Shown: piece by piece, positions 1-64,000 of the stretch
How the letters are laid out: the number at the start of each line of letters is the position of its first letter
Numbering within the stretch: the first letter of the stretch is position 1
Assembly (NCBI GenBank): GCA_018434355.1
Contig: JAHDPL010000012.1
Location: forward strand, 1 to 64,000
Length of the DNA stretch: 64,000 bases
Reading direction: 5' to 3'
DNA from: Sporomusaceae bacterium
Lineage (GTDB): Bacteria > Bacillota > Negativicutes > UBA1444
Notes under the pieces: model-generated
The model's database searches: none
The model's input: only the letters and a program-made list of their open reading frames with translations
What the model was told of the DNA's origin: nothing
Translations under genes and position numbers: made by a program

Positions 1-601
1 CCAGCCCCTGCCGTCCCGCAGATGTCTTGAGATCATAGAGATTTTGCAAATCCTCGCGTCCCAGCCATACGGCATGCAGTGCGCGGCTTATTGGCAGCAA
101 CGCATCCTGTTCCAAATCCGGAGATGCTTCGTGCAATGCCTGCATGTAATTACAATCAATACAATTAGGCACATTAAGCAAAAGAAACCAATGAAAGCGG
201 CCCCACGCATACTTCGAAAATTTTCCATAAACATTAAATAATCTATTTCCCTGTTCATCTTCTGCCGGGTATACTGATAGTGCATGCAAAATACGAGGTA
301 TGGGAGTCATAGATTCCATGTCGCCCAACGATATTTCATCAACGGTTTCAAACAAGTATTTTTTTTGGACCTGAGATAATTCTGTTGAGAAATCTCCAAA
401 TTCTTTTTGTCCAATTAATATCCACCAACACACCAGCGTTAAACGCCCCTGCTCAAAACTCAAATCTATCCATTTTTGCATACCTAAATTATTAGCCCAT
501 ACAAGATACATAAGTCTAGAAACAGGGATCACGTCTTGATCGAAATATTGAGGTTCATTCAACATTTTGATTTTACTATACATTCTGCTCACACCAAACA
601 T
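1..601 (-). CDS. Partial unknown protein of a glycan cluster, N-terminal 200 residues
   Basis: An open frame starts at an ATG (599-601) and runs off the left edge without a stop, so only about 200 residues are visible and the 3' part is missing. I do not recognise a catalytic domain. Two internal stretches resemble each other: residues about 26-72 (VSRLMYLVWANN... then FEQGRLTLVCWWILIGQKEFG) and about 170-200 (ISRALHAVWLGREDLQNLYD, then AGRQG). Such 'SRLM..VW..R.DLQ..FDL...GR' segments occur, as far as I recall, at the N-termini of polysaccharide-cluster glycosyltransferases (recollection, not checked). It lies 30 bp downstream of a GT4 gene on the same strand, so it is probably the next gene of the same operon. 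A larger glycosyltransferase is the best guess. Confidence 0.6.
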   Translation of the reverse strand, partial: MFGVSRMYSKIKMLNEPQYFDQDVIPVSRLMYLVWANNLGMQKWIDLSFEQGRLTLVCWWILIGQKEFGDFSTELSQVQKKYLFETVDEISLGDMESMTPIPRILHALSVYPAEDEQGNRLFNVYGKFSKYAWGRFHWFLLLNVPNCIDCNYMQALHEASPDLEQDALLPISRALHAVWLGREDLQNLYDLKTSAGRQGL

Positions 602-631
602 CGTGTTTTACGATTATAAATTGCATACTTG

Positions 632-2287
632 TCAATAACACAGAACAATATCCACAACAGGTTTTGACACTAAGATTGAAGTTCCAGTAATCTGCAATAT
701 TTCAATTCGATACGCTCCTAGAGGTAGTGTCCCGCCAGCCACTTCACATGCAAAACCAGCATCAATATAAATATTATTGCATAACGAAGTAGCGACATCT
801 TGGCGAATTTGACGATTTGCTCGAACATAAAATTCGTCTGAAGTATCAACCAATAAGAATTTAACATATATTTCAGTGGGAACCTGCTCGCTCTGCAAGT
901 CAACTGCCCACCCCAGAAAAAGAACCGGATCAGTATGTTTCAACTCAATTTGTAACATTTCTGGCACAAACGTACACCCATTGATTTGGTCTAAATTCCA
1001 TCCATGAGAAATTTCCTGACGATGCAGGGAGTTATACTGTTTTGGGGTTTTTTTAATAATTGAATGAGAAACTTGTTCATAAAAGCTCTTAAAGTTATAA
1101 GCTTCTTGTTCAATTGTCGTTGCAAAACATTTGTCAAGTTTTTCTTTGTATAAATTTAAACATGTCGGATCATCGCTGATTGACTGCAAAAGGTTTGTCA
1201 ATTCAGTCTGATTTCCGGCACTGAAAACAAAACCACCACCACTTTCGCTCAAAGCTTCCTGCATGGCTCCGATATTCGAACAAATTATAGGAACAGAGCA
1301 AGCCAGAGCTTCATGTAAAGCTAAAGAAAAGCTTTCATAGCAAAGAGATGGAACAACCAAAATGTCAATTTGTTTCAAAACAATTGAAAGATTAGTCTCG
1401 GAAAAAGTCCCCGCACATTCGATACGGTGGTCTTCGTGTGCTGACTTGTGTAAATTTCTCAAATATTGGGAATCAGGACCGTCTCCGTATAAAACAAGAG
1501 ATGCCTGATCTCCACAGACTTTTTTAAAACTATCAATTAAAAAATGCCCCCCCTTATGCGGCACCAGAGAACCAATAAACCCAAATACTATTCTGTCACC
1601 TTTTCCGTAACGTCTTTCATTCCGAACTAAAGAGCTATGCATCCCATGTGGTATGACCTTTACGTCAATTCCTAATTCAGCATGAAATATTTCAGCCACG
1701 AATTTTGACGGAGCAGTCAACGCAACTGCGTACGACAAAATCTTTTTCGCCATTGATAGTCTTGTTGAAATGTAGTCGGGTGCTAATTCTGGACAAAGCC
1801 TTTTGCATGTTTCACCGTTCTGAGGACCTTTGCATAAGGTACCTTGACTTGTTGTAAGGTTGATTTTGGGGCATAGCCAATAAAAATCAGTTAGCGTAAT
1901 GATATAGGGTATGTTTTCCTCGATCGCAACATGTACAAATTCCGTCATGCGCATTGCGTGACATATATGGAGTACATCCGGCTTGAGCTTGCCAAGAAGG
2001 TGACTGGCAACCGGGCGCATATCTGGGCAACTCAAACTGTGCCCCATCTCTTCCCTATACTCTGCAAACCGCCATGAGTGGACAGGCAAAGACTTATATA
2101 TATCGGAACGGAAACCTGTATTTGAGTTGTCAATTCGATCAAAATAGCTCATAGGTGCAAAGCCATATGTCACTATATTCACATTATGTCCATTTAGCTG
2201 ATTCATCGCAGCTAGGTTGAATACGGCTTTTTCAGTACCCGCTGAATACTCAGGATAAAACTGATGAACAAGATAACAAATTTTCAT
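632..2287 (-). CDS. Glycosyltransferase family 4 with extra C-terminal domain
   Basis: This is a cytoplasmic GT-B retaining glycosyltransferase, probably adding a sugar to a lipid-linked surface glycan. The N-terminus MKICYLVHQFYPEYSAGTEK is the usual GT4 donor-side start with the glycine-rich turn. The C-terminal Rossmann half has GFIGSLVPHKGGHFLIDSF and the nucleotide-sugar E-x7-E region VPSLCYESFSLALHEALACS. At 551 residues it is about 150 longer than a plain GT4. Residues about 430-551 form an extra mainly beta-predicted tail of unknown role. Its start overlaps the stop of the upstream GT2 gene by ATGA, so the two are translationally coupled. The gene is AT-rich compared with the right half of the window, suggesting transfer. 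Confidence 0.88.
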   Translation of the reverse strand: MKICYLVHQFYPEYSAGTEKAVFNLAAMNQLNGHNVNIVTYGFAPMSYFDRIDNSNTGFRSDIYKSLPVHSWRFAEYREEMGHSLSCPDMRPVASHLLGKLKPDVLHICHAMRMTEFVHVAIEENIPYIITLTDFYWLCPKINLTTSQGTLCKGPQNGETCKRLCPELAPDYISTRLSMAKKILSYAVALTAPSKFVAEIFHAELGIDVKVIPHGMHSSLVRNERRYGKGDRIVFGFIGSLVPHKGGHFLIDSFKKVCGDQASLVLYGDGPDSQYLRNLHKSAHEDHRIECAGTFSETNLSIVLKQIDILVVPSLCYESFSLALHEALACSVPIICSNIGAMQEALSESGGGFVFSAGNQTELTNLLQSISDDPTCLNLYKEKLDKCFATTIEQEAYNFKSFYEQVSHSIIKKTPKQYNSLHRQEISHGWNLDQINGCTFVPEMLQIELKHTDPVLFLGWAVDLQSEQVPTEIYVKFLLVDTSDEFYVRANRQIRQDVATSLCNNIYIDAGFACEVAGGTLPLGAYRIEILQITGTSILVSKPVVDIVLCY

Positions 2288-3528
2288 ACTCCACCGCCCA
2301 AAACAACATCTTCATATCTGTTTTCCATTTCACTTTTCTCATCTGCTGCGGCAGTCAAATAACACTGTGCAAGAAACATCCCACTCAATTGTGCGAAGGC
2401 CTTAAAAATACAAGAAATAAATTCTTGTTGCGCGTTTAGATCAACAAGATCATATGTTTGAAATAAATAATCAAATACCATATTCATAAAGGAGTTGAGC
2501 GTTGGAAGAAGTTTAGAAGTTTGAGAAGGGTCATTAATCATGTTGAGCTCAAATAGATTAGAAGTATTCTGTAGGAAGTTCCATAGTCTATCATCAATTA
2601 ATGAGTTTTTTCGTAGCGAATCGAAAGGGTATTGCTTCATACTACCAGATAAAAAGACATCACAATAACACGACTTTAAGTTCCCTACAGTTAGAACCTG
2701 CTTATTATTCTGCAATAGGTAGTCGGAAAAATCATTAATCCGGCAATACACAGAAAGAATATCCATAGAGATATTCATTAAGCCTAAACGTTCCAACTTA
2801 TAATCTGGAAAAATTTCGCGCATAAAGCGCGTCTCAACAAAAGAGCGTTTAAGAGAATAATAAGGCGGTCTATTATGCGAATGAATTACGCGTGTTCTGC
2901 CTAAAAACAGGATTTTTTTGCCATCTTGAATCAGTCTAATTCCGAGGTCAAGATCTTCTGCATAACTTGTGCGATATCGATATTGTCTAAATAATTCAGT
3001 AGTTATCATACAGGCCAAATCTGATAATTGCCCGTTTTTCCTGAGAGATATATTGTCGACAGTATCCGGCAATGAAAATATTCTATCACAATTTGAAACT
3101 CCTAAAAAACGATAATGATTCCAGCAAATACATCGATAATACAAGTCCGCATCTTCTCTTGGCGTCTCAGCGCAAGACACTGCAGCTATCCCCTCCTGTC
3201 CAAGGGCATCGAGCATTGTCTGTAGCCAATAAATATCCGGCATTAACACGTCCTGTGTAGTAAACAATAACACTTGTCCCCTTGAGTGATCCGCTCCAGT
3301 ATTACGCGCATATGCATGATTAAAATCTTCAGGCCGAATAGGAATCACTTTTGCTCCAGCCTTTAACGAATTATCTACCGTACTATCAGAGCTTGAAGAA
3401 TCCACAACAATTATCTCTATGGAAGCATTTACTTGCTGTTGCTTTATCATATATAGTAAATGACGAAATTGTTCCCCACCGTTCAGGGTGGGTATTATTA
3501 TGGAAACTAACGGACTTAAGCGTACCAT
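2284..3528 (-). CDS. Glycosyltransferase family 2
   Basis: The protein has the inverting GT-A fold of family GT2. Residues about 8-40 contain SIIIPTLNGGEQFRHLL followed by EIIVVDSSSSDST, where a DSSS takes the place of the common DDGS. A likely metal-binding acidic site follows near residue 95 (TTQDVLMPD, where DXD would be expected), and a later YAEDLDLGIRL gives the ED acid typical of rhamnosyltransferase-like members. AAGGAG lies 7 bases before the ATG. The gene is the first one left of the IS21 insertion and was presumably once cotranscribed with 7346-8194. The acceptor and donor sugars cannot be read from sequence; rhamnose is possible because the rfb genes are in the same operon. Confidence 0.88.
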   Translation of the reverse strand: MVRLSPLVSIIIPTLNGGEQFRHLLYMIKQQQVNASIEIIVVDSSSSDSTVDNSLKAGAKVIPIRPEDFNHAYARNTGADHSRGQVLLFTTQDVLMPDIYWLQTMLDALGQEGIAAVSCAETPREDADLYYRCICWNHYRFLGVSNCDRIFSLPDTVDNISLRKNGQLSDLACMITTELFRQYRYRTSYAEDLDLGIRLIQDGKKILFLGRTRVIHSHNRPPYYSLKRSFVETRFMREIFPDYKLERLGLMNISMDILSVYCRINDFSDYLLQNNKQVLTVGNLKSCYCDVFLSGSMKQYPFDSLRKNSLIDDRLWNFLQNTSNLFELNMINDPSQTSKLLPTLNSFMNMVFDYLFQTYDLVDLNAQQEFISCIFKAFAQLSGMFLAQCYLTAAADEKSEMENRYEDVVLGGGV

Positions 3529-3740
3529 AAAACGTCTCCTTAATAGTATATTCCGGGATAAACAGGGGTACCTGATTACTGCTCCGGTTGATTCCCGGTG
3601 AACAATCGGAGATACTAGTAGCAGTTGTCATTAGCCCATTAATGTTTCATCCCCTTGCTTTTTCATAGCCGGTATCCTACGGTGTTAAAACGCAGGCTAG
3701 GTTATCCCGATGCGCCTTCTTGCTAACATTACCTGCTATG
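3529..3740 (-). other. Noncoding leader left by the IS21 insertion, weak hairpin
   Basis: This 212-bp stretch separates the left IS21 end from the GT2 gene. I see no convincing gene in it. An 8-bp stem with one G-U pair (3583-3590 with 3603-3610, 12-base loop) lies 55 bp before the GT2 start, and a 5-bp CTAGCC/GGCTA-like pairing lies around 3665-3700. No run of T follows either stem, so a terminator is not supported. Whether this is an RNA leader or the remains of a displaced gene is undecided. Confidence 0.3.
3736..3740. repeat. Target-site duplication of IS21-family element, left copy
   Basis: CTATG directly precedes the TGTCA left tip, and the same five bases follow the right tip at 7330-7334. 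Family IS21 makes 4-8 bp duplications, so this defines the outer insertion exactly. Confidence 0.85.
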
Positions 3741-3793
3741 TGTCATCGCCAATGCTAAAATGACCCCATATGGCAAATGAAAATTGACCCCCT
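3741..3793 (+). repeat. IS21-family left terminal inverted repeat
   Basis: It begins TGTCATCGCC and contains two direct copies of an AAAA(T)TGACCCC motif, the multiple transposase-binding repeats usual at IS21 ends. It pairs with 7277-7329. Confidence 0.85.
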
Positions 3794-3855
3794 CCAACAA
3801 AGGAGGGAAAACGATGAACCAAGGGAAACCCTCCACCCATGAAATCCTTCATGGG
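3790..3855 (+). promoter_or_regulatory. Two hairpins that mask the istA ribosome-binding sites
   Basis: CCCTCC (3790-3795) pairs perfectly with GGAGGG (3802-3807) across a 6-base loop. The right arm is the ribosome site of the ATG at 3814. A second perfect 8-bp stem, CCCATGAA (3836-3843) with TTCATGGG (3848-3855), covers part of the GGGGGAG before the in-frame ATG at 3868. Both possible starts are thus masked in the RNA. In other insertion sequences such folds limit transposase made from outside transcripts. The structure is read directly; its function is inferred. Confidence 0.55.
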
Positions 3856-5103
3856 GGAGATGCCACGATGTTAACCCATGACCAATGGTCGGAAATCCGC
3901 TTCTGGTCCAAACTTGGGCAATCCATAAAGACCATCGCCCGCGACTTAGGCCTCAGTCGCAACACCGTTCGCAAAGCACTCCGCGAGCCGGAAAAACCAC
4001 AATATCAGAGGCAAAACAAACAGCGCGGCGTTCTGGAACCCTTTCTCCCGTTCCTGCAGCAGCGGGCTCCCGAAGTGTTCTTCAATGCCACTACGTTGTG
4101 CCGGGAGCTGAAAGCGCAAGGCTATCAGGGCGGCTACAGCACGGTCAAACTGGCAGTGAAACCGCTAAGGGAAACTTTCCGTTTGGTAGAAGCCGCTTCG
4201 GTCCGGTTTGAAACTCCACCAGGAAAGCAAGCGCAGGTGGATTGGGGAACGTCTTGGGTCAACATTGCAGGCAAGCGGACCCGCGTGAAGATTTTTGTCA
4301 TGGTGCTCGGATATTCGAGGGCCATCTACGTGGAGTTCACGCTGGATGAAACATTGCCCACATTGATTGCCTGCCACGAAAGGGCGATTCGCTACTTTGG
4401 TGGCATTACCCAGGAAGTGCTCTATGACAATCCCCGAACCATTGTGTTCCATCGCGGAACGGACGAGGCTTGCATCAATCCCCGGTTCCTCGACTTTTGC
4501 CGCTATTACGGCTACACACCCCGCCTCTGCCGTCCCTACAGGGCAAAGACCAAGGGAAAAGTCGAATCCGGCGTCAAATACGTAAAACGTTCTTTTCTGG
4601 CCGGTCGCAACGTAGTGTCGCTGGAGGATCTCAATACGCAAGTTGCGGATTGGATAAGAACCGTGGCGGATATGCGAATCCACGGGACTGTCCATGAGCA
4701 ACCGGCAGAGCGATTTTTGCGTGAAGAACTTTCCCCAGTGTCTTCCCAGCCTCCGTATGTACTGCAAACCTTCGCGGTGCGCAAAGTCGCCGCCGATTGC
4801 CTGATCTCCTTTGAAGCCAGTCGCTACTCCGTACCCTGGCAATACGTCCGGCAACTGGTGGATGTGCAAGTGGCGGAAGAACGGGTGAAGATTTACCATG
4901 AGGGAGTTTTGATCGCTGAACATCCCCTCGCAAACAAACCGTACCAGGTGGTGTTGCAACGAAGCCATTACGGCGGCTTGGGCAAGCTGCGGGATCATTC
5001 TCGTTCGCTACTGACCAAGAATTCGCCACAAAGCACCCCGGAGGTTGAGATCCGCAGCCTGGATGTGTATGCGCTGGTTGCTGGGAGTGAACTTCATGGA
5101 TAA
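3814..5103 (+). CDS. istA: IS21-family transposase IstA
   Basis: This is the DDE transposase of the outer element, acting on its TGTCA tips. An N-terminal helix-turn-helix (WSKLGQSIKTIARDLGLSRNTVRKAL) binds DNA. The catalytic triad is in QVDWG (about residue 150), VLYDNPRT (about 215) and KGKVESGVKYVKR (about 265), and the C-terminal Mu-type beta-barrel domain includes FEASRYSVPW. I chose ATG 3814 because GGAGGG precedes it by 6 bases; an upstream TTG at 3784 lacks a site, and ATG 3868 is an alternative. At 429 residues (about 411 from 3868) it has ordinary length and no visible damage. Its end overlaps istB by 8 bases. Confidence 0.93.
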   Translation: MNQGKPSTHEILHGGDATMLTHDQWSEIRFWSKLGQSIKTIARDLGLSRNTVRKALREPEKPQYQRQNKQRGVLEPFLPFLQQRAPEVFFNATTLCRELKAQGYQGGYSTVKLAVKPLRETFRLVEAASVRFETPPGKQAQVDWGTSWVNIAGKRTRVKIFVMVLGYSRAIYVEFTLDETLPTLIACHERAIRYFGGITQEVLYDNPRTIVFHRGTDEACINPRFLDFCRYYGYTPRLCRPYRAKTKGKVESGVKYVKRSFLAGRNVVSLEDLNTQVADWIRTVADMRIHGTVHEQPAERFLREELSPVSSQPPYVLQTFAVRKVAADCLISFEASRYSVPWQYVRQLVDVQVAEERVKIYHEGVLIAEHPLANKPYQVVLQRSHYGGLGKLRDHSRSLLTKNSPQSTPEVEIRSLDVYALVAGSELHG

Positions 5104-5524
5104 TCCCCAACTGCTGCGGATTCAGGAGAACCTGAAACACCTCAAGCTGACGCGCACGACGCAGTCCTTGGAAAACTTGCTGCAAGATGCCGGGAAACAA
5201 GAGATGAGTTACAGTGACTTCTTGGATCGACTGCTGGAAGAGGAAGTATCGCTCAAACAGGAGAAACAAACGGCGCTGAACACTTCTTTGGCGAAACTGC
5301 CTTATGTAAAAACTCTGGAGAGTTTTGATTTCAGTTTTCAACCTTCGATTGACGTCAAAGGAATCCGAGAGCTGGCTACCTGCCTGTTTATCGAGCGGTC
5401 AGAAAACGTGGTGTTCTTAGGACCACCCGGAACCGGCAAGACTCATCTGGCAGTGGCGCTTGGACTGAAGGCGATCCACAAACGGTACCGCACTTTGTTC
5501 ATCTCGGCAGCAGGCTTGATCGCC
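5096..5524 (+). pseudogene. istB: istB, 5' part (IS21 helper ATPase) cut by IS256
   Basis: The first 143 codons of istB start with MDNPQLLRIQENLKHLKL and keep the Walker A motif GPPGTGKTH near residue 110. The frame then enters the IS256-like element and stops at 5537-5539. The remaining codons resume in phase at 6887 after removal of the element and one copy of the 8-bp duplication, giving a 270-residue protein, normal for IstB. The Walker A and Walker B halves are therefore now on separate pieces, and the helper ATPase should be inactive. Confidence 0.92.
5517..5524. repeat. Target-site duplication of IS256-family element, left copy
   Basis: TGATCGCC precedes the inner element and is repeated at 6879-6886. 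Eight bases is the usual duplication length for IS256. Confidence 0.85.
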
Positions 5525-7270
<1,746 letters not shown>

Positions 7271-7276
7271 TTCCAT

Positions 7277-7329
7277 AGGGGGTCAGTTTTCGATTGCCAC
7301 AAAGGGTCATTTTTCAATTGCCGTTGACA
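7277..7329 (-). repeat. IS21-family right terminal inverted repeat
   Basis: Read on the minus strand it begins TGTCAACGGC and matches the left end at 42 of 53 positions. Its inner copies of the TGACCC motif start just after the istB stop. Confidence 0.85.
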
Positions 7330-7334
7330 CTATG
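7330..7334. repeat. Target-site duplication of IS21-family element, right copy
   Basis: CTATG follows the right tip; it is identical to 3736-3740. Confidence 0.85.
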
Positions 7335-7345
7335 TGTACAGTAGC

Positions 7346-8194
7346 TTAATAAGCCGGGTTATTGTTTTTAAAATACAATGCGCCATAATCATGTATGGTC
7401 TGGCCCAAAGCCTTAAAAACAGTACGTCGCTCCATACTATAATTAGCTTCTGTATCCCATTCATCAATCATCATATGTATCTGTTGGAATAAGTTCCACT
7501 CAAGCTCGAATTCACAGCACTTCTTGATATTATCCCGTGAATGAAAAAAGAACTTCGCTTTAATGTCGGGATAAATCGATAAAAATGTTGAAAACATCCG
7601 TTCAAAAACAAACGGGAACATAGGAGTTGGCCGATAATGATTGGTCCGACAGAAATATAAATTACGCTTTTCAGCCGAGCATTGCTTGGTTATAAATTCA
7701 AACAAGGGCAAAATAAATTTCATATATTCATTCCAAAACTTTTTATTGCCAACCCAATAATTACAATATAATAAACTTTGTGTAGTCATTCTCCCAATTT
7801 TTGATAAATTAATTTTGTATCCGACTGCGTCAAATAGCTCTTGCGTCAGCGAACAAATTCCAGGATGATATAGTTCGCCTTGTTCCCATACATTAAAATG
7901 GTAATAAGCCTTTTGCGGAAAAGGATTGACAAAATACACATCAAAACCCGGATCTTGAAGAATAAAATCTTTAAATGCACGACATGTAATATTAGTCTTT
8001 TGCTCAAATTTTGGTGATACTACCCCAACATACTCCGCATGTTCAAACTTACCAGTTTGAAATAGATCTAGAATAGCACCCATCTCATACAGAGCAGGAG
8101 TATTGTGAGTTCCATCATATATCAAAAAATTATTATCAATTTTTGCAAATTGTTCCGGTACATAACAATTTTGATATATTGCAATTGTTGCCAT
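7346..8194 (-). CDS. Unknown 282-residue protein of a glycan cluster
   Basis: I do not recognise a family. The protein has no signal peptide or membrane segment, is rich in aromatic residues and cysteine, and is probably cytoplasmic. Recurrent features include DVYFVNPFPQKAYYHFNVWEQGE, LYCNYWVGNKKFWNEYMKF and FPFVFERMFSTFL. This aromatic composition and the position between a LicC-like nucleotidyltransferase and glycosyltransferases suggest a sugar-handling or transferase role (inference only). It is strongly AT-rich like its upstream neighbours. Its stop is 11 bp from the right target duplication of the IS21 element, so it is now the last gene before the insertion. Confidence 0.75.
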   Translation of the reverse strand: MATIAIYQNCYVPEQFAKIDNNFLIYDGTHNTPALYEMGAILDLFQTGKFEHAEYVGVVSPKFEQKTNITCRAFKDFILQDPGFDVYFVNPFPQKAYYHFNVWEQGELYHPGICSLTQELFDAVGYKINLSKIGRMTTQSLLYCNYWVGNKKFWNEYMKFILPLFEFITKQCSAEKRNLYFCRTNHYRPTPMFPFVFERMFSTFLSIYPDIKAKFFFHSRDNIKKCCEFELEWNLFQQIHMMIDEWDTEANYSMERRTVFKALGQTIHDYGALYFKNNNPAY

Positions 8195-8210
8195 GTTTCG
8201 CTCCTAATTC

Positions 8211-8927
8211 TTAAGGCTTTACAGCAGCAAACATTTTCTCCGCCATGCGCAGATCGTCAAGATTGTCAATTTCAATCCAGCGTCCTTCAAAAGGGCAGGC
8301 AGCAAATGATACATAAGAAAATATATCATTGATTGCCACTTCGCTCCACAACTTGACTTCATGTCGCTGATGAATGTATTCTGCGCATTTAGCAAAAAAC
8401 TCCACACCAGCCTCGCAAGAAAATTTATAAACATCAATCGAGACTCCAAAAGCCTCCTTAGAAGAAATAGTCTTAGCTATCTTGATTAACTTTCCGTTTT
8501 TTTTCACCACTTTCATTGACTCTTCAATATAAATCCCTACGTCAGTAGCAATTGCATTTTTTTCCGTGCTCATGCACAACGCTTGAATAATTGACTGATC
8601 AAAAAAGACATCTGCATTCATCATAAGAAAATCATCATCATTTATCGCTTCACGACCTAACAACGCCGAATACATATTATTGGTGGTTGAATAATGTTCA
8701 CTGAAAATAAAATTTACACCTTGAAACATTGTGTTAATCTTTCGCTGCAATATATCCGCCTTATACCCTACAATAACAGTAATATCAAAAATTCCATTTT
8801 GATGAAGACATTCAATCTGATTAACTATAATTTCTTTGCCATTTACACAGACTAAAGCCTTGGGAAGAGTATCGGTAATAGGGGTCAATCTTGTTCCTTG
8901 GCCAGCCGCTAAAATCAGCGCTTTCAT
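8211..8927 (-). CDS. LicC-like sugar/choline-phosphate nucleotidyltransferase
   Basis: This is a cytoplasmic NTP-transferase that activates a phosphorylated small molecule as a CDP- or other NDP-derivative. The N-terminal signature MKALILAAGQGTRLTPITDTLPKAL is the nucleotide-binding loop. STTNNMYSALL, MNADVFFD and the late WIEIDNLDDL resemble the phosphocholine cytidylyltransferase LicC subgroup more than sugar thymidylyltransferases. The length of 238 residues fits. Its start overlaps the stop of the TagF-like gene (TAATG), so activated substrate and transferase are made together. The actual substrate (choline, glycerol, an aminoalkyl phosphate or a sugar phosphate) is unknown. Confidence 0.8.
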   Translation of the reverse strand: MKALILAAGQGTRLTPITDTLPKALVCVNGKEIIVNQIECLHQNGIFDITVIVGYKADILQRKINTMFQGVNFIFSEHYSTTNNMYSALLGREAINDDDFLMMNADVFFDQSIIQALCMSTEKNAIATDVGIYIEESMKVVKKNGKLIKIAKTISSKEAFGVSIDVYKFSCEAGVEFFAKCAEYIHQRHEVKLWSEVAINDIFSYVSFAACPFEGRWIEIDNLDDLRMAEKMFAAVKP

Positions 8928-10339
8928 TATTCGTTTGCCTCCGAAACAAGATTCTCCATATATTGAGCAACATAATGGACAAAGCGTCGGGCAGAATTAC
9001 CATCTAAGTACAGGTTATGTTCCTTGGCAGATTTATGCAATGCGGTAAAGTCATATATATTGATTTTCGAGATGCAAGCCAACAAATTTTCGATACTATT
9101 GACAACCGGAGCATTAATCGAGTAATGCTCCGCAATAATTAGCTCTCTGTCAGCAGTATAGGCTAAATGATCTGGTCGAAAGAAAATAATCGGCCTCTCT
9201 AAATGAAGAAAATCAAAAGCAATCGAAGAATAGTCCGTGATTAACATATCTGCTTGTTTCAGTAGTGGATAAAAATCCGTTTCTGGTTGAACTGTGGTAA
9301 TATTGTCGTCGTCAAAAAGTTCTGGATCAAGAAATGACATTTCAAAAGGATGCGGATTTAGCAGCAAATGATACCCCATTTTATCCAGTATATAAGCAAA
9401 TTTCTTAAGTTCAAGTTGTTTCATCCAATGATGGTTTCCCTGTCGCCAAGTAGGTGCATAACAAACAATTCTTTTGTTTTCCTTGATTTGTAAAATTTTC
9501 GCCAATGCAGTATCGTCAACATTGATTAAATCATAATTGTCTTCACTTCGCCAAAAAATATCGTTCCTCGCATAACCCGTTACTTCATATTTTTTAAATT
9601 GAAAGGATTGTGAAAACAACTGATAATGGGCCGGAGTCGCACCAAAAAAGACTTCTATATCGACTGCCATTTTGATAATAGTTGACAAGTGAAGATTCAC
9701 GGGATCTTCACGCGTTAATTCTTCAAGGCAAATATGTCTAATTGGTGTTCCGTGCCATACCTGCATTCTTTTTGCGCCCAATAGGCAAGCATGCAATATG
9801 CGAGATAGCGGAGGATGATCAACATAAAATCCATCATCGACAAGAACTGCTGCCCGCAATAGTTTTTTTACCATACGTTGGCTCTCATCCCACAACAATA
9901 CGGGCAATCCTTCACGTTTCAACTGCTCATATGTTTCTCGTCTCGTGGTTAAAAACCAAAATTCAAAACCCAGAGTTCGTTCATTATTAAATTTGGCAAA
10001 TTCCAAAAAACAGTATTTGAGATTTCCGGAAAAACTGCGAGGTGTATAGAAAATTAAACTTCGTTCCTTCCGAATTAATTGAGAAACCATAGAAATATTT
10101 TTCACTATCTCGTTTTCCAGGATTTTTAGTTCAAGCTTTAAAATCCTTTGTTCTATCTCATTCGCTTCAATTTTCTTCTTTGGCGCTTTTCTATTCTCAT
10201 TCCTGCCAAAATTTTTATAATGCTCATAGCCTGTCTCTATTTCTTTTTGCAATACAGCACGGGCAACATCAGGGTTTTCATTAAGATATGAGTCTTCGTC
10301 GAATACATTCAAATAGTCCGCTATTCTATCCATATTCAT
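8927..10339 (-). CDS. TagF/TagB-like CDP-glycerol glycerophosphotransferase
   Basis: This is a GT-B-like polyol-phosphate transferase that joins units through phosphodiesters, as in teichoic acid synthesis. Key features of the family are QVWHGTPIRHI, CYAPTWRQGNHHWMK, LLLNPHPFE and the acceptor/nucleotide site LITDYSSIAFDFLHLERPIIFF. The first 55 residues carry a separate motif (FDEDSYLNENPDVA then HYKNFGRNENR) that is also seen in front of glycosyltransferases in other polysaccharide clusters. No N-terminal membrane helix is seen, so it is probably peripheral. It lies next to a LicC-like enzyme. A teichoic-type enzyme inside an LPS-type locus is unusual and points to a phosphodiester-containing glycan. 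The substrate is not proven. Confidence 0.85.
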   Translation of the reverse strand: MNMDRIADYLNVFDEDSYLNENPDVARAVLQKEIETGYEHYKNFGRNENRKAPKKKIEANEIEQRILKLELKILENEIVKNISMVSQLIRKERSLIFYTPRSFSGNLKYCFLEFAKFNNERTLGFEFWFLTTRRETYEQLKREGLPVLLWDESQRMVKKLLRAAVLVDDGFYVDHPPLSRILHACLLGAKRMQVWHGTPIRHICLEELTREDPVNLHLSTIIKMAVDIEVFFGATPAHYQLFSQSFQFKKYEVTGYARNDIFWRSEDNYDLINVDDTALAKILQIKENKRIVCYAPTWRQGNHHWMKQLELKKFAYILDKMGYHLLLNPHPFEMSFLDPELFDDDNITTVQPETDFYPLLKQADMLITDYSSIAFDFLHLERPIIFFRPDHLAYTADRELIIAEHYSINAPVVNSIENLLACISKINIYDFTALHKSAKEHNLYLDGNSARRFVHYVAQYMENLVSEANE

Positions 10340-10381
10340 GACTGTACTCCTTGCGAAAAATTAATATTCAAAATACACAAC

Positions 10382-10927
10382 TTATATACACACTTTCAAT
10401 ACTGACGCATTTTTTATTTCATAATATGGATATTGTTCCAAAGGCACTTTATTAAATCTATGGAGTACACAATTGATCGGCCCACCGTGAGTCACTATTG
10501 CAATATTGTTATTTTTTGATTTAAATTTTGTTTGACACTCATCCAGCCATGAATTGACTCTTACGTATAAGTCATAGTGTGATTCTCCGTTGGGATAGGA
10601 CCGATACGGATCAAAACTGGACCAAAAATCCGGGTAGTGTTGATTGAACTTAATTATTGACCATTCTGCAACAGTTCCCGCATCGGTCTCCAATAGTTCA
10701 TTCCGAGGTATGATTTCCCGTTGCGGAAACAATAGCTCTGCAGTTTGAATTGCTCGTTTGGCCGTACTTGAAAATATCAAATCCATGTTAAGCTTGCAAA
10801 TTGTCAACGAATACAATGCCTTCACTTGCTGTATTCCTTTATCCGTCAACGGTGTGCCGACACTCCCGGTTACCAACCTGTCAACATTGGCTTGAGACTC
10901 ACCATGCCGAATGAAATAAAGTTGCAT
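10382..10927 (-). CDS. Histidine phosphatase family protein
   Basis: The protein belongs to the phosphoglycerate mutase/acid phosphatase superfamily. The phosphate-accepting histidine is in YFIRHGESQAN (residues 5-14), the second conserved arginine lies in FSSTAKRAIQTAELLF, an acid in ELLETDAG, and the second catalytic histidine in AIVTHGGPINCVLHRF near residue 150. Members in glycan clusters usually remove phosphate from a sugar or polyol phosphate intermediate. Here it lies between rfbA and the TagF-like gene, so it may supply a dephosphorylated building block. It is 6 bp downstream of rfbA. No specific substrate can be assigned. Confidence 0.87.
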   Translation of the reverse strand: MQLYFIRHGESQANVDRLVTGSVGTPLTDKGIQQVKALYSLTICKLNMDLIFSSTAKRAIQTAELLFPQREIIPRNELLETDAGTVAEWSIIKFNQHYPDFWSSFDPYRSYPNGESHYDLYVRVNSWLDECQTKFKSKNNNIAIVTHGGPINCVLHRFNKVPLEQYPYYEIKNASVLKVCI

Positions 10928-10933
10928 AACAAA

Positions 10934-11815
10934 TTACCCCGAAACGCGTTTGGCCAGACTGATTAAATATTGACCATACTCATTCTTGCTCATCGACATT
11001 CCGATTTCCATAATCCGCTCCACGTCAATATATCCCATGCGCCAAGCAATTTCCTCAGGACAGGCGATCATCATCCCTTGCCGCTCTTGTACGGTTTGGA
11101 TAAAGTTCGCAGCCTGTAAAAGTGAAGCATGAGTTCCGGTATCGAGCCATGCATGCCCTCGACCGAGTTTCTCCACTTTCAACTGTCCCATTTTGAGATA
11201 TTCTTTATTGACATCCGTGATTTCCAGTTCTCCCCGTGCGGAGGGTTTGATGCCATGGGCGATGTCCACCACTTGATTATCGTAATAATATAAGCCAGTT
11301 ACCGCATAATGCGATTTGGGGTTGACCGGCTTTTCTTCCAGGCTGAGAACTGCGCCTTTGCCATCAAACTCTGCAACCCCATAATGTTGCGGTTCTTTCA
11401 CCCAGTAGGAAAACACCGTCGCGCCAACTTCTTGGGAAGCGGCCCGCCGCAGTTGTTCATACAAGGCATGACCAAAGAAAATGTTATCGCCCAGAATTAA
11501 AGCGCAGGGGTCCTGTCCGACAAAATCCTTGCCAATGATAAAAGCCTGCGCCAATCCGCCGGGATTTGGCTGGACAGCATACTGAATTTCGATCCCCCAC
11601 TGATGACCGGTTCCCAACAAGCGTTGAAAAGCTTCTTGATCTTCCGGAGTCGTAATGATCAAAACCTGCCGAATACCTGAAAGCAAGAGAACACAAAGCG
11701 GGTAATAAATCATCGGTTTATCATAAACCGCCATCAATTGTTTGCTGACAGCCATAGTCAGGGGAAACAGTCTCGATCCGCTGCCGCCCGCCAAAATAAT
11801 GCCTTTAGTAATCAT
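10934..11815 (-). CDS. rfbA: Glucose-1-phosphate thymidylyltransferase
   Basis: RmlA makes dTDP-glucose from dTTP and glucose-1-phosphate, the first step of dTDP-L-rhamnose synthesis. Visible signatures are [52 protein letters not shown] and [14 protein letters not shown]. At 293 residues it is the standard long RmlA with the allosteric C-terminal part. GGAGGG precedes the ATG by 8 bases. The other three rhamnose genes lie 5 kb upstream in the same transcription direction, so the pathway is complete but rfbA is separated from rfbBCD by exporter and transferase genes. Confidence 0.97.
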
Positions 11816-11863
11816 TCATTGTTCCCTCCAGTGGTATTGTTTATGATAAACTTTTTCACTAGA

Positions 11864-12937
11864 TTACCGCAGATATTTAAGAAACAATTGTTCCATCTTC
11901 TGTGCTGGGAAGCGCATGTGGTGTTTGTTTTTCACATCGACAAAACCGTTGACTCGGATTGCTTGGCGCCAGTTTGCGTCTGAGGACATCTTATCCATCG
12001 CCCGTCTCCATTCTTCTATTGTATTCTGGACAAGGACTCCGGTACGGTCCGGATCGATACAACCCTCATAAATGGGAACACAAGAATAAATACCTGGAAT
12101 TCCCAATCCGGCATAGTCTAAGAATTTAAAAGGATTTTTACAGGAATTAAAGAAAAAGCAGTCACGATCTTCAATTCCTCCAAGGGGCGTTATCGAAAAA
12201 GCATAGTGTTCTTGGATCAACCGCTCTTTATGAGTTGGATATGAAAAATACCCCATGTATCTGATATATGGTTTTCCTTTTAGCTCCGCTGGCAATTTTC
12301 CATAATAGTCCAAGCTCCAATCTGAATGAACATTAAAAAAGTCATCAATAACTTGAAGAAACTCCGCTTTGAATGATTGCATTTTCAAAAAGTCCGCGTT
12401 GGTAAGAACTATTTTTTTACTCTCAACATCGGGCGGGGTAATATGCGGCCAATACTTCTCCGTATAAAAGCCGTTAGTAAGCAATTCAACGTTATTGTTT
12501 CGAAACGGCCGAATCTCGTGCAACAATCGTTCATTGGCCACCGTGACCTCATCTGCAAGCTCCATGAATGATTGAAAATTTTCAAAATTCTCCGCAGACA
12601 TTCGTGCCCCACTATAAGCAGGAAACCCCATCACCCAGTCGTCTAAATCGAAAAAAACAGCAACTCCCCTGGACTTTGCTACACGAGCCATCTTTAAGGC
12701 ATCACTTGACAAATGTTTGTTAAACAAAACAATCTGAATATCTGCACTCAAATTCTCAGTATGTAATTGCGCTTCAGAGATCACTTCAAAATTCACAGTG
12801 TCTGAACGCGTTTGAAGATATTCCAACGGCTCCATCAGGCGACATTCAACCGAAAGTGAAAATGGCACGCTCGATACATTTGACTTTCGCTGCACAACGG
12901 CGACTTTTACCCTGTTCGGGTTTTGCAAAGTTCTCAT
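11864..12937 (-). CDS. Glycosyltransferase (GT-B, group 1 type)
   Basis: The predicted cytoplasmic transferase has a two-domain layout. The N-half contains VFFDLDDWVMGFPAYSG and ADEVTVANERLLHEIRPF, seen in GT-B enzymes that act on rhamnan or other O-antigen chains. The C-half has CKNPFKFLDYAGLGIPGIYS and YEGCIDPDRTGVLVQN, matching the GT4 donor-binding region, though the glutamate pair is less clear than usual. It overlaps the upstream glycosyltransferase gene by ATGA. The donor may be dTDP-rhamnose or GDP-fucose, both made by this operon (inference). Confidence 0.8.
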   Translation of the reverse strand: MRTLQNPNRVKVAVVQRKSNVSSVPFSLSVECRLMEPLEYLQTRSDTVNFEVISEAQLHTENLSADIQIVLFNKHLSSDALKMARVAKSRGVAVFFDLDDWVMGFPAYSGARMSAENFENFQSFMELADEVTVANERLLHEIRPFRNNNVELLTNGFYTEKYWPHITPPDVESKKIVLTNADFLKMQSFKAEFLQVIDDFFNVHSDWSLDYYGKLPAELKGKPYIRYMGYFSYPTHKERLIQEHYAFSITPLGGIEDRDCFFFNSCKNPFKFLDYAGLGIPGIYSCVPIYEGCIDPDRTGVLVQNTIEEWRRAMDKMSSDANWRQAIRVNGFVDVKNKHHMRFPAQKMEQLFLKYLR

Positions 12938-13899
12938 CCTCTCAAAATTGGAATTAATTCTTTAATCGCTTCCGGCAGCAGATATCTCTCACGAACCCAT
13001 GCTTGGCATTTCGCCGTGTTTCGATCTTCTAGTAACCGATCCACACTTTTTCTGATGCTGGCGGGATCCAGTGGGTCCACCGTTTCCACCTGATCGCCGA
13101 AATGCTCACGCGTCCACGGGTCATCGCTGAGTATAAGGCTCGCGCCCCCCAAACCCGCTTCGATTGCCGATAGACCGGCCGGCTCCAGTGGCGTCTCCAG
13201 ATAAACCGCACAGTTTTGCAGGGCGGATCGCAGCAGTTCCGAACGCGGCGGAATCGCTGGCAAAAAGCGGAAGTGGGCTGGTGCGGCTTTGATGCATTCG
13301 TCATAGTAAGCTTTGTCGCGATATCCGCCGACGAACAGAACCGGTATGGAAATGTCGCGTAATGCCTTGATAGCGGTAAGCTGGTTTTTGACGGGTTCAA
13401 TCAGGCCCAGCCATAGAATATAATCCTTCACGCCATAGGTTGTCCGAAAGAGATCCCGATCGGCCGGTTCGCCAAAGAACGCCTGGATTCCTGTTCGCAC
13501 GAAAGCGGTTTTCCCAGTAGGTATCTGAACACACTGCAAAAGATTCTGCGCTTCTGAATGGGAACGGAATACCACATAGTCCGCAAGTTCAATCTGGCTT
13601 TGCAATGATTGATAATCGGCGCATGGATCTTCGCCCCGCAACCAGATATTAGGCCATAGTACGACTCGTTTTCCAGCCGCTTTGGCAATTTGCAATAGGG
13701 GGCGTCCGCTCTCCTTCAATGAAAAATGCAATATGGTATCGTAATATTTTAACGGTTTGCTTTCGGGTCCATACAAATCCGCAACAACACTCAGCTGCCG
13801 CAAGGCATTGGTTATTTCATGGATCTCATGTTCACCGCCGCCTTTTTCCAGATAAGCCTCCGGGTAAGTAGTCACTAGAACTTTTACGGCTAATTTCAT
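12934..13899 (-). CDS. Glycosyltransferase family 4
   Basis: This GT-B transferase has VTTYPEAYLEKGGGEHEIHE at the N-terminus, the linker YILWLGLIEPVKNQLTAIKAL, and the donor site ETPLEPAGLSAIEAGLGGASLILS with the two glutamates. At about 321 residues it is short for the family. I took ATG 13899 as start; the in-frame start 9 bases upstream (13908) lies directly against the GGAGG. It resembles the plus-strand gene 29012-30100 in layout and in wording around the donor site (ENTGLVSLEAAVSGC there). It overlaps the next gene by ATGA. Confidence 0.87.
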   Translation of the reverse strand: MKLAVKVLVTTYPEAYLEKGGGEHEIHEITNALRQLSVVADLYGPESKPLKYYDTILHFSLKESGRPLLQIAKAAGKRVVLWPNIWLRGEDPCADYQSLQSQIELADYVVFRSHSEAQNLLQCVQIPTGKTAFVRTGIQAFFGEPADRDLFRTTYGVKDYILWLGLIEPVKNQLTAIKALRDISIPVLFVGGYRDKAYYDECIKAAPAHFRFLPAIPPRSELLRSALQNCAVYLETPLEPAGLSAIEAGLGGASLILSDDPWTREHFGDQVETVDPLDPASIRKSVDRLLEDRNTAKCQAWVRERYLLPEAIKELIPILRG

Positions 13900-13930
13900 T
13901 GTTCCCATGCCTCCTTTTTAATCTATCGCA

Positions 13931-15334
13931 TCAGGGTTGTTCGCAGATATTGCCGTACTCTGTTGCCAGTCGCACTTTCAGCGTGTCGCACTGTAATGGT
14001 TCGGTGCGATACCGAAATTTTCCCGCACTGGTCAGTTGCAGTTTCGGCACGGTGACGATGTCCAGTTTTTTCGTGCGTATTTGACTGAGTTTGACAAACC
14101 GGTTCTGCATATCCTGAAGTTTTTCCAACGTGCACTCCCGATCTGGCAAGACATGGATTTGAATCCGATCCCCTATCTCCGCAACCTGAAAGTCATCCAT
14201 TCCGCCACATCTGTCCATGATGTCCAACAACAGCTCTGTAGACATGACCTTTCCTTCTTCCAGTGGGATCAAGTCATGAATCCGTCCCTGTAGGTTGATG
14301 ATCCGTGGGTAGGGAAGCCCGCAACCGCATGGCTCCCAGGTGATGTCGCCCAGATCTCCGGTGCGATAACGGACAAGCGGCATTCCCCGATTCGTCAGTC
14401 CAGTGACGACCAGCTCGGGCATCCCGCCGGATTCCTCATCCTTTATCGATTCGATATATACCAGGTCGGAAAAAATATGCAGTCCACTGTGTTTCTTGCA
14501 CTCATGTGCGGTTGCACCGAACTCGGCATTACCCCACCGGTCGAAAACCTTGCAGTGAAACGTCTCTTCAATTTTTTTTCGTTGGAAGTGATACAGCGTT
14601 TCACCCGTCGCTTCATAGATCCGGAATCGGGCCCGCTCGCCAGGCGGCAACTTTTCAGCGTATTGCGCCAGCAGATAGGCCATGGACGGAAATCCCTGCA
14701 CCAATACGGGCTTGATCCTGCGCAACCGTTCATGTATCGCGCGTAGTTTGTCTTGGTCGTAAATGTTGATCAGAATGTTTTCTCTGTTAAGCGAAAAACA
14801 TTTCCAATACTCGCGTCGAGCATCGATTGGGTGGATTGGCACCCCTAAATCGGACGAAAAGTGCACTTCTTTTTCGCCCGTTTTCTTTCCGGCCCATCGC
14901 AAGCAGCGCCGATGTGCTGCCGCTGTAATGTCCAGCCCTTTAGGATCGTAATATACCATCATTTTGGGTCCGGTCGAACCGCCCGTCTTCCTTGGCGCCA
15001 GCGGATACTCCGAATTGCAGAAGGTTTCGGAGCCAAGTTGCCGGATTATGCCTTTTGTTAAGAACGGCAATTTCTGAAAATGCACGATGCTCCGCTCCGC
15101 TGGATCAAAACCATGCTCCGTGAACAATTTCGCATAATAGGGAATCTTGCGTCGAGCATAGTCCAGCATTTCAAACAATCTTGCTTGCTGAAAATTGCTG
15201 ACTTGTTCCGGGGATAAGTGGTCAGTCTCTGTTAGTTTGCGAAACTCGCCGGTGATATCCCGTTTTTCTTTCTTCTCCGCCACTCTATGCGCCAACACGA
15301 AAAACCATCGTAACATTTGAAAGTAGCTCTCCAA
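13931..15334 (-). CDS. CapK/PaaK-like adenylate-forming enzyme
   Basis: The protein belongs to the ANL superfamily branch that includes phenylacetate-CoA ligase and the polysaccharide-cluster protein CapK. The phosphate-binding loop is KTGGSTGPKMMVYYDP (near residue 112), followed by EATGETLYHFQR and FDRWGNAEFGATAHEC. The late LVRYRTGDLGDI and a C-terminal lid complete the fold. Such proteins in capsule loci are thought to activate an acyl or amino acid group for glycan decoration, but the substrate is unknown. The first codon given is TTG directly after the wzt stop; an ATG at 15316 is an alternative. Confidence 0.85.
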   Translation of the reverse strand: MESYFQMLRWFFVLAHRVAEKKEKRDITGEFRKLTETDHLSPEQVSNFQQARLFEMLDYARRKIPYYAKLFTEHGFDPAERSIVHFQKLPFLTKGIIRQLGSETFCNSEYPLAPRKTGGSTGPKMMVYYDPKGLDITAAAHRRCLRWAGKKTGEKEVHFSSDLGVPIHPIDARREYWKCFSLNRENILINIYDQDKLRAIHERLRRIKPVLVQGFPSMAYLLAQYAEKLPPGERARFRIYEATGETLYHFQRKKIEETFHCKVFDRWGNAEFGATAHECKKHSGLHIFSDLVYIESIKDEESGGMPELVVTGLTNRGMPLVRYRTGDLGDITWEPCGCGLPYPRIINLQGRIHDLIPLEEGKVMSTELLLDIMDRCGGMDDFQVAEIGDRIQIHVLPDRECTLEKLQDMQNRFVKLSQIRTKKLDIVTVPKLQLTSAGKFRYRTEPLQCDTLKVRLATEYGNICEQP

Positions 15335-16078
15335 TCAATCGATTTGGGTCCGATAATATTCATAAACAGCCTGCTTCTCTCCTATGCAGGCAACTTCGCC
15401 ATGATGAAGCAAGATTGCTCGATCGCATAAATCATCTGCAGATTTCAAAGAGTGCGTAACAAAAATGATTGTTGTTCCCCGTGCCTTGAACTCTTTCATT
15501 TTATTCATACATTGTTTTTGAAACGACTCATCGCCAACAGCCAACACTTCATCCACCAGTAAAATATCCGGTTCGATGCTCACCGCAACAGAAAAGCCCA
15601 GACGCATATACATCCCCGACGAGTAGGTTCGCATCGGTTGGTCAATAAATCTGCCCAACCCGGAAAATTCAATAATTTCATCCGCCTTTGCCCGGACTTC
15701 TTTACGCGTCAGTCCGAGCAACACACCGTTGACCAAAATGTTCTCCCTGCCTGTCAGGTCTGAATGAAATCCCGCTCCCAGTTCCAGAAGTGGCGCAATT
15801 CTGCCGTTGACCGCTACTCTGCCCAATGTAGGATGCAAAACGCCAGCAATGAGTCCGAGTGCCGTACTCTTGCCGGCTCCGTTTCGACCAATCAAGGCAA
15901 TGAATTCGCCATGTTTGACTTCGAAAGAAACGTTCTTCAATGCCTGGTAGCTGCTGCTTGATCGGGTCTGGATATGTTTGTGAAGATTCAGAATGAACCC
16001 CTTGATTCCTTGTTCGAACATTGCGGTCTGTTGGTATTCTTTTGTCACATTTTCAAAGCTTACAGCAATATTAGACAA
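15335..16078 (-). CDS. wzt: Polysaccharide ABC exporter ATPase (Wzt/TagH type)
   Basis: This is the nucleotide-binding subunit of an ABC-2 exporter that flips a finished lipid-linked polymer across the inner membrane. Walker A is GRNGAGKST (residues 64-72), the signature is YSSGMYMRLGFSVA, Walker B is DILLVDEVLAVGDESF, and the switch histidine is in IIFVTHS. At 247 residues it lacks the C-terminal carbohydrate-binding domain found in O8/O9-type Wzt, so chain-end recognition by that domain is not expected. It overlaps the permease gene by 8 bases. The gene symbol is by function rather than certain orthology. Confidence 0.93.
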   Translation of the reverse strand: MSNIAVSFENVTKEYQQTAMFEQGIKGFILNLHKHIQTRSSSSYQALKNVSFEVKHGEFIALIGRNGAGKSTALGLIAGVLHPTLGRVAVNGRIAPLLELGAGFHSDLTGRENILVNGVLLGLTRKEVRAKADEIIEFSGLGRFIDQPMRTYSSGMYMRLGFSVAVSIEPDILLVDEVLAVGDESFQKQCMNKMKEFKARGTTIIFVTHSLKSADDLCDRAILLHHGEVACIGEKQAVYEYYRTQID

Positions 16079-16835
16079 CTTCCGCGAACCTCTTTTCCAT
16101 CTTTCGATACCAACAATACCCCACTACACAAATCGCCAAATTATATAGAAAAGAAGAACTTAGCAACCCAAAATCCACTTGATTTTTCAAGAACAACTCG
16201 TGCCATAATTCAGTCACTTGCATCATAGGGTTAAGGTTCAATACCACAGCATACTGCTCCGGAAGGGATTTAACTGGATAAATCACGGGCGTTGCGTAGA
16301 AAAGCAAATTCATACAGACCTGCGTTAGATTTTCCATATCACGAAAAAACAAGTTAGATGTTCCTACAAATAATACCGTCCCCAACACAATCAGGCTCTG
16401 ATTCAGAAATAAAACAAGAATCCACGGGATATTGCTCCAATGAAAATCGACATCGTTTCCCCATAGAAACGCAAAAAGCACCGGCAATGCGAACAAAAAA
16501 TGAATAGCATTATTGCCAATCATGGCTAGTGCCAACATAATCCGGGGAAACGTCACTTTCTTAATCAAATTAGCATTCCCCAAAAAAACCCCAGGTGATT
16601 GATTGACGGAATTATTAAAATACTGCCAAGGAAACATGCCTGACAATAAAAAAACTAGGTAGCTTTCCATATCGATCCGCATGGCATGACTAAACACAAC
16701 ATAAAACGTCAACGCAAAGGCAAGAGGACTTGCCACGGACCACAAATAACCGAAGACAGTACTTTTATAACGAATCTTGAGTTCTTTACTTATCAATACA
16801 ATGAGTAATTCCAGATAGTAATGATATTTGCTCAC
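16071..16835 (-). CDS. wzm: Polysaccharide ABC exporter permease (Wzm/TagG type)
   Basis: This is the ABC-2 membrane subunit partnering the ATPase gene that follows. It starts with a short cytoplasmic amphipathic region (KELKIRYKSTVFGYLWSVASPLAF), followed by about six membrane segments. Characteristic parts are FLLSGMFPWQYFNNSV, NLIKKVTFPRIMLALA and TPVIYPVKSLPEQYAVVLNLNPM. It acts with the WbaP-type initiator to export a polymer on undecaprenyl pyrophosphate. The coding sequence is AT-richer than the rfb genes beside it. The start is GTG. Confidence 0.93.
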   Translation of the reverse strand: MSKYHYYLELLIVLISKELKIRYKSTVFGYLWSVASPLAFALTFYVVFSHAMRIDMESYLVFLLSGMFPWQYFNNSVNQSPGVFLGNANLIKKVTFPRIMLALAMIGNNAIHFLFALPVLFAFLWGNDVDFHWSNIPWILVLFLNQSLIVLGTVLFVGTSNLFFRDMENLTQVCMNLLFYATPVIYPVKSLPEQYAVVLNLNPMMQVTELWHELFLKNQVDFGLLSSSFLYNLAICVVGYCWYRKMEKRFAEVV

Positions 16836-16854
16836 GTTATGATCTCAACCACTT

Positions 16855-17694
16855 TCAATTTTTGTAGGGTTGCAGATAGTCACTCAGCGCAACGTCCCAA
16901 ACCCGCGGGCCCCACCCCAGCGCCAACTGCAACAGTCGCGTGTCGAGCGGCGAATACGCCGGGCGCGGCGCTGGCCGCACAAACTGTTCGGTCGTCACCG
17001 GCGTCAATTTCACTTTCATATTGCCAGTCAGTTCAAATATCTTTTTTGCGAAGCCATACCAGCTGCTGACTCCACTATTCACGACATTATACGTGCCATA
17101 ACGGTTTGTCTCCAAGATGCGCAGCACCGCCTCCGCCAGATCTACCGTACTCGTCGGACAACCATGCTGGTCATTAACAACTTGCAGTTCCTCACGCTCC
17201 TGCCCCAGCTTCAGCATCGTCCGCACGAAGTTCGGACCGTCACCATAAAGCCAGGCTGTGCGAAGAGTAAACAACCTGTCGGTGGCCTGACGCGCCAGCA
17301 TCTCGCCGGCATATTTCGACTTGCCGTAGACACTGAGCGGGTTGGGTGAGTCGAATTCCGTGTATGCTCGCCCTAATGTGCCATCGAACACGTAGTCAGT
17401 GCTGATATATACCATTTTGGCGCCACAGACCCGGCAGGCCATAGCGATGTTCTGCGTGCCGATGGCGTTGACCTTGTAGGCCAAGTCGACCTTTTCCTCC
17501 GCTGCATCCACCTGGGTCCAGGCCGCACCATGAATCACGGCGTCGGGTCGGTATTGACCGATCATCGTTGCCACTGCCGCTTCATCTGTAATATCCAGTT
17601 CCTGAACATCGGTAGCCAGATATTCTGTTCCCTGCAGCCGTTTCTGCAGTTCCCTGCCCAACTGTCCGTTGGCCCCGGTCAAAAAAATCCTCAT
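16855..17694 (-). CDS. rfbD: dTDP-4-dehydrorhamnose reductase
   Basis: RmlD reduces dTDP-4-keto-L-rhamnose to dTDP-L-rhamnose with NAD(P)H. It is an extended SDR with the cofactor loop LTGANGQLGREL at residues 5-16, the STDYVFDG strand, and the catalytic YGKSKYAGE (Tyr-x3-Lys). LRTAWLYGDGPNFVRTMLKL and YNVVNSGVSSWYGFA are further family marks. The length of 279 residues is standard. The start overlaps the rfbC stop by ATGA. It completes the rhamnose pathway with rfbA, rfbB and rfbC in this window. Confidence 0.96.
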   Translation of the reverse strand: MRIFLTGANGQLGRELQKRLQGTEYLATDVQELDITDEAAVATMIGQYRPDAVIHGAAWTQVDAAEEKVDLAYKVNAIGTQNIAMACRVCGAKMVYISTDYVFDGTLGRAYTEFDSPNPLSVYGKSKYAGEMLARQATDRLFTLRTAWLYGDGPNFVRTMLKLGQEREELQVVNDQHGCPTSTVDLAEAVLRILETNRYGTYNVVNSGVSSWYGFAKKIFELTGNMKVKLTPVTTEQFVRPAPRPAYSPLDTRLLQLALGWGPRVWDVALSDYLQPYKN

Positions 17695-18242
17695 CTTCGT
17701 GGCAACCTCCCAATCGGTACATCTTTCAGCAGCGGCTGATCTCGATCCTTTTCCGATAATAGCGGCTCATTGATAGGCCAGACGATCCCGATATCCGAAT
17801 CGTCCCAACGGATACCACCGTCGCATTCTGGATGATAAAGATCCGTGCACTTGTAACTGAACAAGGCTGTTTCCGACAACACGCAAAATCCATGCGCGAA
17901 TCCCGGTGGAATATAAAATTGCCGTCTGTTTTCCGCTGACAGTGTCACTGCCGTCCACTTACCGAATTGTGGGGAACTAGGTCGTATATCCACGGCCACG
18001 TCCCAGACCTCACCCGACAGAACATAAACCAGCTTACCTTGGGCGTGCGGGTTCTGGTAATGCAGCCCTCGCAGCACTCCGCGGGAAGAATAAGACAAGT
18101 TGTCCTGCACAAAATCGAGTTTAATGCCGCAATCGGCATAACGTCTTTGATTATATGTTTCCATGAAAAAACCCCTTGAATCACCAAAAACATCCGGCTC
18201 CAGAATCAATACTCCATCAAGGGCTGTCTCAATTGCTTTCAT
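17691..18242 (-). CDS. rfbC: dTDP-4-dehydrorhamnose 3,5-epimerase
   Basis: RmlC epimerises C3 and C5 of dTDP-4-keto-6-deoxyglucose. The cupin protein shows [22 protein letters not shown], the catalytic-site segment [22 protein letters not shown], and [33 protein letters not shown] and YSPLSESGG-like [18 protein letters not shown]. At 183 residues it is normal. Both ends overlap neighbouring rfb genes by ATGA, so rfbB, rfbC and rfbD form one tightly coupled block. Confidence 0.97.
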
Positions 18243-19297
18243 GACCCAGTTCCCAACCTTTCCTGCCGATATTTACCAGAAGTCACCCGTTCGCACCAGT
18301 CCGGGTTATCCAGATACCATTCCACCGTCTTTCGGATGCCGGTATCAAATGTCTCCTGCGGAGACCAGCCGAGCTCACGGCCAATCTTGCCGGCATCGAT
18401 CGCATAGCGTCGGTCATGGCCCGGCCGGTCAGTAACATATGCAATCTGATCTACATACGGCTTTCCATCCGGCCTGGGCCGCAGTTCATCGAGCAATTTG
18501 CAAATCTTCTCTACGATCCGGATGTTTGGCATTTCGTTATGTCCGCCAATATTATAGGTTTCTCCACACTTCCCAGTTGCCAGCACCGTCAGAATCGCCC
18601 GGCAGTGGTCTTCTACGTATAGCCAGTCCCGTACCTGCATCCCGTCGCCATACACTGGCAACGCTTTGCCCGCCAGCGCGTTCAGGATCATCAGCGGAAT
18701 CAGTTTTTCGGGAAATTGATAGGGCCCATAATTATTGGAGCAATTGGTAGTCAGCACCGGTATTCCGTAGGTGTGATGATAGGCCCGCACCAGATGATCG
18801 GAAGATGCCTTGGATGCCGAATACGGCGAATTCGGTGCATACGGAGTTTCTTCGGTGAACAAGCCTGTCGAACCGAGTGATCCATAGACTTCGTCAGTCG
18901 AAACATGCAAAAAACGGAACGCAACCTTGCGGTCGGCGGGGAGTTCTTTCCAGTACTTCCGCGCCGCTTCCAGCAAGTTAAACGTCCCGATGATATTCGT
19001 CTGAATAAATGCCGCCGGGCCGTCAATCGAGCGGTCTACATGTGACTCCGCCGCAAAGTGGACGACTGCATCCGGCTGATACTCCAACATGATTTTTTCT
19101 ACGGCGACTGCATCGCAAATATCTGCTTTGCTAAAATGATAGTTCGAATTTGACTCGACATCTCTCAGACTATCCAGATTCCCTGCATAGGTCAGGTTAT
19201 CAAGATTCAGCACCTGCATTTCGCGCTGCAATAACGCCTGCCGGATAAAATTGCCGCCGATAAATCCCGCCCCGCCCGTAACCAAAATTTTTATCAT
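18239..19297 (-). CDS. rfbB: dTDP-glucose 4,6-dehydratase
   Basis: RmlB converts dTDP-glucose to dTDP-4-keto-6-deoxyglucose with bound NAD+. The start is taken at ATG 19297, giving [20 protein letters not shown] with the Rossmann loop at the very N-terminus; an upstream in-frame codon at 19366 would read into the preceding gene. [27 protein letters not shown] and the catalytic [15 protein letters not shown] are visible, as is the late [14 protein letters not shown]. Length is 352 residues. It begins 2 bp after the stop of the WbaP-like gene. Confidence 0.97.
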
Positions 19298-19299
19298 AT

Positions 19300-20661
19300 T
19301 TAATACGCTCCCTTTCCACCTACTACATATTTTACTGTCTTCAGCAGAATCACCAGGTCCAGCCACACCGACCAGTTGCGCACATACCAGGAGTCGATTC
19401 GTACCCGGTCTGCATACGAGATATCATTGCGTCCGCTCACTTGCCACAGGCCGGTGATGCCCGGCTTTACCATGTAGTAATCATCGATAAAACGGCCATA
19501 TTTTTCCACCTCGGCTTGCACAATCGGCCGCGGCCCCACCAAACTCATTTCACCCTTCAGCACGTTCATAAACTGCGGCAGTTCATCCAGGCTGGTTTTT
19601 CGCAAAATCCGTCCAATACGCGTAATCCGCGGATCTTCTTTCAGTTTATAGTTTTGTTCCCATTCCTGCAAACACTCCGGGTGCGCCTCCAGGAAGTGTT
19701 GCAGTTTCGCCTGCGCGTCCGGCACCATCGTGCGAAACTTGTAGCAGGGAAATTCCTTGCCGCCGCGTCCCACCCTTCGGTGGGAAAACACGATCGGACC
19801 CGGTGAATCGATGTAAATCAACAAACCCAGCACGCAGTAAAGGGGAAAAAAGATCATCAGGCCGATTAGCGCCCCGACAAAATCCAGCCCCCACTTGTAG
19901 GCCCGGTTCGTCAAACTCGCCATATTGTTGCGTGTACGCATCAGGACTAATTTTTGGTCGAAAAAGGTCTCGACATCCAGATTGCCTACCGGTAGTCCGA
20001 ACAGATCCGGCACGATCATCACATCACGGGTAATATGTTGGATCCGGCAAAACAAATCGACCAAGCGCGCTTTGGCCATCCCCGGCGCCGCCAAAACCAC
20101 CGTACCGATCTGGTGCCGCTCAATCACTTGCTCTACTTCGTCAAACCGTCCCAGTACCGGAAATTGCTTGGTGAGCTTTCGCTGCTCCGGAAAATCTTCC
20201 AGCAATCCGATGATACGGTACCCAATCGTCGGGTCTTGCTGAAATACCTGCGCCAGCAATTCGGCCGTCTTTCCTGCTCCAACCACCAGTACCGGCACTT
20301 CCCACAAGCCCAGACGAAACAAAATTCTTTTTGCTGCATACCGCACGGAAAATAGCAAAAAGAATGAAAATACCGCGGACAATAGAAGCAGGGACCGAGA
20401 AAACTCGCGTTCACCGCTGAAAAAAAAGTTTAGGGCAGACAATACCAGCGTACCAAAAAAACAGACTCGCGCCAGTCCCTGGATCCGTTTCCAGAGAAAC
20501 CGGTGCGGTTCGTACATCCGCTCCGACACCATAAAGCATAAGTATACCGAAGGAATCACCAGATACAACATCTCACTGCGCCAGACAACCGGTTCCTGAA
20601 ACCAGCCCCAAGTGACAAAAAATTGGTTGCGTATCCAAGTGGATAGCAACAACGCTGCCAC
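19300..20661 (-). CDS. WbaP-type undecaprenyl-phosphate hexose-1-phosphate transferase
   Basis: This membrane enzyme starts glycan assembly by moving hexose-1-phosphate from UDP-sugar to undecaprenyl phosphate. The N-half has several hydrophobic segments and a NAD-like fold ([15 protein letters not shown]). The C-terminal catalytic domain shows [50 protein letters not shown] and [13 protein letters not shown]. The listed start is the first GTG (20661). The open frame continues upstream for about 24 codons with sensible hydrophobic sequence to an ATC (20733) that has GGGAGG 9 bases before it, so the true protein is probably longer. Galactose or glucose is the likely sugar. Confidence 0.92.
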
Positions 20662-20794
20662 CAGACAAACGTAATCTAGCCCAACAAAGACAACTCGACT
20701 GATTCGACGGCTCAGAAATCGTAGTATGCGGATGACGTAGCGCCTCCCTCAATCCGTTGGAAAGCAAACCCTGAAAAAACCTCTGTTAGAATAA

Positions 20795-20869
20795 TACTTT
20801 TATTATAGTTAAAGTAATGGCGTTGTCATTATCCTGTCTGGATAATCTAAACTCCCAGTTAAGACAACG
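20795..20869 (-). promoter_or_regulatory. Promoter before the WbaP-rfb genes, within nested inverted repeats
   Basis: On the minus strand ATGACA (20824-20829) and a perfect TATAAT (20802-20807) are 16 bases apart, a strong sigma-A type promoter. The -35 box lies in the left arm of a nested inverted repeat: CGTTGTC (20821-20827) with GACAACG (20863-20869), and inside it ATTATCC (20828-20834) with GGATAAT (20840-20846). This looks like a repressor site or a structured end of the fcl transcript. It would give wbaP, rfbBCD and the exporter their own transcription. Confidence 0.6.
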
Positions 20870-20885
20870 GCTGCGCCACCAGGGT

Positions 20886-21815
20886 TTAATAATTGTCCAC
20901 AAACCATGCATAAGTTTTTGCCAGCCCCTGCCCAAGATCAGTTTTTGCTTGCCAGCCCAATGCGTTGATTTTTCTGACGTCCAGCAGTTTTTGCGGTGTC
21001 CCGTCAGGTTTGGTCCGGTCGTAAACCAGTTCCCCCTTGTATCCAACCGTGTCCGCCAGCATCGCAGCCAGTTCGGCGATTGTCAGATCCTGTCCCCTGC
21101 CGATATTGACAATACCAGCTTCATTGTAATGTTGCATCAAAAAAACGCAAGCTTCTGCCAAGTCGTCGACAAACAGGAACTCTCGCCTTGGAGCGCCGCT
21201 GCCCCATATCGTCACTGATGCTTGATAATTTACTTTTGCTTCATGAAACTTGCGCAGCAGTGCAGGCAAAACGTGAGAGTTGTCCAGGTCAAAATTATCG
21301 CCGGGACCGTATAGATTGGTCGGCATGACGGAGATGAAGTTGCAGCCGTATTGCCGTCGATAGGCATTGCACAGCGAGATGCCTGCTAGTTTTGCCATCG
21401 CATAGGGTTCGTTGGTCGGCTCCAGCGGCCCGGTCATCAGGCATTCTTCCCGGATCGGTTGTGGGCACAGTCGCGGGTATATGCAGGAGCTGCCCAGGAA
21501 CAAAAGCTTTTTTACTCCGCTGCGGTGCGCCGCCTGAATCACGTTGGTTTCCATCATCAGGTTTTGGTAGATGAAATCGGCAGGATAGCTATTATTGGCC
21601 AGTATGCCGCCGACTTTGGCCGCCGCCAGAAACACATATTCGGGCTGCTCCAGCTGGAAAAAAGCGTCGACTGCCTGTTGGCAGGTCAGATCGAGTTCGG
21701 CATGGTTCCGTTCCAACAACCGTTCATATCCGTGCGAACGCAGCTGGCGTGAAATCGCTGATCCTACCAGCCCGCGGTGGCCGGCCACGAATATTTTTGC
21801 CGTTTTCTCCATCAT
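20886..21815 (-). CDS. fcl: GDP-L-fucose synthase
   Basis: This SDR epimerase-reductase makes GDP-L-fucose from GDP-4-keto-6-deoxymannose with NADPH. The cofactor loop is [55 protein letters not shown] and the catalytic [20 protein letters not shown] are typical, as is [14 protein letters not shown]. Length is 309 residues. It overlaps gmd by ATGA, the normal pairing for GDP-fucose synthesis. A GDP-mannose source is not encoded in this window. Confidence 0.96.
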
Positions 21816-22903
21816 TCGTCATAGCTCCCGTTCATCCGGTAGCCGTGTTGTTCGCAAAGTTGATCTCGCTGGGCGTTTTTCAGGTCCTCTGCCACCATCA
21901 TCCGCACCAGTTCGGCAAAGGAAGTCTGTGGAGACCAGCCGAGTTTTTGTTTGGCCTTGCTGGCGTCGCCTTGGAGAAATTCGACTTCTGTCGGCCGAAA
22001 ATAGCGCGGGTCGACCGCCACCAGCCGCTCACCCGTACTTGCATCGATTCCCTGTTCATTTACGCCTTCGCCCTGCCAAACTATATGGATGCCCACTTCG
22101 TCAAAAGCAGCCTCGATAAACTCTCGTACTGAGTGGACTTCCCCTGTTGCGATGACATAGTCTTCCGGTTCATTTTGTTGCAGCATTTTCCACATCGCCC
22201 GCACGTAATCCCCGGCGTAGCCCCAGTCGCGCTGCGCGTTCAGATTGCCCACCCATAACGTCTTTTGCAAGCCCAGTTTAATCCGCGCCACCGCTCGGGT
22301 TATTTTGCGAGTGACAAAGGTTTCACCCCGAATCGGTGACTCGTGGTTGAATAAGATCCCGTTGCAGGCATACATCCCGTAGGCTTCCCGGTAATTCACC
22401 GTGATCCAGTATCCATAGAGTTTGGCCACGCCATAGGGACTGCGCGGGTAAAACGGCGTCGTTTCTTTCTGCGGTCGTTCCTGCACCAATCCGAACAGTT
22501 CACTGGTCGATGCCTGATAAAACCGTGTTTTGTCCTGCAACTTTAGAATCCGGATCGCTTCCAACAGTCTGAGTGTGCCGAGTGCATCACTGTTAGCCGT
22601 ATACTCCGGAGTTTCAAACGAGACCTGTACATGGCTCTGCGCGGCTAGGTTATAGATTTCATCCGGTTGCACTTCCTGGATGATCCGGATCAAATTGGTC
22701 GAGTCCGTCAAATCTCCATAATGGAGAAAAAAACTGGGATTGATTTCGTGGCGGTCCTGGTACAGATGGTCGATCCGCGCCGTGTTAAACTGGGAACTGC
22801 GCCGCTTAAGACCATGCACGATGTAGCCTTTTTTCAAAAGATACTCCGACAAATACGCCCCGTCCTGACCGGTGACACCGGTGATAAGAGCAGTTTTCTG
22901 CAT
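21812..22903 (-). CDS. gmd: GDP-mannose 4,6-dehydratase
   Basis: Gmd converts GDP-mannose to GDP-4-keto-6-deoxymannose, the precursor of GDP-fucose or GDP-rhamnose. The start is placed at ATG 22903 because GGAGG lies 8 bases before it; the in-frame ATG at 22918 would contain that ribosome site. The protein opens [22 protein letters not shown] and shows [63 protein letters not shown] and [16 protein letters not shown]. The length of 363 residues is standard. Confidence 0.96.
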
Positions 22904-22923
22904 GGCATTTTCCTCCATCTTTA

Positions 22924-24303
22924 TTATCGATTTGAGTACGATTTAGTACAGAGTTTTCTTCCTTTGGCTTCTACCAAAGGTTTCAGATGTTCATAGGCGA
23001 TATAATCGATATCCGATCGGTGAAACGCGTCTGCCTGTTCCAGAACCGGCACGCAACCTGTGTCCTTTACTTCCTGCGGCACTACAAAACGTGATTGCAA
23101 CAAAGAGGGGTTTTGCACCACCCGAATGGTTGTGCCGACCACCTCAACGGTGGAGTGCAGGGCGCACAGCAGTAGAAATGCGGCAAAAGCTTTTCGCCCC
23201 CGCCTTGAAAATTCCATTTGGGGATGAAGCAGCAAAAAAGCGGCAACCAAGGCCACCAGCGACGGTTCGAAGTATCGGGCGCCGATCTCCGCGTAGGAAA
23301 CCAAATAACCAAAGAACATCGCCGATCCATAGAGAAATATCAGCAACGCCGGGAATCGAACGGTACGGATATCACGCAGCAGTCGCCACACTGACAGTCC
23401 CCACAGGACTATGTGGATGAAGATGAACGATAGTCTTTCCAAAAACACCCTTAGCCAAGCCTCCACGTTCCCGGTACCCAAAAGGCTGGTCTGGCTGCCG
23501 CGCGTATGCAGGACGTTGAATCCTGCCATGTAATTTACTGGATCAAACATATAGTTAAAAAGATTACCGACAAGGTTTCCGGCGACGGCGAGAACCAGGA
23601 CCGGCAGCAACCCCTTCGCACCGGGCCTGTTAATTTCCAGCAGTCTGCCCATGAACATACAGGCGCCACAGACGCCAACGGCTGCCAGAAGGACCATACT
23701 CGCTTCATTCTTACCAAAGCCGGAAAAAAACGCAACTGCGAACAGCAGCGGGTACAGCAAGATTCTAGGAAACCGTTCGTCGTCAAATAGCAGGATGACC
23801 ACGGAAAACAACCCTGCGATCAGCACTCCGACACTCGCATCGATGTTGATATTGGTTGTATTTAGCAGGGACGCCGGCCAGACAGCAAGACAATAGAAAA
23901 GAAAAACAAAAAACCTATCAGAAGCAACGAAGTCACGAGACCGTGTTTGACGCAGGCGATTCCAAGCAGCGATCATTATGATCCATATGGCGTATTCAAA
24001 GAGAGAGTAAGCAAACCGCGTCAACACTGTCGTCCACAGTTCGGGCCAGCGGGAATAGTCGATTAATCCCCCCCAGAACATGCCCCAGTAGCGTAGAACC
24101 TCATAGATCAGGGCTGGATGTTCGATGATCATGTAGAGGGTCACGCCCTCTAAGCGCCCCATCTGCGAGTAGTTTGGACCAGAAGGCTGGTAGAGGAAGA
24201 TTTCCGCGAAAATCCCTTCCTCACCACGAAGAATCAATGGATAAAAGATCAAACGCGCAAAAAAGTATAAAGCCGTGAAGATCAATAACTGTTTTCGCGT
24301 CAT
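22924..24303 (-). CDS. Polytopic membrane protein, possible lipid-sugar glycosyltransferase
   Basis: The protein has about 10-12 hydrophobic segments over 459 residues, with a long periplasmic-type loop after the first helix ([24 protein letters not shown]). It lacks a motif I can assign with certainty. The layout, an acidic first loop and co-operonic position next to a DPM1-like GT2 gene suggest a GT-C transferase that uses a polyprenyl-phosphate sugar made by its neighbour (inference). It could instead be a structural polymerase-like protein. It overlaps the GT2 gene by ATGA at 24300-24303. Confidence 0.7.
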
Positions 24304-25577
24304 ATAAACCGCAGCCTCGACGCCGCAAAAACGAGCATGCGCAGGAGGATGGCGCCGTGGCTCCAGCGGGAAATGTTGGTGCTACCATAGGTGCGGTTCT
24401 TGTAGCTGATCGGCACTTCAACGATTTTCAGTCCCATGCGCGCCGAACCGAAGATCAGGTCAAAATCGCCGAACGGATCGAAGTTGCCGAAATAGCTTCG
24501 ATGGGAAGCCAGTTTTTTGTAGTTTTCGCGAGTGAGCACTTTCGTGCCACAGAGGGTATCCTTGAACCGCTGGCCGACGACAAAGGAGAATGCCAGCGCA
24601 AAGAATTTGTTCGCCACCATGTTCAGGAACCTCATCGCTTCCCCCTCCATCGGATACACCAGGCGGCTGCCGTTGATGAATTCGCCTTTGCCGCTAGTGA
24701 TTGCCTGGTAAAACTTCGGCAGGTCTTCCGGCGGCACCGTCATGTCGGCATCCAGGATCATTAAAATATCTTTGGTCGCCATACCAAATCCTTTACGAAC
24801 GGCATCCCCCTTTCCCTTCCCGTCCTGCTGGGCGATGAGGATACGGTGGGTTGCGCCGTATTTTTCGGCGGCGGCCTGGATGGTCTCCCAGGTGTTGTCT
24901 TTGGAGTGGCCTTCGACAAAAATCAGCTCGTCGTCCGGACCCATGCGGGGCAGGCGCCGGATGATGCCCTCGATGTTGCCTGCCTCATTGCGGGCCGCCA
25001 CGACGACAGAAACGGAAGGTGCTGGACCGGTCGCGACTTCAGCACGGGGGCGCGCCACCAGGATGTTGACCATGGTCAGAGAGCGAAAAAACGGCAACGG
25101 CGCGATAAACCGGTTCAGGAAATCGCTTAACAGCGGTATCCATAACGGGCACAGCACCTTGCCTTCAAGTCGGACCGGTTCAAAATCGGTCAGCAGTAAA
25201 AAATTCTCCATATCTTCATGGCTAACCCAGTTCTGCTCCGGGGTACGACGTCGCAAGCCGAGAGCCGTCGCAAATAGAAGAAATGGTCGCCAGAGAGAAC
25301 TGTAGTAAGTGATGATGAGCCGAGTGGAAGGTGCGCAACAGGTGTGAACCTGATTTAGGAACGACTGTATATCTCGCTCATAATGAACCATTCCCTGAAT
25401 GACGATGTAATCCGGCGGGTTGTCCTGCTGCTGCCGGCACTGCTCAAGCGTCGAACGCATCAAGGCTGGGTCCGACCAATCTTCTCCCTCGGGGCATAGC
25501 AACACTGCCGAGTCGTTGTCCCTGACAAACAGATGAATATAACTTTTCAGTTTTTGGTAAAAATACCGCCGGATCAT
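24300..25577 (-). CDS. Methyltransferase-like domain fused to GT2 polyprenyl-phosphate sugar transferase
   Basis: The C-terminal half (from about residue 190) is a DPM1-like GT2 domain: VSVVVAARNEAGNIEGIIRR, LIFVEGHSKDNTWETI, ILDADMTVPPEDL, INGSRLVYPMEGEAMRFLN and FKDTLCGTKVL. Such enzymes load a sugar on a polyprenyl phosphate. The N-terminal half resembles a Rossmann methyltransferase (YHERD-like loop, SSLWRPFLLFATALGLRRR, HEDMENFLLLTDFEPV), but the glycine-rich SAM loop is poor (LLCPEGEDW). The start is ATG 25577, which overlaps the upstream stop by ATGA; an ATG at 25655 would overlap it by 82 bases. The expected partner is the polytopic protein that follows. Confidence 0.82.
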   Translation of the reverse strand: MIRRYFYQKLKSYIHLFVRDNDSAVLLCPEGEDWSDPALMRSTLEQCRQQQDNPPDYIVIQGMVHYERDIQSFLNQVHTCCAPSTRLIITYYSSLWRPFLLFATALGLRRRTPEQNWVSHEDMENFLLLTDFEPVRLEGKVLCPLWIPLLSDFLNRFIAPLPFFRSLTMVNILVARPRAEVATGPAPSVSVVVAARNEAGNIEGIIRRLPRMGPDDELIFVEGHSKDNTWETIQAAAEKYGATHRILIAQQDGKGKGDAVRKGFGMATKDILMILDADMTVPPEDLPKFYQAITSGKGEFINGSRLVYPMEGEAMRFLNMVANKFFALAFSFVVGQRFKDTLCGTKVLTRENYKKLASHRSYFGNFDPFGDFDLIFGSARMGLKIVEVPISYKNRTYGSTNISRWSHGAILLRMLVFAASRLRFI

Positions 25578-26428
25578 CGGTACCGGCCTATTCCGTAATG
25601 CAATGCGACCCAACCTCCCTGCAAAATAAAGATTATCAACAACACGATCTGCCAAACTACAGAAAAAGCAACTGCCTGCGAGTCATCCACGCCATAAAAA
25701 CCAAGCGCCAGTACGCAGGCGACTTGATAAACCCCCACATAGCCAGGCGTCGATGGAATCGAACTGCCGGCCGCCAAAAAGATCTCCAACGTAACCGCCG
25801 CCAAAAATGGCACCTCCCAGCCAAAGGCGCGGAGCAACACGAACAAGGCCAGAAAATCGAATGAAAATGCCACTATTCCCAAAAACATTATCCAACCCAA
25901 ACGTTGTCTGTCTCGCAGAGGCGCAAAGCCAACCAGGATCGGGGCCAGTCTTTTGCCGGCCCAGCGGTCGCCCCACCGGACGAAGCAATAGAGCGCCAGT
26001 GCCGCCATCCCGAAGGTCCCTGCGACTGTCAATGCCATCGCGGCATTGATGGAGTGCCAGCCGGATCCGATAAGCATTCCGGCGAGCATTAACCCCAATA
26101 GTAGCCCGTCTGAGATCCTGTCGGCGATGGCAGAAGCAATTGCCTCTCCAGTCGAAATGCTGGCAAAACTCCGGATGGCTGCCATCCGAATGACTTCACC
26201 TGCCCGTGCGGGATATATCATGTTCCCCAGATATCCAAGCTGGGTCGCCCGCCAAAAATCATAGTAACGCGCAAGCGGCGCTCCGGCTGTCACGTTCCAA
26301 CGGGCCGCCCGTGCCGCGATTCCAACGCTGACTAAAATGGCCGACCCCATGACCATCAACAGGTCCACTCGCTGTAACGCGTCCCAAAAAACAGCCCATT
26401 CGATCTTTTGGGCGACCATCCACAGCAA
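25574..26428 (-). CDS. UPF0104/LPG-synthase-TM family membrane protein (flippase-like)
   Basis: This polytopic protein resembles the transmembrane part of MprF and the AglD-like family, thought to move or modify lipids. Family marks are YDFWRATQLGYLGNMIYPARAGEVIRM near residue 55 and the C-terminal STPGYVGVYQVACVLALGFYG. The listed start is a TTG at 26428 without a ribosome site. The frame extends 17 codons upstream to an ATT (26479) placed 10 bases after GGAGG, adding a typical first helix, so the real start is probably there. It may act on the lipid-linked sugar made by the GT2 gene after it. Confidence 0.85.
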   Translation of the reverse strand: MLWMVAQKIEWAVFWDALQRVDLLMVMGSAILVSVGIAARAARWNVTAGAPLARYYDFWRATQLGYLGNMIYPARAGEVIRMAAIRSFASISTGEAIASAIADRISDGLLLGLMLAGMLIGSGWHSINAAMALTVAGTFGMAALALYCFVRWGDRWAGKRLAPILVGFAPLRDRQRLGWIMFLGIVAFSFDFLALFVLLRAFGWEVPFLAAVTLEIFLAAGSSIPSTPGYVGVYQVACVLALGFYGVDDSQAVAFSVVWQIVLLIIFILQGGWVALHYGIGRYR

Positions 26429-26494
26429 GCCGGCGCTGACGACGAACCCGAAAAGGATCAGTCCTTTTTGCTTGCTAATCGCGCCCCCCCCTCC

Positions 26495-27679
26495 CTAAAG
26501 ACAAGTTTTTTCCTGTTCGTTCGTCGAATTATTCCAACTGGCCCCAATCAAAAACCAGCAGAACTGAAAACCGGCTGGAAAATGATAAATCAGATTATCA
26601 GTCAGCCCATATAGCAAAAAACCCAGAATTGAAAAGGGTATCGCTTTCTGCCAGAAATCGGCGTCAGCCTGCAGCGCATTGCGGGTCACTCTTCGCAAAG
26701 GATAACCCCATAACGCGGCAAAAGCAATAAATCCCAAGATTCCTGCTTCGGCAAGGGTTTGCAAGTAGATGCTGTGTGGATGCGGATGACGGCCTTCCTT
26801 CGCCTCAGGCAAAATATAGTTGCGTTCATAAAGGTCGCCAAAATTGCCGAGTCCGATGCCCAATCCTGGATGGTCCAGAAACATGTTTTTGGCACTCTTC
26901 CACATCAACAACCGCTCCGACACACTCTGAGCCTGCAACGTGGCGCCTTCCAACAGAGAATTTTGCAGTTTGGGTTGATATAAGAAAACAGCTCCCGCCA
27001 ATAAGATCATAACCAATGTAAACCAAAGTTTATGCTTCCTTTGCACCTGCGTCATCAGAACCATCAACAGCGAAACTGCCCCCAGGGAGATCCAGGCCCC
27101 TCTAATCTGAGTAAACAGAAGAGCGGCGAGGGTCATCAACGCCAACCCCAACAGTGCAAGCCTAAAAAAAACCTGCCGCCACGAAATCCAAACTGCCCCA
27201 GTAATCAGCAAAGGAAACGCCTGCAAGATTTGTCCGGCCAGTTGCAGTCTCCCCAAAAATCCACCTTCAGAGCCGCGTCCAAGGATACCCAGATAGGTTT
27301 GATATGAACATGCTGCAACCAAGGATATCGAGATTGCAACCAGCATCTTTTGCCGTCGCTCAGTAGTGTTCACTGCAAACGAACCCAGGACAAAAGGAAT
27401 GACCAAGTTATAGCCGACCTGCCAGGTCTTTTCCAAACTGATCTTCATATTATAGCCGTTCCATGCGGACAATAGACAAACGGACAAAAAAATACCGGCC
27501 AGCAAGAGCATCCTCGGATCCAAACGCAACTCCTCGCGTGATAGAAAAATCCGCCCGATCAACAGCAGCACAGCCGAGTCCATTGCAAAGTTGGCCAGAG
27601 GGACTGAAAGGGAAAAGACCAGGCCGTAGAGCAGCAGAAAGCCGAATATGCCAGTATCCAGCCTTGATACAGTGATCAT
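26495..27679 (-). CDS. O-antigen ligase/polymerase family membrane protein (WaaL/Wzy_C)
   Basis: The protein has about 11-12 membrane segments. The large periplasmic loop carries GIGLGNFGDLYERNYILPEA, followed by HPHPHSIYLQTLAEAGILGFI, the Wzy_C signature. Families with this motif either ligate finished O-antigen from undecaprenyl pyrophosphate to lipid A core or polymerise repeat units; with an ABC exporter in the same operon, ligation is more likely. Ribosome site AGGGGGG lies 6 bases before the ATG. It is the first gene of the long minus-strand operon. Confidence 0.87.
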   Translation of the reverse strand: MITVSRLDTGIFGFLLLYGLVFSLSVPLANFAMDSAVLLLIGRIFLSREELRLDPRMLLLAGIFLSVCLLSAWNGYNMKISLEKTWQVGYNLVIPFVLGSFAVNTTERRQKMLVAISISLVAACSYQTYLGILGRGSEGGFLGRLQLAGQILQAFPLLITGAVWISWRQVFFRLALLGLALMTLAALLFTQIRGAWISLGAVSLLMVLMTQVQRKHKLWFTLVMILLAGAVFLYQPKLQNSLLEGATLQAQSVSERLLMWKSAKNMFLDHPGLGIGLGNFGDLYERNYILPEAKEGRHPHPHSIYLQTLAEAGILGFIAFAALWGYPLRRVTRNALQADADFWQKAIPFSILGFLLYGLTDNLIYHFPAGFQFCWFLIGASWNNSTNEQEKTCL

Positions 27680-27705
27680 GAACAGCCCCCCTTGTGTTTT
27701 GCCTA

Positions 27706-27745
27706 ATATTTTAATTTTAGCACACTAATTTCCAGTTTCCTAGCC
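27706..27745 (-). promoter_or_regulatory. Candidate extended -10 promoter of the O-antigen operon
   Basis: On the minus strand TGCTAAAAT puts an extended -10 (TAAAAT, 27714-27719) about 35-40 bases before the ligase start. The -35 region (TAGGAA or near) is poor, as is common with extended -10 sites. This is the only good minus-strand candidate in the divergent gap. Confidence 0.4.
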
Positions 27746-27810
27746 GATCAATCTGCGACCAGCTCAAATAATATAAGCAGTTTTGACACCTTTAGCACTA
27801 TTCAACCGAT

Positions 27811-27840
27811 TGATTTGGAGGTCTTTCTATGATATCTTAT
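27811..27840 (+). promoter_or_regulatory. Candidate promoter of the divergent glycosyltransferase operon
   Basis: TTGATT (27810-27815) and TATCTT (27833-27838) are 17 bases apart. A perfect TTGACA (27783-27788) lies further upstream but has no matching -10. Both are tentative. If the first is right, the short leader frame at 27829 would be wholly or partly outside the transcript. Confidence 0.25.
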
Positions 27841-27879
27841 GCTGGGAATAATATGTGTGCACTGAGGTGTCTGGTGTGA
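27829..27879 (+). CDS. Possible 16-codon leader peptide coupled to the GT4 gene
   Basis: ATG 27829 has GGAGG 7 bases before it and opens a short frame encoding MISYAGNNMCALRCLV. Its TGA overlaps the GTG start of the next gene as GTGA, the same coupling used throughout the operon. It may be a translated leader or a chance frame. No repeated regulatory codon or attenuator hairpin is seen. Confidence 0.35.
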   Translation: MISYAGNNMCALRCLV

Positions 27880-29015
27880 TCAAAGTTCTTTTTTCTTGGC
27901 ATGCTGCGGTTCTCGCCGCCAATCAGAATTACGTGGCCCATCTCGCGGCTGAATCCGATATGCAGATTACTTTACTAGTGCCACCTAGCTGGGATGAGTC
28001 AACCTCAATGGTGGAAGCGTATATTCCGCCAACTGAGGCGCCATATAGAGTCCGTATAGACCATGTTAAAAAAGCTTTCAAAGGCCTGAGTTTTCGATAT
28101 AAGAACATCCGTGCTACGCTAAAAGAAGAAAAACCGGATGTCATTTTTTTATACGAAGAACCTTATTCCTATGTTGCATGGCAAGTTCTCTATTGGAAGC
28201 AAAAAATTTGCCCGCAGGCAAAACTCATTTTCTATACGTGGCAAAATTTAGACTGCAAATATTCTTTGCTTCATAAATTAGCCGAAAAGTATGTCTTTAA
28301 ACATAGTGATCTTGGTGTGGCCGGTTCACTCGATGTTGAAAATGTTCTGCGTCTCCATGGTTTTAACAAGCAAATTCGTCGCATTCCATTAGCACTTGAT
28401 CCAACTGATTTTCCTCTTATTGACGGATCAATTTTGCGCAGGGAACTACAATTGCACAACTTTACTTTAGGCTATATCGGACGATTGGCTAAAGAAAAAG
28501 GACTGGAAGATTTGTTCCAAGCCCTGTCGTTACTACCTGATCGTCCCTGGCAACTGCTAATGATTGGAAGCGGCCCTGATGAATCAGCGTTGCGCAATCT
28601 AGCTAACCGATTGTGCATTGCAGACAAAATCACCTGGATTCCTTATGTAAAAAACACCGAAATGTATCGGTATTATCCGGCAATGGATGCATTTATCTTG
28701 CCCTCCCGCACCACAGTCGACTGGAAAGAACAGTTTGGTCGAGTATTAATTGAGGCCATGATTTGCCGAACTCCGGTCATCGGTTCTTCCTCTGGCGAAA
28801 TTCCCTTGGTGATTGGGGATGCAGGGCTCGTTTTTCCTGAACAAGATGCACAAAGCCTGGCAACTTCTATTATGAAATTAATGGATAACCCCGAACTGCG
28901 ACATAGTTTTTCTGAACTAGGCCGCGCAAGGGTATTAGAGCATTTCACCTGGCAAAAAATTGCGCAACAAACCGCCAATATCATCCGCGAAGTCGCTGAT
29001 AGGAGAAGCGAATGA
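27876..29015 (+). CDS. Glycosyltransferase family 4
   Basis: This GT-B retaining transferase is the first gene of the plus-strand operon. MIKVLFSWHAAVLAANQNY opens it. TLGYIGRLAKEKGLEDLFQAL is the interdomain strand-loop with the phosphate-binding lysine, and FILPSRTTVDWKEQFGRVLIEAMICRTPVIGS holds the donor-site E-x7-E. I chose GTG 27876 because GAGG is 8 bases upstream and the GTGA overlap is sensible; GTG codons at 27855 and 27867 are alternatives. Composition is AT-richer than the later genes of the operon. The acceptor is probably a heptose-containing core, judging from the GT9 genes behind it (inference). Confidence 0.9.
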   Translation: MIKVLFSWHAAVLAANQNYVAHLAAESDMQITLLVPPSWDESTSMVEAYIPPTEAPYRVRIDHVKKAFKGLSFRYKNIRATLKEEKPDVIFLYEEPYSYVAWQVLYWKQKICPQAKLIFYTWQNLDCKYSLLHKLAEKYVFKHSDLGVAGSLDVENVLRLHGFNKQIRRIPLALDPTDFPLIDGSILRRELQLHNFTLGYIGRLAKEKGLEDLFQALSLLPDRPWQLLMIGSGPDESALRNLANRLCIADKITWIPYVKNTEMYRYYPAMDAFILPSRTTVDWKEQFGRVLIEAMICRTPVIGSSSGEIPLVIGDAGLVFPEQDAQSLATSIMKLMDNPELRHSFSELGRARVLEHFTWQKIAQQTANIIREVADRRSE

Positions 29016-30100
29016 AAGTATTATTTGCCTGCCGCTCTCAAATATTTACTGTTCCTGGTGGCGACACGGTCCAATTGCTGAAAATGCAAAAATACTTGGC
29101 TGCCTGTACTGGAATCGAAGCAGTTATTTCGCCTGACCCAAATGAAATAAAACGTTCAGCCTATGATTTAGTCCACGTTTTCAACCTTTTTGATATTGAC
29201 TCCATGTATTCGCAAATAACCCGAGCGAGAGAAGTTGGTATTCCGGCTGTAATCACAACGAATTATTGGAATCCGCTGGAGTTTTTTTTCGAAACGTCCC
29301 ACTCGCTGTTTCATCAGCTTGCCCGGGCGGTGTTGCCTCGCAAAACAGTCTTTGACTTCTATTGCCGGCAAAAACGGCAACGTATGCAACACGATTTGCA
29401 ACTGCAGCGTGAAGCTTTGTTGTCTGCTGCAATGATTCTACCCAATTCAAACGGTGAGGCTGCCGAATTGCAACGCGACTTTGATTTGCCCGTCGATAAG
29501 TTTGCCGTAGTCTATAACGCGGTAGATTTTGAAGACATCAATGCCGCTGACCCGGATTTTTTTGCCGAACGTTATGGCCTCCGCGACTTTGTTCTCTGTG
29601 TGGGACGATTTGAAGAACGCAAAAATCAACTGGGTGTGGCCCGAGCGTTAGCCGGTTTATCGGCACCGGTTGTATTTATCGGCGGTGTGCCTTCCTATCA
29701 ACGCGCTTATTTTGAATCGTGCCAGAAGGCAGCGGCAAAAATTCCACAAGCGCTGTTCATCGAAGGATTGCCGCAAGCGGAAGTATTTAGTGCAATGAAA
29801 GCAGCCAAGGTTCATATTTTGGGCAGTTGGTGGGAAAACACCGGGCTAGTCAGCTTGGAAGCGGCCGTTAGCGGTTGCAATGTGGTATCTACCAACCGAG
29901 GACCCTGGCAAGAATATTTTGCCCATGATGCCTGGATATGTGATCCTTCAAATCAAGAAAGCCTTCGCCATTCGGTCGAATCTGCGTTGTCTGCCCCCAT
30001 GTCATCCAACTTGTCAGACCGGATCCACTGCCAATTTACTTGGCCACTGGCCGCTGAAAGCTTAAAAAACGCCTACTCGTCGGTTTTGGCACGGGTGTGA
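29012..30100 (+). CDS. Glycosyltransferase family 4
   Basis: A second GT-B transferase, translationally coupled by ATGA. It reads MKVLFACRSQIFTVPGGDTVQ at the start, with the acceptor-side glycine turn. FVLCVGRFEERKNQLGVARAL and LGSWWENTGLVSLEAAVSGCNVVST make the donor site. It resembles 12934-13899 on the other strand in the order and wording of these motifs, so the two may descend from one gene. Length is 362 residues. The donor sugar is unknown. Confidence 0.9.
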   Translation: MKVLFACRSQIFTVPGGDTVQLLKMQKYLAACTGIEAVISPDPNEIKRSAYDLVHVFNLFDIDSMYSQITRAREVGIPAVITTNYWNPLEFFFETSHSLFHQLARAVLPRKTVFDFYCRQKRQRMQHDLQLQREALLSAAMILPNSNGEAAELQRDFDLPVDKFAVVYNAVDFEDINAADPDFFAERYGLRDFVLCVGRFEERKNQLGVARALAGLSAPVVFIGGVPSYQRAYFESCQKAAAKIPQALFIEGLPQAEVFSAMKAAKVHILGSWWENTGLVSLEAAVSGCNVVSTNRGPWQEYFAHDAWICDPSNQESLRHSVESALSAPMSSNLSDRIHCQFTWPLAAESLKNAYSSVLARV

Positions 30101-30104
30101 ACGA

Positions 30105-31148
30105 ATGAATTCATTTACACGGATTTTGCTGTTAAAAATGGATCACATCGGCGATGCACTCTGGTCGTTCCCGGCAATCAGAGCGTTACGCACCGCTTTC
30201 CCGAAAGCTCGGATTGACATGTTGTGCACTTCATATTTGGCCGAAACATTTAGACGTCATCCCGACCTGACGGAAGTGATCGAATATGATCCCAAAGCTT
30301 CACTGGCAGAACGTATCCAAACGTTAAAAAAATTGCGACAACACCACTATGAGGTGTCGCTGGTACTTGGACCGGTTGATAAAGTAAGTCACTTAGCCTT
30401 CTTTTCTGGTGCAGCCGAACAATATAGTTATGCTTATGCGGGTAATATTCTTCGGTCTCTTACGAACAGGGTTTTTCTTACTCACCGTTATCCTCACCCA
30501 GCGGATGTGGCAAACAAATCGGGACTAGCGCTACCGCACGAAGTGCCTAGTATGATTGCGCTTGTTGAAAGAATCGGCGCTATTGCAGACCCTGAACCTT
30601 CACTTTTTTTTCCGTTATCTGCAGAGGAGATTGGCAATGCGGCTAACACGCTGAAAAACTATTATCCTGACAAAGCTGCATATGCAGCCATTCATCTTTG
30701 TGCAAAATCATTCGCCTATGGCTGGAATGAAGCCGCCTTTTTGCGGCTTGCGGCTACATTGCAAAGCACTTTCCCTGAAATCGGCTGGGTCGTCACTGCA
30801 GGACCAGCTGAAGAACCTTATCTTGCTTCGTATAGCCTTGCTTTATCCCCGTTGAACATTCCGATCATTTCTGGGATGCAATTAGCGGCAACAGCTGCCC
30901 TGCTGGCAAATTTGGAACTCTTAATTTCTTGGGATACGGGAGTCGTTCATCTGGCGGCAGCAGTTGGCACTCCTATCATCGATCTTTTTCCTGACAAAAA
31001 CTATGAATACTGCCTACAACGTTGGGGGCCCTGGAGTAACCAAGCAATTCCTCTGGCTCAAAAACACCCGCTCACTATGTCTGACGATTTTGCTGAAATT
31101 GTGTCAGCCGCAAAAATCCTGCTTGACGGGAGTGTTTCATCGCAGTGA
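30105..31148 (+). CDS. Glycosyltransferase family 9 (heptosyltransferase-like)
   Basis: GT9 enzymes add ADP-heptose (or a related sugar) to lipid A-Kdo core. The N-terminus ILLLKMDHIGDALWSFPAIRAL has the aspartate thought to act as base in WaaC/WaaF. The donor region has YAAIHLCAKSFAYGWNEAAF, WVVTAGPAEEPY and LISWDTGVVHLAAAVGTPIIDLF, the last being the family signature. At 347 residues it is complete. It is the first of three GT9 paralogues in this operon. ADP-heptose biosynthesis is encoded 9 kb away in the same window. Confidence 0.9.
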   Translation: MNSFTRILLLKMDHIGDALWSFPAIRALRTAFPKARIDMLCTSYLAETFRRHPDLTEVIEYDPKASLAERIQTLKKLRQHHYEVSLVLGPVDKVSHLAFFSGAAEQYSYAYAGNILRSLTNRVFLTHRYPHPADVANKSGLALPHEVPSMIALVERIGAIADPEPSLFFPLSAEEIGNAANTLKNYYPDKAAYAAIHLCAKSFAYGWNEAAFLRLAATLQSTFPEIGWVVTAGPAEEPYLASYSLALSPLNIPIISGMQLAATAALLANLELLISWDTGVVHLAAAVGTPIIDLFPDKNYEYCLQRWGPWSNQAIPLAQKHPLTMSDDFAEIVSAAKILLDGSVSSQ

Positions 31149-32212
31149 CTAACTTAAAAGATGTCTCACAAATCCATAGCATCCTGATTACAAAGCTAGA
31201 TCATCTGGGAGATATGATTTGGGCTACACCGGCTATTGCTGCCTTAAGATATAAATTCCCCCTAGCCAAAATTCATATCTTGTGCACGGTGGCCGCGGAG
31301 CCGATTCTTCGTCTAAATCCAGCAGTGACAAGCATTATCATCTATGACAAGGCCATTTTCCCTTCACAACAAAGTAAAAAGAAATGGCTTCATGATTTGA
31401 TTGGTACGCCAGACTTGGCATTATGTTTTGATACCCGGGATGAAGCAATATTGCTGGCCTATCTGTCAGGCGCCCCTATTCGCGGCGGCTATTATTATAA
31501 AGATCGTCTGTTTTCCACACTCAAGACATGGCTGCGGCTCACTCACAAATACGTTCATCCCACGATGGACAAAAATCCTCAACATGAAGTGCTGAATAAT
31601 CTCCGCTTGCTCGAGCGACTTGATTTATTAAAGATTGACGAATTACCGACCGAATTATTAGCTACCAATATTTATTTGTCGGCGGAGGAAAAAACTGCCG
31701 CGCAGCAAATAATAGAATCGCTCCAACTGACGGAGACTCCGCTAATTATGTATAATATACCTAATAAAACGATTAATCAGGGTTGGCCACGCTCTCATAT
31801 TATCGGCATAGTAAGAGAAATATTGTCAGGCATACCTGATACGCATGTTCTTTTGGTTGCCGGTCCTGGCGAAGAAGCTCTGCTTGATTCGCTGAAACCA
31901 GAGTTGCCAAAGGACTGTACGCCGCTTTCGGGATTACCGTTCCGAACATGGGCAGGGTTGTTTCCGTATTGCACCTTGTCATTGTCGCGTGATGCCGGCG
32001 CCGTTCATGTTTCAGCCGCTATGGGGGTCCCCGTCGTAAGCATATTTGAGGCGGAATGGCAACACATGGAACCTTGCTGGGAAGCCTGGAATGTCTTGCA
32101 TCGAAATGTTATCCGGCCTGCATCGCCTACTCCTGAAAACATTGATGCCCATATCGAGGATGTGTCACGCGCCGTAATTGATTTATGGAAGAAGGGTTCT
32201 GATGTCCATTAA
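31145..32212 (+). CDS. Glycosyltransferase family 9 (heptosyltransferase-like)
   Basis: The second GT9 paralogue starts at a GTG overlapping the previous stop (GTGA). SILITKLDHLGDMIWATPAIAAL carries the catalytic aspartate. The donor half has PLIMYNIPNKTINQGWP, VLLVAGPGEEALLDS and LSLSRDAGAVHVSAAMGVPVVSIFE, where DAGAVH replaces the common DTG..H. Length is 355 residues. Its coding sequence is clearly AT-richer than the GT2 gene that follows. Confidence 0.9.
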   Translation: MTNLKDVSQIHSILITKLDHLGDMIWATPAIAALRYKFPLAKIHILCTVAAEPILRLNPAVTSIIIYDKAIFPSQQSKKKWLHDLIGTPDLALCFDTRDEAILLAYLSGAPIRGGYYYKDRLFSTLKTWLRLTHKYVHPTMDKNPQHEVLNNLRLLERLDLLKIDELPTELLATNIYLSAEEKTAAQQIIESLQLTETPLIMYNIPNKTINQGWPRSHIIGIVREILSGIPDTHVLLVAGPGEEALLDSLKPELPKDCTPLSGLPFRTWAGLFPYCTLSLSRDAGAVHVSAAMGVPVVSIFEAEWQHMEPCWEAWNVLHRNVIRPASPTPENIDAHIEDVSRAVIDLWKKGSDVH

Positions 32213-33113
32213 ATTTAGTGTTCAAATCTGCAGCTACAATCGCTGGCATTTGTTGAAACGTTCGCTGGAAGCTCTTTTCGCGCAGGATTTTCCTAAAGAC
32301 GAGTATGAGATTGTCTTTGTCGATGACGGCAGTACGGATACCTCGCTTGCCATGGCACAGGAATTGGCCACGACGGCCCCCTGCCGGCTCAAAGTGCTGA
32401 CCAAGCCGAACGATGGTCTGTCGCGGGCCCGCAATCTCGGCATCCGCAACTGCGAAGGCGAGATCATCCTGTTCATGGATGACGATACGTTTGCCGACTC
32501 GGCGCTGCTAAAGGAACATCTGGTTGTGCATGAGCAGCATTCTAATGCGGTGGTCATGGGTTGGGTCAATCATATCGAGGAACTGGACCCGCAAGGCCCT
32601 CGCAAGTATGTGATGGCCGACTATTCACGTTCTTTCTTCTGGACCAGCAATGTTTCGGTCCGCAAAAAGTACATTGATCAGGTTGGCGGATTCGATGAAG
32701 ATTTTCGCGAATACGGCTGGGAAGACATGGAACTCGGCTATCGGTTAAAACAGTTGGGACTACAGCGGCACATTAATGAAAAAGCGATTGTATCGCATTT
32801 CAAACCGCCCAAGCAAAAGAAAGACCTGCCGGGAATGATTCGGCAGGCTGAATCGAGCGCGCGTAGCGCTCTCATCTACATCAAGAAACGTCCCGGACTG
32901 CGTTCGCGGATGGCTACCGGGATCACTTGGTTCCGCATGGGACTAGATTTGCTGTTTCGTCCGCTACGTCCTTTGTTTCAGAGCGGCATCGACAATGCTC
33001 CCGAAGGTCCACTGCGCGGCTGGACCTGGTGGTGCGCCCGTATGCTTTGCAGTTTCCACTTTTTTGATGTCGTCCGTACCGGAGACAGTACCAAGCCGGG
33101 GACTCTAAAATGA
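32202..33113 (+). CDS. Glycosyltransferase family 2
   Basis: This is a GT-A inverting transferase. SVQICSYNRWHLLKRSLEAL, EIVFVDDGSTDTSLAMAQEL and the DXD-like LFMDDDTFADSALLKEH give the nucleotide and metal site; GFDEDFREYGWEDMELGYRLKQ carries the base-like ED pair. ATG 32202 was chosen because GAAGGG precedes it; an in-frame ATG at 32178 would lie deeper in the previous gene. The gene overlaps the GT9 stop by 11 bases. From here on the operon becomes GC-rich. Confidence 0.9.
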   Translation: MSIKFSVQICSYNRWHLLKRSLEALFAQDFPKDEYEIVFVDDGSTDTSLAMAQELATTAPCRLKVLTKPNDGLSRARNLGIRNCEGEIILFMDDDTFADSALLKEHLVVHEQHSNAVVMGWVNHIEELDPQGPRKYVMADYSRSFFWTSNVSVRKKYIDQVGGFDEDFREYGWEDMELGYRLKQLGLQRHINEKAIVSHFKPPKQKKDLPGMIRQAESSARSALIYIKKRPGLRSRMATGITWFRMGLDLLFRPLRPLFQSGIDNAPEGPLRGWTWWCARMLCSFHFFDVVRTGDSTKPGTLK

Positions 33114-34000
33114 ATCCTTTGATCAGCGTCGTTATCCCCACGTTCAATCGCCGGGAAACCTTGGCTGTCGTGTTGCCGCTACTGGCGGGGCAAACTCTAC
33201 CGCAGGAACAGTACGAACTGCTGCTCTGCGATTCCGGCTCAACTGATGGCACGAATGAACTGGTAGCCGAGTTGGCGATTGCCAACCTGCGGCATATAAA
33301 ACCCGCGGAAAACCGGGGCCGCAGCGGCGCTCGCAACGCCGGCATTCGTGAGGCGACCGGCGAGTTCGTTTTGTTTACCGATGCCGATATCATTCCGTCG
33401 CCAAATTTATTGGCCGAGCATCTGCGGCTGCATCGCGCCCGCCCGCACTCTGCGGTGGTGGGGCTGGAAGTGCAGGTGGATACCGTCGCCGAATACGAAG
33501 CAGTTTGCGACAACCCCTATGACAAAGGCCGCCATATGCATGGGCGCAGCGACAAGGAAATGTCCTGGCTGTTTTTCCTCACCGGCAACGCCTCGGCGCC
33601 GCGCCAGGCTCTGCTGGACGTCGGCATGTTCGACGAAAACTTCACCGTGTATGGGCATGAAGATCTGGAGCTCGGCTATCGTTTGCAGAAAGCAGGCTAC
33701 CCGATCCTTTATAATGCGCAAGCGGTCAATTACCATTGGCACCCGGTGCCTTTCGCTGAACGCTGCGACAAGATGCGGCACTCAGGCGTAGCCACCAAAC
33801 GATTTTACACCAAACACCAAGACTGGACGATTTTGCTACGTCTTGGAGTGAACCCTTTTACGCTAGCGATACACCAGTTGGTTCATGGAGTTGAAAACTG
33901 GCGTAGCCAGCTGCGCTCCAAAGAAATGCAGGCCGGCTTGGGTCGTGAATTGACGCTGCAATATTATTATCTCTGCGGTTATCGGGGCATCGAGCCGTGA
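33110..34000 (+). CDS. Glycosyltransferase family 2
   Basis: A second GT-A transferase, closely similar in layout to the previous one and coupled to it by ATGA. ISVVIPTFNRRETLAVVLPL, LLLCDSGSTDGTNELV, LFTDADIIPSPNLLAEH and GMFDENFTVYGHEDLELGYRLQK are the key parts; CDSGS replaces the usual DDGS. A C-terminal 60-residue extension is basic and may touch the membrane. The pair probably arose by tandem duplication, though the two have diverged considerably. Confidence 0.9.
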   Translation: MNPLISVVIPTFNRRETLAVVLPLLAGQTLPQEQYELLLCDSGSTDGTNELVAELAIANLRHIKPAENRGRSGARNAGIREATGEFVLFTDADIIPSPNLLAEHLRLHRARPHSAVVGLEVQVDTVAEYEAVCDNPYDKGRHMHGRSDKEMSWLFFLTGNASAPRQALLDVGMFDENFTVYGHEDLELGYRLQKAGYPILYNAQAVNYHWHPVPFAERCDKMRHSGVATKRFYTKHQDWTILLRLGVNPFTLAIHQLVHGVENWRSQLRSKEMQAGLGRELTLQYYYLCGYRGIEP

Positions 34001-35097
34001 AAACTGCCGTAGATTTATCCTCGGTCCGCAATGTTTTGATCCTGCGCACCGACCACCTGGGCGATCTGTTGCTGTCGACCCCGTTGATTCGCACTTTGCG
34101 GACGGCCTTGCCGGGCCGCCGTTTTGTTTTGGTTGCCTCGCCGGCCAACCAGGAAGCTTTGCTTGGTTGGGACGGCATCGACGAGATCCGGCTGTTTGAC
34201 CCCAAATGGCCGTTGCGACAAAAATGGCAATTTGCCAGAACACTAGGGCAAGAACAATGGGACCTGTGCCTGACGCTGTCGCCACGCACGCCTGCTTATC
34301 TGCTGGGCTATTTATCCGGTGCGACGATCCGCGCCGGCATCATCTATTCGCGTCGCATATTGGCCCGCTTGCTCAGTTCGCTGTGGCTGACCCACCCCGT
34401 CATCGTATCTGTCGATGAAAAGTTGGCTGAAAACCAGCCGATTCCGCATGAAGTGATGCAGTTGGCAGGGGTTGCCGCTGCACTGGGACTGGCCGACGTC
34501 GAACCGGGACCGCTGGAGATTCCGCTCGGACAGTTGGAACTGAACTGGGCTGCAAACTGGTTGCAAGAACAGGACCCGAAGTTTTTGGCAAGCCAGCAGC
34601 CGACTCTCATTGGCATCCACGGAGCAGGCAAATGGCTGTCCCATGGCTGGACCAGCAACGATTTTCTGCAGTTGGTGCAAAAGATTTTGTCCGGCTGCAA
34701 AACTGCCGGACATGACGCAGTCAAAATACTGCTTACCTTCGGTCCCGGCGACCGGGAACTGGAATCCAGTGTTTTGCAGACGTTACAACAGCAACCAATA
34801 CCGAACCTGTTGCTGCCTGGTCTTTTGTCTGTACCGTGCTGGGCGGCGCTGACATCGCATTGCGACCTCGTCATTTCGCCGGATACCGGCTCGCTGCATC
34901 TGGCTGTCGCCGTAGGCTGTCCTGTCGTTGCCCTGTATGAAGCGGCTTCTTTTTTGCACTGCTCGACCCAGTGGGCTCCCTGGCAGACGCCGCACGCAAT
35001 CGTTCGCCGAACTACGCCAGCTGCGACTATCCCCGTCCTGGTCGCAGAAACAGTTCGATTGCTGGGAAAGAATGAGGCCGCTGATGAATCAAACTGA
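33997..35097 (+). CDS. Glycosyltransferase family 9 (heptosyltransferase-like)
   Basis: The third GT9 paralogue starts with GTG in a GTGA overlap. NVLILRTDHLGDLLLSTPLIRTL contains the catalytic aspartate. LIGIHGAGKWLSHGWTSNDF, ILLTFGPGDRELESS and LVISPDTGSLHLAVAVGCPVVALYE form the ADP-heptose site. At 366 residues it is complete and GC-rich, unlike the first two paralogues. The three may add successive heptoses, or one may use another sugar. Confidence 0.9.
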   Translation: MKTAVDLSSVRNVLILRTDHLGDLLLSTPLIRTLRTALPGRRFVLVASPANQEALLGWDGIDEIRLFDPKWPLRQKWQFARTLGQEQWDLCLTLSPRTPAYLLGYLSGATIRAGIIYSRRILARLLSSLWLTHPVIVSVDEKLAENQPIPHEVMQLAGVAAALGLADVEPGPLEIPLGQLELNWAANWLQEQDPKFLASQQPTLIGIHGAGKWLSHGWTSNDFLQLVQKILSGCKTAGHDAVKILLTFGPGDRELESSVLQTLQQQPIPNLLLPGLLSVPCWAALTSHCDLVISPDTGSLHLAVAVGCPVVALYEAASFLHCSTQWAPWQTPHAIVRRTTPAATIPVLVAETVRLLGKNEAADESN

Positions 35098-36265
35098 GAA
35101 ATTGGGGCCTGTCCCCAATTTATTTGCTCGTTTTACGCAACATGTTGAATCGCCGGTTCCAGCGTATTCCGGACGAGGCGAGGTCGCATTGGCGGTGCTG
35201 GTCCTGCCGCTGACCTTCCTCTACAAAGTTTTGGACTGCCTGTATGGAAAAAATGCGATTCCCGGCCAAGCTTGGCCTTATATCCCGCTGTTGTCGGTTT
35301 TTACCGCGCTCGCGTTTAGCAGCGTGTTTTGGCTGGCAACTCGGCCCGGCGCGAACTGGATTGTCAGGATGCTTAAGCCAGATAAACGACAGTGGCTGAT
35401 TTTTCTGCCGGTTGGTTTCAGTGGAAGTTTTCTAGTTGCCATATGGGGAATGGGGCTGCCAGAGTTTTCGACGCATGTTCTGTCCATGCGCACTGCCCCC
35501 TGGGCGGATTTCTCCTATCCTGTGTTCGCGATTCTCGCGGCCATGCTGCTCAGCGGCGGTTTCTGGACCGGACTCCATTTTGCAGGCAATTTGGCGGCAA
35601 TACGCAAGAACTCGGATCACTTGATCCCTTTTGGCTGGCGTGATTTAGGCTGTGTTTTGCCGGCTGTGTTGCCCTTTCTTATTTTACAGGAACAAATTCC
35701 ACTTTTATGGTGCTTTACTACACCTGTGGCGGTCATCGTGATGGTGTTTGCCAGCGGACTGGGGCGGGAACACTTCTGTTTTTCGTTTGTTCCCCGCTCC
35801 TGGCGCGAGACCGGCTTTATCCTGCTGCTGATGGTCAGCGGACTGTTGTTGTTTCTGCTGGTCAGTCTGGGGGCCGGCACGATTTCGTATTCTGGCGGGC
35901 TGTGGCGCTCCAACTGGACGGTCATCTATGACTCCGTATTCACTTGGCTGTTGATTGTCGGGATTTCTGAGGAAATCATATTTCGCTGCGGAATCCTTAC
36001 CCTGATTGGCGGTTTATTAGCGCGAAAACAACGGATGAGCTGGTGGAAACAGCACCCGCGGCTGGGCGCAGTGCTCTTGACTTCTTTGTTATTTGCGCTG
36101 GCTCATTTGTTCCGCGGCGCCACGCTTATCTTCCTGGCTCTCTTAGCCAGTCTGCTCTATGGTCTCGCTTTTATCGCCGGCAAGAGCCTGTTTGGCCCGG
36201 TGCTGTTGCACGGCTTGCTGAATGTGCTGGTCCTGATGAATTTTCATCTGTCCGACTTCAAATAA
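35084..36265 (+). CDS. CPBP-family intramembrane protease-like protein
   Basis: The polytopic protein carries the CAAX-protease/bacteriocin-processing (CPBP, Abi) domain in its C-terminal third. The glutamate motif is VGISEEIIFRCGIL (EExxxR), followed by LLFALAHLFRG and LFGPVLLHGLLNVLV with the histidines. The start ATG 35084 has GAGG 6 bases upstream and overlaps the GT9 stop. Residues about 4-13 (TEKLGPVPNL) are encoded by a copy of the dispersed palindrome (35099-35121). In Gram-positives and others such proteins process small peptides; here the role is unknown. XrtA-like exosortase proteins were considered but the EExxxR motif favours CPBP. Confidence 0.85.
   Translation: MNQTEKLGPVPNLFARFTQHVESPVPAYSGRGEVALAVLVLPLTFLYKVLDCLYGKNAIPGQAWPYIPLLSVFTALAFSSVFWLATRPGANWIVRMLKPDKRQWLIFLPVGFSGSFLVAIWGMGLPEFSTHVLSMRTAPWADFSYPVFAILAAMLLSGGFWTGLHFAGNLAAIRKNSDHLIPFGWRDLGCVLPAVLPFLILQEQIPLLWCFTTPVAVIVMVFASGLGREHFCFSFVPRSWRETGFILLLMVSGLLLFLLVSLGAGTISYSGGLWRSNWTVIYDSVFTWLLIVGISEEIIFRCGILTLIGGLLARKQRMSWWKQHPRLGAVLLTSLLFALAHLFRGATLIFLALLASLLYGLAFIAGKSLFGPVLLHGLLNVLVLMNFHLSDFK
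35099..35121. repeat. Dispersed 23-bp palindrome, copy 1 (inside a coding start)
   Basis: AAATTGGGG, five bases CCTGT, then CCCCAATTT: a perfect 9-bp inverted repeat. It lies in the reading frame of the CPBP gene, 15 bases after its ATG. Four more copies occur at 36264, 36834, 42185 and 42216. Confidence 0.85.
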
Positions 36266-36286
36266 ATTGGGGCCTGTCCCCAATTT
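36264..36286. repeat. Dispersed 23-bp palindrome, copy 2
   Basis: Identical to copy 1, including the CCTGT centre. It begins inside the TAA stop of the CPBP gene and ends 3 bases before the GGGAGG site of the PAP2 gene, so it fills the gap between the two genes. Confidence 0.85.
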
Positions 36287-36301
36287 CCGGGAGGAATTGT
36301 T

Positions 36302-36835
36302 TTGCCGACAAACTTGGCAACGTTAACAACCAAAGCTGTCAGCGTCTATTGTTTTACACTGCTGGCCGCGTTATTCGTTCTTTTTCCCGATAATTCCCGA
36401 CCGGATCAATTTGCCCATTTTCTCAGCGACCAGGTCAACGATGGCTTTCAGATTTTCGCCCATTTGCTGATGTTCTTTACCGGCTGGCGCTTGCGCAGCT
36501 GGCGACCGGTCCTGTATGATATCTCAGTGGCACTGTTCGTTACCAGTGTCGTTCAGCTATCCAAGCGGTTCCTGATCGCCGACATCGCGATCCGTCCGTC
36601 CGGCGGCTACGAAGGTTTCCCCAGCGGCCATGCCTCGGCCACCTTCTCACTGGCGTTTGTCCTGTCGCTGTATTATCCCCGCTTGTGGTGGCTCTGGTAC
36701 TCTGTCGCCGGCTTGGTGACCTGGTCGCGGGTGCAGACCAATGCCCACACAGAGCTGCAAATCGCAGCCGGAATGCTGTTCGGTTCCATAGTGGCATATA
36801 CTGTCGCGCTGCTGATGCAAAGACAAAAAAAATAA
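36302..36835 (+). CDS. PAP2-superfamily membrane phosphatase
   Basis: This is an integral membrane lipid-phosphatase-like protein. The PAP2 catalytic parts are RFLIADIAIRPSG (weak first motif), EGFPSGHASATFSLAFV (PSGH, second motif) and WSRVQTNAHTELQIAAG (SR-x5-H-x3, third motif). Five to six membrane helices are likely in 177 residues. The start is TTG, with GGGAGG 7 bases upstream. Possible roles are recycling undecaprenyl pyrophosphate or removing phosphate from lipid A, both plausible in this locus. It is the last gene of the plus-strand operon, and its stop lies inside a copy of the palindrome. Confidence 0.88.
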   Translation: MPTNLATLTTKAVSVYCFTLLAALFVLFPDNSRPDQFAHFLSDQVNDGFQIFAHLLMFFTGWRLRSWRPVLYDISVALFVTSVVQLSKRFLIADIAIRPSGGYEGFPSGHASATFSLAFVLSLYYPRLWWLWYSVAGLVTWSRVQTNAHTELQIAAGMLFGSIVAYTVALLMQRQKK

Positions 36836-36856
36836 ATTGGGGACAGTCCCCAATTT
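36834..36856. repeat. Dispersed 23-bp palindrome, copy 3, between convergent operons
   Basis: AAATTGGGG, ACAGT, CCCCAATTT. It starts in the TAA of the PAP2 gene and ends in the stop of the minus-strand gene 36855-37976, so the whole gap between the convergent operons is this repeat. In RNA it would form a stem from either side, but T-runs are short, so terminator action is uncertain. Confidence 0.85.
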
Positions 36857-37976
36857 ATCGCAGGTCGAATTCCTGAACCAGGAATTCGGCTATTTTTTTT
36901 GCCCCGCCTGGCGGACCCATCCGCTCGCGGCCGATTGCGCCGCGCTGCTGCCGTTCTTCCGGGTGAGCCAACAGCCACGATACCTCGCGGGCAACCCCTT
37001 CGGGAAAGTCGCTGATATAGGCGGCAGCGCCGCCAAGCAGCCGTTCCTGGTCGATCATCCGCGACGGTGTCGTTTGCGCGCCGGCGCCGACAAAACTGAT
37101 CACCGGTCGGCCCATACCGGCCGCCTGCTCGTTGGCGGTCCCGGCCATGCCGATTACCAGTGTGGAGTCGTGCAAACTACGTTCGAACAGGTCTTTACCC
37201 ATCCGGATTGCTTTATCGCCTTTGCGCAGCATATTCCCTTCGGTCAGGCGCCAGCCTCTCTCCGCCACGGATGCTGCCATTTTCTCAATATCAATCACTG
37301 GCGAAAGCGCACAAAGATACTCTACCGGTTCGGCAATCTGCTCGATTACCGCGACGATTCGCTGAAAGTTTTGATCTGCTTCGTCGCGACTGCCGGGGAA
37401 CAGACCGATGATCGGCGGATTGACCGCTTTTTCCGGCGCTGGTTCGCCGATGCCATCCATGATCGGATTGCCAAGGAACAGTGCGTCGATTCCTTTCGTA
37501 CGCAGCCGTTCGGCGGTATAAGCATCCCGTGTCAGGACTTTGGCAGCGAAACGACGAATCACCCACTCTTCGATTGCCGAGTGCGGATTCATATGGTCTG
37601 ATTTGGCCAGTGCCAAAAAAACCGATTTGCGCCCCAGACCAAAGTAAGCATGAATCAGCAGAAACACATCGCCGACAACAAAAGCATGGTCGATCTGCGA
37701 ACGTTGCCGGGCCAAAAAGCCAAGATAGCGGAAATAATCCCTGGCATAGGGGATATCCTTGAGGAACAGGCGAAATTCCTGGCTGCCAAACCCCTGCCCC
37801 GGCGGGAAAGATCCTTCCCACACCGTCTCAAAGCCGTGTCGCTGGAATGCATCGCCGTTGGATACCATCGGGATGGCCGTGATCTGATGCTGCGGCGCAA
37901 GCTGGCGCAATTCACAGGCGATCAGCGCGCCGGTGCGGTCTTCACCGTAACCGTTGGTCAGAAACGAAATGTTCAC
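36855..37976 (-). CDS. Lipid-A-disaccharide synthase-related protein (TIGR03492-like)
   Basis: This GT-B protein is related to LpxB but is not the true LpxB, which is at 61752. It reads FLTNGYGEDRTGALIACEL in place of the LpxB SGEASGD loop. Later parts IIGLFPGSRDEADQNFQR and VIGMAGTANEQAAGMGRPVISFVG match the LpxB donor-side layout. From memory it fits the family annotated as lipid-A-disaccharide synthase-related, found in cyanobacteria and Negativicutes; the reaction is not established to my knowledge. It overlaps the neighbouring LpxB-like gene by 35 bases. A role in glycolipid assembly near the membrane is the best inference. Confidence 0.8.
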   Translation of the reverse strand: MNISFLTNGYGEDRTGALIACELRQLAPQHQITAIPMVSNGDAFQRHGFETVWEGSFPPGQGFGSQEFRLFLKDIPYARDYFRYLGFLARQRSQIDHAFVVGDVFLLIHAYFGLGRKSVFLALAKSDHMNPHSAIEEWVIRRFAAKVLTRDAYTAERLRTKGIDALFLGNPIMDGIGEPAPEKAVNPPIIGLFPGSRDEADQNFQRIVAVIEQIAEPVEYLCALSPVIDIEKMAASVAERGWRLTEGNMLRKGDKAIRMGKDLFERSLHDSTLVIGMAGTANEQAAGMGRPVISFVGAGAQTTPSRMIDQERLLGGAAAYISDFPEGVAREVSWLLAHPEERQQRGAIGRERMGPPGGAKKIAEFLVQEFDLR

Positions 37977-39165
37977 GAATAGCCTCCGCCATGATTCGCG
38001 CTGCGCCCCGCTCGCGCGTTAATTCGAGTAGTTCTGCCTTGAGTTTTTCCAGTCGCGGCTTGTCCTGCCACAGCGCCGAGGCCGCTGCAGCCACCTCGGA
38101 CTGACTCAGCACACCGCGCATTTCCGGCGCCAGCATCCGCCCCGCCATCCGGTTGACCATCGACATATAGGGAACTCGCGGGCTCATCCAAGCGATAATC
38201 CACTTCTTGATGTGGTTGAACGGGAAAAATCGCGGATATAACAGGCCGAGCAGCCCTTCGAACGGGATGCTTTCGATCGAGTTAAGCGGCATCAGCATGA
38301 TGAAAGGTGTCCCCAGCGCCGCGCATTGCAGGTTGTTGGTCCCCGGCAATACGATCGCCAGATCGGCGGCGGCGATGGCAGCGTGGCTATGCGTAAATAT
38401 GACTAAGATCCGGCCAGTCGGACCGATGCGCAAGATTTCGCCGTCCCGGCTTGCGTCTGGCGGCATTAACTGGCGCTGGTCCAGCACCGTCAGCACCATT
38501 TCTCGATCAATGAACGGTGAAATCGGCATCAATACAGTGGATTCTGCATATTCTGCCAGCAGAAGGTCAGCTATATCCAGCATGAACTCCAGACTCATTG
38601 CCACATAAGAAGGCCTGCTGCCAGCCATGAGCGTAATCACCGGCTGAGTATCTGTTTTTAGCGCCAGTCGCTGACGAATCTCAGCCTGCGTCCCATCCAC
38701 CGTCACACTATCCAGCGCCAACGTCGGCACGACGACGATTTGCTCAATAGCAGCGCCTTTGCGCACCGCCCGTTGCTGCTCAGCCTGCGTCGGCACAAAA
38801 ATCCGCAAGAAATCCTGCGGCGAATAAACACGCGGCATGTAGGCCATCGCTGCACAATTTAGCAGCCGCGACAGGCCTTTGGCATACAGTGCGTCGCCAC
38901 CAAGAAACAGCACCAGGTTTTGCTGCTGCCTCAGCAGCTTGCGCTGACTCCACAGCTCGCGAATCAGTGGAAACACGCCGACCACCCGGTCCACCGGCAA
39001 CTGCTCGCCAAAATCCTGCTCACGGCCACTGGTGAACCAGTCCGGGATGAGGGCCACCGTAATGCGCAATTGCGGCAGGATTTGCCGCAACTCTGTCACC
39101 ACCGGCGCCACCCAGCCCGACATCTCGCCCGGTGAATTGGCCAGTATATACAAATTTGCCTGCAT
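37942..39165 (-). CDS. Second LpxB-like GT-B protein of unknown substrate
   Basis: The protein has 407 residues and starts YILANSPGEMSGWVAPVVTEL, again an LpxB-type loop. VLFLGGDALYAKGLSRLLN, ITLMAGSRPSYVAMSLEFML and ADLAIVLPGTNNLQCAALGTPFIMLMPL correspond to LpxB donor-site regions. A hydrophobic/basic stretch (FFPFNHIKKWIIAWMSPRV) may contact the membrane. It is not a duplicate of the next gene, since their N-terminal halves differ, but both lie together and overlap, so they may act on one substrate in sequence or as a complex. Upstream lie GT2 and heptose genes. Confidence 0.78.
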   Translation of the reverse strand: MQANLYILANSPGEMSGWVAPVVTELRQILPQLRITVALIPDWFTSGREQDFGEQLPVDRVVGVFPLIRELWSQRKLLRQQQNLVLFLGGDALYAKGLSRLLNCAAMAYMPRVYSPQDFLRIFVPTQAEQQRAVRKGAAIEQIVVVPTLALDSVTVDGTQAEIRQRLALKTDTQPVITLMAGSRPSYVAMSLEFMLDIADLLLAEYAESTVLMPISPFIDREMVLTVLDQRQLMPPDASRDGEILRIGPTGRILVIFTHSHAAIAAADLAIVLPGTNNLQCAALGTPFIMLMPLNSIESIPFEGLLGLLYPRFFPFNHIKKWIIAWMSPRVPYMSMVNRMAGRMLAPEMRGVLSQSEVAAAASALWQDKPRLEKLKAELLELTRERGAARIMAEAIREHFVSDQRLR

Positions 39166-39168
39166 ACG

Positions 39169-40095
39169 CTATCCTTCCGTGGCTATCCCTACGTCAGCCA
39201 GTCCTTGCCGCAGCGCGGTCGCATAGAGGTGAATCAGTAAGACTTTGCGCAACAGCGGATACAAAAATTCTTTGTTTTGCTTTGCTCTGGCCACCCGCTC
39301 GGGTGTCGCCCACTCGGTCCAGCCAAGTTTCTGGAACCGGCGGTCCCACTCCAGGCTTCCCCAATTGATCAGCTGCTTGACTTCCGGCAAGGGATACTTT
39401 TCATAAAACAAAGCGCCGTTGCTGCCGCATTCGCGTCGTTTCTTCATTTCACTTTCCAGCGAGGGAGTACCATCGGTATGGTGCAACACATACGCCTTGC
39501 GGTTGCGCACATTGCCCAGACCGGCCTGACGCAGTCGTATGCCCAGCTCTGTGTCCTCATAGCCGTAGGCTTTGCCGAACCGGGCGTCAAACCCGCCCAC
39601 CCGCAAAAAGTCTTCCCGTGGACAAGACACATTGACGCTGACAAACGGTACGCCAAAAAAGTCGAAGAACGCCTGCAACTTTATTTCCCGGGAAATAAGC
39701 GGCGGGTTGTCTACTGCCTCCCTGCCGCTGACATAGATCGCCGGACCATCGACAAAAACCGGCTTGCCAGCTTGCCGGTGGCTTTTCACATGCTCTGAAA
39801 TGAAACTGGCGGAAGCAAATGCATCACTATCGAGGAATATGACAAATTCGCCGCTGGCCTTGGCAACCCCCAGGTTGCGGGCGGGACCCGGCCCTTGGTG
39901 GCCTGCTGCAATACAGCGCAAATTATAGCGGGCCGGCCAGTCCTTGACCATTTCCACGCTGCCGTCTGTCGATCCATCGTCTACGACGATGACCTCATAC
40001 TGCTTGCTGGGGTAGTCCTGTGCATCCAGGCAGCGTAGGCAAGTCGCCAGCAGGTCTTTGCGGTTGTAGGTGGCGATGACGACACTGGCGTCCAA
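39169..40095 (-). CDS. Glycosyltransferase family 2
   Basis: The GT-A transferase shows ASVVIATYNRKDLLATCLRCL, YEVIVVDDGSTDGSVEMVKDW, ARNLGVAKASGEFVIFLDSDAFASASFI (the DXD-like acid pair) and GFDARFGKAYGYEDTELGIRLRQAG. The length is 308 residues. It is 17 bp downstream of gmhB and 3 bp upstream of the LpxB-like gene, so the operon joins heptose synthesis and these transferases. Donor and acceptor are unknown. Confidence 0.9.
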   Translation of the reverse strand: MDASVVIATYNRKDLLATCLRCLDAQDYPSKQYEVIVVDDGSTDGSVEMVKDWPARYNLRCIAAGHQGPGPARNLGVAKASGEFVIFLDSDAFASASFISEHVKSHRQAGKPVFVDGPAIYVSGREAVDNPPLISREIKLQAFFDFFGVPFVSVNVSCPREDFLRVGGFDARFGKAYGYEDTELGIRLRQAGLGNVRNRKAYVLHHTDGTPSLESEMKKRRECGSNGALFYEKYPLPEVKQLINWGSLEWDRRFQKLGWTEWATPERVARAKQNKEFLYPLLRKVLLIHLYATALRQGLADVGIATEG

Positions 40096-40112
40096 GCTGT
40101 TTCCTCCGAAAA

Positions 40113-40613
40113 TTAAAATATTCCATTCTTCCGCACAAAGTCTAGCAGGTTTGCTTCATCAAACAGATATCCCTTGACCCCGGCGGCCGTCGCCGCCTGT
40201 ACGTCGAATTCCTTGTCGCCGATCAAGATGCAGTCTGCCGGGTCTGCCTGCCACTCGGCCAAGCCGCGCAAAATCATCCCCGGTTGAGGTTTGCGACAGT
40301 CACAGGCCATGGCGTATTCCGGTTTTACCGCCTGCGGGTAGTGCGGGCAATAGAAGAAGCTGTCAATGTGGGCGCCTTGTTTGGTTAGTTCTTCATTCAT
40401 CCACTGGTGCAGCGCCTGAACATCGGATTCCTGGTAGTAACCGCGGGCCACGCCGCTCTGGTTGGTGACCACGACCACCCGCCAGCCACGCTCATTGAAA
40501 CTGCGGATGGTTTCGACGGCGCCGGCCATCCAGACAAAGTCTTCCTTGCTCCACAGATAACCGATATCGACGTTGAGCACGCCGTCCCGGTCAAAAAAGA
40601 CGACTCGGTTCAC
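40113..40613 (-). CDS. gmhB: D-glycero-beta-D-manno-heptose 1,7-bisphosphate 7-phosphatase
   Basis: GmhB is a HAD phosphatase that removes the 7-phosphate during ADP-heptose synthesis. The nucleophile motif is FFDRDGVLN (residues 6-14). [11 protein letters not shown], the zinc-binding [25 protein letters not shown] with its cysteines, and [17 protein letters not shown] follow. Length is 166 residues. The start overlaps the gmhA stop by ATGA. The zinc loop supports GmhB rather than a histidinol-phosphatase. Confidence 0.95.
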
Positions 40614-41161
40614 TCTTCAATCCTCTGGCACACCAGATGTTCGACCAACAGGTGCGCTTCCTGAATCCGCGCCGTAACATCCGAGGGGATGCAGATGCAG
40701 ATGTCGCACAAGCTTTTCATTTTACCGCCGCTGCGACCGGTCAGGCCGACGGTGACAGCGCCGCGTTCATTGGCTTTTTCCAGCGCCTTCATAATATTGG
40801 CGCTGTTGCCGGAGGTCGAGATGCCTACCACCAGGTCGCCGGGATGGACCAAAGCTTCCACTTGGCGGGAGAAGATCGCGTCAAACCCATAATCGTTGCC
40901 GAGCGCCGTCAAAATCGAAGTGTCCGTCGTCATTGCCACTGCCGCCATCGCTTGCCGTTCCTTCTGAAACCGGCCGACCAGTTCGGCGGCGAAATGCTGG
41001 CAATCGCAAGCGCTGCCGCCATTTCCCATAAGGTATATCGTACGGCCGGAAGCGATCGCACTGCGACAGGCTTCGGCAAAACGCGAGATATCGTCCAGAC
41101 ATTCGGCTTGCATCGCTTCAATGGTCTGGTTGTGTTCGGCAATCAGTTTATTATAATCCAT
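40610..41161 (-). CDS. gmhA: Sedoheptulose-7-phosphate isomerase
   Basis: GmhA turns sedoheptulose-7-phosphate into D-glycero-D-manno-heptose-7-phosphate, the first committed step to ADP-heptose. The SIS fold is shown by [25 protein letters not shown] and [18 protein letters not shown]. The metal-site residues (His in CQHFAAEL, Glu, and His in [12 protein letters not shown]) are present. Length is 183 residues. It is coupled with gmhB. Confidence 0.95.
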
Positions 41162-41171
41162 CGTCGACTCC

Positions 41172-42167
41172 TTATACCGGCACTTTCAGCGAGCCGCTGC
41201 GCAGCGAGCGTTCGGCCGCCTCCAGAATTTTCACGACGTCCAGTCCTGCATGCCCGTCGGCAATCGGCGGTTTGCCGGTCCGAATCGCCTCGACTAGTTG
41301 TTTCACTTCATTGCGCAGGGCATCACCCGGCGGAACAAACGGCGACAGGACATCGCCCAGATGATAGCCTGTCTTGCCTTCGGCGCTGCAAGTCACGCAG
41401 CGGTCAAAGATACGCAGCTTTTCCGAGGCTTCCAGATCGTTGTAATATACGCTCTTTTGCGTGCCGACCAGTACTCCATGCCGCATCTTGACCGGCGACA
41501 GCCAGTTGACGTTCACTTTGGCGACAAATGAATTGTCAAAGAACATATGCAGCTGGGCCATGCTCTCTGGATGCCCGGGCACGTGGCTAGTGCCGACGGC
41601 CAGGACTTCCTTCGGCATCCGGCCGATCACATGGTAGAACAGCGATACATCATGCACCGCCAAATCCCATAGCACGTTGTAATCGTTACGGACCGCGCCG
41701 AGGTTGAGCCGGACCGAATCCCAGTACAGCAGTTCACCCAGATCGCCGCGCTGGATTATATTGCGCAGGTATTGGGCTTCGTTGGTATAGACAAGCACAT
41801 GGTCGGTCGCCAGCAGCAAGCCTTTTTTCGCCGCCAGCGCGATCAATTCTTCGGCGTGGGCGACATTTGCCGTCATCGGTTTTTCCACCAGCACATGCTT
41901 ACCGGCTTCCAGCGCTGCCTTGGCCAGCGGATAGTGGCTGTCCACCGGCGTAGCAACCGCCACCAGGTCGACTTTAGGATCGTTCAGGATGTCCAGATAG
42001 TCTGTTGTTGTCTGCACATCATGAAACGTCTGCTTGAGAAACTCCAGCCGGGCTGCGCTGAGATCGCACATCCAGCGGAGTTTCGTCTCCGTATTGGAAA
42101 AGAATACGTTCAGCAGGTTGGGACCCCAACCGCCGCAGCCGATCACCGCTGCCTGTATTTTTTTCAT
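41172..42167 (-). CDS. Gfo/Idh/MocA-family oxidoreductase
   Basis: This NAD(P)-dependent enzyme oxidises or reduces a sugar ring carbon. The N-terminus [20 protein letters not shown] is the Rossmann loop, [31 protein letters not shown] is the family signature including EKP, and [19 protein letters not shown] carries the conserved DH pair. In glycan loci such proteins pair with a DegT aminotransferase, as in WbpB/WbpE or WlbA/WlbC, to make 3-amino sugars. Here the aminotransferase is directly upstream. ATG 42167 was chosen; a GTG at 42182 is alternative and lies against the palindrome repeat. Confidence 0.88.
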
Positions 42168-42184
42168 TTTCTCTCGCCTCACTT

Positions 42185-42205
42185 AATTGGGGACAGTCCC
42201 CAATT
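42185..42205. repeat. Dispersed palindrome, copy 4 (tandem pair)
   Basis: AATTGGGG, ACAGT, CCCCAATT, with the extra outer T on one side only. It lies between the aminotransferase and oxidoreductase genes, 31 bases from copy 5. Confidence 0.85.
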
Positions 42206-42215
42206 TAATTTGCTT

Positions 42216-42236
42216 AATTGGGGCCTGTCCCCAATT
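42216..42236. repeat. Dispersed palindrome, copy 5 (tandem pair)
   Basis: AATTGGGG, CCTGT, CCCCAATT. Copies 4 and 5 represent the two centre variants side by side and make up nearly all of the 81-bp gap between two coupled genes. Confidence 0.85.
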
Positions 42237-42248
42237 ATCGTCGCCAAT

Positions 42249-43358
42249 TTATTTCACGCAAAATTCGCGGACTGATTCAGTGACCTGGTCGATCTGTTCT
42301 TCTGTCATTTCCGGGAACATCGGCAACGTCAGGCAGCGCTTGGCCACCGTTTCGCTGACCGGGAAGTCGCCAGCCTTGTAACCGAGATGGGCATAGGCTT
42401 TCTGCAGATGGACCGGCAGCGGATAATGCAGCGCGGTTTCCACGCCGCGGCTGGCCAGGTGCTTTTGCAATTCATCGCGGCGCGGATGCTGAACCACAAA
42501 CAGATACCAGTTGCTTTCGCACCATTGTTTGATCTCCGGCAGCACAAGCCCCGGCAGACCTGCCAGCGACAACTTGTAGTTCTTTGCAACCTGATGGCGC
42601 TGCGCCGTCCAAGCCGGCAAATGTTTCAGTTTTACGCCGAGAATCGCGCCCTGGATGCCGTCCATCCGGTAGTTGAATCCCAGTTCGTCGTAGTAGTATC
42701 GCTCGCCCTGCGAATGGTTGCGCAGTCGGCGCAAGTGGTCGGCCATATCGGCGTCATCGGTGCAAATACCGCCGGCTTCGCCAAACGCGCCGAGGTTTTT
42801 GCCGGGATAAAAGCTGAAGCAGGAGGACACGCCAAACGTACCGGCATTTCTGCCCTTGTAGGTCGAACCATGCGCCTGGGCTGCGTCTTCGACCAGCGCC
42901 AGGTTGTGGCGCTTGCAGACATCGATGATCTCGTCCATATCGCAGGTGTGCCCGTAGAGGTGCACTGGCAATACCGCCTTGGTTTTCGGCGTAATCGCCG
43001 CTTCCAGCTTGCGGGCGTCCATGCAGTAGGTGTGGGGGTCGATGTCGACGAATACCGGCTTTGCGCCGATATAGGATATCGCCCAGGTGGTGGCTACGAA
43101 AGTGTAGGAAACGGTAATGACCTCATCGCCCGCTTTCACGCCGGCGGCGATCAGCGCCAGGTGCAGGGCGTCAGTGCCACTACCGCAGCCGATGCAGTAT
43201 CTCGTCCCGACATAGCGGGCGAAGTCTTCTTCAAACCGACTCACGGCCGGGCCAAGGATATAGGCGGCCGAGGACAACACCTTATCGATTTCGGGGGCCA
43301 GCTCTTCCTTGATGTTTTGGTACTGCAGGGGCAGATCTTGTAATGGGACCTTTTTCAC
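42249..43358 (-). CDS. DegT/DnrJ/EryC1/StrS-family sugar aminotransferase
   Basis: This is a PLP enzyme that aminates a keto sugar nucleotide. VKKVPLQDLPLQYQNIKEEL is the start, at GTG 43358, with GGAGG 7 bases upstream (an in-frame codon at 43415 would overlap hldD). CIGCGSGTDALHLALIAAG binds phosphate, EDAAQAHGSTYKG contains the ring-stacking aspartate region, and SCFSFYPGKNLGAFGEAG holds the PLP lysine. NYRMDGIQGAIL and ALHYPLPVH are typical of the WbpE-like group. It probably works with the oxidoreductase after it on a UDP- or dTDP-3-keto sugar. No acetyltransferase is seen nearby. Confidence 0.92.
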   Translation of the reverse strand: MKKVPLQDLPLQYQNIKEELAPEIDKVLSSAAYILGPAVSRFEEDFARYVGTRYCIGCGSGTDALHLALIAAGVKAGDEVITVSYTFVATTWAISYIGAKPVFVDIDPHTYCMDARKLEAAITPKTKAVLPVHLYGHTCDMDEIIDVCKRHNLALVEDAAQAHGSTYKGRNAGTFGVSSCFSFYPGKNLGAFGEAGGICTDDADMADHLRRLRNHSQGERYYYDELGFNYRMDGIQGAILGVKLKHLPAWTAQRHQVAKNYKLSLAGLPGLVLPEIKQWCESNWYLFVVQHPRRDELQKHLASRGVETALHYPLPVHLQKAYAHLGYKAGDFPVSETVAKRCLTLPMFPEMTEEQIDQVTESVREFCVK

Positions 43359-43375
43359 GCTAATTCCTCCAAACT

Positions 43376-44341
43376 CTATCTGAAATAGCCGGCGGTCTGT
43401 TCCAGACAATCGCAATACTCGGCGATTGCCGCCGTCAGCGGGGTGAACTCAACATCGCAGCCACAGGCCCTGAGCTGAGTCAGGTCAGCCTGGGTGAAGC
43501 TCTGGTATTTTCCGACCAGGCTGGCCGGGAACGGCACATACTCGATCCGGCCGGCGCCCAACCGGGCAATCAGCGCCCTGGCAACATCATTGAACGAATG
43601 CGCCGATCCTGTGCCGCAATTGAATACGCCGCCCTTGTGCGGGTTTTGCCAGAAATACAGGTGGACATTGATCAGGTCTTTCACATAGATGAAATCACGC
43701 TGCTGTTCGCCGTCGCCATAACCGCCGGTCCCGGCAAACAAGCGGGCTACGCCGTCTTTTTTCAGTTGATGGTACAGCTGCCAAGCGATCGAGGCCATGC
43801 GGCCTTTGTGATTTTCCTGCGGTCCAAACACGTTGAAATAACGAAGTCCGACGACCTGGCTGCCGATCGGCGGTTTCAACCGCCGGACATAGTTGTCAAA
43901 CAAAAATTTCGAATAGGCATAAACATTTAGAGGGTATTCGCAGGCCGGCTCCTCGCGGAAGCCGTTTTCGCCGTTGCCATAAACTGAGGCGGACGAGGAA
44001 TAATGAAACGGGATGCCGCGTTCCAGGCAATGATGCAGCAAAATCTTGCTATATTCGTAGTTGGTCTCCAGCATATAGGAACCATCGGACTCCATCGTAT
44101 CGGAACAGGCGCCGATATGGAAAATGCCGTCGATCGCACCCAGTCCCTGGCCGCCTTGTTCCACCCGTGACAAAAAGCGCGTCTTATCCTGATAGTCCAG
44201 GAACTTCAGTCCGCGCAGATTTTCCATCTTGGCGCTATTCTTCAAATGATCGACGATCAGGATGTCCTGCCGTCCTGCATCATTGAAGCTTTTTACCAAG
44301 TTGCTGCCGATAAAGCCGGCGCCGCCTGTAATGACAATCAT
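43376..44341 (-). CDS. hldD: ADP-L-glycero-D-manno-heptose 6-epimerase
   Basis: HldD flips C6 of ADP-D,D-heptose to give the L,D form used by heptosyltransferases. [23 protein letters not shown] is the NADP loop. HIGACSDTMESDGSYMLETNYEYSK, YSSSASVYG, the catalytic YAYSKFLFDNYVR and LRYFNVFGPQENHKGRMAS are all HldD marks. ATG 44341 overlaps the rfaE1 stop by ATGA; a GTG 9 bases further upstream is less likely. Length is 321 residues. Confidence 0.95.
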   Translation of the reverse strand: MIVITGGAGFIGSNLVKSFNDAGRQDILIVDHLKNSAKMENLRGLKFLDYQDKTRFLSRVEQGGQGLGAIDGIFHIGACSDTMESDGSYMLETNYEYSKILLHHCLERGIPFHYSSSASVYGNGENGFREEPACEYPLNVYAYSKFLFDNYVRRLKPPIGSQVVGLRYFNVFGPQENHKGRMASIAWQLYHQLKKDGVARLFAGTGGYGDGEQQRDFIYVKDLINVHLYFWQNPHKGGVFNCGTGSAHSFNDVARALIARLGAGRIEYVPFPASLVGKYQSFTQADLTQLRACGCDVEFTPLTAAIAEYCDCLEQTAGYFR

Positions 44342-45327
44342 TGTTCCCACTCCTCCGGATGTTGTATCTCAGCCAGCGCTGTCGCCAGTTCGGCGGCGCT
44401 GATCGCATAGGTTCCCAGCTTTGCCACGACGACACCTGCCGCCAGATTCGCCAGATGGGCAGCGGTGGAGGGTTTCAGTCCAGCTGCTAGCGCAGCCCCC
44501 ATCACAGCGGCGACTGTATCGCCGGCGCCAGATACATCAAAGACCTCGCGCGCATAGGTCGGGATATGCGTTACCGAATCTTCCGCCAGCAAGCTGAGTC
44601 CCTTTTCCGAACGTGTCACCATCAATGCGCCAAAGGAAAATCGCTGGCGAATCGATTTTCCCAGTGCCTCGATCGACAGATTATTGTTGGCGACCGGCTT
44701 GCGGCAGGCTTCACCTAGCTCTTTCACATTCGGTGTCACCAGATAGGCCCCTTGGTATTTTTTCCACTGTGATCCTTTGGGATCAACCACCAATGGAACG
44801 TTCGCATTGCGGCAGGACAAAATCAGCGCTCGGCATATCGCCGGCGAGCATACGCCCTTGGCATAGTCGGATAAGATCACCGCATCAATGCCAGACTCCA
44901 GTTTCTGCCGGATGGCTTCGCTCAGTTGTTTTTCTTGCGTCCTTGATGCTACGCCGGTTTCTTCAAAATCCAGCCGCAACATCTGCTGATGCCCGCCAAT
45001 GACCCTCACTTTGGTCGTAGTCGGTCGTGTTGTTTTCACCAACCCCGCCGGGTCGATGCCCAGCGCGACAAATTTCCGGTCTAAAATCAGGCGGTTCTCG
45101 TCATTGCCGCTCAAGCCGCAGAGCGATACCCGGCAACCAAGCCGCGCCAGATTGTGCGCCACGTTGGCCGCGCCGCCCAGTGTATTTTTGCAGTCTTTTA
45201 CCAGAGCAACCGGCACCGGTCCCTCTGGCGAAATTCGACTCACTTCAGCAAAATAATAGCGGTCCAGCATCACGTCACCCACGACGAGCACGCGCGCTGC
45301 CGCAATTCTTTCAAGCCATGGATGCAC
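44338..45327 (-). CDS. rfaE1: D-glycero-beta-D-manno-heptose-7-phosphate kinase
   Basis: This is the PfkB-type kinase half of HldE as a separate protein; it makes the 1,7-bisphosphate. VLVVGDVMLDRYYFAEVSRISPEGPVPV and LGGAANVAHNLARLGC bind the heptose phosphate, and FDVSGAGDTVAAVMGAAL is the PfkB signature with the catalytic aspartate. At 329 residues it ends where the adenylyltransferase domain would begin in a fused HldE. The start is GTG overlapping the rfaE2 stop by one base. Confidence 0.95.
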   Translation of the reverse strand: MHPWLERIAAARVLVVGDVMLDRYYFAEVSRISPEGPVPVALVKDCKNTLGGAANVAHNLARLGCRVSLCGLSGNDENRLILDRKFVALGIDPAGLVKTTRPTTTKVRVIGGHQQMLRLDFEETGVASRTQEKQLSEAIRQKLESGIDAVILSDYAKGVCSPAICRALILSCRNANVPLVVDPKGSQWKKYQGAYLVTPNVKELGEACRKPVANNNLSIEALGKSIRQRFSFGALMVTRSEKGLSLLAEDSVTHIPTYAREVFDVSGAGDTVAAVMGAALAAGLKPSTAAHLANLAAGVVVAKLGTYAISAAELATALAEIQHPEEWEQ

Positions 45328-45797
45328 TATGAATTGCCCTTCCCTTCATTCTGCAAACGCCGAATAACATTGGTCGTCGAGCGCCCTTCCACCATCGGAA
45401 TCAGCACGGTCTTGCCGCCATAACTGCCGACGATCTTCGATTCCGGTAAAGTCTCCAGCGAGTAATCGCCGCCCTTGACATAGATATCCGGTTTTAATTG
45501 GCGAACCAGTTCTTCAGCCGTTGCTTCGCCAAAGACGACGACATGATCGACCGCCCTTAGCGCGGCCAATACCTCCGCCCGGTCTTCCGACGGGTTTACC
45601 GGCCTGCCTTCGCCTTTGAGTTTACGCACCGATTCATCACTGTTCAGTCCGACGATCAGCACCTCGCCTAACGCTTTGGCGGCGTTGAGATATCGCACAT
45701 GCCCCGCATGCAGTATGTCGAAGCAGCCGTTGGTAAAGACGACTTTTTGACCGCTAGTTTTATAATTGAGCAGTTTTTCTAATAAATCGTGCAGCAT
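45327..45797 (-). CDS. rfaE2: D-glycero-beta-D-manno-heptose 1-phosphate adenylyltransferase
   Basis: This is the nucleotidyltransferase half of HldE as a separate protein; it makes ADP-D-glycero-heptose. VVFTNGCFDILHAGHVRYLNAAK contains the HxGH motif of the cytidylyltransferase fold. LIVGLNSDESVRKLKGEGRPVNP and VYVKGGDYSLETLPE-like DIYVKGGDYSLETLPESKIV follow, with GRSTTNVIRRL (ISTT-like) at the end. It precedes the kinase gene, the reverse of the fused domain order. It is 1 bp downstream of lptD. Confidence 0.95.
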   Translation of the reverse strand: MLHDLLEKLLNYKTSGQKVVFTNGCFDILHAGHVRYLNAAKALGEVLIVGLNSDESVRKLKGEGRPVNPSEDRAEVLAALRAVDHVVVFGEATAEELVRQLKPDIYVKGGDYSLETLPESKIVGSYGGKTVLIPMVEGRSTTNVIRRLQNEGKGNS

Positions 45798-47222
45798 TTA
45801 AAAACGCACCACCGTCAAATTCCATATCCATCTTTTTGCTTTTTCCTGATACTGAAAATAAGTGTTCCAACAGTGCATATTACGATAGATTGTATAGTAA
45901 TTCTCGAAAGTTCGTCCATTGGTAATATCATGACTGTTTGAATAAGCGAATCCGGTCTTCTTATCCAGTTGGATATAGATGCCGTTTACCCATTCCTGCC
46001 CAACACTAATGCTGTTATAGGCAAATGCGCTGGTATTGTTATTTGTGTAATTGTAAGCTGTCCATACAGTAACCCGCGGCGAAATCCGTTTCGACAACAT
46101 CGTATTGTAGCGATAGCTATTCTGCACCGAACCGTCGAAACTTTCCCTTAGCTGTTGCAAGCCAACGCCATTGGACCAAGTCCAAGTTTTCGATTTGTCC
46201 AGATAAATCGGATTGCGGGTGAAGTACAACAAGTAATCGTGATGCCAGCTGGTTTTCGCCGAATCTGTCCACTGTCCAATCAATGCAGAAAATCTGTATT
46301 TCCACGGTAAATTTCCTAAAGGTTTGTCGTGCCATTCGAACAGGAATTCCGGTGTCTTTTTTACCCAATTGATTGTATTATTGATGCCACCGCCAAAAAT
46401 CTGGTCCGATGTTGCCGCCACGCTGCTGTAGTCCCCGTAAGAGATGCGAAAGCTGTAATCCTTGTCAGATTTTCTCAATTCAAACGTCGGTTTAAATCCT
46501 GTATTGGTGTAATACGCTAGGTCGGTCAGTGCAGACCACGAATCCGTCAGAGGAAAGTGAAATCTTTGTTTGATCCAATAACCATCAGGATCTTGATAAC
46601 CGAAAGAAGGAAACTCTTCGTCATCATCATCTTTTAATGATTTTTGGTAAACCGGCGTTGTATAGATAACAAAGTTCTTAATCCAAACTTTCGCGTCATA
46701 AGCGATCATTTTGTCTTGCGGCCATATTACAACTTTTCGGGCTGTCACCCGATAATCCGGCGTTTTCTTTGCCGGGCAGCCGGTTGTCGTTGCATTGTAA
46801 GCAGTATACTTGCCATTTTCAAAATGGATGTTGCTGCCGGAAACAAAGTCATCGCCGCATTTTCCCTTTATATTCTCCATGCTGCCAAACTTCGCGTCAT
46901 AATTGTAGCGGATCCGCACTCCAGTGATATTGGTCAGCGGATCAATCAGCTTGGCTTTTCCATCCACCCACAGTTCTTTTTGCTTATCGTTTCCGCGCAC
47001 GATATCGGCAAAAATTTTGCTCTTCTCTTGGGTAATGATGACATTTCCTCTGGCAAATAGTTCGCCTGTCTTGTCGCTAAAATACATTTCATCCGCAACA
47101 ATTTCAATTGGTTGCGGCGGTTTTTTTTCTTTCTTCTTTCGTGGCGCAGCCTGTGCCGGCAGCGCACCGGCAAACAAGACCACAACGACTAATATTCCGG
47201 CAACAAACCTGTTTGCTTTCAC
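45798..47222 (-). CDS. lptD: LptD-like LPS-assembly outer-membrane protein
   Basis: LptD forms the outer-membrane channel that inserts LPS. A signal peptide (MKANRFVAGILVVVVLFAGALPAQA) is followed by a basic linker and an OstA/LptA-like beta-jellyroll domain (IVADEMYFSDKTGELFARGNVIIT to about residue 190). The rest is a barrel of alternating aromatic strands ending in a C-terminal phenylalanine, as outer-membrane barrels do. At 474 residues it is much shorter than the proteobacterial 750-800, so fewer strands are expected. Two cysteines lie in the periplasmic domain (GKCGDDF, TTGCPAKK). It leads into rfaE2 without a gap. Confidence 0.85.
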   Translation of the reverse strand: MKANRFVAGILVVVVLFAGALPAQAAPRKKKEKKPPQPIEIVADEMYFSDKTGELFARGNVIITQEKSKIFADIVRGNDKQKELWVDGKAKLIDPLTNITGVRIRYNYDAKFGSMENIKGKCGDDFVSGSNIHFENGKYTAYNATTTGCPAKKTPDYRVTARKVVIWPQDKMIAYDAKVWIKNFVIYTTPVYQKSLKDDDDEEFPSFGYQDPDGYWIKQRFHFPLTDSWSALTDLAYYTNTGFKPTFELRKSDKDYSFRISYGDYSSVAATSDQIFGGGINNTINWVKKTPEFLFEWHDKPLGNLPWKYRFSALIGQWTDSAKTSWHHDYLLYFTRNPIYLDKSKTWTWSNGVGLQQLRESFDGSVQNSYRYNTMLSKRISPRVTVWTAYNYTNNNTSAFAYNSISVGQEWVNGIYIQLDKKTGFAYSNSHDITNGRTFENYYTIYRNMHCWNTYFQYQEKAKRWIWNLTVVRF

Positions 47223-47240
47223 CCTATCGTCTCCCAGTTC

Positions 47241-48173
47241 TTACTTTGCTACCATACCAACGAGTTCAACATCGTTTTGTGTCTGGATATATAGCATGGT
47301 TCCCTCGGGGATTGTAATATTTTTGCCGTGGACGAACGCAGCGCCGACAACGCCGATCGGACCCAGCAAGATCATGCCGGCCACCCCCGCCCCTGCCGCC
47401 AATGCCATTGATTCGGTCTCTTTTTTTGCTTTCTCACCTAAAATCGTAGTTACTTGCGTCACATCTAGGGCTTCAACTGTATCAAAACTGATTTCCATTT
47501 TTGCATCACGACCAAAATTTTGCGCTTGGTCAACTTTTGCCAGCTTGCCCCGCCCAACAGCGCCTTTGGCAATTACTAGAACTCCAGCGGTATATACATC
47601 TTCCGCCACGGCAAACTCCACCGGATCACCCGTTTTATTTTTCTTACTGTCCAGCGGAGTAACGGTTTTAATTTTTATTAATGTATCTTTTGGTAAGTTT
47701 ACTAAGGATGCTTGCAGCTTGGCGCCGGAAAACGTGATTGTCATCAACCGGGTGATTCGCGAGTCAATCGAACCATTGCCAACTGTGCCAGCAACTGTTT
47801 TTTCCAGAGCTTCCAAACGGTTTTTTACCGCACCTTTACTAACATACTGCGTCAGGCTCCACTCCAGTGCCGACATTTTATATACCAATGATGGTTCACT
47901 TGGATTGGTTTCCCTCACATAATTGTAAATCCGCTCTACCTTGGCCATCAACGCTTCCCTACCAGGAAGTCCAAACAATTCTTTCTCCAGCTTGTTGGTT
48001 CGCTCAACCAACGATCCGGTTTGCTCCATACCAAAAACCATTTGTTCTGCAACAGTAATTTTCTCTATCGGCGTTTGCTCCAGCCGTGCAGCAAGTACCG
48101 CAGCGGGACTTATGGTCAGAGCAAATGTGCATGCGACGAATATCGCAATCCAGCGTTTAAAAAACAGTTTCAA
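47241..48173 (-). CDS. Unknown exported protein with glycine zipper
   Basis: I do not recognise a named family. A signal peptide (WIAIFVACTFALTISPAAVLA) leads to two repeats of a short helical motif (TNKLEKELFGLPGREALMAKVERIY and VKNRLEALEKTVAGTV...SRITRL). A beta-rich part follows (LPKDTLIKIKTVTPLDSKKNKTGDPVEF), then a glycine-rich hydrophobic hairpin (LAAGAGVAGMILLGPIGVVGAAF), and IPEGTMLYIQTQNDVEL at the end. It starts at TTG with GGGGG 8 bases upstream. Placed directly before lptD and cotranscribed, it may help outer-membrane assembly or anchoring (inference). Confidence 0.72.
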   Translation of the reverse strand: MKLFFKRWIAIFVACTFALTISPAAVLAARLEQTPIEKITVAEQMVFGMEQTGSLVERTNKLEKELFGLPGREALMAKVERIYNYVRETNPSEPSLVYKMSALEWSLTQYVSKGAVKNRLEALEKTVAGTVGNGSIDSRITRLMTITFSGAKLQASLVNLPKDTLIKIKTVTPLDSKKNKTGDPVEFAVAEDVYTAGVLVIAKGAVGRGKLAKVDQAQNFGRDAKMEISFDTVEALDVTQVTTILGEKAKKETESMALAAGAGVAGMILLGPIGVVGAAFVHGKNITIPEGTMLYIQTQNDVELVGMVAK

Positions 48174-48222
48174 AATTGATTCCCCCTTTAACGATATACC
48201 TTATATTTTATTCGACAATATC

Positions 48223-48253
48223 AAAAAAATTCCTGCCGCTTTGCGACAGGAAT
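48223..48253 (-). terminator. Rho-independent terminator after 48280-48723
   Basis: On the minus strand a 10-bp stem (48243-48252 with 48230-48239, one G-U pair, 3-base loop) is followed by seven T (48223-48229). It separates the small exported protein gene from the next transcription unit. Confidence 0.85.
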
Positions 48254-48279
48254 CACGATATCACATTCATAATCTCGCG

Positions 48280-48723
48280 TCAAATCCGCACGTCAATCAT
48301 CGCCGACACACCGACTCCACTGACACGACTAAAATTCACCGGCACTTTGCTGTCGATTGGAATCAGCCCTTTAATCCGAAACATGTTACCGTTGAAGCTA
48401 CTCTCCACTTGCACAACCGCTTGAACTCTATCCACCAAATTCTGAGGTCCCATCACTTGGGCTGCGCCGATATAACCGCTATTGCCAAGCACACCGACAG
48501 TGAGTATTGGCACTACTTTCGTTGCAAATTCCGGTGTTGCGTTATGCTGAGCCATCAACGTATTGATGAAACTGTTGAGTTGCGGCCCGAACTGATCAAC
48601 TAAAAGTCCGATGCCGGCAATTTTAAGAATGCCGCCAAGATTGATCGCGTCAGCAATCGGAATAGCAATCGCCGCAATCATCAAAAAGACTATGAACCCT
48701 GTTAGCAGTTTTTTCTTGTTCAC
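48280..48723 (-). CDS. Unknown small exported protein
   Basis: This 147-residue protein begins MNKKKLLTGFIVFLMIAAIAIPIADA, a signal peptide or N-anchor, followed by a glycine-rich helix (NLGGILKIAGIGLLVDQFG) and a mainly beta region (VVQVESSFNGNMFRIKGLIPIDSKVPVNF). No family is recognised. It has its own promoter and terminator between the SLH-porin and the exported protein gene. The second of two GTG codons is used because GGAGG lies 7 bases before it. The site suggests an envelope role shared across Negativicutes (inference). Confidence 0.68.
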   Translation of the reverse strand: MNKKKLLTGFIVFLMIAAIAIPIADAINLGGILKIAGIGLLVDQFGPQLNSFINTLMAQHNATPEFATKVVPILTVGVLGNSGYIGAAQVMGPQNLVDRVQAVVQVESSFNGNMFRIKGLIPIDSKVPVNFSRVSGVGVSAMIDVRI

Positions 48724-48760
48724 CACTACGCCTCCCTCGACATCGCTTAACTTTGCTTAC

Positions 48761-48810
48761 GTAGAATTTCTACTACTTTATTATAGCACATTATAAAACT
48801 CAATTAACGA
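48761..48810 (-). promoter_or_regulatory. Extended -10 promoter with overlapping palindrome
   Basis: On the minus strand TGCTATAAT gives a perfect extended -10 (TATAAT at 48780-48785). A -35 match (TTAATT) is weak. A 13-bp palindrome GTAGAA-T-TTCTAC (48761-48773) lies at the expected transcription start, about 40 bases before the coding start, and could be an operator or a 5' stabilising stem. Confidence 0.6.
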
Positions 48811-48838
48811 AAAAAAGACCCCGCCGAAGCGGGGTCTT
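48808..48838 (-). terminator. Rho-independent terminator after the SLH-porin gene
   Basis: On the minus strand AAGACCCCGC (48829-48838 complement) pairs with GCGGGGTCTT across a TTCG tetraloop and is followed by a T-run (48808-48816). It starts 16 bases after the porin stop and is the strongest terminator in the window. Confidence 0.92.
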
Positions 48839-48853
48839 GGCGAACGTCAATTC

Positions 48854-50278
48854 TTAGAAGCCGACGTTCAGTTGGAGGTAGTAGTACGGCAGGTAGCGAG
48901 CGCTGTTCATGTCGGTGCCGCCAGCCAAAGTGGTATTGTAAGTGTTATTGGTGGATACGTTTTCATAGGTGAAGCTGAGAACCGCATTTTTGCTGATGGT
49001 GTAATCAACAGTTGCGCCAAAGCCTTGCACACCATAAACGATTTGCGAAATTCCATAGGAGCTGTTGCCGAACGTACCAGAAATCCAGTTGAGATCGATA
49101 GCCCAAGGCTTGATGTTCCGGTAGTTGAGTGCGACACCCCAGCTGCCAACGACTTTGGCATCAGCAGCTTTGTAGTTCAGTTGTGCAGCCCAACCATATT
49201 TGCTGTCTGGCAGGTTCCAGGTCGAAGGCATCGCGGAGCTATTCCAGAAGTATTGAGCAGTCAAACCCCAGTCTTCGCTCAGTTTGCCTTTCATACCGAA
49301 GGTATAAACTTGGAACGGATAGCCACCATCGAAGGTAGTAGTGCCACTAAAAGCACCAGTCGTGTTGTTAAAGGTCGAAGTGTAACCAGTGAATTTGTCC
49401 GCATTGGTCGAATGGTACATGCCGAAGTTACCAGTCCAGTTTTTGCTGAACTTGTAGTTGGCATCCAAGCTAATAACCGGTTTAGCAGTGCTGCCAACGG
49501 TTTGAGGATTCATACCGGCAGTATTGTAAGAACCGAGATCGCCATAAGCAACGGAACCATAGAATTTATCAGCTGCATAGCTGAAACGGATTCCGTCATA
49601 ACCGCCGTTCGTATTGAACAGCGAGAAGGAAGTAGCCAACGGCAAACGACCTACAGCAGTCTTGAAGCTAGGATTAAAGGTCCACTCGAAGTAGCCATAA
49701 TCCCAGTATACCGGACCTTCTTGACCAGCGGTTGCATAAGTAACGCTGTTGTCATTCCAGCTGGCCATCATACGGCCATAGAAAGCGGCTTTCTCGTTTA
49801 CATCAGCTTTGGCGTAAACGCGAACGCGTTGATCCCAGCGGGTGGTCGCAACGTTGCCGGCTACGTCAAGAGCCATAGCATTGTTGGATTGAACGCGCAG
49901 ACGGCTGTCGCCCCAGAATTTGATGCTGGAAGCGTTTTTCTCGAGTTTCGCTACGCGAACACCGAGGTTGTTCAGTTCAGCTGCGAATTCAACAGCCAGT
50001 TTGTCGATGAGGGCTTTCATTTGGGCATCGGCTTTGTCAGCGCGAGCCATGGCTTTAGCGGTAGCTTGAGCCATTTCATAACGGCTGGCAAGACGCTCGC
50101 CACGATAGGTGCCGTCGCCGTAACCGTCAAGGATACCAGCTTTGGCCAACTTGCTTACTGCGTCGTATGCCCAGTGTTTCGCGGGAACATCAACGAAAGG
50201 ATTGGCAGCTGCGAATGCGGTGCCGGCGATGCCGAGCACGAAAACCAGCGCGAGAGCAACGATAAGATTCTTTTTCAT
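48854..50278 (-). CDS. SLH-domain outer-membrane porin (OmpM-like)
   Basis: The porin of Negativicutes anchors the outer membrane by binding peptidoglycan-linked polymers with its SLH domain and forms a barrel channel. Residues 1-24 are a signal peptide (MKKNLIVALALVFVLGIAGTAFA). Residues about 26-80 are one SLH domain (PFVDVPAKHWAYDAVSKLAK, GILDGYGDGTYRGERLASRYEMA). A short coiled-coil follows (MKALIDKLAVEFAAELNNLGVRVAKLEKN). The barrel (about 120-474) ends YYLQLNVGF. ATG 50278 was chosen as GGAGG lies 7 bases upstream. It is monocistronic, with a 270-bp leader and a strong terminator, as expected for an abundant protein. Confidence 0.94.
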   Translation of the reverse strand: MKKNLIVALALVFVLGIAGTAFAAANPFVDVPAKHWAYDAVSKLAKAGILDGYGDGTYRGERLASRYEMAQATAKAMARADKADAQMKALIDKLAVEFAAELNNLGVRVAKLEKNASSIKFWGDSRLRVQSNNAMALDVAGNVATTRWDQRVRVYAKADVNEKAAFYGRMMASWNDNSVTYATAGQEGPVYWDYGYFEWTFNPSFKTAVGRLPLATSFSLFNTNGGYDGIRFSYAADKFYGSVAYGDLGSYNTAGMNPQTVGSTAKPVISLDANYKFSKNWTGNFGMYHSTNADKFTGYTSTFNNTTGAFSGTTTFDGGYPFQVYTFGMKGKLSEDWGLTAQYFWNSSAMPSTWNLPDSKYGWAAQLNYKAADAKVVGSWGVALNYRNIKPWAIDLNWISGTFGNSSYGISQIVYGVQGFGATVDYTISKNAVLSFTYENVSTNNTYNTTLAGGTDMNSARYLPYYYLQLNVGF

Positions 50279-50548
50279 TCTGTTTCCTCCCATAGGTTTT
50301 ATTTTTTGATGGTCCCTATGGCAGGCAGAATAACAGATGAGTGTCCATGTTTCCTCTTCCATATTCTCCTGTCAAAGAGCCCATATCTTCACACCTACTT
50401 CAGACAACGATCCGGGACCTATGAGTACACCTCCTTTCTTCCCCGACGACGCCCTTCGGTGGTCAGACCACTGAAAATGCCCAGTGCATTTCACTTTATT
50501 ATGTATTCAACGTAAGATTTTTAATTCCTGCTTGATTTCAAAAATATC
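50279..50548 (-). promoter_or_regulatory. Long upstream region of the porin gene with a 17-bp palindrome
   Basis: This 270-bp gap holds no convincing gene. A near-perfect palindrome CGGTGGTC-A-GACCACTG lies at 50457-50473. AT-rich stretches with -10-like CATAAT (about 50502-50507) occur upstream of it, and TTGACA is present near 50374-50379. I cannot choose between the promoter candidates. A further GGAGG-like purine run (AAAGGAGGTG) near 50431 is not followed by a good start. Confidence 0.35.
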
Positions 50549-50977
50549 TCACATTTTTTTTGTATCTCGGTCAAAATAGCGTTCCGCAAGTATTATAGCA
50601 GCAAAATCATCAATCGCGCAAGGGGGGATCAATAATCCGTGCGGCAAAAGATTTCGCCAGCCCCGCGGTGGATTCGCTTGCCAGTAACGCCCACGTGCTT
50701 CTTGCGTCGAATTATGTTCATCCACGGTGACAATTGACTCAACTTGGCTTTCACTCTGCAGCAACGCCAAGCTTTCAAGGACCTGTTTGCTGGCCGTTTT
50801 ATTGCCGACAATAACTACCGGGCAAGAAAATTGCTTGCTCCACTGTTCCACGCATAGAACCAATTGTCGAGTGGATACGATAGAGCGTTGCAACACCCCT
50901 TGGGTTCGGTCAACCACTGCAATTCCACATTTGTCTCTTCCTGGATCGATTGCCAGGACTCGCTCGGGATATCTCAT
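50549..50977 (-). CDS. YqgF/RuvC-like RNase H-fold protein
   Basis: The protein has the RNase H fold of the YqgF (RuvX) and RuvC group. VLAIDPGRDKCGIAVVD (D11 as the first metal ligand), the SIVTVDEHNSTQEARGRYW segment (D86/E87) like the YqgF DERxST, and AIDDFAAIILAERYF (D123/D124) near the end are present. In annotated Negativicutes genomes such a gene is often called pre-16S rRNA-processing nuclease YqgF. It is not the standard cytoplasmic ruvX because the sequence spacing differs, and its place in the envelope cluster is odd. It overlaps the DUF3084 gene by ATGA. Confidence 0.82.
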   Translation of the reverse strand: MRYPERVLAIDPGRDKCGIAVVDRTQGVLQRSIVSTRQLVLCVEQWSKQFSCPVVIVGNKTASKQVLESLALLQSESQVESIVTVDEHNSTQEARGRYWQANPPRGWRNLLPHGLLIPPCAIDDFAAIILAERYFDRDTKKM

Positions 50978-52122
50978 AAAGCGGAATTTAGCGGCGAGCT
51001 CGTTGCAGATCGGATTTGGATATCAATGAGTAGCGGTCCGGCCGAAAAGATTTCTTCCACCGTAACGGCAGAAATTTCCACTGGACCTTTTAGTTTTCGC
51101 AACTGATTCAATGCGCCAAAATACTGTTCCATCGAAACCGCGCCGACTGTCCCTTGCAACGGGTCAGGAATGATGCCTTTTTGCACAGCCATTTCATTAA
51201 CGCGCCGCAAGAAAATGGCGAGTATTTGTTCTGCTTCTTTTGCATCTCCGCTATAGCCAATTCGATCACTCAGCACAATAGCGCCTTTTTCAAAAACCAG
51301 TCGATTGGGAAATACTTCGAATTGACCAATGACCGGTTCTCCCACAACAACGTTGCCGGCGGATAAAAGCCTGAGCACGATTGCTTCCGGTCGTGATGCC
51401 AGGAAATTAATCACTTCTTCGGCATGGGTTTTCGGAATAAAAATCAAATCCAGTTTCGCATCTTGGATCTGAAACCGATCTCTCAGTCTTTGGTTGGCCG
51501 TTTGCATATAGTCCGTCAACCGTTTTTCGACTTCAGCTGCTGTTCCGCCTCCCTGCATCACATTTACAGCCAACACTTCGCCCGCCCGCAGCACAATAGC
51601 GCCCTCCCGGACAGTCACGATGCCTTTGCGCAGATTCGCCGTCAGTTCATTCAAACGATCAATATCTTTCTGCAAGTCTGCCTTGGCTACATTCAATTCG
51701 GCCAGGCGCTGCTCCAGCGCCTGCTTGTTGCCCTGCAACGACTGCAGTTCGCGCGTGATGGCGGTAAGTCTGGCAGTCGTCGCCGCAAATTCCTGGTTTT
51801 GTTTGTCAATCTCCGCTCGCGCCTTGACCAACTCGCGATTTTTTTGTTCTACTGCGACCGACAGTTGATTTGTCTGCGTTTTTAGCGCTTCCATGCCAAA
51901 CAATGCAGTACGTACATCATAGGAAATCACCGTCAACACCCCCATGGTGGCGCCGGCAATTAAAACTCCTGTCAAAATAGTGATGATGATCGAGGTGTAA
52001 CGCGGTCGCAATCCCCACAGCGTCATCCGCCGTTTGCCGACCCGCGTACCGATGCGATCGCCAAAAAACGCGATAATGCCGCCGGTGATGACAATGATGA
52101 AAATCAAGCTCAGACCAAACAT
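50974..52122 (-). CDS. DUF3084-domain membrane protein with coiled coil
   Basis: The protein has two N-terminal membrane helices (LSLIFIIVITGGIIAFFGDRIG and IIITILTGVLIAGATMGVLTV) separated by GTRVGKRRMTLWGLRPRYT, which is the DUF3084 signature. A coiled coil of about 100 residues follows (QTNQLSVAVEQKNRELVKARAEIDKQ up to about 175). The C-terminal domain contains VREGAIVLRAGEVLAVNVMQGG and RLVFEKGAIVLSDRIGYSG. DUF3084 proteins are known from cyanobacteria and diderm Firmicutes, with no established function. The location between porin and Lpt genes suggests an envelope-spanning scaffold (inference). Confidence 0.85.
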   Translation of the reverse strand: MFGLSLIFIIVITGGIIAFFGDRIGTRVGKRRMTLWGLRPRYTSIIITILTGVLIAGATMGVLTVISYDVRTALFGMEALKTQTNQLSVAVEQKNRELVKARAEIDKQNQEFAATTARLTAITRELQSLQGNKQALEQRLAELNVAKADLQKDIDRLNELTANLRKGIVTVREGAIVLRAGEVLAVNVMQGGGTAAEVEKRLTDYMQTANQRLRDRFQIQDAKLDLIFIPKTHAEEVINFLASRPEAIVLRLLSAGNVVVGEPVIGQFEVFPNRLVFEKGAIVLSDRIGYSGDAKEAEQILAIFLRRVNEMAVQKGIIPDPLQGTVGAVSMEQYFGALNQLRKLKGPVEISAVTVEEIFSAGPLLIDIQIRSATSSPLNSAL

Positions 52123-52147
52123 GCGCCGCTCCTTTTCACTGCTTCAA

Positions 52148-53236
52148 TTATTTTGCCGCGCGATGCACCAGATACAATCCTACCGCCAAACCCAATGCGT
52201 TAGGAATCCACACGGCGATCACCGCTGGTAGCGTGCCGCCTTGACCGAGCGCCATCGTCATGCTCATGATCGCATAATAAGCAAATATGACAATGACACT
52301 GATGCCAAGGCCGATTGAGGAGCTGGATCGTTGCCGCTGGATTCCCAGCGGGACGCCGATCAGTGAAAAGATAAAGCAGGCAAACGGCACGGCGATCCGT
52401 TGATGCAACTCCACCTCAAAGAAGCCGGTACGCACTTGCTCCCGCTTTAGGATCGAGATATGTTGCTTCAGTTCGCGAATCGTCATTTCTTCCGGTCGCT
52501 TCTGATCACGGGCGATGGTTTCCGGCGCTTTTTCGACCGGCATCGCCTGCTCGGCAAATTTCATCGTCCGTTCCACTTTGCCATCTTCGGTCATGTCATA
52601 GATGATACCGTTCAACATGGTCCAGCCGCCGTCTTTCCACAGCGCCTTCTCGGCATTCTCGATTCGCACCAGCTTGTCCTGTTCGTATTCCTGCACAGTA
52701 ACGCCCATCATCATGCTGAGGTCTTCGTCAAATCGGCGGGCATAAGTCAAACGTTCCAGTTTCCCGGACGAAATATCTTTGATTACGATATGTTCCTGTG
52801 ATTTGGGCCTGGTATTCTTCATGATTTCATAGTGCACGATATAGGAATAGGCCGCATTGGCCCGCGGCACCAAAATCTCATTGAACGCCATCGAAAAAAC
52901 ACTAACGCCAAAGGCAACCAAAAACACCGGCGCAGCCAACCGGTAAAAGCTGAGTCCGCCGCACTTCATCGCCACAATTTCACTAGAGCTGGACAACCGA
53001 CCGAACGACATCAGTGATGCGAGCAACATCGCCATCGGAAATGTCAGCGCGATGATTCCCGGCAAACTGAAGGCCAGCAGTTTGGCGCAGGTCCATAGTG
53101 ACGCACCGTATTGGCTGATGTACTGGGCGATGCGGAACAATGGTCCGGTACCGACCAGTATGCTGGCAAATACGCAGATGCCAAAGAAAAACGGTCCCAA
53201 TAGTTCTTTTAGGATATAACGGTCAAGAATTCGCAT
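52148..53236 (-). CDS. LptF/LptG-family LPS export permease
   Basis: This is the membrane subunit of the LptB2FG ABC complex, which lifts LPS out of the inner membrane to LptC. It has six membrane helices: three N-terminal (LKELLGPFFFGICVFASILVG, ILAFSLPGIIALTFPMAMLLASL) and three C-terminal (VPFACFIFSLIGVPLGIQ and later). A periplasmic beta-jellyroll lies between them. MAMLLASLMSFGRLSSSSEIVAMKCGG is the coupling region for the ATPase. Only one such gene is in the window, and which of LptF and LptG it corresponds to cannot be said. Confidence 0.92.
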   Translation of the reverse strand: MRILDRYILKELLGPFFFGICVFASILVGTGPLFRIAQYISQYGASLWTCAKLLAFSLPGIIALTFPMAMLLASLMSFGRLSSSSEIVAMKCGGLSFYRLAAPVFLVAFGVSVFSMAFNEILVPRANAAYSYIVHYEIMKNTRPKSQEHIVIKDISSGKLERLTYARRFDEDLSMMMGVTVQEYEQDKLVRIENAEKALWKDGGWTMLNGIIYDMTEDGKVERTMKFAEQAMPVEKAPETIARDQKRPEEMTIRELKQHISILKREQVRTGFFEVELHQRIAVPFACFIFSLIGVPLGIQRQRSSSSIGLGISVIVIFAYYAIMSMTMALGQGGTLPAVIAVWIPNALGLAVGLYLVHRAAK

Positions 53237-53257
53237 CGATTACTCCTTGCTTTGGCA

Positions 53258-53980
53258 TTACAGGTAAAACTTGTCGCCGAGATAAAACTTGCGGGCAATT
53301 TCACTATCGATGATCGTCTGACTGTCGCCGGCGATCAAGACCTCGCCTTCGTTGACAATGTAAGCGTGGTCGACGATAGCCAGCGTTTCCCGCACGTTGT
53401 GGTCGGTAATCAATACGCCGATCCCCCGTTTGGCCAGGTAACCGATCATGTCCTGCAATTCGCCCAGCGAGATCGGATCGATGCCGGTAAACGGCTCATC
53501 CAGTAGTAAAAAGTTAGGATCTGTCACCAAAGCCCGGGCGATTTCAACCCTGCGGCGTTCGCCACCCGATAGCTCGATTCCTTTGCGCTTCCGCACATGG
53601 CTGATACGAAACTCTTCCATCAGACTTTCGGTTTTTTCCCGTCGCTCGGTTCGCGTCAAGGCAGTCGTCTCCAACATCGCCAACAGATTGTCCTCGACAG
53701 TCAGTTTGCGAAATACCGAAGGTTCCTGCGGCAGATAGCCGATGCCAAAACCGGAACGCCGATACATCGGCATATTGGTGACATTGATTCCGTCGATGCT
53801 TACCGAACCGCCGTCCGGACTGACCAGCCCGACAATCATGTAAAAAGTGGTCGTCTTGCCGGCGCCGTTTGGCCCAAGCAAACCAACGACCGTGCCGCGA
53901 TCGACCCGGACGCTGATCCCTTTTACCACTTCGCGGCCTTTATAGGCTTTTTTCAATCCCTGTGTCTCGATAAACATCAA
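53258..53980 (-). CDS. lptB: LPS export ABC transporter ATPase
   Basis: LptB drives LPS extraction with the LptF/G permease. Walker A is GPNGAGKTT (residues 36-44), the Q-loop is YLPQEPSVFRKLTVEDN, the signature LSGGERRRVEIARAL, Walker B NFLLLDEPFTGIDPI and the switch DHNV. GSVSIDGINVTNMPMYRRSGFGIGYLPQE is characteristic of LptB among ABC ATPases. At 240 residues it is normal. Its start overlaps the lptA stop by ATGA. Confidence 0.96.
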   Translation of the reverse strand: MMFIETQGLKKAYKGREVVKGISVRVDRGTVVGLLGPNGAGKTTTFYMIVGLVSPDGGSVSIDGINVTNMPMYRRSGFGIGYLPQEPSVFRKLTVEDNLLAMLETTALTRTERREKTESLMEEFRISHVRKRKGIELSGGERRRVEIARALVTDPNFLLLDEPFTGIDPISLGELQDMIGYLAKRGIGVLITDHNVRETLAIVDHAYIVNEGEVLIAGDSQTIIDSEIARKFYLGDKFYL

Positions 53981-54735
53981 TTAGCGCCTTTCGCGGGAGC
54001 GGAAGTCGATTTTTTCGGCGTAATCACCAATTTGGATCGTCCCTCTGTATCCATCGCACTATCATCCAGATAAATCACCACATGGTTTCCGGTCAACACA
54101 TTACCATCCTGCACCGCCCGGACATTGCCGATCAAATCGGCTTTGCCGTTTTTCCCATTAATCCCGTAATAAACCGCATGATCCGATACGGCATCGAGTT
54201 TGCGGGCTTCGCTGACGATATGCACGTTGCCGTCGGCTGTCGCCCGGTCTTCCTGAAAGAAAGCCTCTGAGACCGCCGATGTCACAACCGCGTCTTTATT
54301 GGTCAAACGTGATCCGCCGGTGATTTTGGCGTATTTCTTGTCCGGCAGATATTCCATATAAGGCCCGGCAGCCGTGCTGCCATCCTTGTGCACCAGCAAC
54401 GCCTGTCCGGTGGCGACCAGACGCTTCATTTCATCATACGCCCGTACTTCCGCCGCCGTCAGGGTGCTGCCTTCTTTGACAACTTTTACGTTGCCGGTTA
54501 CCACCGCGTCTTTGGTCTTTGTATTGTATTCGCCGATATCGCCTGTCAGCACCGCAGTCCCCTGGGTCAGCCTAACGCCGCCTTGGGCTGTCATGACGCC
54601 GGTTTTGGAGATATATGTAATCACATCGCCGTCCAGTTGGGTCGGAACCGGATCTTTTTCCGGCGCTGCCTGCAAGCCGTTTAGCGGCAAGATCAAACCA
54701 ACGCACAGAACCGCAATTTTTTTCCACTTGTTCAT
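53977..54735 (-). CDS. lptA: LptA-like periplasmic LPS-bridge protein
   Basis: The OstA/LptA-family protein has a signal peptide (WKKIAVLCVGLILPLNGLQA) and a repeating beta-jellyroll (YISKTGVMTAQGGVRLTQGTAVLTGDIGEYNTKTKDAVVTGNVKVV, then several similar strands). It would carry LPS between LptC and LptD. At 252 residues it is longer than E. coli LptA (185), leaving about two extra jellyroll turns. The family members LptA and LptC overlap in sequence features, but order and the signal peptide favour LptA. Overlaps lptB and lptC by ATGA. Confidence 0.88.
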   Translation of the reverse strand: MNKWKKIAVLCVGLILPLNGLQAAPEKDPVPTQLDGDVITYISKTGVMTAQGGVRLTQGTAVLTGDIGEYNTKTKDAVVTGNVKVVKEGSTLTAAEVRAYDEMKRLVATGQALLVHKDGSTAAGPYMEYLPDKKYAKITGGSRLTNKDAVVTSAVSEAFFQEDRATADGNVHIVSEARKLDAVSDHAVYYGINGKNGKADLIGNVRAVQDGNVLTGNHVVIYLDDSAMDTEGRSKLVITPKKSTSAPAKGAN

Positions 54736-55283
54736 TGTACCGGGCCTCCTTTGACAATACGCGCTTTCCCTTTGATCACGATCTTATCAAATTTGTCGTC
54801 TGTTTCCAGTTCATTGGCAGTCAGTACATAATCATCCTTGGTCGCACGAATCGAACCGGTTGCAAAAATTTTGCGGTCTTTGGCGACGTAGCGCCCTTTT
54901 TCCGCCATAAAGGTAGGGCCATCACTTGCCTTCATATTGATTGATCCCGACATTTCCAGGTTGCGGGTTTGCGGATCGACCACGGCATTTTTTGCGGTGA
55001 CGACAATCCTGGTTCCGTCAGCGCGAAACAATACGCCATCGAGATCGGTCAAATAAATCCAACGGGTCTTGGGGTCGACCTCCATCACCCGGGCGGTCAG
55101 CTCCCAGATTCGTTTTCCGTCTTGGTCTTCGGTCAGCTTGGAGCCGGAAAATGCCATACGGGTCGTAACGCTTTCCTGGCGGGTGTCTGTGAGCGGCTCT
55201 TCGCGCAGAAAATAATAAAGCCCCCCGGCGATCACAGCGGCTATGCACAATCCGAACAACCATGCCTTAGGGTTTGGTTTCAA
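54732..55283 (-). CDS. lptC: LPS export protein LptC
   Basis: LptC is held by one N-terminal helix (AWLFGLCIAAVIAGGLYYFL) and receives LPS from LptB2FG. Its periplasmic part (TRMAFSGSKLTEDQDGKRIWELTARVMEVDPKTRWIYLTDLDGVLF and VDPQTRNLEMSGSINMKASDG) is the jellyroll with the usual 'G...W.L.A' start. The length of 183 residues fits. The start overlaps the end of lpxL by 17 bases. Confidence 0.93.
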   Translation of the reverse strand: MKPNPKAWLFGLCIAAVIAGGLYYFLREEPLTDTRQESVTTRMAFSGSKLTEDQDGKRIWELTARVMEVDPKTRWIYLTDLDGVLFRADGTRIVVTAKNAVVDPQTRNLEMSGSINMKASDGPTFMAEKGRYVAKDRKIFATGSIRATKDDYVLTANELETDDKFDKIVIKGKARIVKGGPVQ

Positions 55284-56160
55284 TCAATTCACCTGTCTTT
55301 TGATTTGTAATCCAGCGCCGTTGAAACCACCACCAATGGTCAGGGTAGCGCCGGATCCGCTCTTCCATCACCTGGGTCATCTGTTCCGTAAGTCGCTGGA
55401 TCTCGTCCGCCGATTCACCTGTATTCGTGCCGTAGATCGGCGGTGACAATATAATGCGATGACCTTTCTTGGGTTGTCGTACAATGAACGCCGGAATCAC
55501 CGGGGCGCCGCAGCGCAGGGCATATACCGCAGGCCCTTGCGGCGTCGAGGCAGGCCGGCCGAAAAAGTTTACGAATACGCCACTTGCTTTGGCATCCTGG
55601 TCGGCCAAAAAGCCCAACACATTGCCTTTTTTCAGCGCCTTCATCGCGGCGACAAGCGCATTGCCTTTTGCGTAAGGCGCAAGGCCTACTTTTTCACGAT
55701 ACTCGTTCAGTAGTCGGTCAAGCCCCGGGCCTGGCTGAGTTTCAGCTACCGCCGCCATTGGCAATCCAGCCTGGACCAGCTTGGCAGCCATCCATTCCCA
55801 GTTGCCAAAATGTGCGGTCAAAATCACTACGCCACGGCCATGCGACAACGCTTCGGTCAAGTAGTGGAGATTCTCGATCGTTACCCAACGCTTGAGTTTT
55901 TCTGGCGTCAGTGCAGGAATATACAGGACTTCCAGTAGTGTCCGACCGATATTGCCAAACATCCGTCTAGCAATATCCGCCGCTTCTTTTGGCGCAACGC
56001 CCAATCGTTCCTGCAATTGCGATATGGCGCGGTGGCGTTGACTGCGTCCCAGCGCCCAATGCAAAAAACCGATCCCTGAACCTAGCCAAAGCACGACAGG
56101 ATACGGTAAAACACATAACACTGCACTGAATTGTTTCAGCAAAAAATACTGCCAATGCAT
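55267..56160 (-). CDS. lpxL: Lipid A acyltransferase (LpxL/HtrB family)
   Basis: The LpxL-type enzyme adds a secondary acyl chain to Kdo2-lipid A, on the inner face of the inner membrane. An N-terminal helix (LKQFSAVLCVLPYPVVLWLGSG) anchors it. The catalytic H-x4-E is HFGNWE (H117/E122 with ATG 56160). FLADQDAKASGVFVNFFGRPASTPQGPAV and PDHWWWFQRRW complete the family pattern. I used ATG 56160; an upstream in-frame codon (56310) would overlap kdsD. No second lpxL/lpxM gene is in the window. Confidence 0.94.
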   Translation of the reverse strand: MHWQYFLLKQFSAVLCVLPYPVVLWLGSGIGFLHWALGRSQRHRAISQLQERLGVAPKEAADIARRMFGNIGRTLLEVLYIPALTPEKLKRWVTIENLHYLTEALSHGRGVVILTAHFGNWEWMAAKLVQAGLPMAAVAETQPGPGLDRLLNEYREKVGLAPYAKGNALVAAMKALKKGNVLGFLADQDAKASGVFVNFFGRPASTPQGPAVYALRCGAPVIPAFIVRQPKKGHRIILSPPIYGTNTGESADEIQRLTEQMTQVMEERIRRYPDHWWWFQRRWITNQKTGELIETKP

Positions 56161-56161
56161 A

Positions 56162-57127
56162 TTATACCATACCACGCCGTAGTAGGTCAGTAAGATGCAA
56201 CATCCCGATCGACCGCCGCTCGGAATCGACAACCGGCAATACGGTGATCGGTCGCGGTTGGTTGGTTTCCATCCGATGTAGCGCCGTTGCCGCCAGTTCG
56301 GTCGGACCAATCGTTTTCGGCGTCCGGGTCATAAACTCTTCCACCGGCAACTCTAGAAATTCATTGCCTTTGCTGAAACCGCGCCGAATATCGCCATCGG
56401 TGATCAATCCAAGCAAGGTTCCCTCGGCCGATATCACCGCCGTCGCGCCAAAGCCTTTGGCGGTAATGACAAACAACGCATCTCGAACGGTCTTGCCGGT
56501 CGGGATGGTTGGATTATCCTCACCTTTGTGCATATAATCGTCCACCGTCAATAGTTTTTGACCCAACGTGCCGCCAGGATGAAATCCGGCGAAATCAGCC
56601 GCGCTAAATTTGCGCGCCGAAAGCAGGGCGACGGCCAGAGCATCTCCCATCGCCAACGCCGCCGTGGTACTGGCAGTCGGCGTCAACCCCAGCGGACAGG
56701 CTTCTCGTTCCACCGCCACATCCAAAAACAAATCGGCATTACGAACCAAAGTGCCGTCACTTCGACCGCAAAAAGCAATGATCGTAGCGCCGATCCGCTT
56801 CAATGCCGGTAACAGTCCCAGAACTTCGGCCGTTTCGCCGCTGTTGGAAAACGCCAGTATGATATCTTCTCCGGTTACCATCCCAACATCGCCATGCAAT
56901 CCTTCCGACGGATGAAGAAAAAACGACGGGGTGCCGGTGCTGGCCAGCGTCGCTGACACTTTGCGACCAATCAGTCCGGATTTTCCAATACCGGTGACAA
57001 CGACCCGCCCCCGGCAGGCCAAAATCAAATCAACAGCGTTATCAAAATCGCCATTCAGTCGACTGACCAAGGACTCGATCGCCTGCGCTTCGGTCAGCAG
57101 GCATTTGCGAGCCTGTTCCCTATGCAT
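56162..57127 (-). CDS. kdsD: Arabinose-5-phosphate isomerase (KpsF/GutQ family)
   Basis: KdsD makes arabinose-5-phosphate for Kdo synthesis. The SIS domain contains [66 protein letters not shown], and two CBS domains follow (from about residue 205, [25 protein letters not shown] and later [19 protein letters not shown]). The start is ATG 57127, six bases after GGGGGG and inside the end of kdsA; much longer upstream frames are read-through. Length is 321 residues. Confidence 0.95.
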
Positions 57128-57953
57128 GAACATCCCCCCGTAACCTTTGGTCCACTGCCAACACCTGCGCAAGCAGCGCTTCCAGTTCCCCCACAGGAAC
57201 CATGTTCGGCCCGTCCGACAGCGCCTGGGCTGGATCATCATGGACTTCCAGAAACAACGCATCGATGCCGACCGCCGCCGCTGCCCGCGACAATACCGGC
57301 ACGAACTCGCGTTGGCCGACGGATCGGTCGCCGCCGCCGCCAGGGAGTTGTACGCTATGCGTCGCATCAAACACTACCGGATAGCCATACGAGCGCAAGA
57401 TCGAAAGGGAACGCATATCAACAACCAGATTGTTGTAGCCAAAACTGGAGCCGCGTTCGGTCAGTAAAATGGATCGGCAACCCGACTGTTCCAACTTATC
57501 GACGACATTCTTCATTTCTGCCGGCGACAGGAACTGGCCTTTCTTGACGTTGACCGGCAAACCGCTCTGCGCCGCCGCATGCAGCAAATCGGTCTGGCGA
57601 CAGAGAAACGCCGGAATCTGCAGTACATCGAGCACCTGGGCCGCAGGAGCAACCTGAGCCATTTCGTGGATGTCGCTGAGTACCGGCACGCCGAGTTCCT
57701 GCTTGATATCGGCAAGTATCCGCAGCCCTTCCGTCAGTCCCGGTCCGCGAAAAGCGCTGAATGAAGAGCGATTGGCTTTATCAAAGGAGGCTTTGAAAAT
57801 ATATGGCATCCCGAGCCGCGCGGCAATTTGGGCAACGGCCCGACCGATATGCAAGGTCCGCTGCGACCCTTCGATCACGCAAGGGCCGGCGATCAGAACC
57901 AACGGCGCCCCGCCGCCAACCGTCACATTCCCTATCTTAATTGGTTTCGTCAT
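57120..57953 (-). CDS. kdsA: 3-deoxy-8-phosphooctulonate synthase
   Basis: KdsA condenses phosphoenolpyruvate with arabinose-5-phosphate to Kdo-8-phosphate. [88 protein letters not shown] and [12 protein letters not shown] are the family blocks. The length of 277 residues is standard. It overlaps kdsB by ATGA. Kdo-8-phosphate phosphatase (KdsC), the next enzyme, is not encoded in the window. Confidence 0.97.
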
Positions 57954-58693
57954 CTGGACGCCTCCTGCTCAGTCAAAAATATTTCGCGCACGCGCTGAAG
58001 ATCTTCCGGCGTATCCACGCCAATCGAGCGAAACGCAGTCTCAATCAACCGGATGCGAAACCCGTGCTCCAGCGCTCGCAGCTGTTCCAGCGATTCGGTC
58101 TGTTCCAGCGGCGTCGGCGGCAGTTTCGCATACTGCAACAAAAAATCCCGCCGATAGGCATAAACGCCGATATGCTTATAATAGCGACAATGCGAACCAG
58201 GGTTGCGAGGGTAGGGAATCAGTGAGCGTGAAAAATACAGAGCATGCCCATCCAGTGAAGCGACTACCTTTACAGCGGCAGGGTTCTGGGCGTCGGCGTC
58301 CTCAAGTTCACTGACCAAGGTAGCCATTTGCAAGTCAGGCCGGTCGGCAAAGGCAGCGGCGAGCGCATCAATCGCCTGCGGCGGAATCAGCGGTTCATCG
58401 CCCTGTACATTGATCACCAGGTCGACTGCTGGAAAGGCCTCTGCTACTTCAGCCAGCCGATCGGTCCCTGTCGGATGATCGGTCGCCGTGAGCATCGCTT
58501 CGCCGCCGAATGCCTCCACCGCCGCCACTATCCTGTCATCATCGGTAGCGACGATGACCCGATCCAGCGCTGCAGACTGTCGTACCCGCTCCACCACATG
58601 CTGGATCATCGGTTTACCGGCAATCTCCAATAGCGGTTTCCCTGGCAGCCGGGTCGAACCATATCTGGCGGGAATTACGCACATCACATTCAT
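57950..58693 (-). CDS. kdsB: CMP-Kdo synthetase
   Basis: KdsB activates Kdo with CTP to CMP-Kdo, the substrate of Waa[30 protein letters not shown] is the nucleotide-binding start. [31 protein letters not shown] and [41 protein letters not shown] are typical. Length is 247 residues. It lies 4 bp downstream of waaA. Confidence 0.97.
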
Positions 58694-58697
58694 CCTG

Positions 58698-60002
58698 TTA
58701 GCCCCGATTCTCGATAATTTGACGCAAGTGCTCCACTGTTCTTACCGCGGCGCCTTGATTTTCGGCCACGATCTCTGCTGCTTCGCGCCCCATTTGTTCC
58801 GCTGTTTGCTTATTCTGCAGCAATTCCAGTGTTTTTTGCGCTAATTCCTGACCATCCAACACCGTCATGCAGGCATTTCGTTTGGAAAAAAGAGCGTAGG
58901 TATCGCGAAAGTTGAACATGTGTGGTCCAACAAGGATTGGCTTGCCTTGCGCAGCCGGCTCGAGAATGTTGTGTCCGCCATGTGACACCAAACTGCCGCC
59001 GACAAAAACCAAGTCCGCCAAACTATAGAACCGGCCCAGTTCGCCGATGCTGTCAAGCACCACCACCTGGACCTCCGCCCGCTGCTCCGCCGTCAGCGAT
59101 GTCATCTTGCTGCGCAGCTCGGCGACAACGCCTGCACGCCTCACCAGTTCGACAATCCCGCCACTGCGCGGCACATCGCGCGGCGCCAGAATCATTTTGA
59201 CAATCGGCGCCCTGCCCTGGATTTGACACAGCACCTCCAGCAGGATCTCTTCCTCGCCGCGGTGTGTACTGCCGGCAATCAGCACCGGAACGTTATCAAT
59301 CAATCCCAGTTCCTGCCTGAGCGTTTTTTTTTCTTCGGCTGTTACCTGGCTATAATTCTGATCATACTTCGTATTGCCTGTCACGATGACTTTGTGCGGA
59401 TCGGCGCCGAGTTGAATGACATATTGGGCATCCACTGTCGACTGCATACAAAACCGCACCACCGTGTCCAGCATCTTGGTAAACATCCGCCGCATCTGAC
59501 GGTAATGCTCCACACTGCGTTCGCCGATGCGTCCATTGACCATGATCACCGGGATACTGCGTTTGCGGGCGGAACGAATAAAGTTTGGCCACAATTCGGT
59601 TTCCACCGGCACATAGGCGCGGGGCAGAATCTTGCCGACAATCCGGTCAGGCATGCCAGGCAGGTCCGGCGGGTAAAAGATGACCGCATCTGCTTCCGGG
59701 ATGATCCGTTGCGCCATGTCATAGCCGCTGATCGTACCGGATGAAATCAACACCGGAATATCAGGCAACTGACGCTTGAATTCGCGGATGATCGAGCTGG
59801 CGGCTACCACTTCGCCGACGGACGCCGCCTGAAACCAGACCGGCGAACGACCGACCACTCTGGTCAACGTATCGGCAGGAAAAAAGCCGAGATTTTGCCG
59901 CAACCGCTCGCGAAATCGTCGTTCGCGGATAAAACGAAATGCAAAAAACGGTAGCCCGACTACCGCTGCAGTAAGCATGAGGATATTATACAGCAGATCC
60001 AT
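58698..60002 (-). CDS. waaA: 3-deoxy-D-manno-octulosonic acid transferase
   Basis: WaaA (KdtA) transfers Kdo from CMP-Kdo to lipid IVA at the inner membrane. The N-terminal helix LLYNILMLTAAVVGLPFFAF anchors it. IWFQAASVGEVVAASSII-like PVWFQAASVGEVVAASSIIRE contains the catalytic glutamate (about residue 60). YVPVETELWPNFIRSARKRSIPVIMVNGRIGERS, VLIAGSTHRGEEEILLEVL and FVGGSLVSHGGHNILEPAAQGKPILVGPHMFNF follow. ATG 60002 has GAGGAG 7 bases upstream. Length is 434 residues. Confidence 0.97.
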   Translation of the reverse strand: MDLLYNILMLTAAVVGLPFFAFRFIRERRFRERLRQNLGFFPADTLTRVVGRSPVWFQAASVGEVVAASSIIREFKRQLPDIPVLISSGTISGYDMAQRIIPEADAVIFYPPDLPGMPDRIVGKILPRAYVPVETELWPNFIRSARKRSIPVIMVNGRIGERSVEHYRQMRRMFTKMLDTVVRFCMQSTVDAQYVIQLGADPHKVIVTGNTKYDQNYSQVTAEEKKTLRQELGLIDNVPVLIAGSTHRGEEEILLEVLCQIQGRAPIVKMILAPRDVPRSGGIVELVRRAGVVAELRSKMTSLTAEQRAEVQVVVLDSIGELGRFYSLADLVFVGGSLVSHGGHNILEPAAQGKPILVGPHMFNFRDTYALFSKRNACMTVLDGQELAQKTLELLQNKQTAEQMGREAAEIVAENQGAAVRTVEHLRQIIENRG

Positions 60003-60018
60003 AGGCAGTCTCCTCAAT

Positions 60019-61755
60019 TTACAGGCTCTCTTCGGTCTGCAAACTATACAGTTTGCAGTACAACCCTCCTGCATCTAATAGTTCCGTATGGCGACCGCAT
60101 TCAATCAGTCGGCCTTTTTCCATCACCAGGATTTTGTCGGCTCGCTGGATCGTCGACAGACGATGAGCGATCACAAATGTCGTGCGACCGACCATCAGTT
60201 TGTCCAGCGCATCCTGCACCACCCGCTCGCTCTCGGCATCCAGCGCAGAGGTCGCTTCATCGAGGATCAAAATCCGTGGATTCTTCAAAATCGCCCTGGC
60301 AATCGCAATGCGTTGCCGCTGTCCGCCGGACAATTGGCTGCCTCGTTCGCCGATTTGCGTTTCATAGCCGTCCGGCAACTGCAGGATGAAGTCATGCGCA
60401 TTCGCCGCCTTTGCCGCTTCGATGACAGACGCTTTGTCGGCATCCAGTTTGCCGTAAAGAATGTTCTCATAAATCGACGCATTGAATAAGATTGTTTCCT
60501 GCGGCACCATCGCAATCTGTTCCCGCAGCGACCGCACAGTCACCTTACGGATATCGACTCCGTCAATACAAATCGCGCCGGCCTGCGGGTCGTAAAATCG
60601 CGGCAACAGGTTGGCAATCGTAGATTTCCCTGCGCCGCTGGGGCCGACAATTGCCAGGATCTGCCCGGCAGGGATCTCGATCGACAAATTTTTTAGCGCC
60701 GCTTCGCCGGCCCGGTATTCAAAACCGACCTGGTTAAAACTGACGTCACCCTTTACGACAGACAACTCCATCGCATCCGGCGCATCTTCAATTTCCGGTA
60801 GGGTGTCAAGCACTTCAAACACGCGATCTGCCGCCGCTACGGCTCGCTGGATATTGCCATATACATTGCCAAGCCGTTTGACCGGATTGGAAATATTGAC
60901 CGCATAAACCAAAAAAGCGATCAACGAACCGGACGTCAGGTTGCCATTGATGACTTCACGACCGCCATACCAAATGATGACCGTCACAGCAATCGCCGCC
61001 AGAAATTCGATTACCGGCGATAACGTCGCCGACAGCTGGGCTGCTTTCATTTGGGCGGTAAAATTGTTGTCATTCTCGCGCATAAACCGATTGGTTTCAT
61101 ACTCTTCACGGACAAACAGCCGGATCAATCGCACAGATACGATCATTTCCTGCAATACCGACGTGATCTCCGCCGCCCGCTGCTGCATCGCGCCGCTGGC
61201 CTTGCGCAGTTTCGCGCCAAACAATTTCATCGCCTGCGCGACCAAAGGCACAGTGATCAGCGTCAATAGCGCCAACTGCCAATGCAGGTAAAACATGGCC
61301 ACCAATGAACCGATCAATGTCAACGATTCCGTTGACAGTTCGATGACATTCTGCGCCAAAGCTCCCTGTAGGGCGCCGACATCATTGGTCATGTAACTAA
61401 GCACTTTGCCTGTCCGGCTACGATCAAAATAAGAAACGGACAAGCGTTGAAAATGCCTGAATAAGCTTTCCCGCAGATCAATGACAATTTTTTGGCTGAC
61501 GTAAGCCATCAGATAGTTTTGTCCATAGACAAAAAAACCCCGCAGGGCAAAGACCACAACGATGCCAGCCGTAATCGCATTGAGCAGCAGGATATCTTTG
61601 TTGACCAGCACGCCATCGATCACATCGCGTACGATCCAGGGCACATACAAACTAGCCGAAGTCGCCAGCAACATACAGGCAACCGCCATGATCGTCTGCG
61701 GAACATAAGGACGAAGGTAGCGCAACAAACGCATATAGACAGCGGCCGATGTCAT
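60019..61755 (-). CDS. msbA: Lipid A/LPS flippase MsbA
   Basis: MsbA flips lipid A-core across the inner membrane. It is a fused ABC exporter with six membrane helices (from VPQTIMAVACMLLATSASLYVPWIV) and a C-terminal ATPase with Walker A VGPSGAGKSTIANLL, signature SQLSGGQRQRIAIARAIL and Walker B ILILDEATSALDAESE. ATG 61755 overlaps the lpxB stop by ATGA and has GGGAGG upstream; the longer frame to 62016 is the shadow of lpxB. Length is 578 residues. Placement among lipid A genes supports MsbA over a drug exporter. Confidence 0.95.
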   Translation of the reverse strand: MTSAAVYMRLLRYLRPYVPQTIMAVACMLLATSASLYVPWIVRDVIDGVLVNKDILLLNAITAGIVVVFALRGFFVYGQNYLMAYVSQKIVIDLRESLFRHFQRLSVSYFDRSRTGKVLSYMTNDVGALQGALAQNVIELSTESLTLIGSLVAMFYLHWQLALLTLITVPLVAQAMKLFGAKLRKASGAMQQRAAEITSVLQEMIVSVRLIRLFVREEYETNRFMRENDNNFTAQMKAAQLSATLSPVIEFLAAIAVTVIIWYGGREVINGNLTSGSLIAFLVYAVNISNPVKRLGNVYGNIQRAVAAADRVFEVLDTLPEIEDAPDAMELSVVKGDVSFNQVGFEYRAGEAALKNLSIEIPAGQILAIVGPSGAGKSTIANLLPRFYDPQAGAICIDGVDIRKVTVRSLREQIAMVPQETILFNASIYENILYGKLDADKASVIEAAKAANAHDFILQLPDGYETQIGERGSQLSGGQRQRIAIARAILKNPRILILDEATSALDAESERVVQDALDKLMVGRTTFVIAHRLSTIQRADKILVMEKGRLIECGRHTELLDAGGLYCKLYSLQTEESL

Positions 61756-62894
61756 GCTTTCCCTCCCGCAGCTACGTCCAGCACGATCTTGGCCACGCGC
61801 AGCACCGCCCCTGGTTGACCCAGGTTGATTCGGACTTGTTTGATATCGCTGCGGGCCTGCTGCCTTACCGCCGGATCCTGCAACAAGCGAAGCGCCGCCT
61901 GACTGACGTTGGTGGATGTGGCCTCGTCCTGAATCAACTCCGGCAAAATCCGCCGGCCTGATACGATATTGGGCAGCCCGACATGCGATACGTTGGCAAC
62001 CAAACGGATCAGCCAATATGTCGCGGTTTTTACCCGGTAAACAATCACGGAAGGCAGTTCCATTAGCGCCGCTTCAAGGGTAACGGTACCTGATGCGGCA
62101 ATCGCGCAGTCGGCAATCTGCATCAGGTTATATGTACTGTTCCGAGTAAAAACCACCGAAACGCCGGAAGCTTTTACCACCGACTCAATGCGTTCCAACG
62201 GAATCGTCGGCGCTACCGGCAGAAAAAACTGACAGTCCGGGATTTGTTCCTGCACCTTGCGGGCAGAAGCCAGCATTAGTTCCAGCAGACTCTCGACTTC
62301 CTGATAACGACTTCCCGGCAACAACAACAACAGCGGGCGCTGCGGGTCGGCGCCGAAGAAACGGTACGCTTCCTGCCGGTCCATTGTCGATTGGACAATA
62401 TCTAGTAGCGGGTGTCCGACAAATTCAACCGACGCACCGGCTTGACGATAAATTTCTGCCTCAAACGGGAAAATCGCCGCAACCTTGTTCACCCAGCCGG
62501 CAATCGCCTTGGCTCGCCATTTGCCCCATACCCAGGCCTTGGGACAAATATAATAGACAACCGGAATATTCTTCTTTTTCGCTACCGAAGCCAGCGCCAT
62601 ATTAAAGCCGCCGTAATCGATGAGCAAGATCACATCAGGCCGGCGTTCTTCCATGACGCGCGACAGATATTCGCGTAAACGAAAGAAGCGCGGTAAATTC
62701 CGCAAAATTTCGACAAACCCCATCACGCCGATATCGGCGATATCATAAACGATATCAATCCCAGCGCTGCGCATATGAGAACCACCCATCCCCAGCAGCT
62801 CAATCTGCGGGGCAATGCTTTTCAACTCGCTGGCGACACTGGCTCCATGCAAATCGCCGGATGCTTCGCCGGCGCAAATCATGACTTTAGTCAT
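61752..62894 (-). CDS. lpxB: Lipid-A-disaccharide synthase
   Basis: LpxB joins 2,3-diacyl-GlcN-1-phosphate and its UDP form to the lipid A disaccharide. MICAGEASGDLHGASVASELK is the true LpxB loop. GMGGSHMRSAGIDIVYDIADIGVMGFVEILRNLP, DVILLIDYGGFNMALA, YYICPKAWVWGKWRAKAI and LLPGSRYQEVESLLELML follow, then AASGTVTLEAALMELPSVIVYRV. Length is 380 residues. It overlaps lpxI by 8 bases. Confidence 0.97.
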   Translation of the reverse strand: MTKVMICAGEASGDLHGASVASELKSIAPQIELLGMGGSHMRSAGIDIVYDIADIGVMGFVEILRNLPRFFRLREYLSRVMEERRPDVILLIDYGGFNMALASVAKKKNIPVVYYICPKAWVWGKWRAKAIAGWVNKVAAIFPFEAEIYRQAGASVEFVGHPLLDIVQSTMDRQEAYRFFGADPQRPLLLLLPGSRYQEVESLLELMLASARKVQEQIPDCQFFLPVAPTIPLERIESVVKASGVSVVFTRNSTYNLMQIADCAIAASGTVTLEAALMELPSVIVYRVKTATYWLIRLVANVSHVGLPNIVSGRRILPELIQDEATSTNVSQAALRLLQDPAVRQQARSDIKQVRINLGQPGAVLRVAKIVLDVAAGGKA

Positions 62895-63717
62895 GCTCAG
62901 TCACTTCATCTCCCGGCATCGCTACGATAGTAATCGCTTGTTGATCCGCCTTTTCCAGCATTTTTTCCCGGTCAACCACCAAGGTCCTGCCTGCCTCGAT
63001 CACCAGCGCGACCGCACCCGCCTGAATCATTGAATCAATGGTATCAGGACCGACTCCCGGCACATCAAACCGCATATCTTGCTGCGGCTTAGCCGACTTT
63101 GCGACCGTTACGCCGCCGCGTCCAAGTTGACCGCCACGCCTTATGCAGGCGTCGGTCCCTTCGATCGCTTCCACCGCCATGATTGCACGATTTTTCACAA
63201 CTACGGTCTGTCCGATGTCGAGCCCGCCAATTTGTTTTGCCATGGTCAGGCCAAACCGCATATCCGCCAGTTCGGCTTCCGTCGGTGAGCGCTTCGACAA
63301 TACGCCGGGCTGCGGCATAAGCGGACGCAGCAATTCCGTCTGGTCGAGGACGGAGATTCCCTCTGCCGCCAGTTCATCGACGAGCGCCAAAGTCAATGTA
63401 TCATCACTGAAATTTTTTAGCCGGGAAAATATTTTCAGTACGCGCAAATCAGGCAGTTCCTTGTGCGCATACACCAGCTCTTTGTTAATCTTGCCGAGCA
63501 GGGTAATCTCGGTCACTTTTTCCCGTTTCAGCAATTTGAATATCCGATCCAGCTTGGCAATATTAATATACTCATAGCTATGCGCCACTTGCGCCAGCTC
63601 TGGATCCACCTCCGGCAGAACGCCGATCCCAATCACGTGAACGCCCATGCCGCGAGCGGCACGGGCGAATTCTACCGGCAACCGGCCAACGCCGGCAATC
63701 AGGCCAATCTTTTTCAT
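62887..63717 (-). CDS. lpxI: UDP-2,3-diacylglucosamine diphosphatase LpxI
   Basis: LpxI hydrolyses UDP-2,3-diacylglucosamine to its 1-phosphate, replacing LpxH in many bacteria. KIGLIAGVGRLPVEFARAARGMGVHV is the N-terminal (LpxI_N) domain. The C-terminal domain shows LRPLMPQPGVLSKRSPTEAELADMRFGLTMAKQIGGLDIGQTVVVK, the catalytic aspartate region EGTDACIRRGGQLG, and RFDVPGVGPDTIDSMIQAGA. Length is 276 residues, in line with the family. Confidence 0.96.
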   Translation of the reverse strand: MKKIGLIAGVGRLPVEFARAARGMGVHVIGIGVLPEVDPELAQVAHSYEYINIAKLDRIFKLLKREKVTEITLLGKINKELVYAHKELPDLRVLKIFSRLKNFSDDTLTLALVDELAAEGISVLDQTELLRPLMPQPGVLSKRSPTEAELADMRFGLTMAKQIGGLDIGQTVVVKNRAIMAVEAIEGTDACIRRGGQLGRGGVTVAKSAKPQQDMRFDVPGVGPDTIDSMIQAGAVALVIEAGRTLVVDREKMLEKADQQAITIVAMPGDEVTEHD

Positions 63718-63730
63718 GAGTCACCTCGAT

Positions 63731-64000
63731 TTATAGTTCTGTGGCGTCTTCTTCCCTACGGCTGCGACAAATCCCCCGGTTAACATTGCGCAAAAAGCGC
63801 AACAGATGATCCATCGGTTCGCTGGAGTCCAGCTCCTGTTCCATGGCGGCAATTGCTTCATTCAGCTTCATTCCTGAACGGAACAGCATCCGATAAGCTT
63901 TTTTCAAGTTTCGTCTGGCATCTTCGGGAATCCCGGCCCGGGCAATCCCCACGCTATTCAGACCGCATACTCTTGCCGGCCTACCATCGGCGATCACAAA
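63731..64000 (-). CDS. lpxA: UDP-N-acetylglucosamine acyltransferase LpxA, C-terminal end
   Basis: Only the last 89 codons are inside the window; the gene continues beyond the right edge. FVIADGRPARVCGLNSVGIARAGIPED is the end of the left-handed beta-helix, and NLKKAYRMLFRSGMKLNEAIA belongs to the C-terminal helical domain typical of LpxA. LpxA starts lipid A synthesis by adding the 3-O-acyl chain to UDP-GlcNAc. It is 13 bp upstream of lpxI in the same direction. An LpxD would lack this ending, so LpxA is favoured. Confidence 0.92.
   Translation of the reverse strand, partial: FVIADGRPARVCGLNSVGIARAGIPEDARRNLKKAYRMLFRSGMKLNEAIAAMEQELDSSEPMDHLLRFLRNVNRGICRSRREEDATEL

Follow-up and report, generated by a model that had tools for sequence, protein, structure and literature searches.

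In the A. pleuropneumoniae and C. jejuni HS:1 systems, the donor is supplied via a glycerol-3-phosphate cytidylyltransferase, an enzyme that we take to be of the TagD type. The TagF-like capsule polymerases of Gram-negative bacteria (Cps3D, Cps7D, and Bcs3) are multidomain proteins, which have a PF04464 GT-B fold and a WHG motif. Hafnia alvei PCM1220 produces a glycerol-phosphate O-antigen, for which tagD and a putative transferase gene, whcT, are described (PMC4869667). In pneumococcus 23F, the glycerol-2-phosphate genes are ordered wchX-gtp1-gtp2-gtp3, with gtp1 assigned to a dehydrogenase, gtp2 to a nucleotidyltransferase, and gtp3 to a phosphotransferase (PMC3493582). The locus considered here lies in a 64,000-nucleotide stretch (hereafter the window) of a Sporomusaceae bacterium (GCA_018434355.1, contig JAHDPL010000012.1, positions 1 to 64,000). 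Like the 23F genes, it joins a nucleotidyltransferase to a putative glycerol-phosphate transferase, and the four-gene order recurs around close orthologs of its nucleotidyltransferase; it differs in having no gtp1- or gtp3-like neighbors and in residing in an LPS-bearing host. The fold and WHG motif of the capsule polymerases are found in its TagF-like protein, but the window combines one transferase domain with a LicC-like nucleotidyltransferase (NTase). As proposed for the window, genes of the O-antigen cluster place glycerol-phosphate on the O-polysaccharide of H. alvei; its donor, however, comes from TagD, and no TagD above the cut-off was found in the window's genome, where TIGR01518 reached only 47.6 bits (cut-off 165.4) at 45456-45740. 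The PF01467 gene at this place (45327-45797) was rejected as a TagD candidate, being well under the cut-off and adjoined by a PfkB kinase, an arrangement known from ADP-heptose synthesis. An overlapping pair, TagF followed by NTase, is also carried by the Gram-negative Solidesulfovibrio carbinolicus on plasmid pDCAR1, likewise with no adjoining dehydrogenase or HAD gene, at 27% (TagF) and approximately 30% (NTase) identity to the window pair; the gene table of the 17.4 kb shown, which is incomplete, lists no glycosyltransferase gene.

The host has an outer membrane, yet belongs to a mostly single-membraned group. The preliminary description had placed a TagF-like transferase, a LicC-like NTase, and a small phosphatase side by side in an O-antigen operon of a diderm Firmicute, and this placement is borne out by matches to PF04464, PF00483, and PF00300 and by the LPS genes around them, which fit such a host. 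The three reading frames are intact, closely spaced, and on the minus strand, as are the genes that continue the locus: rmlA (10934-11815), encoding glucose-1-phosphate thymidylyltransferase (TIGR01207, 482 bits; cut-off 360.65); a Wzt-type exporter ATPase of 247 aa (15335-16078; PF00005); a Wzm-type permease (16071-16835; PF01061), which reaches 73.8 bits on the galactan Wzm model (cut-off 380); rmlD-rmlC-rmlB (16855-19366; Pfam); a Bac_transf-type initiating sugar-phosphate transferase (19300-20661; PF02397, 1.1e-66); a GDP-mannose dehydratase with an epimerase-family gene (20886-22918; PF16363, 1.9e-160, and PF01370, 1.8e-68), which may yield a GDP-6-deoxysugar; and an O-antigen ligase/Wzy_C family protein (26495-27679; PF04932, 4.5e-25). 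Family-9 glycosyltransferases and LptF/LptG also belong to this setting, and LpxC lies just outside. From strand and spacing, we infer a single operon. The ATPase had also been likened to TagH, a resemblance that proved weak and non-specific: two models of teichoic exporters gave it 233 and 196 bits, and the galactan Wzt model gave 199 bits, all below the cut-offs, with the TagH equivalog of NCBIfam accounting for 196.4 of the 320 bits needed.

The TagF-like protein (470 aa; 8927-10339, minus strand) has a helical N-terminus (residues ~1-90) and a PF04464 GT-B domain (profile search, E 1.9e-44; 152.5 bits, where the cut-off is 22.1), and no second PF04464 place turned up in the 3.9-Mb genome. 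It carries the motifs WHGTP (195-199), RND (258-260), APTWR (295-299), NPHP (328-331), and TDYSS (368-372). Across 12 aligned proteins, W195, H196, R258, P296, T297, R299, H330, D369, Y370, and S371 are invariant and G197 is nearly so; W195-H196-G197 is the catalytic WHG motif and H330 the second catalytic histidine, equivalent to H444 and H584 of TagF. The WHG version is that of TagF and TagF-like glycerol-phosphate polymerases, while QHG and QYA variants mark hexose-phosphate transferases and other GT-B enzymes (PMC11666461); hexose-phosphate transfer was rejected for the window protein, as it has WHG instead of QHG. When its AlphaFold2 model (mean pLDDT 75.3) was compared with 999 aligned chains, the nine best PDB entries, namely TagF, the capsule multienzymes 8a0c/8a0m, 8qoy (Cps3D), and TarL, gave Z-scores of 26.9-31.2, and the next gave 20.1. 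The NCBIfam equivalogs of wall teichoic acid enzymes were all below their cut-offs (TarF, 77.5 of 550 bits; TarL, 50.8 of 1000; TarB, 35.7 of 500). By its family, motifs, and predicted fold, the protein is a polyol-phosphate transferase.

The start of the NTase gene (8211-8927, minus strand) shares one base with the stop of the TagF-like gene (TAATG). Its product matches PF00483 (profile search, E 1.2e-15), and its closest PDB match is LicC (1jyk; 3e-18), with which it has in common the family and the core residues R13, K23, D106, E219, and D221, conserved in a 23-row alignment. In LicC, Trp136 presumably contacts choline, and together with Tyr190 it forms what we take to be the aromatic choline pocket. 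The Trp136 position is a serine in the window NTase and in all eight close orthologs, and the Tyr190 position is still aromatic (Trp); the partner is a TagF rather than a LicD. Phosphocholine specificity is probably not to be expected of this LicC-like enzyme, and the cassettes of its orthologs point to a probable CDP-polyol (CDP-glycerol) synthase, gtp2-like in action. In the NTase tree, the window and loci L045-L048 form a five-row clade (support 99/98) beyond which resolution is poor, LicC and several other rows standing on long branches. Related enzymes act on phosphocholine, phosphoglutamine, phosphoglycerate, and inositol-phosphate, and CpgD, of the same family, prefers 2-phosphoglycerate (PMC12275187); the passages found in PMC8262930 do not bear on a LicC-like route.

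Eight close orthologs of the NTase were found (45-57% identity), with PF04464 nearby in seven, an adjacent HAD phosphatase in six, and an adjacent gene for a glycerol-1-phosphate-dehydrogenase-like (G1PDH-like) protein in five; in L045, L046, and L053, the gene order matches that of pneumococcal wchX-gtp1-gtp2-gtp3. The eighth ortholog, L048, is the sister row of the window NTase (89/80) and has an adjacent LicD in place of PF04464. The G1PDH-like gene of the closest orthologs scores 265 bits on NF002022 (cut-off 413), and is therefore no sure member of that family, and the TagF partners are 16-22% identical to the window protein. Unlike these orthologs, the window NTase has neither the G1PDH-like (gtp1-like) nor the HAD (gtp3-like) gene beside it; elsewhere in its genome, the dehydrogenase is matched in part (26 and 33%), and a HAD protein with a 40% match is present. 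At a more distant locus, L049, TagF and NTase accompany a class II aldolase and an FGGY kinase whose best model, that of xylulokinase, stays under its cut-off; other polyols may therefore serve in the family. Among 150 sampled genomes of the class (its own included), 14 NTase places at E ≤ 1e-15 were found in 12, with PF04464 within 5 kb of 7 of the 14 (compared by hand). In the phylum sample, 31 of 398 genomes had profile matches at E ≤ 1e-20, and neighborhoods were taken from 10 of these 31; they included one close ortholog (L088) and nine distant loci, which by BLAST had a G1PDH-like gene in four, a TagF-like gene in four, and neither in four (L091, L093, L094, and L097). In the class of genome G462, the 37 genomes searched gave a single match, in G462, and no further ortholog, and a single-protein query scan of genome contigs gave three relatives. 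Several plasmid relatives of approximately 30% identity are annotated "phosphocholine cytidylyltransferase family".

The preliminary description suggested that all three enzymes could jointly build or decorate a phosphodiester-linked glycan. The part of this proposal that concerns TagF and NTase gains from their recurrent pairing (in 7 of 8 orthologs, and as overlapping genes on the Solidesulfovibrio plasmid) and from the WHG motif; for the part that concerns the phosphatase, no support was found. This histidine phosphatase family protein (HisP; 181 aa; 10382-10927, minus strand; PF00300, 2.6e-37) has the motifs RHGE (7-10) and THGG (146-149), and is separated by 42 nt from the TagF-like gene and by 6 nt from rmlA. 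Its best NCBIfam model, the alpha-ribazole phosphatase CobC (TIGR03162), gives only 93.8 bits (cut-off 162.9), and the plasmid search returned 69 records, of which the 15 matches listed are annotated as CobC or as histidine phosphatases without a name, or carry no annotation. The NTase gene is immediately followed by that of a 282-aa protein (7346-8194, minus strand), which matches no Pfam family up to E 1 and no NCBIfam family up to 0.01, and its single-sequence AlphaFold2 model (pLDDT 35.7) is uninformative. Both were rejected as conserved cassette members, as only their own genome was matched among the 150 (HisP at E ≤ 1e-20; the 282-aa protein at E ≤ 1e-10, with no plasmid match). It is a long shot that HisP replaces the dehydrogenase and HAD genes as a phosphoglycerate-mutase-like enzyme, converting sn-glycerol-3-phosphate to glycerol-2-phosphate (or another unusual isomer) for the NTase and then TagF; if true, a diderm Firmicute would have a glycerol-2-phosphate O-antigen made by an undescribed path.

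On balance, we lean toward horizontal acquisition of a donor and transferase cassette by which the strain's O-polysaccharide, itself probably containing rhamnose, receives a polyol-phosphate, with glycerol-phosphate the likeliest. TagF and NTase are very probably a donor-user and donor-maker pair giving a phosphodiester on the operon's glycan. The NTase would take over TagD's task, joining CTP to a glycerol-phosphate (sn-1-, sn-3-, or 2-phosphate) to form a donor of the CDP-glycerol type. Judged from its family, motifs, and fold, the TagF-like enzyme would then move the polyol-phosphate onto a sugar of the lipid-linked chain in the cytoplasm. There the group would form a side-group or cap and not a long teichoic backbone, since the enzyme consists of a single transferase domain and has none of the additional domains seen in the capsule polymerases. 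The operon suggests that Wzm/Wzt would export the chain and that the ligase-family protein would join it to lipid A-core. The GC content of 7346-10927 is 0.366 against 0.493 for 10934-24303, and none of 495 windows of the same size after 10930 is as low; low GC also occurs outside the cassette, in wzm (0.39). This low-GC, patchily distributed block was probably acquired horizontally.

In one rather unlikely reading, some other small phosphate is activated by the NTase (a C4-C6 polyol phosphate or, as in CpgD, 2- or 3-phosphoglycerate), and the phosphodiester formed by TagF is not one with glycerol-phosphate: the diversity of the family, CpgD included (PMC12275187), the missing dehydrogenase and HAD genes, and the kinase and aldolase of L049 speak for it, but the closest orthologs sit with the G1PDH-like gene. 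A true LicC, whose CDP-choline or similar donor would serve phosphocholine decoration without involving TagF, would accord with the best PDB match, the annotation of the plasmid relatives, and the LicD of L048. This we hold to be very improbable given the serine at the Trp136 position, even with an aromatic residue retained at Tyr190, the predominance of TagF-family partners, and the absence of LicD from the genes scanned at 632-35097 (those of the IS element excepted); moreover, membership of the LicD family does not imply action on choline, as CpsC of A. pleuropneumoniae shows (PMC11666461).

The polyol-phosphate could also lie in the backbone, with TagF alternating with the operon's glycosyltransferases; the LPS would then bear a teichoic-type chain, a poly(glycosyl polyol phosphate). 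TagF-like enzymes make such backbones in Gram-negative group 2 capsules (PMC5974469), and the exporter is a Wzm/Wzt pair with a short ATPase; this structure is nonetheless unlikely, as the single transferase domain differs from the fused capsule polymerases, the genes for rhamnose and GDP-sugars are suggestive of a glycan of the usual kind, and the low-GC cassette looks like an addition to an older operon. Decay is a further consideration. An IS21-family element (3740-7330), delimited by 54-nt inverted repeats of 80% complementarity (3740-3793 and 7277-7330), stands between the cassette and two further glycosyltransferase genes (GT4 and GT2; 632-3528, minus strand) of cassette-like GC (0.40 and 0.38). 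A Mutator-family transposase gene (5637-6827; PF00872) interrupts its istB, whose product matches IstB model positions 2-132 and 157-237 in two separate reading frames. With these glycosyltransferases separated from the operon and the orthologs' dehydrogenase and HAD genes missing, the block might be a silent or decaying remnant; we think this quite improbable, because the IS lies downstream of the three cassette genes, and these are tightly spaced, retain their motifs, and align to their families along almost the whole domain.

A mixed teichoic/LPS polymer had been thought new for this group. As chemistry it is not, since glycerol-phosphate O-antigens (Hafnia, PMC4869667) and Gram-negative TagF-like capsule polymerases (PMC5974469; PMC11666461) are published and PF04464 exceeds its cut-off in 27 of the 150 sampled genomes, the window's own among them; the group itself may lack an earlier description. 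No title in the literature covered, whose scope left out most subscription journals, was recognised as describing such a cassette in this group, and this known chemistry in a little-studied host may be undescribed there. In 2016, no obvious O-antigen pathway was reported within the conserved LPS cluster of diderm Firmicutes (PMC5007114), and in 2017 an LPS ladder of then unknown structure was seen in Veillonella (PMC5491611). Diderm Firmicute O-antigens have scarcely been characterised, and the locus allows one to predict, in a form open to testing, that such an LPS carries a phosphodiester. It further suggests a supply of CDP-polyol donors by LicC-like enzymes instead of TagD, which exceeds its cut-off in 3 of the same 150 genomes against the 27 for PF04464.

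The three adjacent ORFs of the preliminary description are present, on the minus strand, and lie toward the distal end of a gene run: a LicC-like nucleotidyltransferase (NTase; 8211-8927, PF00483), a TagF-like polyol-phosphate transferase (8927-10339, PF04464), and a histidine phosphatase family protein (10382-10927, PF00300). The TagF-like stop and the NTase start overlap in TAATG, and the phosphatase is spaced 42 nt from the downstream TagF-like gene and 6 nt from the upstream rmlA. The same run contains rmlB/C/D/A, GMD, a Bac_transf initiating enzyme, Wzm/Wzt, a PaaK-like adenylating enzyme, and glycosyltransferases. An O-antigen ligase-family gene and LptF/G are nearby, with LpxC just beyond the window; together with the rml genes and Wzm/Wzt, these bear out the proposed LPS-type locus. 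The PaaK/CapK-like adenylate-forming enzyme (13931-15334), whose gene comes immediately after Wzt in this O-antigen operon, falls under the cut-offs of all NCBIfam models matched and has no match in a Pfam search.

The best fold match of an AF2 prediction of the TagF-like enzyme (11 sequences, mean pLDDT 75.3) is TagF (Z 31.2), followed by the capsule multienzymes 8a0c/8a0m (which we take to be Hib Bcs3) and 8qoy (Cps3D), and then TarL; the next fold falls to Z 20.1. Its motifs (WHGTP, RND, APTWR, NPHP, and TDYSS) are all intact, with core residues invariant across 12 aligned PF04464-type proteins. WHG is the form published for TagF and for glycerol-phosphate polymerases of its kind, with QHG/QYA variants in hexose-phosphate transferases and other GT-B enzymes (PMC11666461). 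PF04464 was found at one place in the window's genome. By the NCBIfam models, the enzyme is no TarF, TarL, or TarB equivalog. At the N-terminus (residues about 14-55) is a 'FDEDSYLNENPDV...GRNENR'-like stretch, which presumably resembles short repeats preceding glycosyltransferases and RTX proteins.

LicC is the top PDB match of the NTase. LicC Trp136 and Tyr190, presumably choline-pocket residues, correspond to Ser (in the window NTase and 8/8 close orthologs) and Trp (still aromatic), respectively. Phylogenetically, the window enzyme groups with L045-L048, from relative loci, in a supported five-row clade (99/98) of a tree built on 23 NTases, whose deeper branches mostly lack resolution. Family substrates include phosphocholine, phosphoglutamine, phosphosugars, and phosphoglycerate (PMC12275187), and because they vary, gene neighborhoods were used to read NTase function. 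Among the eight close orthologs found (45-57% identity; L045-L048, L051-L053, L088), PF04464 is close by in seven, a HAD phosphatase gene is next after the NTase in six (L088 is without it), and a glycerol-1-phosphate-dehydrogenase-like gene is directly before it in five (L051 and L052 are without it), these names resting on the L045 proteins only (HAD-IIA above its cut-off, the dehydrogenase model below). The order TagF-dehydrogenase-NTase-HAD occurs in L045, L046, and L053, and two genes separate TagF from the dehydrogenase in L047. The exception is L048, where LicD adjoins the NTase; a PF04464 profile search of its genome (G113) gave no match. By BLAST, four of nine more distant NTase loci (L089-L097, 26-36% identity among the matches listed) have the dehydrogenase, four a TagF-like gene, and four neither. 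Like the window, a Solidesulfovibrio carbinolicus plasmid (L104:6348-8245) carries a bare TagF-NTase pair with overlapping genes (by four bases in the plasmid), and S. magneticus pDMC1 (L105) has TagF, a short (207-bp) NTP-transferase gene, and then a Tn3 transposase gene. In a more distant relative (L049:7715-12052), TagF and NTase lie beside a class II aldolase and a xylulokinase-like kinase of the FGGY family, a set suggesting a different CDP-polyol.

Gtp2 of the pneumococcal glycerol-2-phosphate cassette reportedly makes CDP-2-glycerol (Wang et al., in 2010). In serotype 23F the order is wchX-gtp1-gtp2-gtp3, tabulated as putative glycerol phosphotransferase, glycerol-2-phosphate dehydrogenase, nucleotidyl transferase, and phosphotransferase (PMC3493582). 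A gtp1-like dehydrogenase was not found in the window's genome, which gave only partial matches (26 and 33%); a HAD relative at 40% lies elsewhere in it. Nor does this genome hold a TagD above cut-off, the one weak match (47.6 of 165.4 bits) adjoining a PfkB kinase gene, an arrangement known from ADP-heptose synthesis. Given these two absences, the NTase would draw on the general sn-glycerol-3-phosphate pool or some other source.

GC content is 0.366 in 7346-10927 and 0.389 in 632-3528, versus 0.493 in 10934-24303 and 0.525 beyond, and a 3,582-base frame slid along the sequence after 10930 matched the low GC of the cassette at 0/495 positions. The drop lies at about 10930 (distal operon genes within 632-10927 at 0.34-0.40; rmlA and upstream genes mostly 0.48-0.56), although Wzm (0.39), a 357-aa gene (0.42), and Wzt (0.46) argue against a clean step. 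NTase matches (E<=1e-15) occur in 12 of 150 genomes sampled across the class, its own included, with at least 54% identity in three others. Low GC together with this patchy distribution suggests that the cassette came in as one block. The adjoining 282-aa protein (7346-8194, minus strand) has no Pfam or NCBIfam match, is found at E<=1e-10 only in its own genome among the 150, and had no match in a plasmid search. Directly downstream of it, next to the cassette, is an IS21-family element (3740-7330, 54-nt ends), whose istB is split by a Mutator-family (PF00872) transposase gene (5637-6827); this is a nested insertion.

Most likely, the NTase is a CDP-polyol synthase and the TagF-like enzyme a polyol-phosphate transferase, which together decorate the O-polysaccharide, the group added probably being glycerol-phosphate. 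Since such chemistry is already described in Gram-negative O-antigens and capsules (PMC11666461, PMC5974469, PMC4869667), the cassette would be a further case of known chemistry.

Follow-up and report, generated by a model that had tools for sequence, protein, structure and literature searches.

Two adjacent genes, ORF2 and ORF1, lie beside the heptose genes of the 64,000-nucleotide stretch of Sporomusaceae DNA analysed here (the window), and in bacteria of many phyla the same pair stands where the Kdo attachment genes would otherwise be, as seen in its co-occurrence, its synteny and its mutual exclusion with WaaA. Kdo, which normally begins the core of lipopolysaccharide (LPS), is attached by the Kdo transferase WaaA. 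Judged by their sequences, both products are clear relatives of LpxB and neither is LpxB, and the family of ORF2 has no name. The pair is real, coupled and previously undescribed in the literature searched. We favor, with moderate confidence, the view that ORF1 and ORF2 are lipid A-level GT-B transferases that start a Kdo-independent core, and that the window genome carries an accessory, horizontally exchanged variant of them. The features of the window that bear on this view are as follows.

36855-37976, minus strand: ORF1, a TIGR03492 GT-B glycosyltransferase (lipid-A-disaccharide-synthase-related) of 373 aa, assigned from its TIGR03492 score, AlphaFold2 GT-B fold and motifs
37942-39165, minus strand: ORF2, of an unnamed LpxB-related GT-B family, 407 aa, assigned from hhalign to LpxB, Foldseek and motif comparison
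37942-37976, minus strand: 35-base overlap of the ORF2 3' end with the GTG start of ORF1, GGAGG lying just upstream of the GTG
39169-40095, minus strand: GT2 glycosyltransferase (PF00535), third member of the GT2-ORF2-ORF1 cassette
40113-41161, minus strand: gmhB and gmhA, ADP-heptose synthesis (NCBIfam)
41172-43415, minus strand: Gfo/Idh/MocA oxidoreductase and DegT/DnrJ-type sugar aminotransferase of the same operon (NCBIfam, Pfam)
43376-45797, minus strand: hldD, the kinase part of hldE and the nucleotidyltransferase part of hldE (NCBIfam; cytidylyltransferase Pfam)
36831-36859, minus strand: terminator-like hairpin at the operon end (13 pairs, then a T run)
30105-36835, plus strand: convergent cluster of three GT9, two GT2, CAAX protease-like and PAP2 genes (Pfam)
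56162-62894, minus strand: complete Kdo/lipid A operon of kdsD, kdsA, kdsB, waaA, msbA and lpxB (NCBIfam, PF04413)

Both genes of the pair are intact, with ORF2 starting at ATG and ORF1 at GTG, and the ribosome-binding site of ORF1 (GGAGG, 6 bases before the GTG) is located within the end of ORF2. They are the final two genes of the minus-strand heptose run. Upstream of them, the GT2 gene, gmhB, gmhA, the oxidoreductase and aminotransferase genes, hldD and the hldE halves are separated by intergenic gaps of at most 66 bases, a spacing from which the pair is probably co-transcribed with the GT2 and heptose genes. The true lpxB (61752-62894; TIGR00215, 314.9 bits) is intact and separate from the pair. 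The original prediction had described two adjacent, diverged LpxB relatives that overlap by 35 bases, occur in addition to the true lpxB at 61752 and neighbor ADP-heptose synthesis and GT2 genes. Its coordinates, overlap and relatedness were all confirmed, as was the same-strand run.

Other parts of the window also concern the cell surface. The region at 7346-27679 carries genes for dTDP-rhamnose and GDP-sugar synthesis, an ABC-2 exporter with its ATPase, an initiating sugar transferase and an O-antigen ligase-type protein, and by gene content is a predicted O-antigen-type locus. At 3784-6827, genes for two transposases, one of the rve/Mu type and one of the Mutator family, adjoin this polysaccharide cluster. 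The palindrome TTGGGG(A/C)C(A/T)GTCCCCAA occurs in five copies (at 35102, 36267, 36837, 42187 and 42218), all intergenic or at gene ends within 35-42 kb, where zero would be expected by chance; no copy was found in the 18 kb following the window.

ORF1 scored 257.3 bits against TIGR03492 over residues 5-369, above the curated cut-off of 219.2, and is a member of this family, which has no assigned function; it matched neither TIGR00215 (E<=0.001) nor any Pfam family. ORF2 matched PF02684 weakly (49 bits, single-sequence search) and TIGR00215 at 42.2 bits over residues 151-291 only, below the equivalog cut-off of 190.25. Membership of ORF2 in LpxB was ruled out by this score and by the residue at the E281 position, which is not Glu. 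Neither protein matched the WaaA N-terminal domain PF04413. In profile comparisons with hhalign, each protein was closer to LpxB (E=7e-43 for ORF2, E=3e-25 for ORF1) than to the other (E=2e-21). The AlphaFold2 models were confident (pLDDT 91.5 for ORF2 and 93.9 for ORF1, the latter with a GT-B fold). Foldseek searches of the PDB returned E. coli LpxB entries as the top three matches of ORF2, while the ORF1 model resembled GT-B enzymes generally. We know of no activity for either family, and searches of the published literature on TIGR03492, its product name and LpxB-like paralogues returned nothing on the pair.

Comparison of active-site residues with LpxB, which the original prediction had proposed, gave a divided answer by alignment. 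E. coli LpxB has an essential Arg, R201, in its PGSR loop and a ribose-binding Glu, E281 (PMC5785501). The Arg is kept: R184 of ORF2 is the counterpart of R201 and is invariant in 23 ORF2 sequences, and the GSR of the nucleotide loop is likewise invariant in ORF2, with PGSR in most rows. The Glu, by contrast, is replaced by Gln280 in the window; in the same alignment of 23 sequences, Gln also occurs in the homologues at loci L097 and L113, and Glu in the other 20 rows. As for D98 of E. coli LpxB, alignment alone gives no secure counterpart in ORF2 and places Gly there in the window's own LpxB. ORF2 thus shares with LpxB (TIGR00215, PF02684, CAZy GT19) the GT-B fold, the GSR loop, a conserved N-terminal GE and an LPN-like motif, but differs from it in falling far under the equivalog cut-off, in the window's Gln for the ribose-binding Glu, in occurring besides a true lpxB and in having conserved motifs of its own (NSPGE, PCxFASGRE, GGD and an IPLEGLxG insert). 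In ORF1, the motifs PGSR (194-197) and GTANEQ are conserved.

The pair is rare in the window's class. Among 120 genomes of that class, the ORF2 family (E below 1e-50) was present only in the window genome and one congener, and ORF1 was found in the window genome alone; in the congener, whose genome is 73% complete, the contig stops within ORF2. With these counts (2/120 for ORF2 and 1/120 for ORF1), the pair is not a feature of Negativicutes. In the phylum, ORF2 relatives occurred in 24/149 genomes after weak lpxB-type matches were excluded, and TIGR03492 in 47/398. The two families travel together, in that all 21 TIGR03492 genomes of the 149-genome sample also had ORF2 (p=1e-22), and they often lie on one contig, flanking msbA. 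In most genomes of the phylum sample with visible neighbors, ORF2 is positioned between lpxB and msbA. The usual gene order across many Bacillota is lpxI-lpxB-ORF2-msbA-ORF1-lptB-lptG. A longer version runs lpxC, the fabZ/lpxA region (assigned by position only), lpxI, lpxB, ORF2, msbA, often a nucleotidyltransferase with LptC, then ORF1, lptA, lptB, lptG, DUF3084 and SLH. The heptose genes that accompany the pair in the window operon are not its usual conserved partners, which are lpxB, msbA and the lpt genes, and GT2 in the window sub-type. Three genomes, G420 (a single contig of 3.8 Mb), G480 and G305, have two or three TIGR03492 matches each, and functions may have split between the copies.

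A scan of genome contigs with ORF1, limited to the best 80 of 509 relatives, extended this distribution to Armatimonadota, Aerophobota, WOR-3, Stahlbacteria, Brevinematales, Atribacterota, Cyanobacteriota, Margulisbacteria and others. Among these best 80 of 509, the ORF2 family was present in 20/29 genomes, including both cyanobacterial ones, and undetected in 9/29, which were mostly WOR-3-type, Brevinematales and small MAGs and included Stahlbacteria; lpxB was found in 8/9 of the genomes with ORF1 and no detectable ORF2. ORF2 adjoins lpxB or msbA in Aerophobetes, and in a Gloeobacterales genome it is followed by an LpxD-family gene. In three candidate-phylum loci (L146, L163 and L174), a gmhB-like gene (88-95 bits) adjoins ORF1. 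Plasmid searches with both proteins gave no match.

The TIGR03492 family reaches many phyla and is coupled both to ORF2 and to the absence of Kdo genes. Among 50 genomes with TIGR03492 or ORF2, PF04413 (WaaA) occurred only in the window genome (G000) and in G311, and the same two genomes were the only ones with KdsA over its cut-off. G311 is 81% complete and is likely a mixed bin, because it carries lpxB twice and its contigs differ in GC (0.376 vs 0.436). In a sample of 398 genomes, the 87 with lpxB divided into 44 with TIGR03492 only, 33 with WaaA only, 2 with both and 8 with neither, for a Fisher p=4e-14 that assumes independent genomes, which related genomes are not; many of the genomes sampled are incomplete MAGs. 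Because the p-value treats non-independent genomes as independent, a swap within a single genus, g24, is the stronger point. There, a single contig of G283 bears msbA-ORF1-ORF2, and ORF1 and ORF2 are present in G020 too, neither genome having WaaA; G355 instead carries waaA-lpxL-msbA-kdsD-kdsA-kdsB and gave no match to TIGR03492. A WaaA search of 38 genomes with TIGR03492 loci (from the best 80 of 509) found it only in G504 and G512, both of which carry the window-type cassette. Complete kds/waaA sets have been reported in Halanaerobiales (Antunes et al. 2016, PMC5007114), in contrast to two Halanaerobiales-labelled MAGs (G539 and G540) in which ORF1/ORF2 loci are present and WaaA is absent, a discrepancy that could stem from gaps in the MAGs or from variation among Halanaerobiales.

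The window belongs to a distinct sub-type. In trees of both proteins, it forms a clade with L097 (from the armatimonadete G504) and L113 (from the acidobacterium G512), with support of 100/99 for ORF2 and 100/95 for ORF1. Among the best 80 of 509 ORF1 relatives, these three loci have the order GT2-ORF2-ORF1 in common, and all three genomes combine WaaA with Gln for the ribose-binding Glu of LpxB in ORF2. The congener (G168) has WaaA as well, and there too GT2 adjoins ORF2 (L031/L200). Relatives of the window's neighbors recur beside the pair, namely PAP2, GT2 and GT9 in L097/L196 and GT2 and GT9 in L113/L198. In L196, an MsbA-like ABC exporter lies after ORF1, and L195-L196 of G504 form a single run of PAP2, GT2, GT39 (PMT_2), GT9, GT2, ORF2, ORF1 and the exporter, which by its gene content looks like a self-contained operon for glycolipid assembly and export. 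Recent horizontal gain in the window was rejected on composition, because the GC and GC3 of the pair match those of the operon. The best reading of the window copy is a diverged accessory version that has been horizontally exchanged. Since the window genome has both WaaA and KdsA, its pair is classed as a variant and not as a replacement for Kdo.

A related question is whether the pair stands in for LpxK. No lpxK was found in the window or beside its waaA (58698-60074, 57950-58693), and it is also missing from the congener's waaA contig (L206). In the relatives compared, lpxK lies beside waaA, as a separate gene in L203, L205, L207, L208 and L209 and fused to waaA in L204. Replacement of LpxK by the pair in the window's genus is nonetheless unsupported as a rule, since lpxK and the pair occur together in G504 and G512. 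In L120, from a genome without WaaA, an lpxK-like gene is directly 3' of ORF1; therefore the phosphate and ORF1 may coexist.

What might the pair do? In E. coli, the lipid A disaccharide is formed by LpxB, which condenses UDP-diacylglucosamine with lipid X; LpxK then adds the 4'-phosphate and WaaA the Kdo, after which MsbA flips the product. The families, fold, co-occurrence, synteny, WaaA exclusion, cassette clade and Glu-to-Gln change described above are observations, and what follows on acceptor, donor, linkage and role in the window genome is our proposal. In most carriers, the pair would act after LpxB and before the flippase MsbA, on the cytoplasmic face of the inner membrane, adding one or two sugars at the sites of the LpxK phosphate and the WaaA Kdo. 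The stage proposed for the pair is that of WaaA/KdtA (PF04413, CAZy GT30), the addition of the first sugar to lipid A, and the pair holds the equivalent msbA-lptB place in the operon; unlike WaaA, it has no detectable PF04413 match, and most of its carriers lack Kdo genes. Cyanobacteria offer a chemical parallel. Their genomes are reported to stop at LpxA, LpxC, LpxD and LpxB (PMC3087551), and in Synechococcus lipid A the phosphate and Kdo are reported to be replaced by galacturonic acid at C4' and glucose at C6' (PMC4515613). Such a lipid A calls for two transferases at the step that ORF2 and ORF1 occupy, and the pair may supply them. The two cyanobacterial genomes with the pair have no WaaA and in this resemble the Kdo-less LPS described (PMC4515613, PMC3087551), whereas the window genome also has Kdo genes.

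In the window genome, the Kdo route would be kept alongside the separate GT2-ORF2-ORF1 sub-type with its presumably altered nucleotide pocket. The most likely role of the pair in that setting is to add an accessory lipid A sugar or to make a second lipid A-type glycolipid, and the GT2 and heptose enzymes may extend its product. The original suggestion of an undescribed glycolipid or a lipid A modification is partly supported, since it fits the homologues between lpxB/msbA and lptB/lptG that stand in for Kdo genes. A broader proposal, which we put forward tentatively, is that ORF1 and ORF2 are the missing starters of the Kdo-less LPS core in cyanobacteria, in Limnochordia and in a number of candidate phyla, where their sugars would replace the LpxK 4'-phosphate and the WaaA Kdo. 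This old module would also have been passed as a GT2-linked cassette to Kdo-making bacteria, the Glu-to-Gln change marking a new donor or acceptor.

An alternative is that the product of the pair is an outer-membrane glycolipid distinct from lipid A, such as one linked to diacylglycerol or polyprenyl, that happens to be required in Kdo-less diderms. The control genome of Deinobacterium chartae has a TIGR03492 match and no lpxB match, and lipid A may therefore not be the sole acceptor of ORF1. The L196 cassette, with its own exporter after the pair and GT9, GT39, GT2 and PAP2 before it, and the hydrophobic IPLEGL-type insert of ORF2, which suggests membrane contact, point the same way. We nevertheless consider a separate glycolipid unlikely, given the tight linkage of the pair to lpxB, lpxI, msbA and lptB/lptG in many genomes and the exclusion of WaaA among genomes that have lpxB.

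It is rather improbable that the two window enzymes are conventional transferases of the inner or outer core that use the heptose of a normal Kdo-LPS as acceptor, with the likeness to LpxB reflecting a shared fold only. Its operon with gmhA, gmhB, hldD and hldE, the GT9 heptosyltransferase-family genes that face it, the Kdo and O-antigen-type genes of the window and the gmhB-like genes next to ORF1 in the three candidate-phylum loci would agree with such a role, but the homologues occur mostly in Kdo-less genomes, most of the operons seen are without heptose genes, and the closest solved structure to ORF2 is LpxB and not a core transferase. That the WaaA exclusion reflects shared ancestry alone, with genes of unrelated roles tracking lineages, is very improbable even though positives are confined to a limited number of families (22 for TIGR03492 and 12 for WaaA), as the swap occurs within one genus and the same exclusion is seen in genomes of Cyanobacteria, Aerophobetes, WOR-3, Brevinematales and Armatimonadota (best 80 of 509).

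The literature searched assigns no enzymes to the attachment of sugars to lipid A in Kdo-less bacteria, and ORF1 and ORF2 are candidate genes for this step. If the preferred reading of the pair as starters of a Kdo-independent core is correct, Kdo would be one of two alternative ways to start LPS, and the second would be widespread among diderm phyla. The chief interest lies in the general module; the window holds its diverged accessory form, a variant showing that the module can be gained by a cell with Kdo genes.
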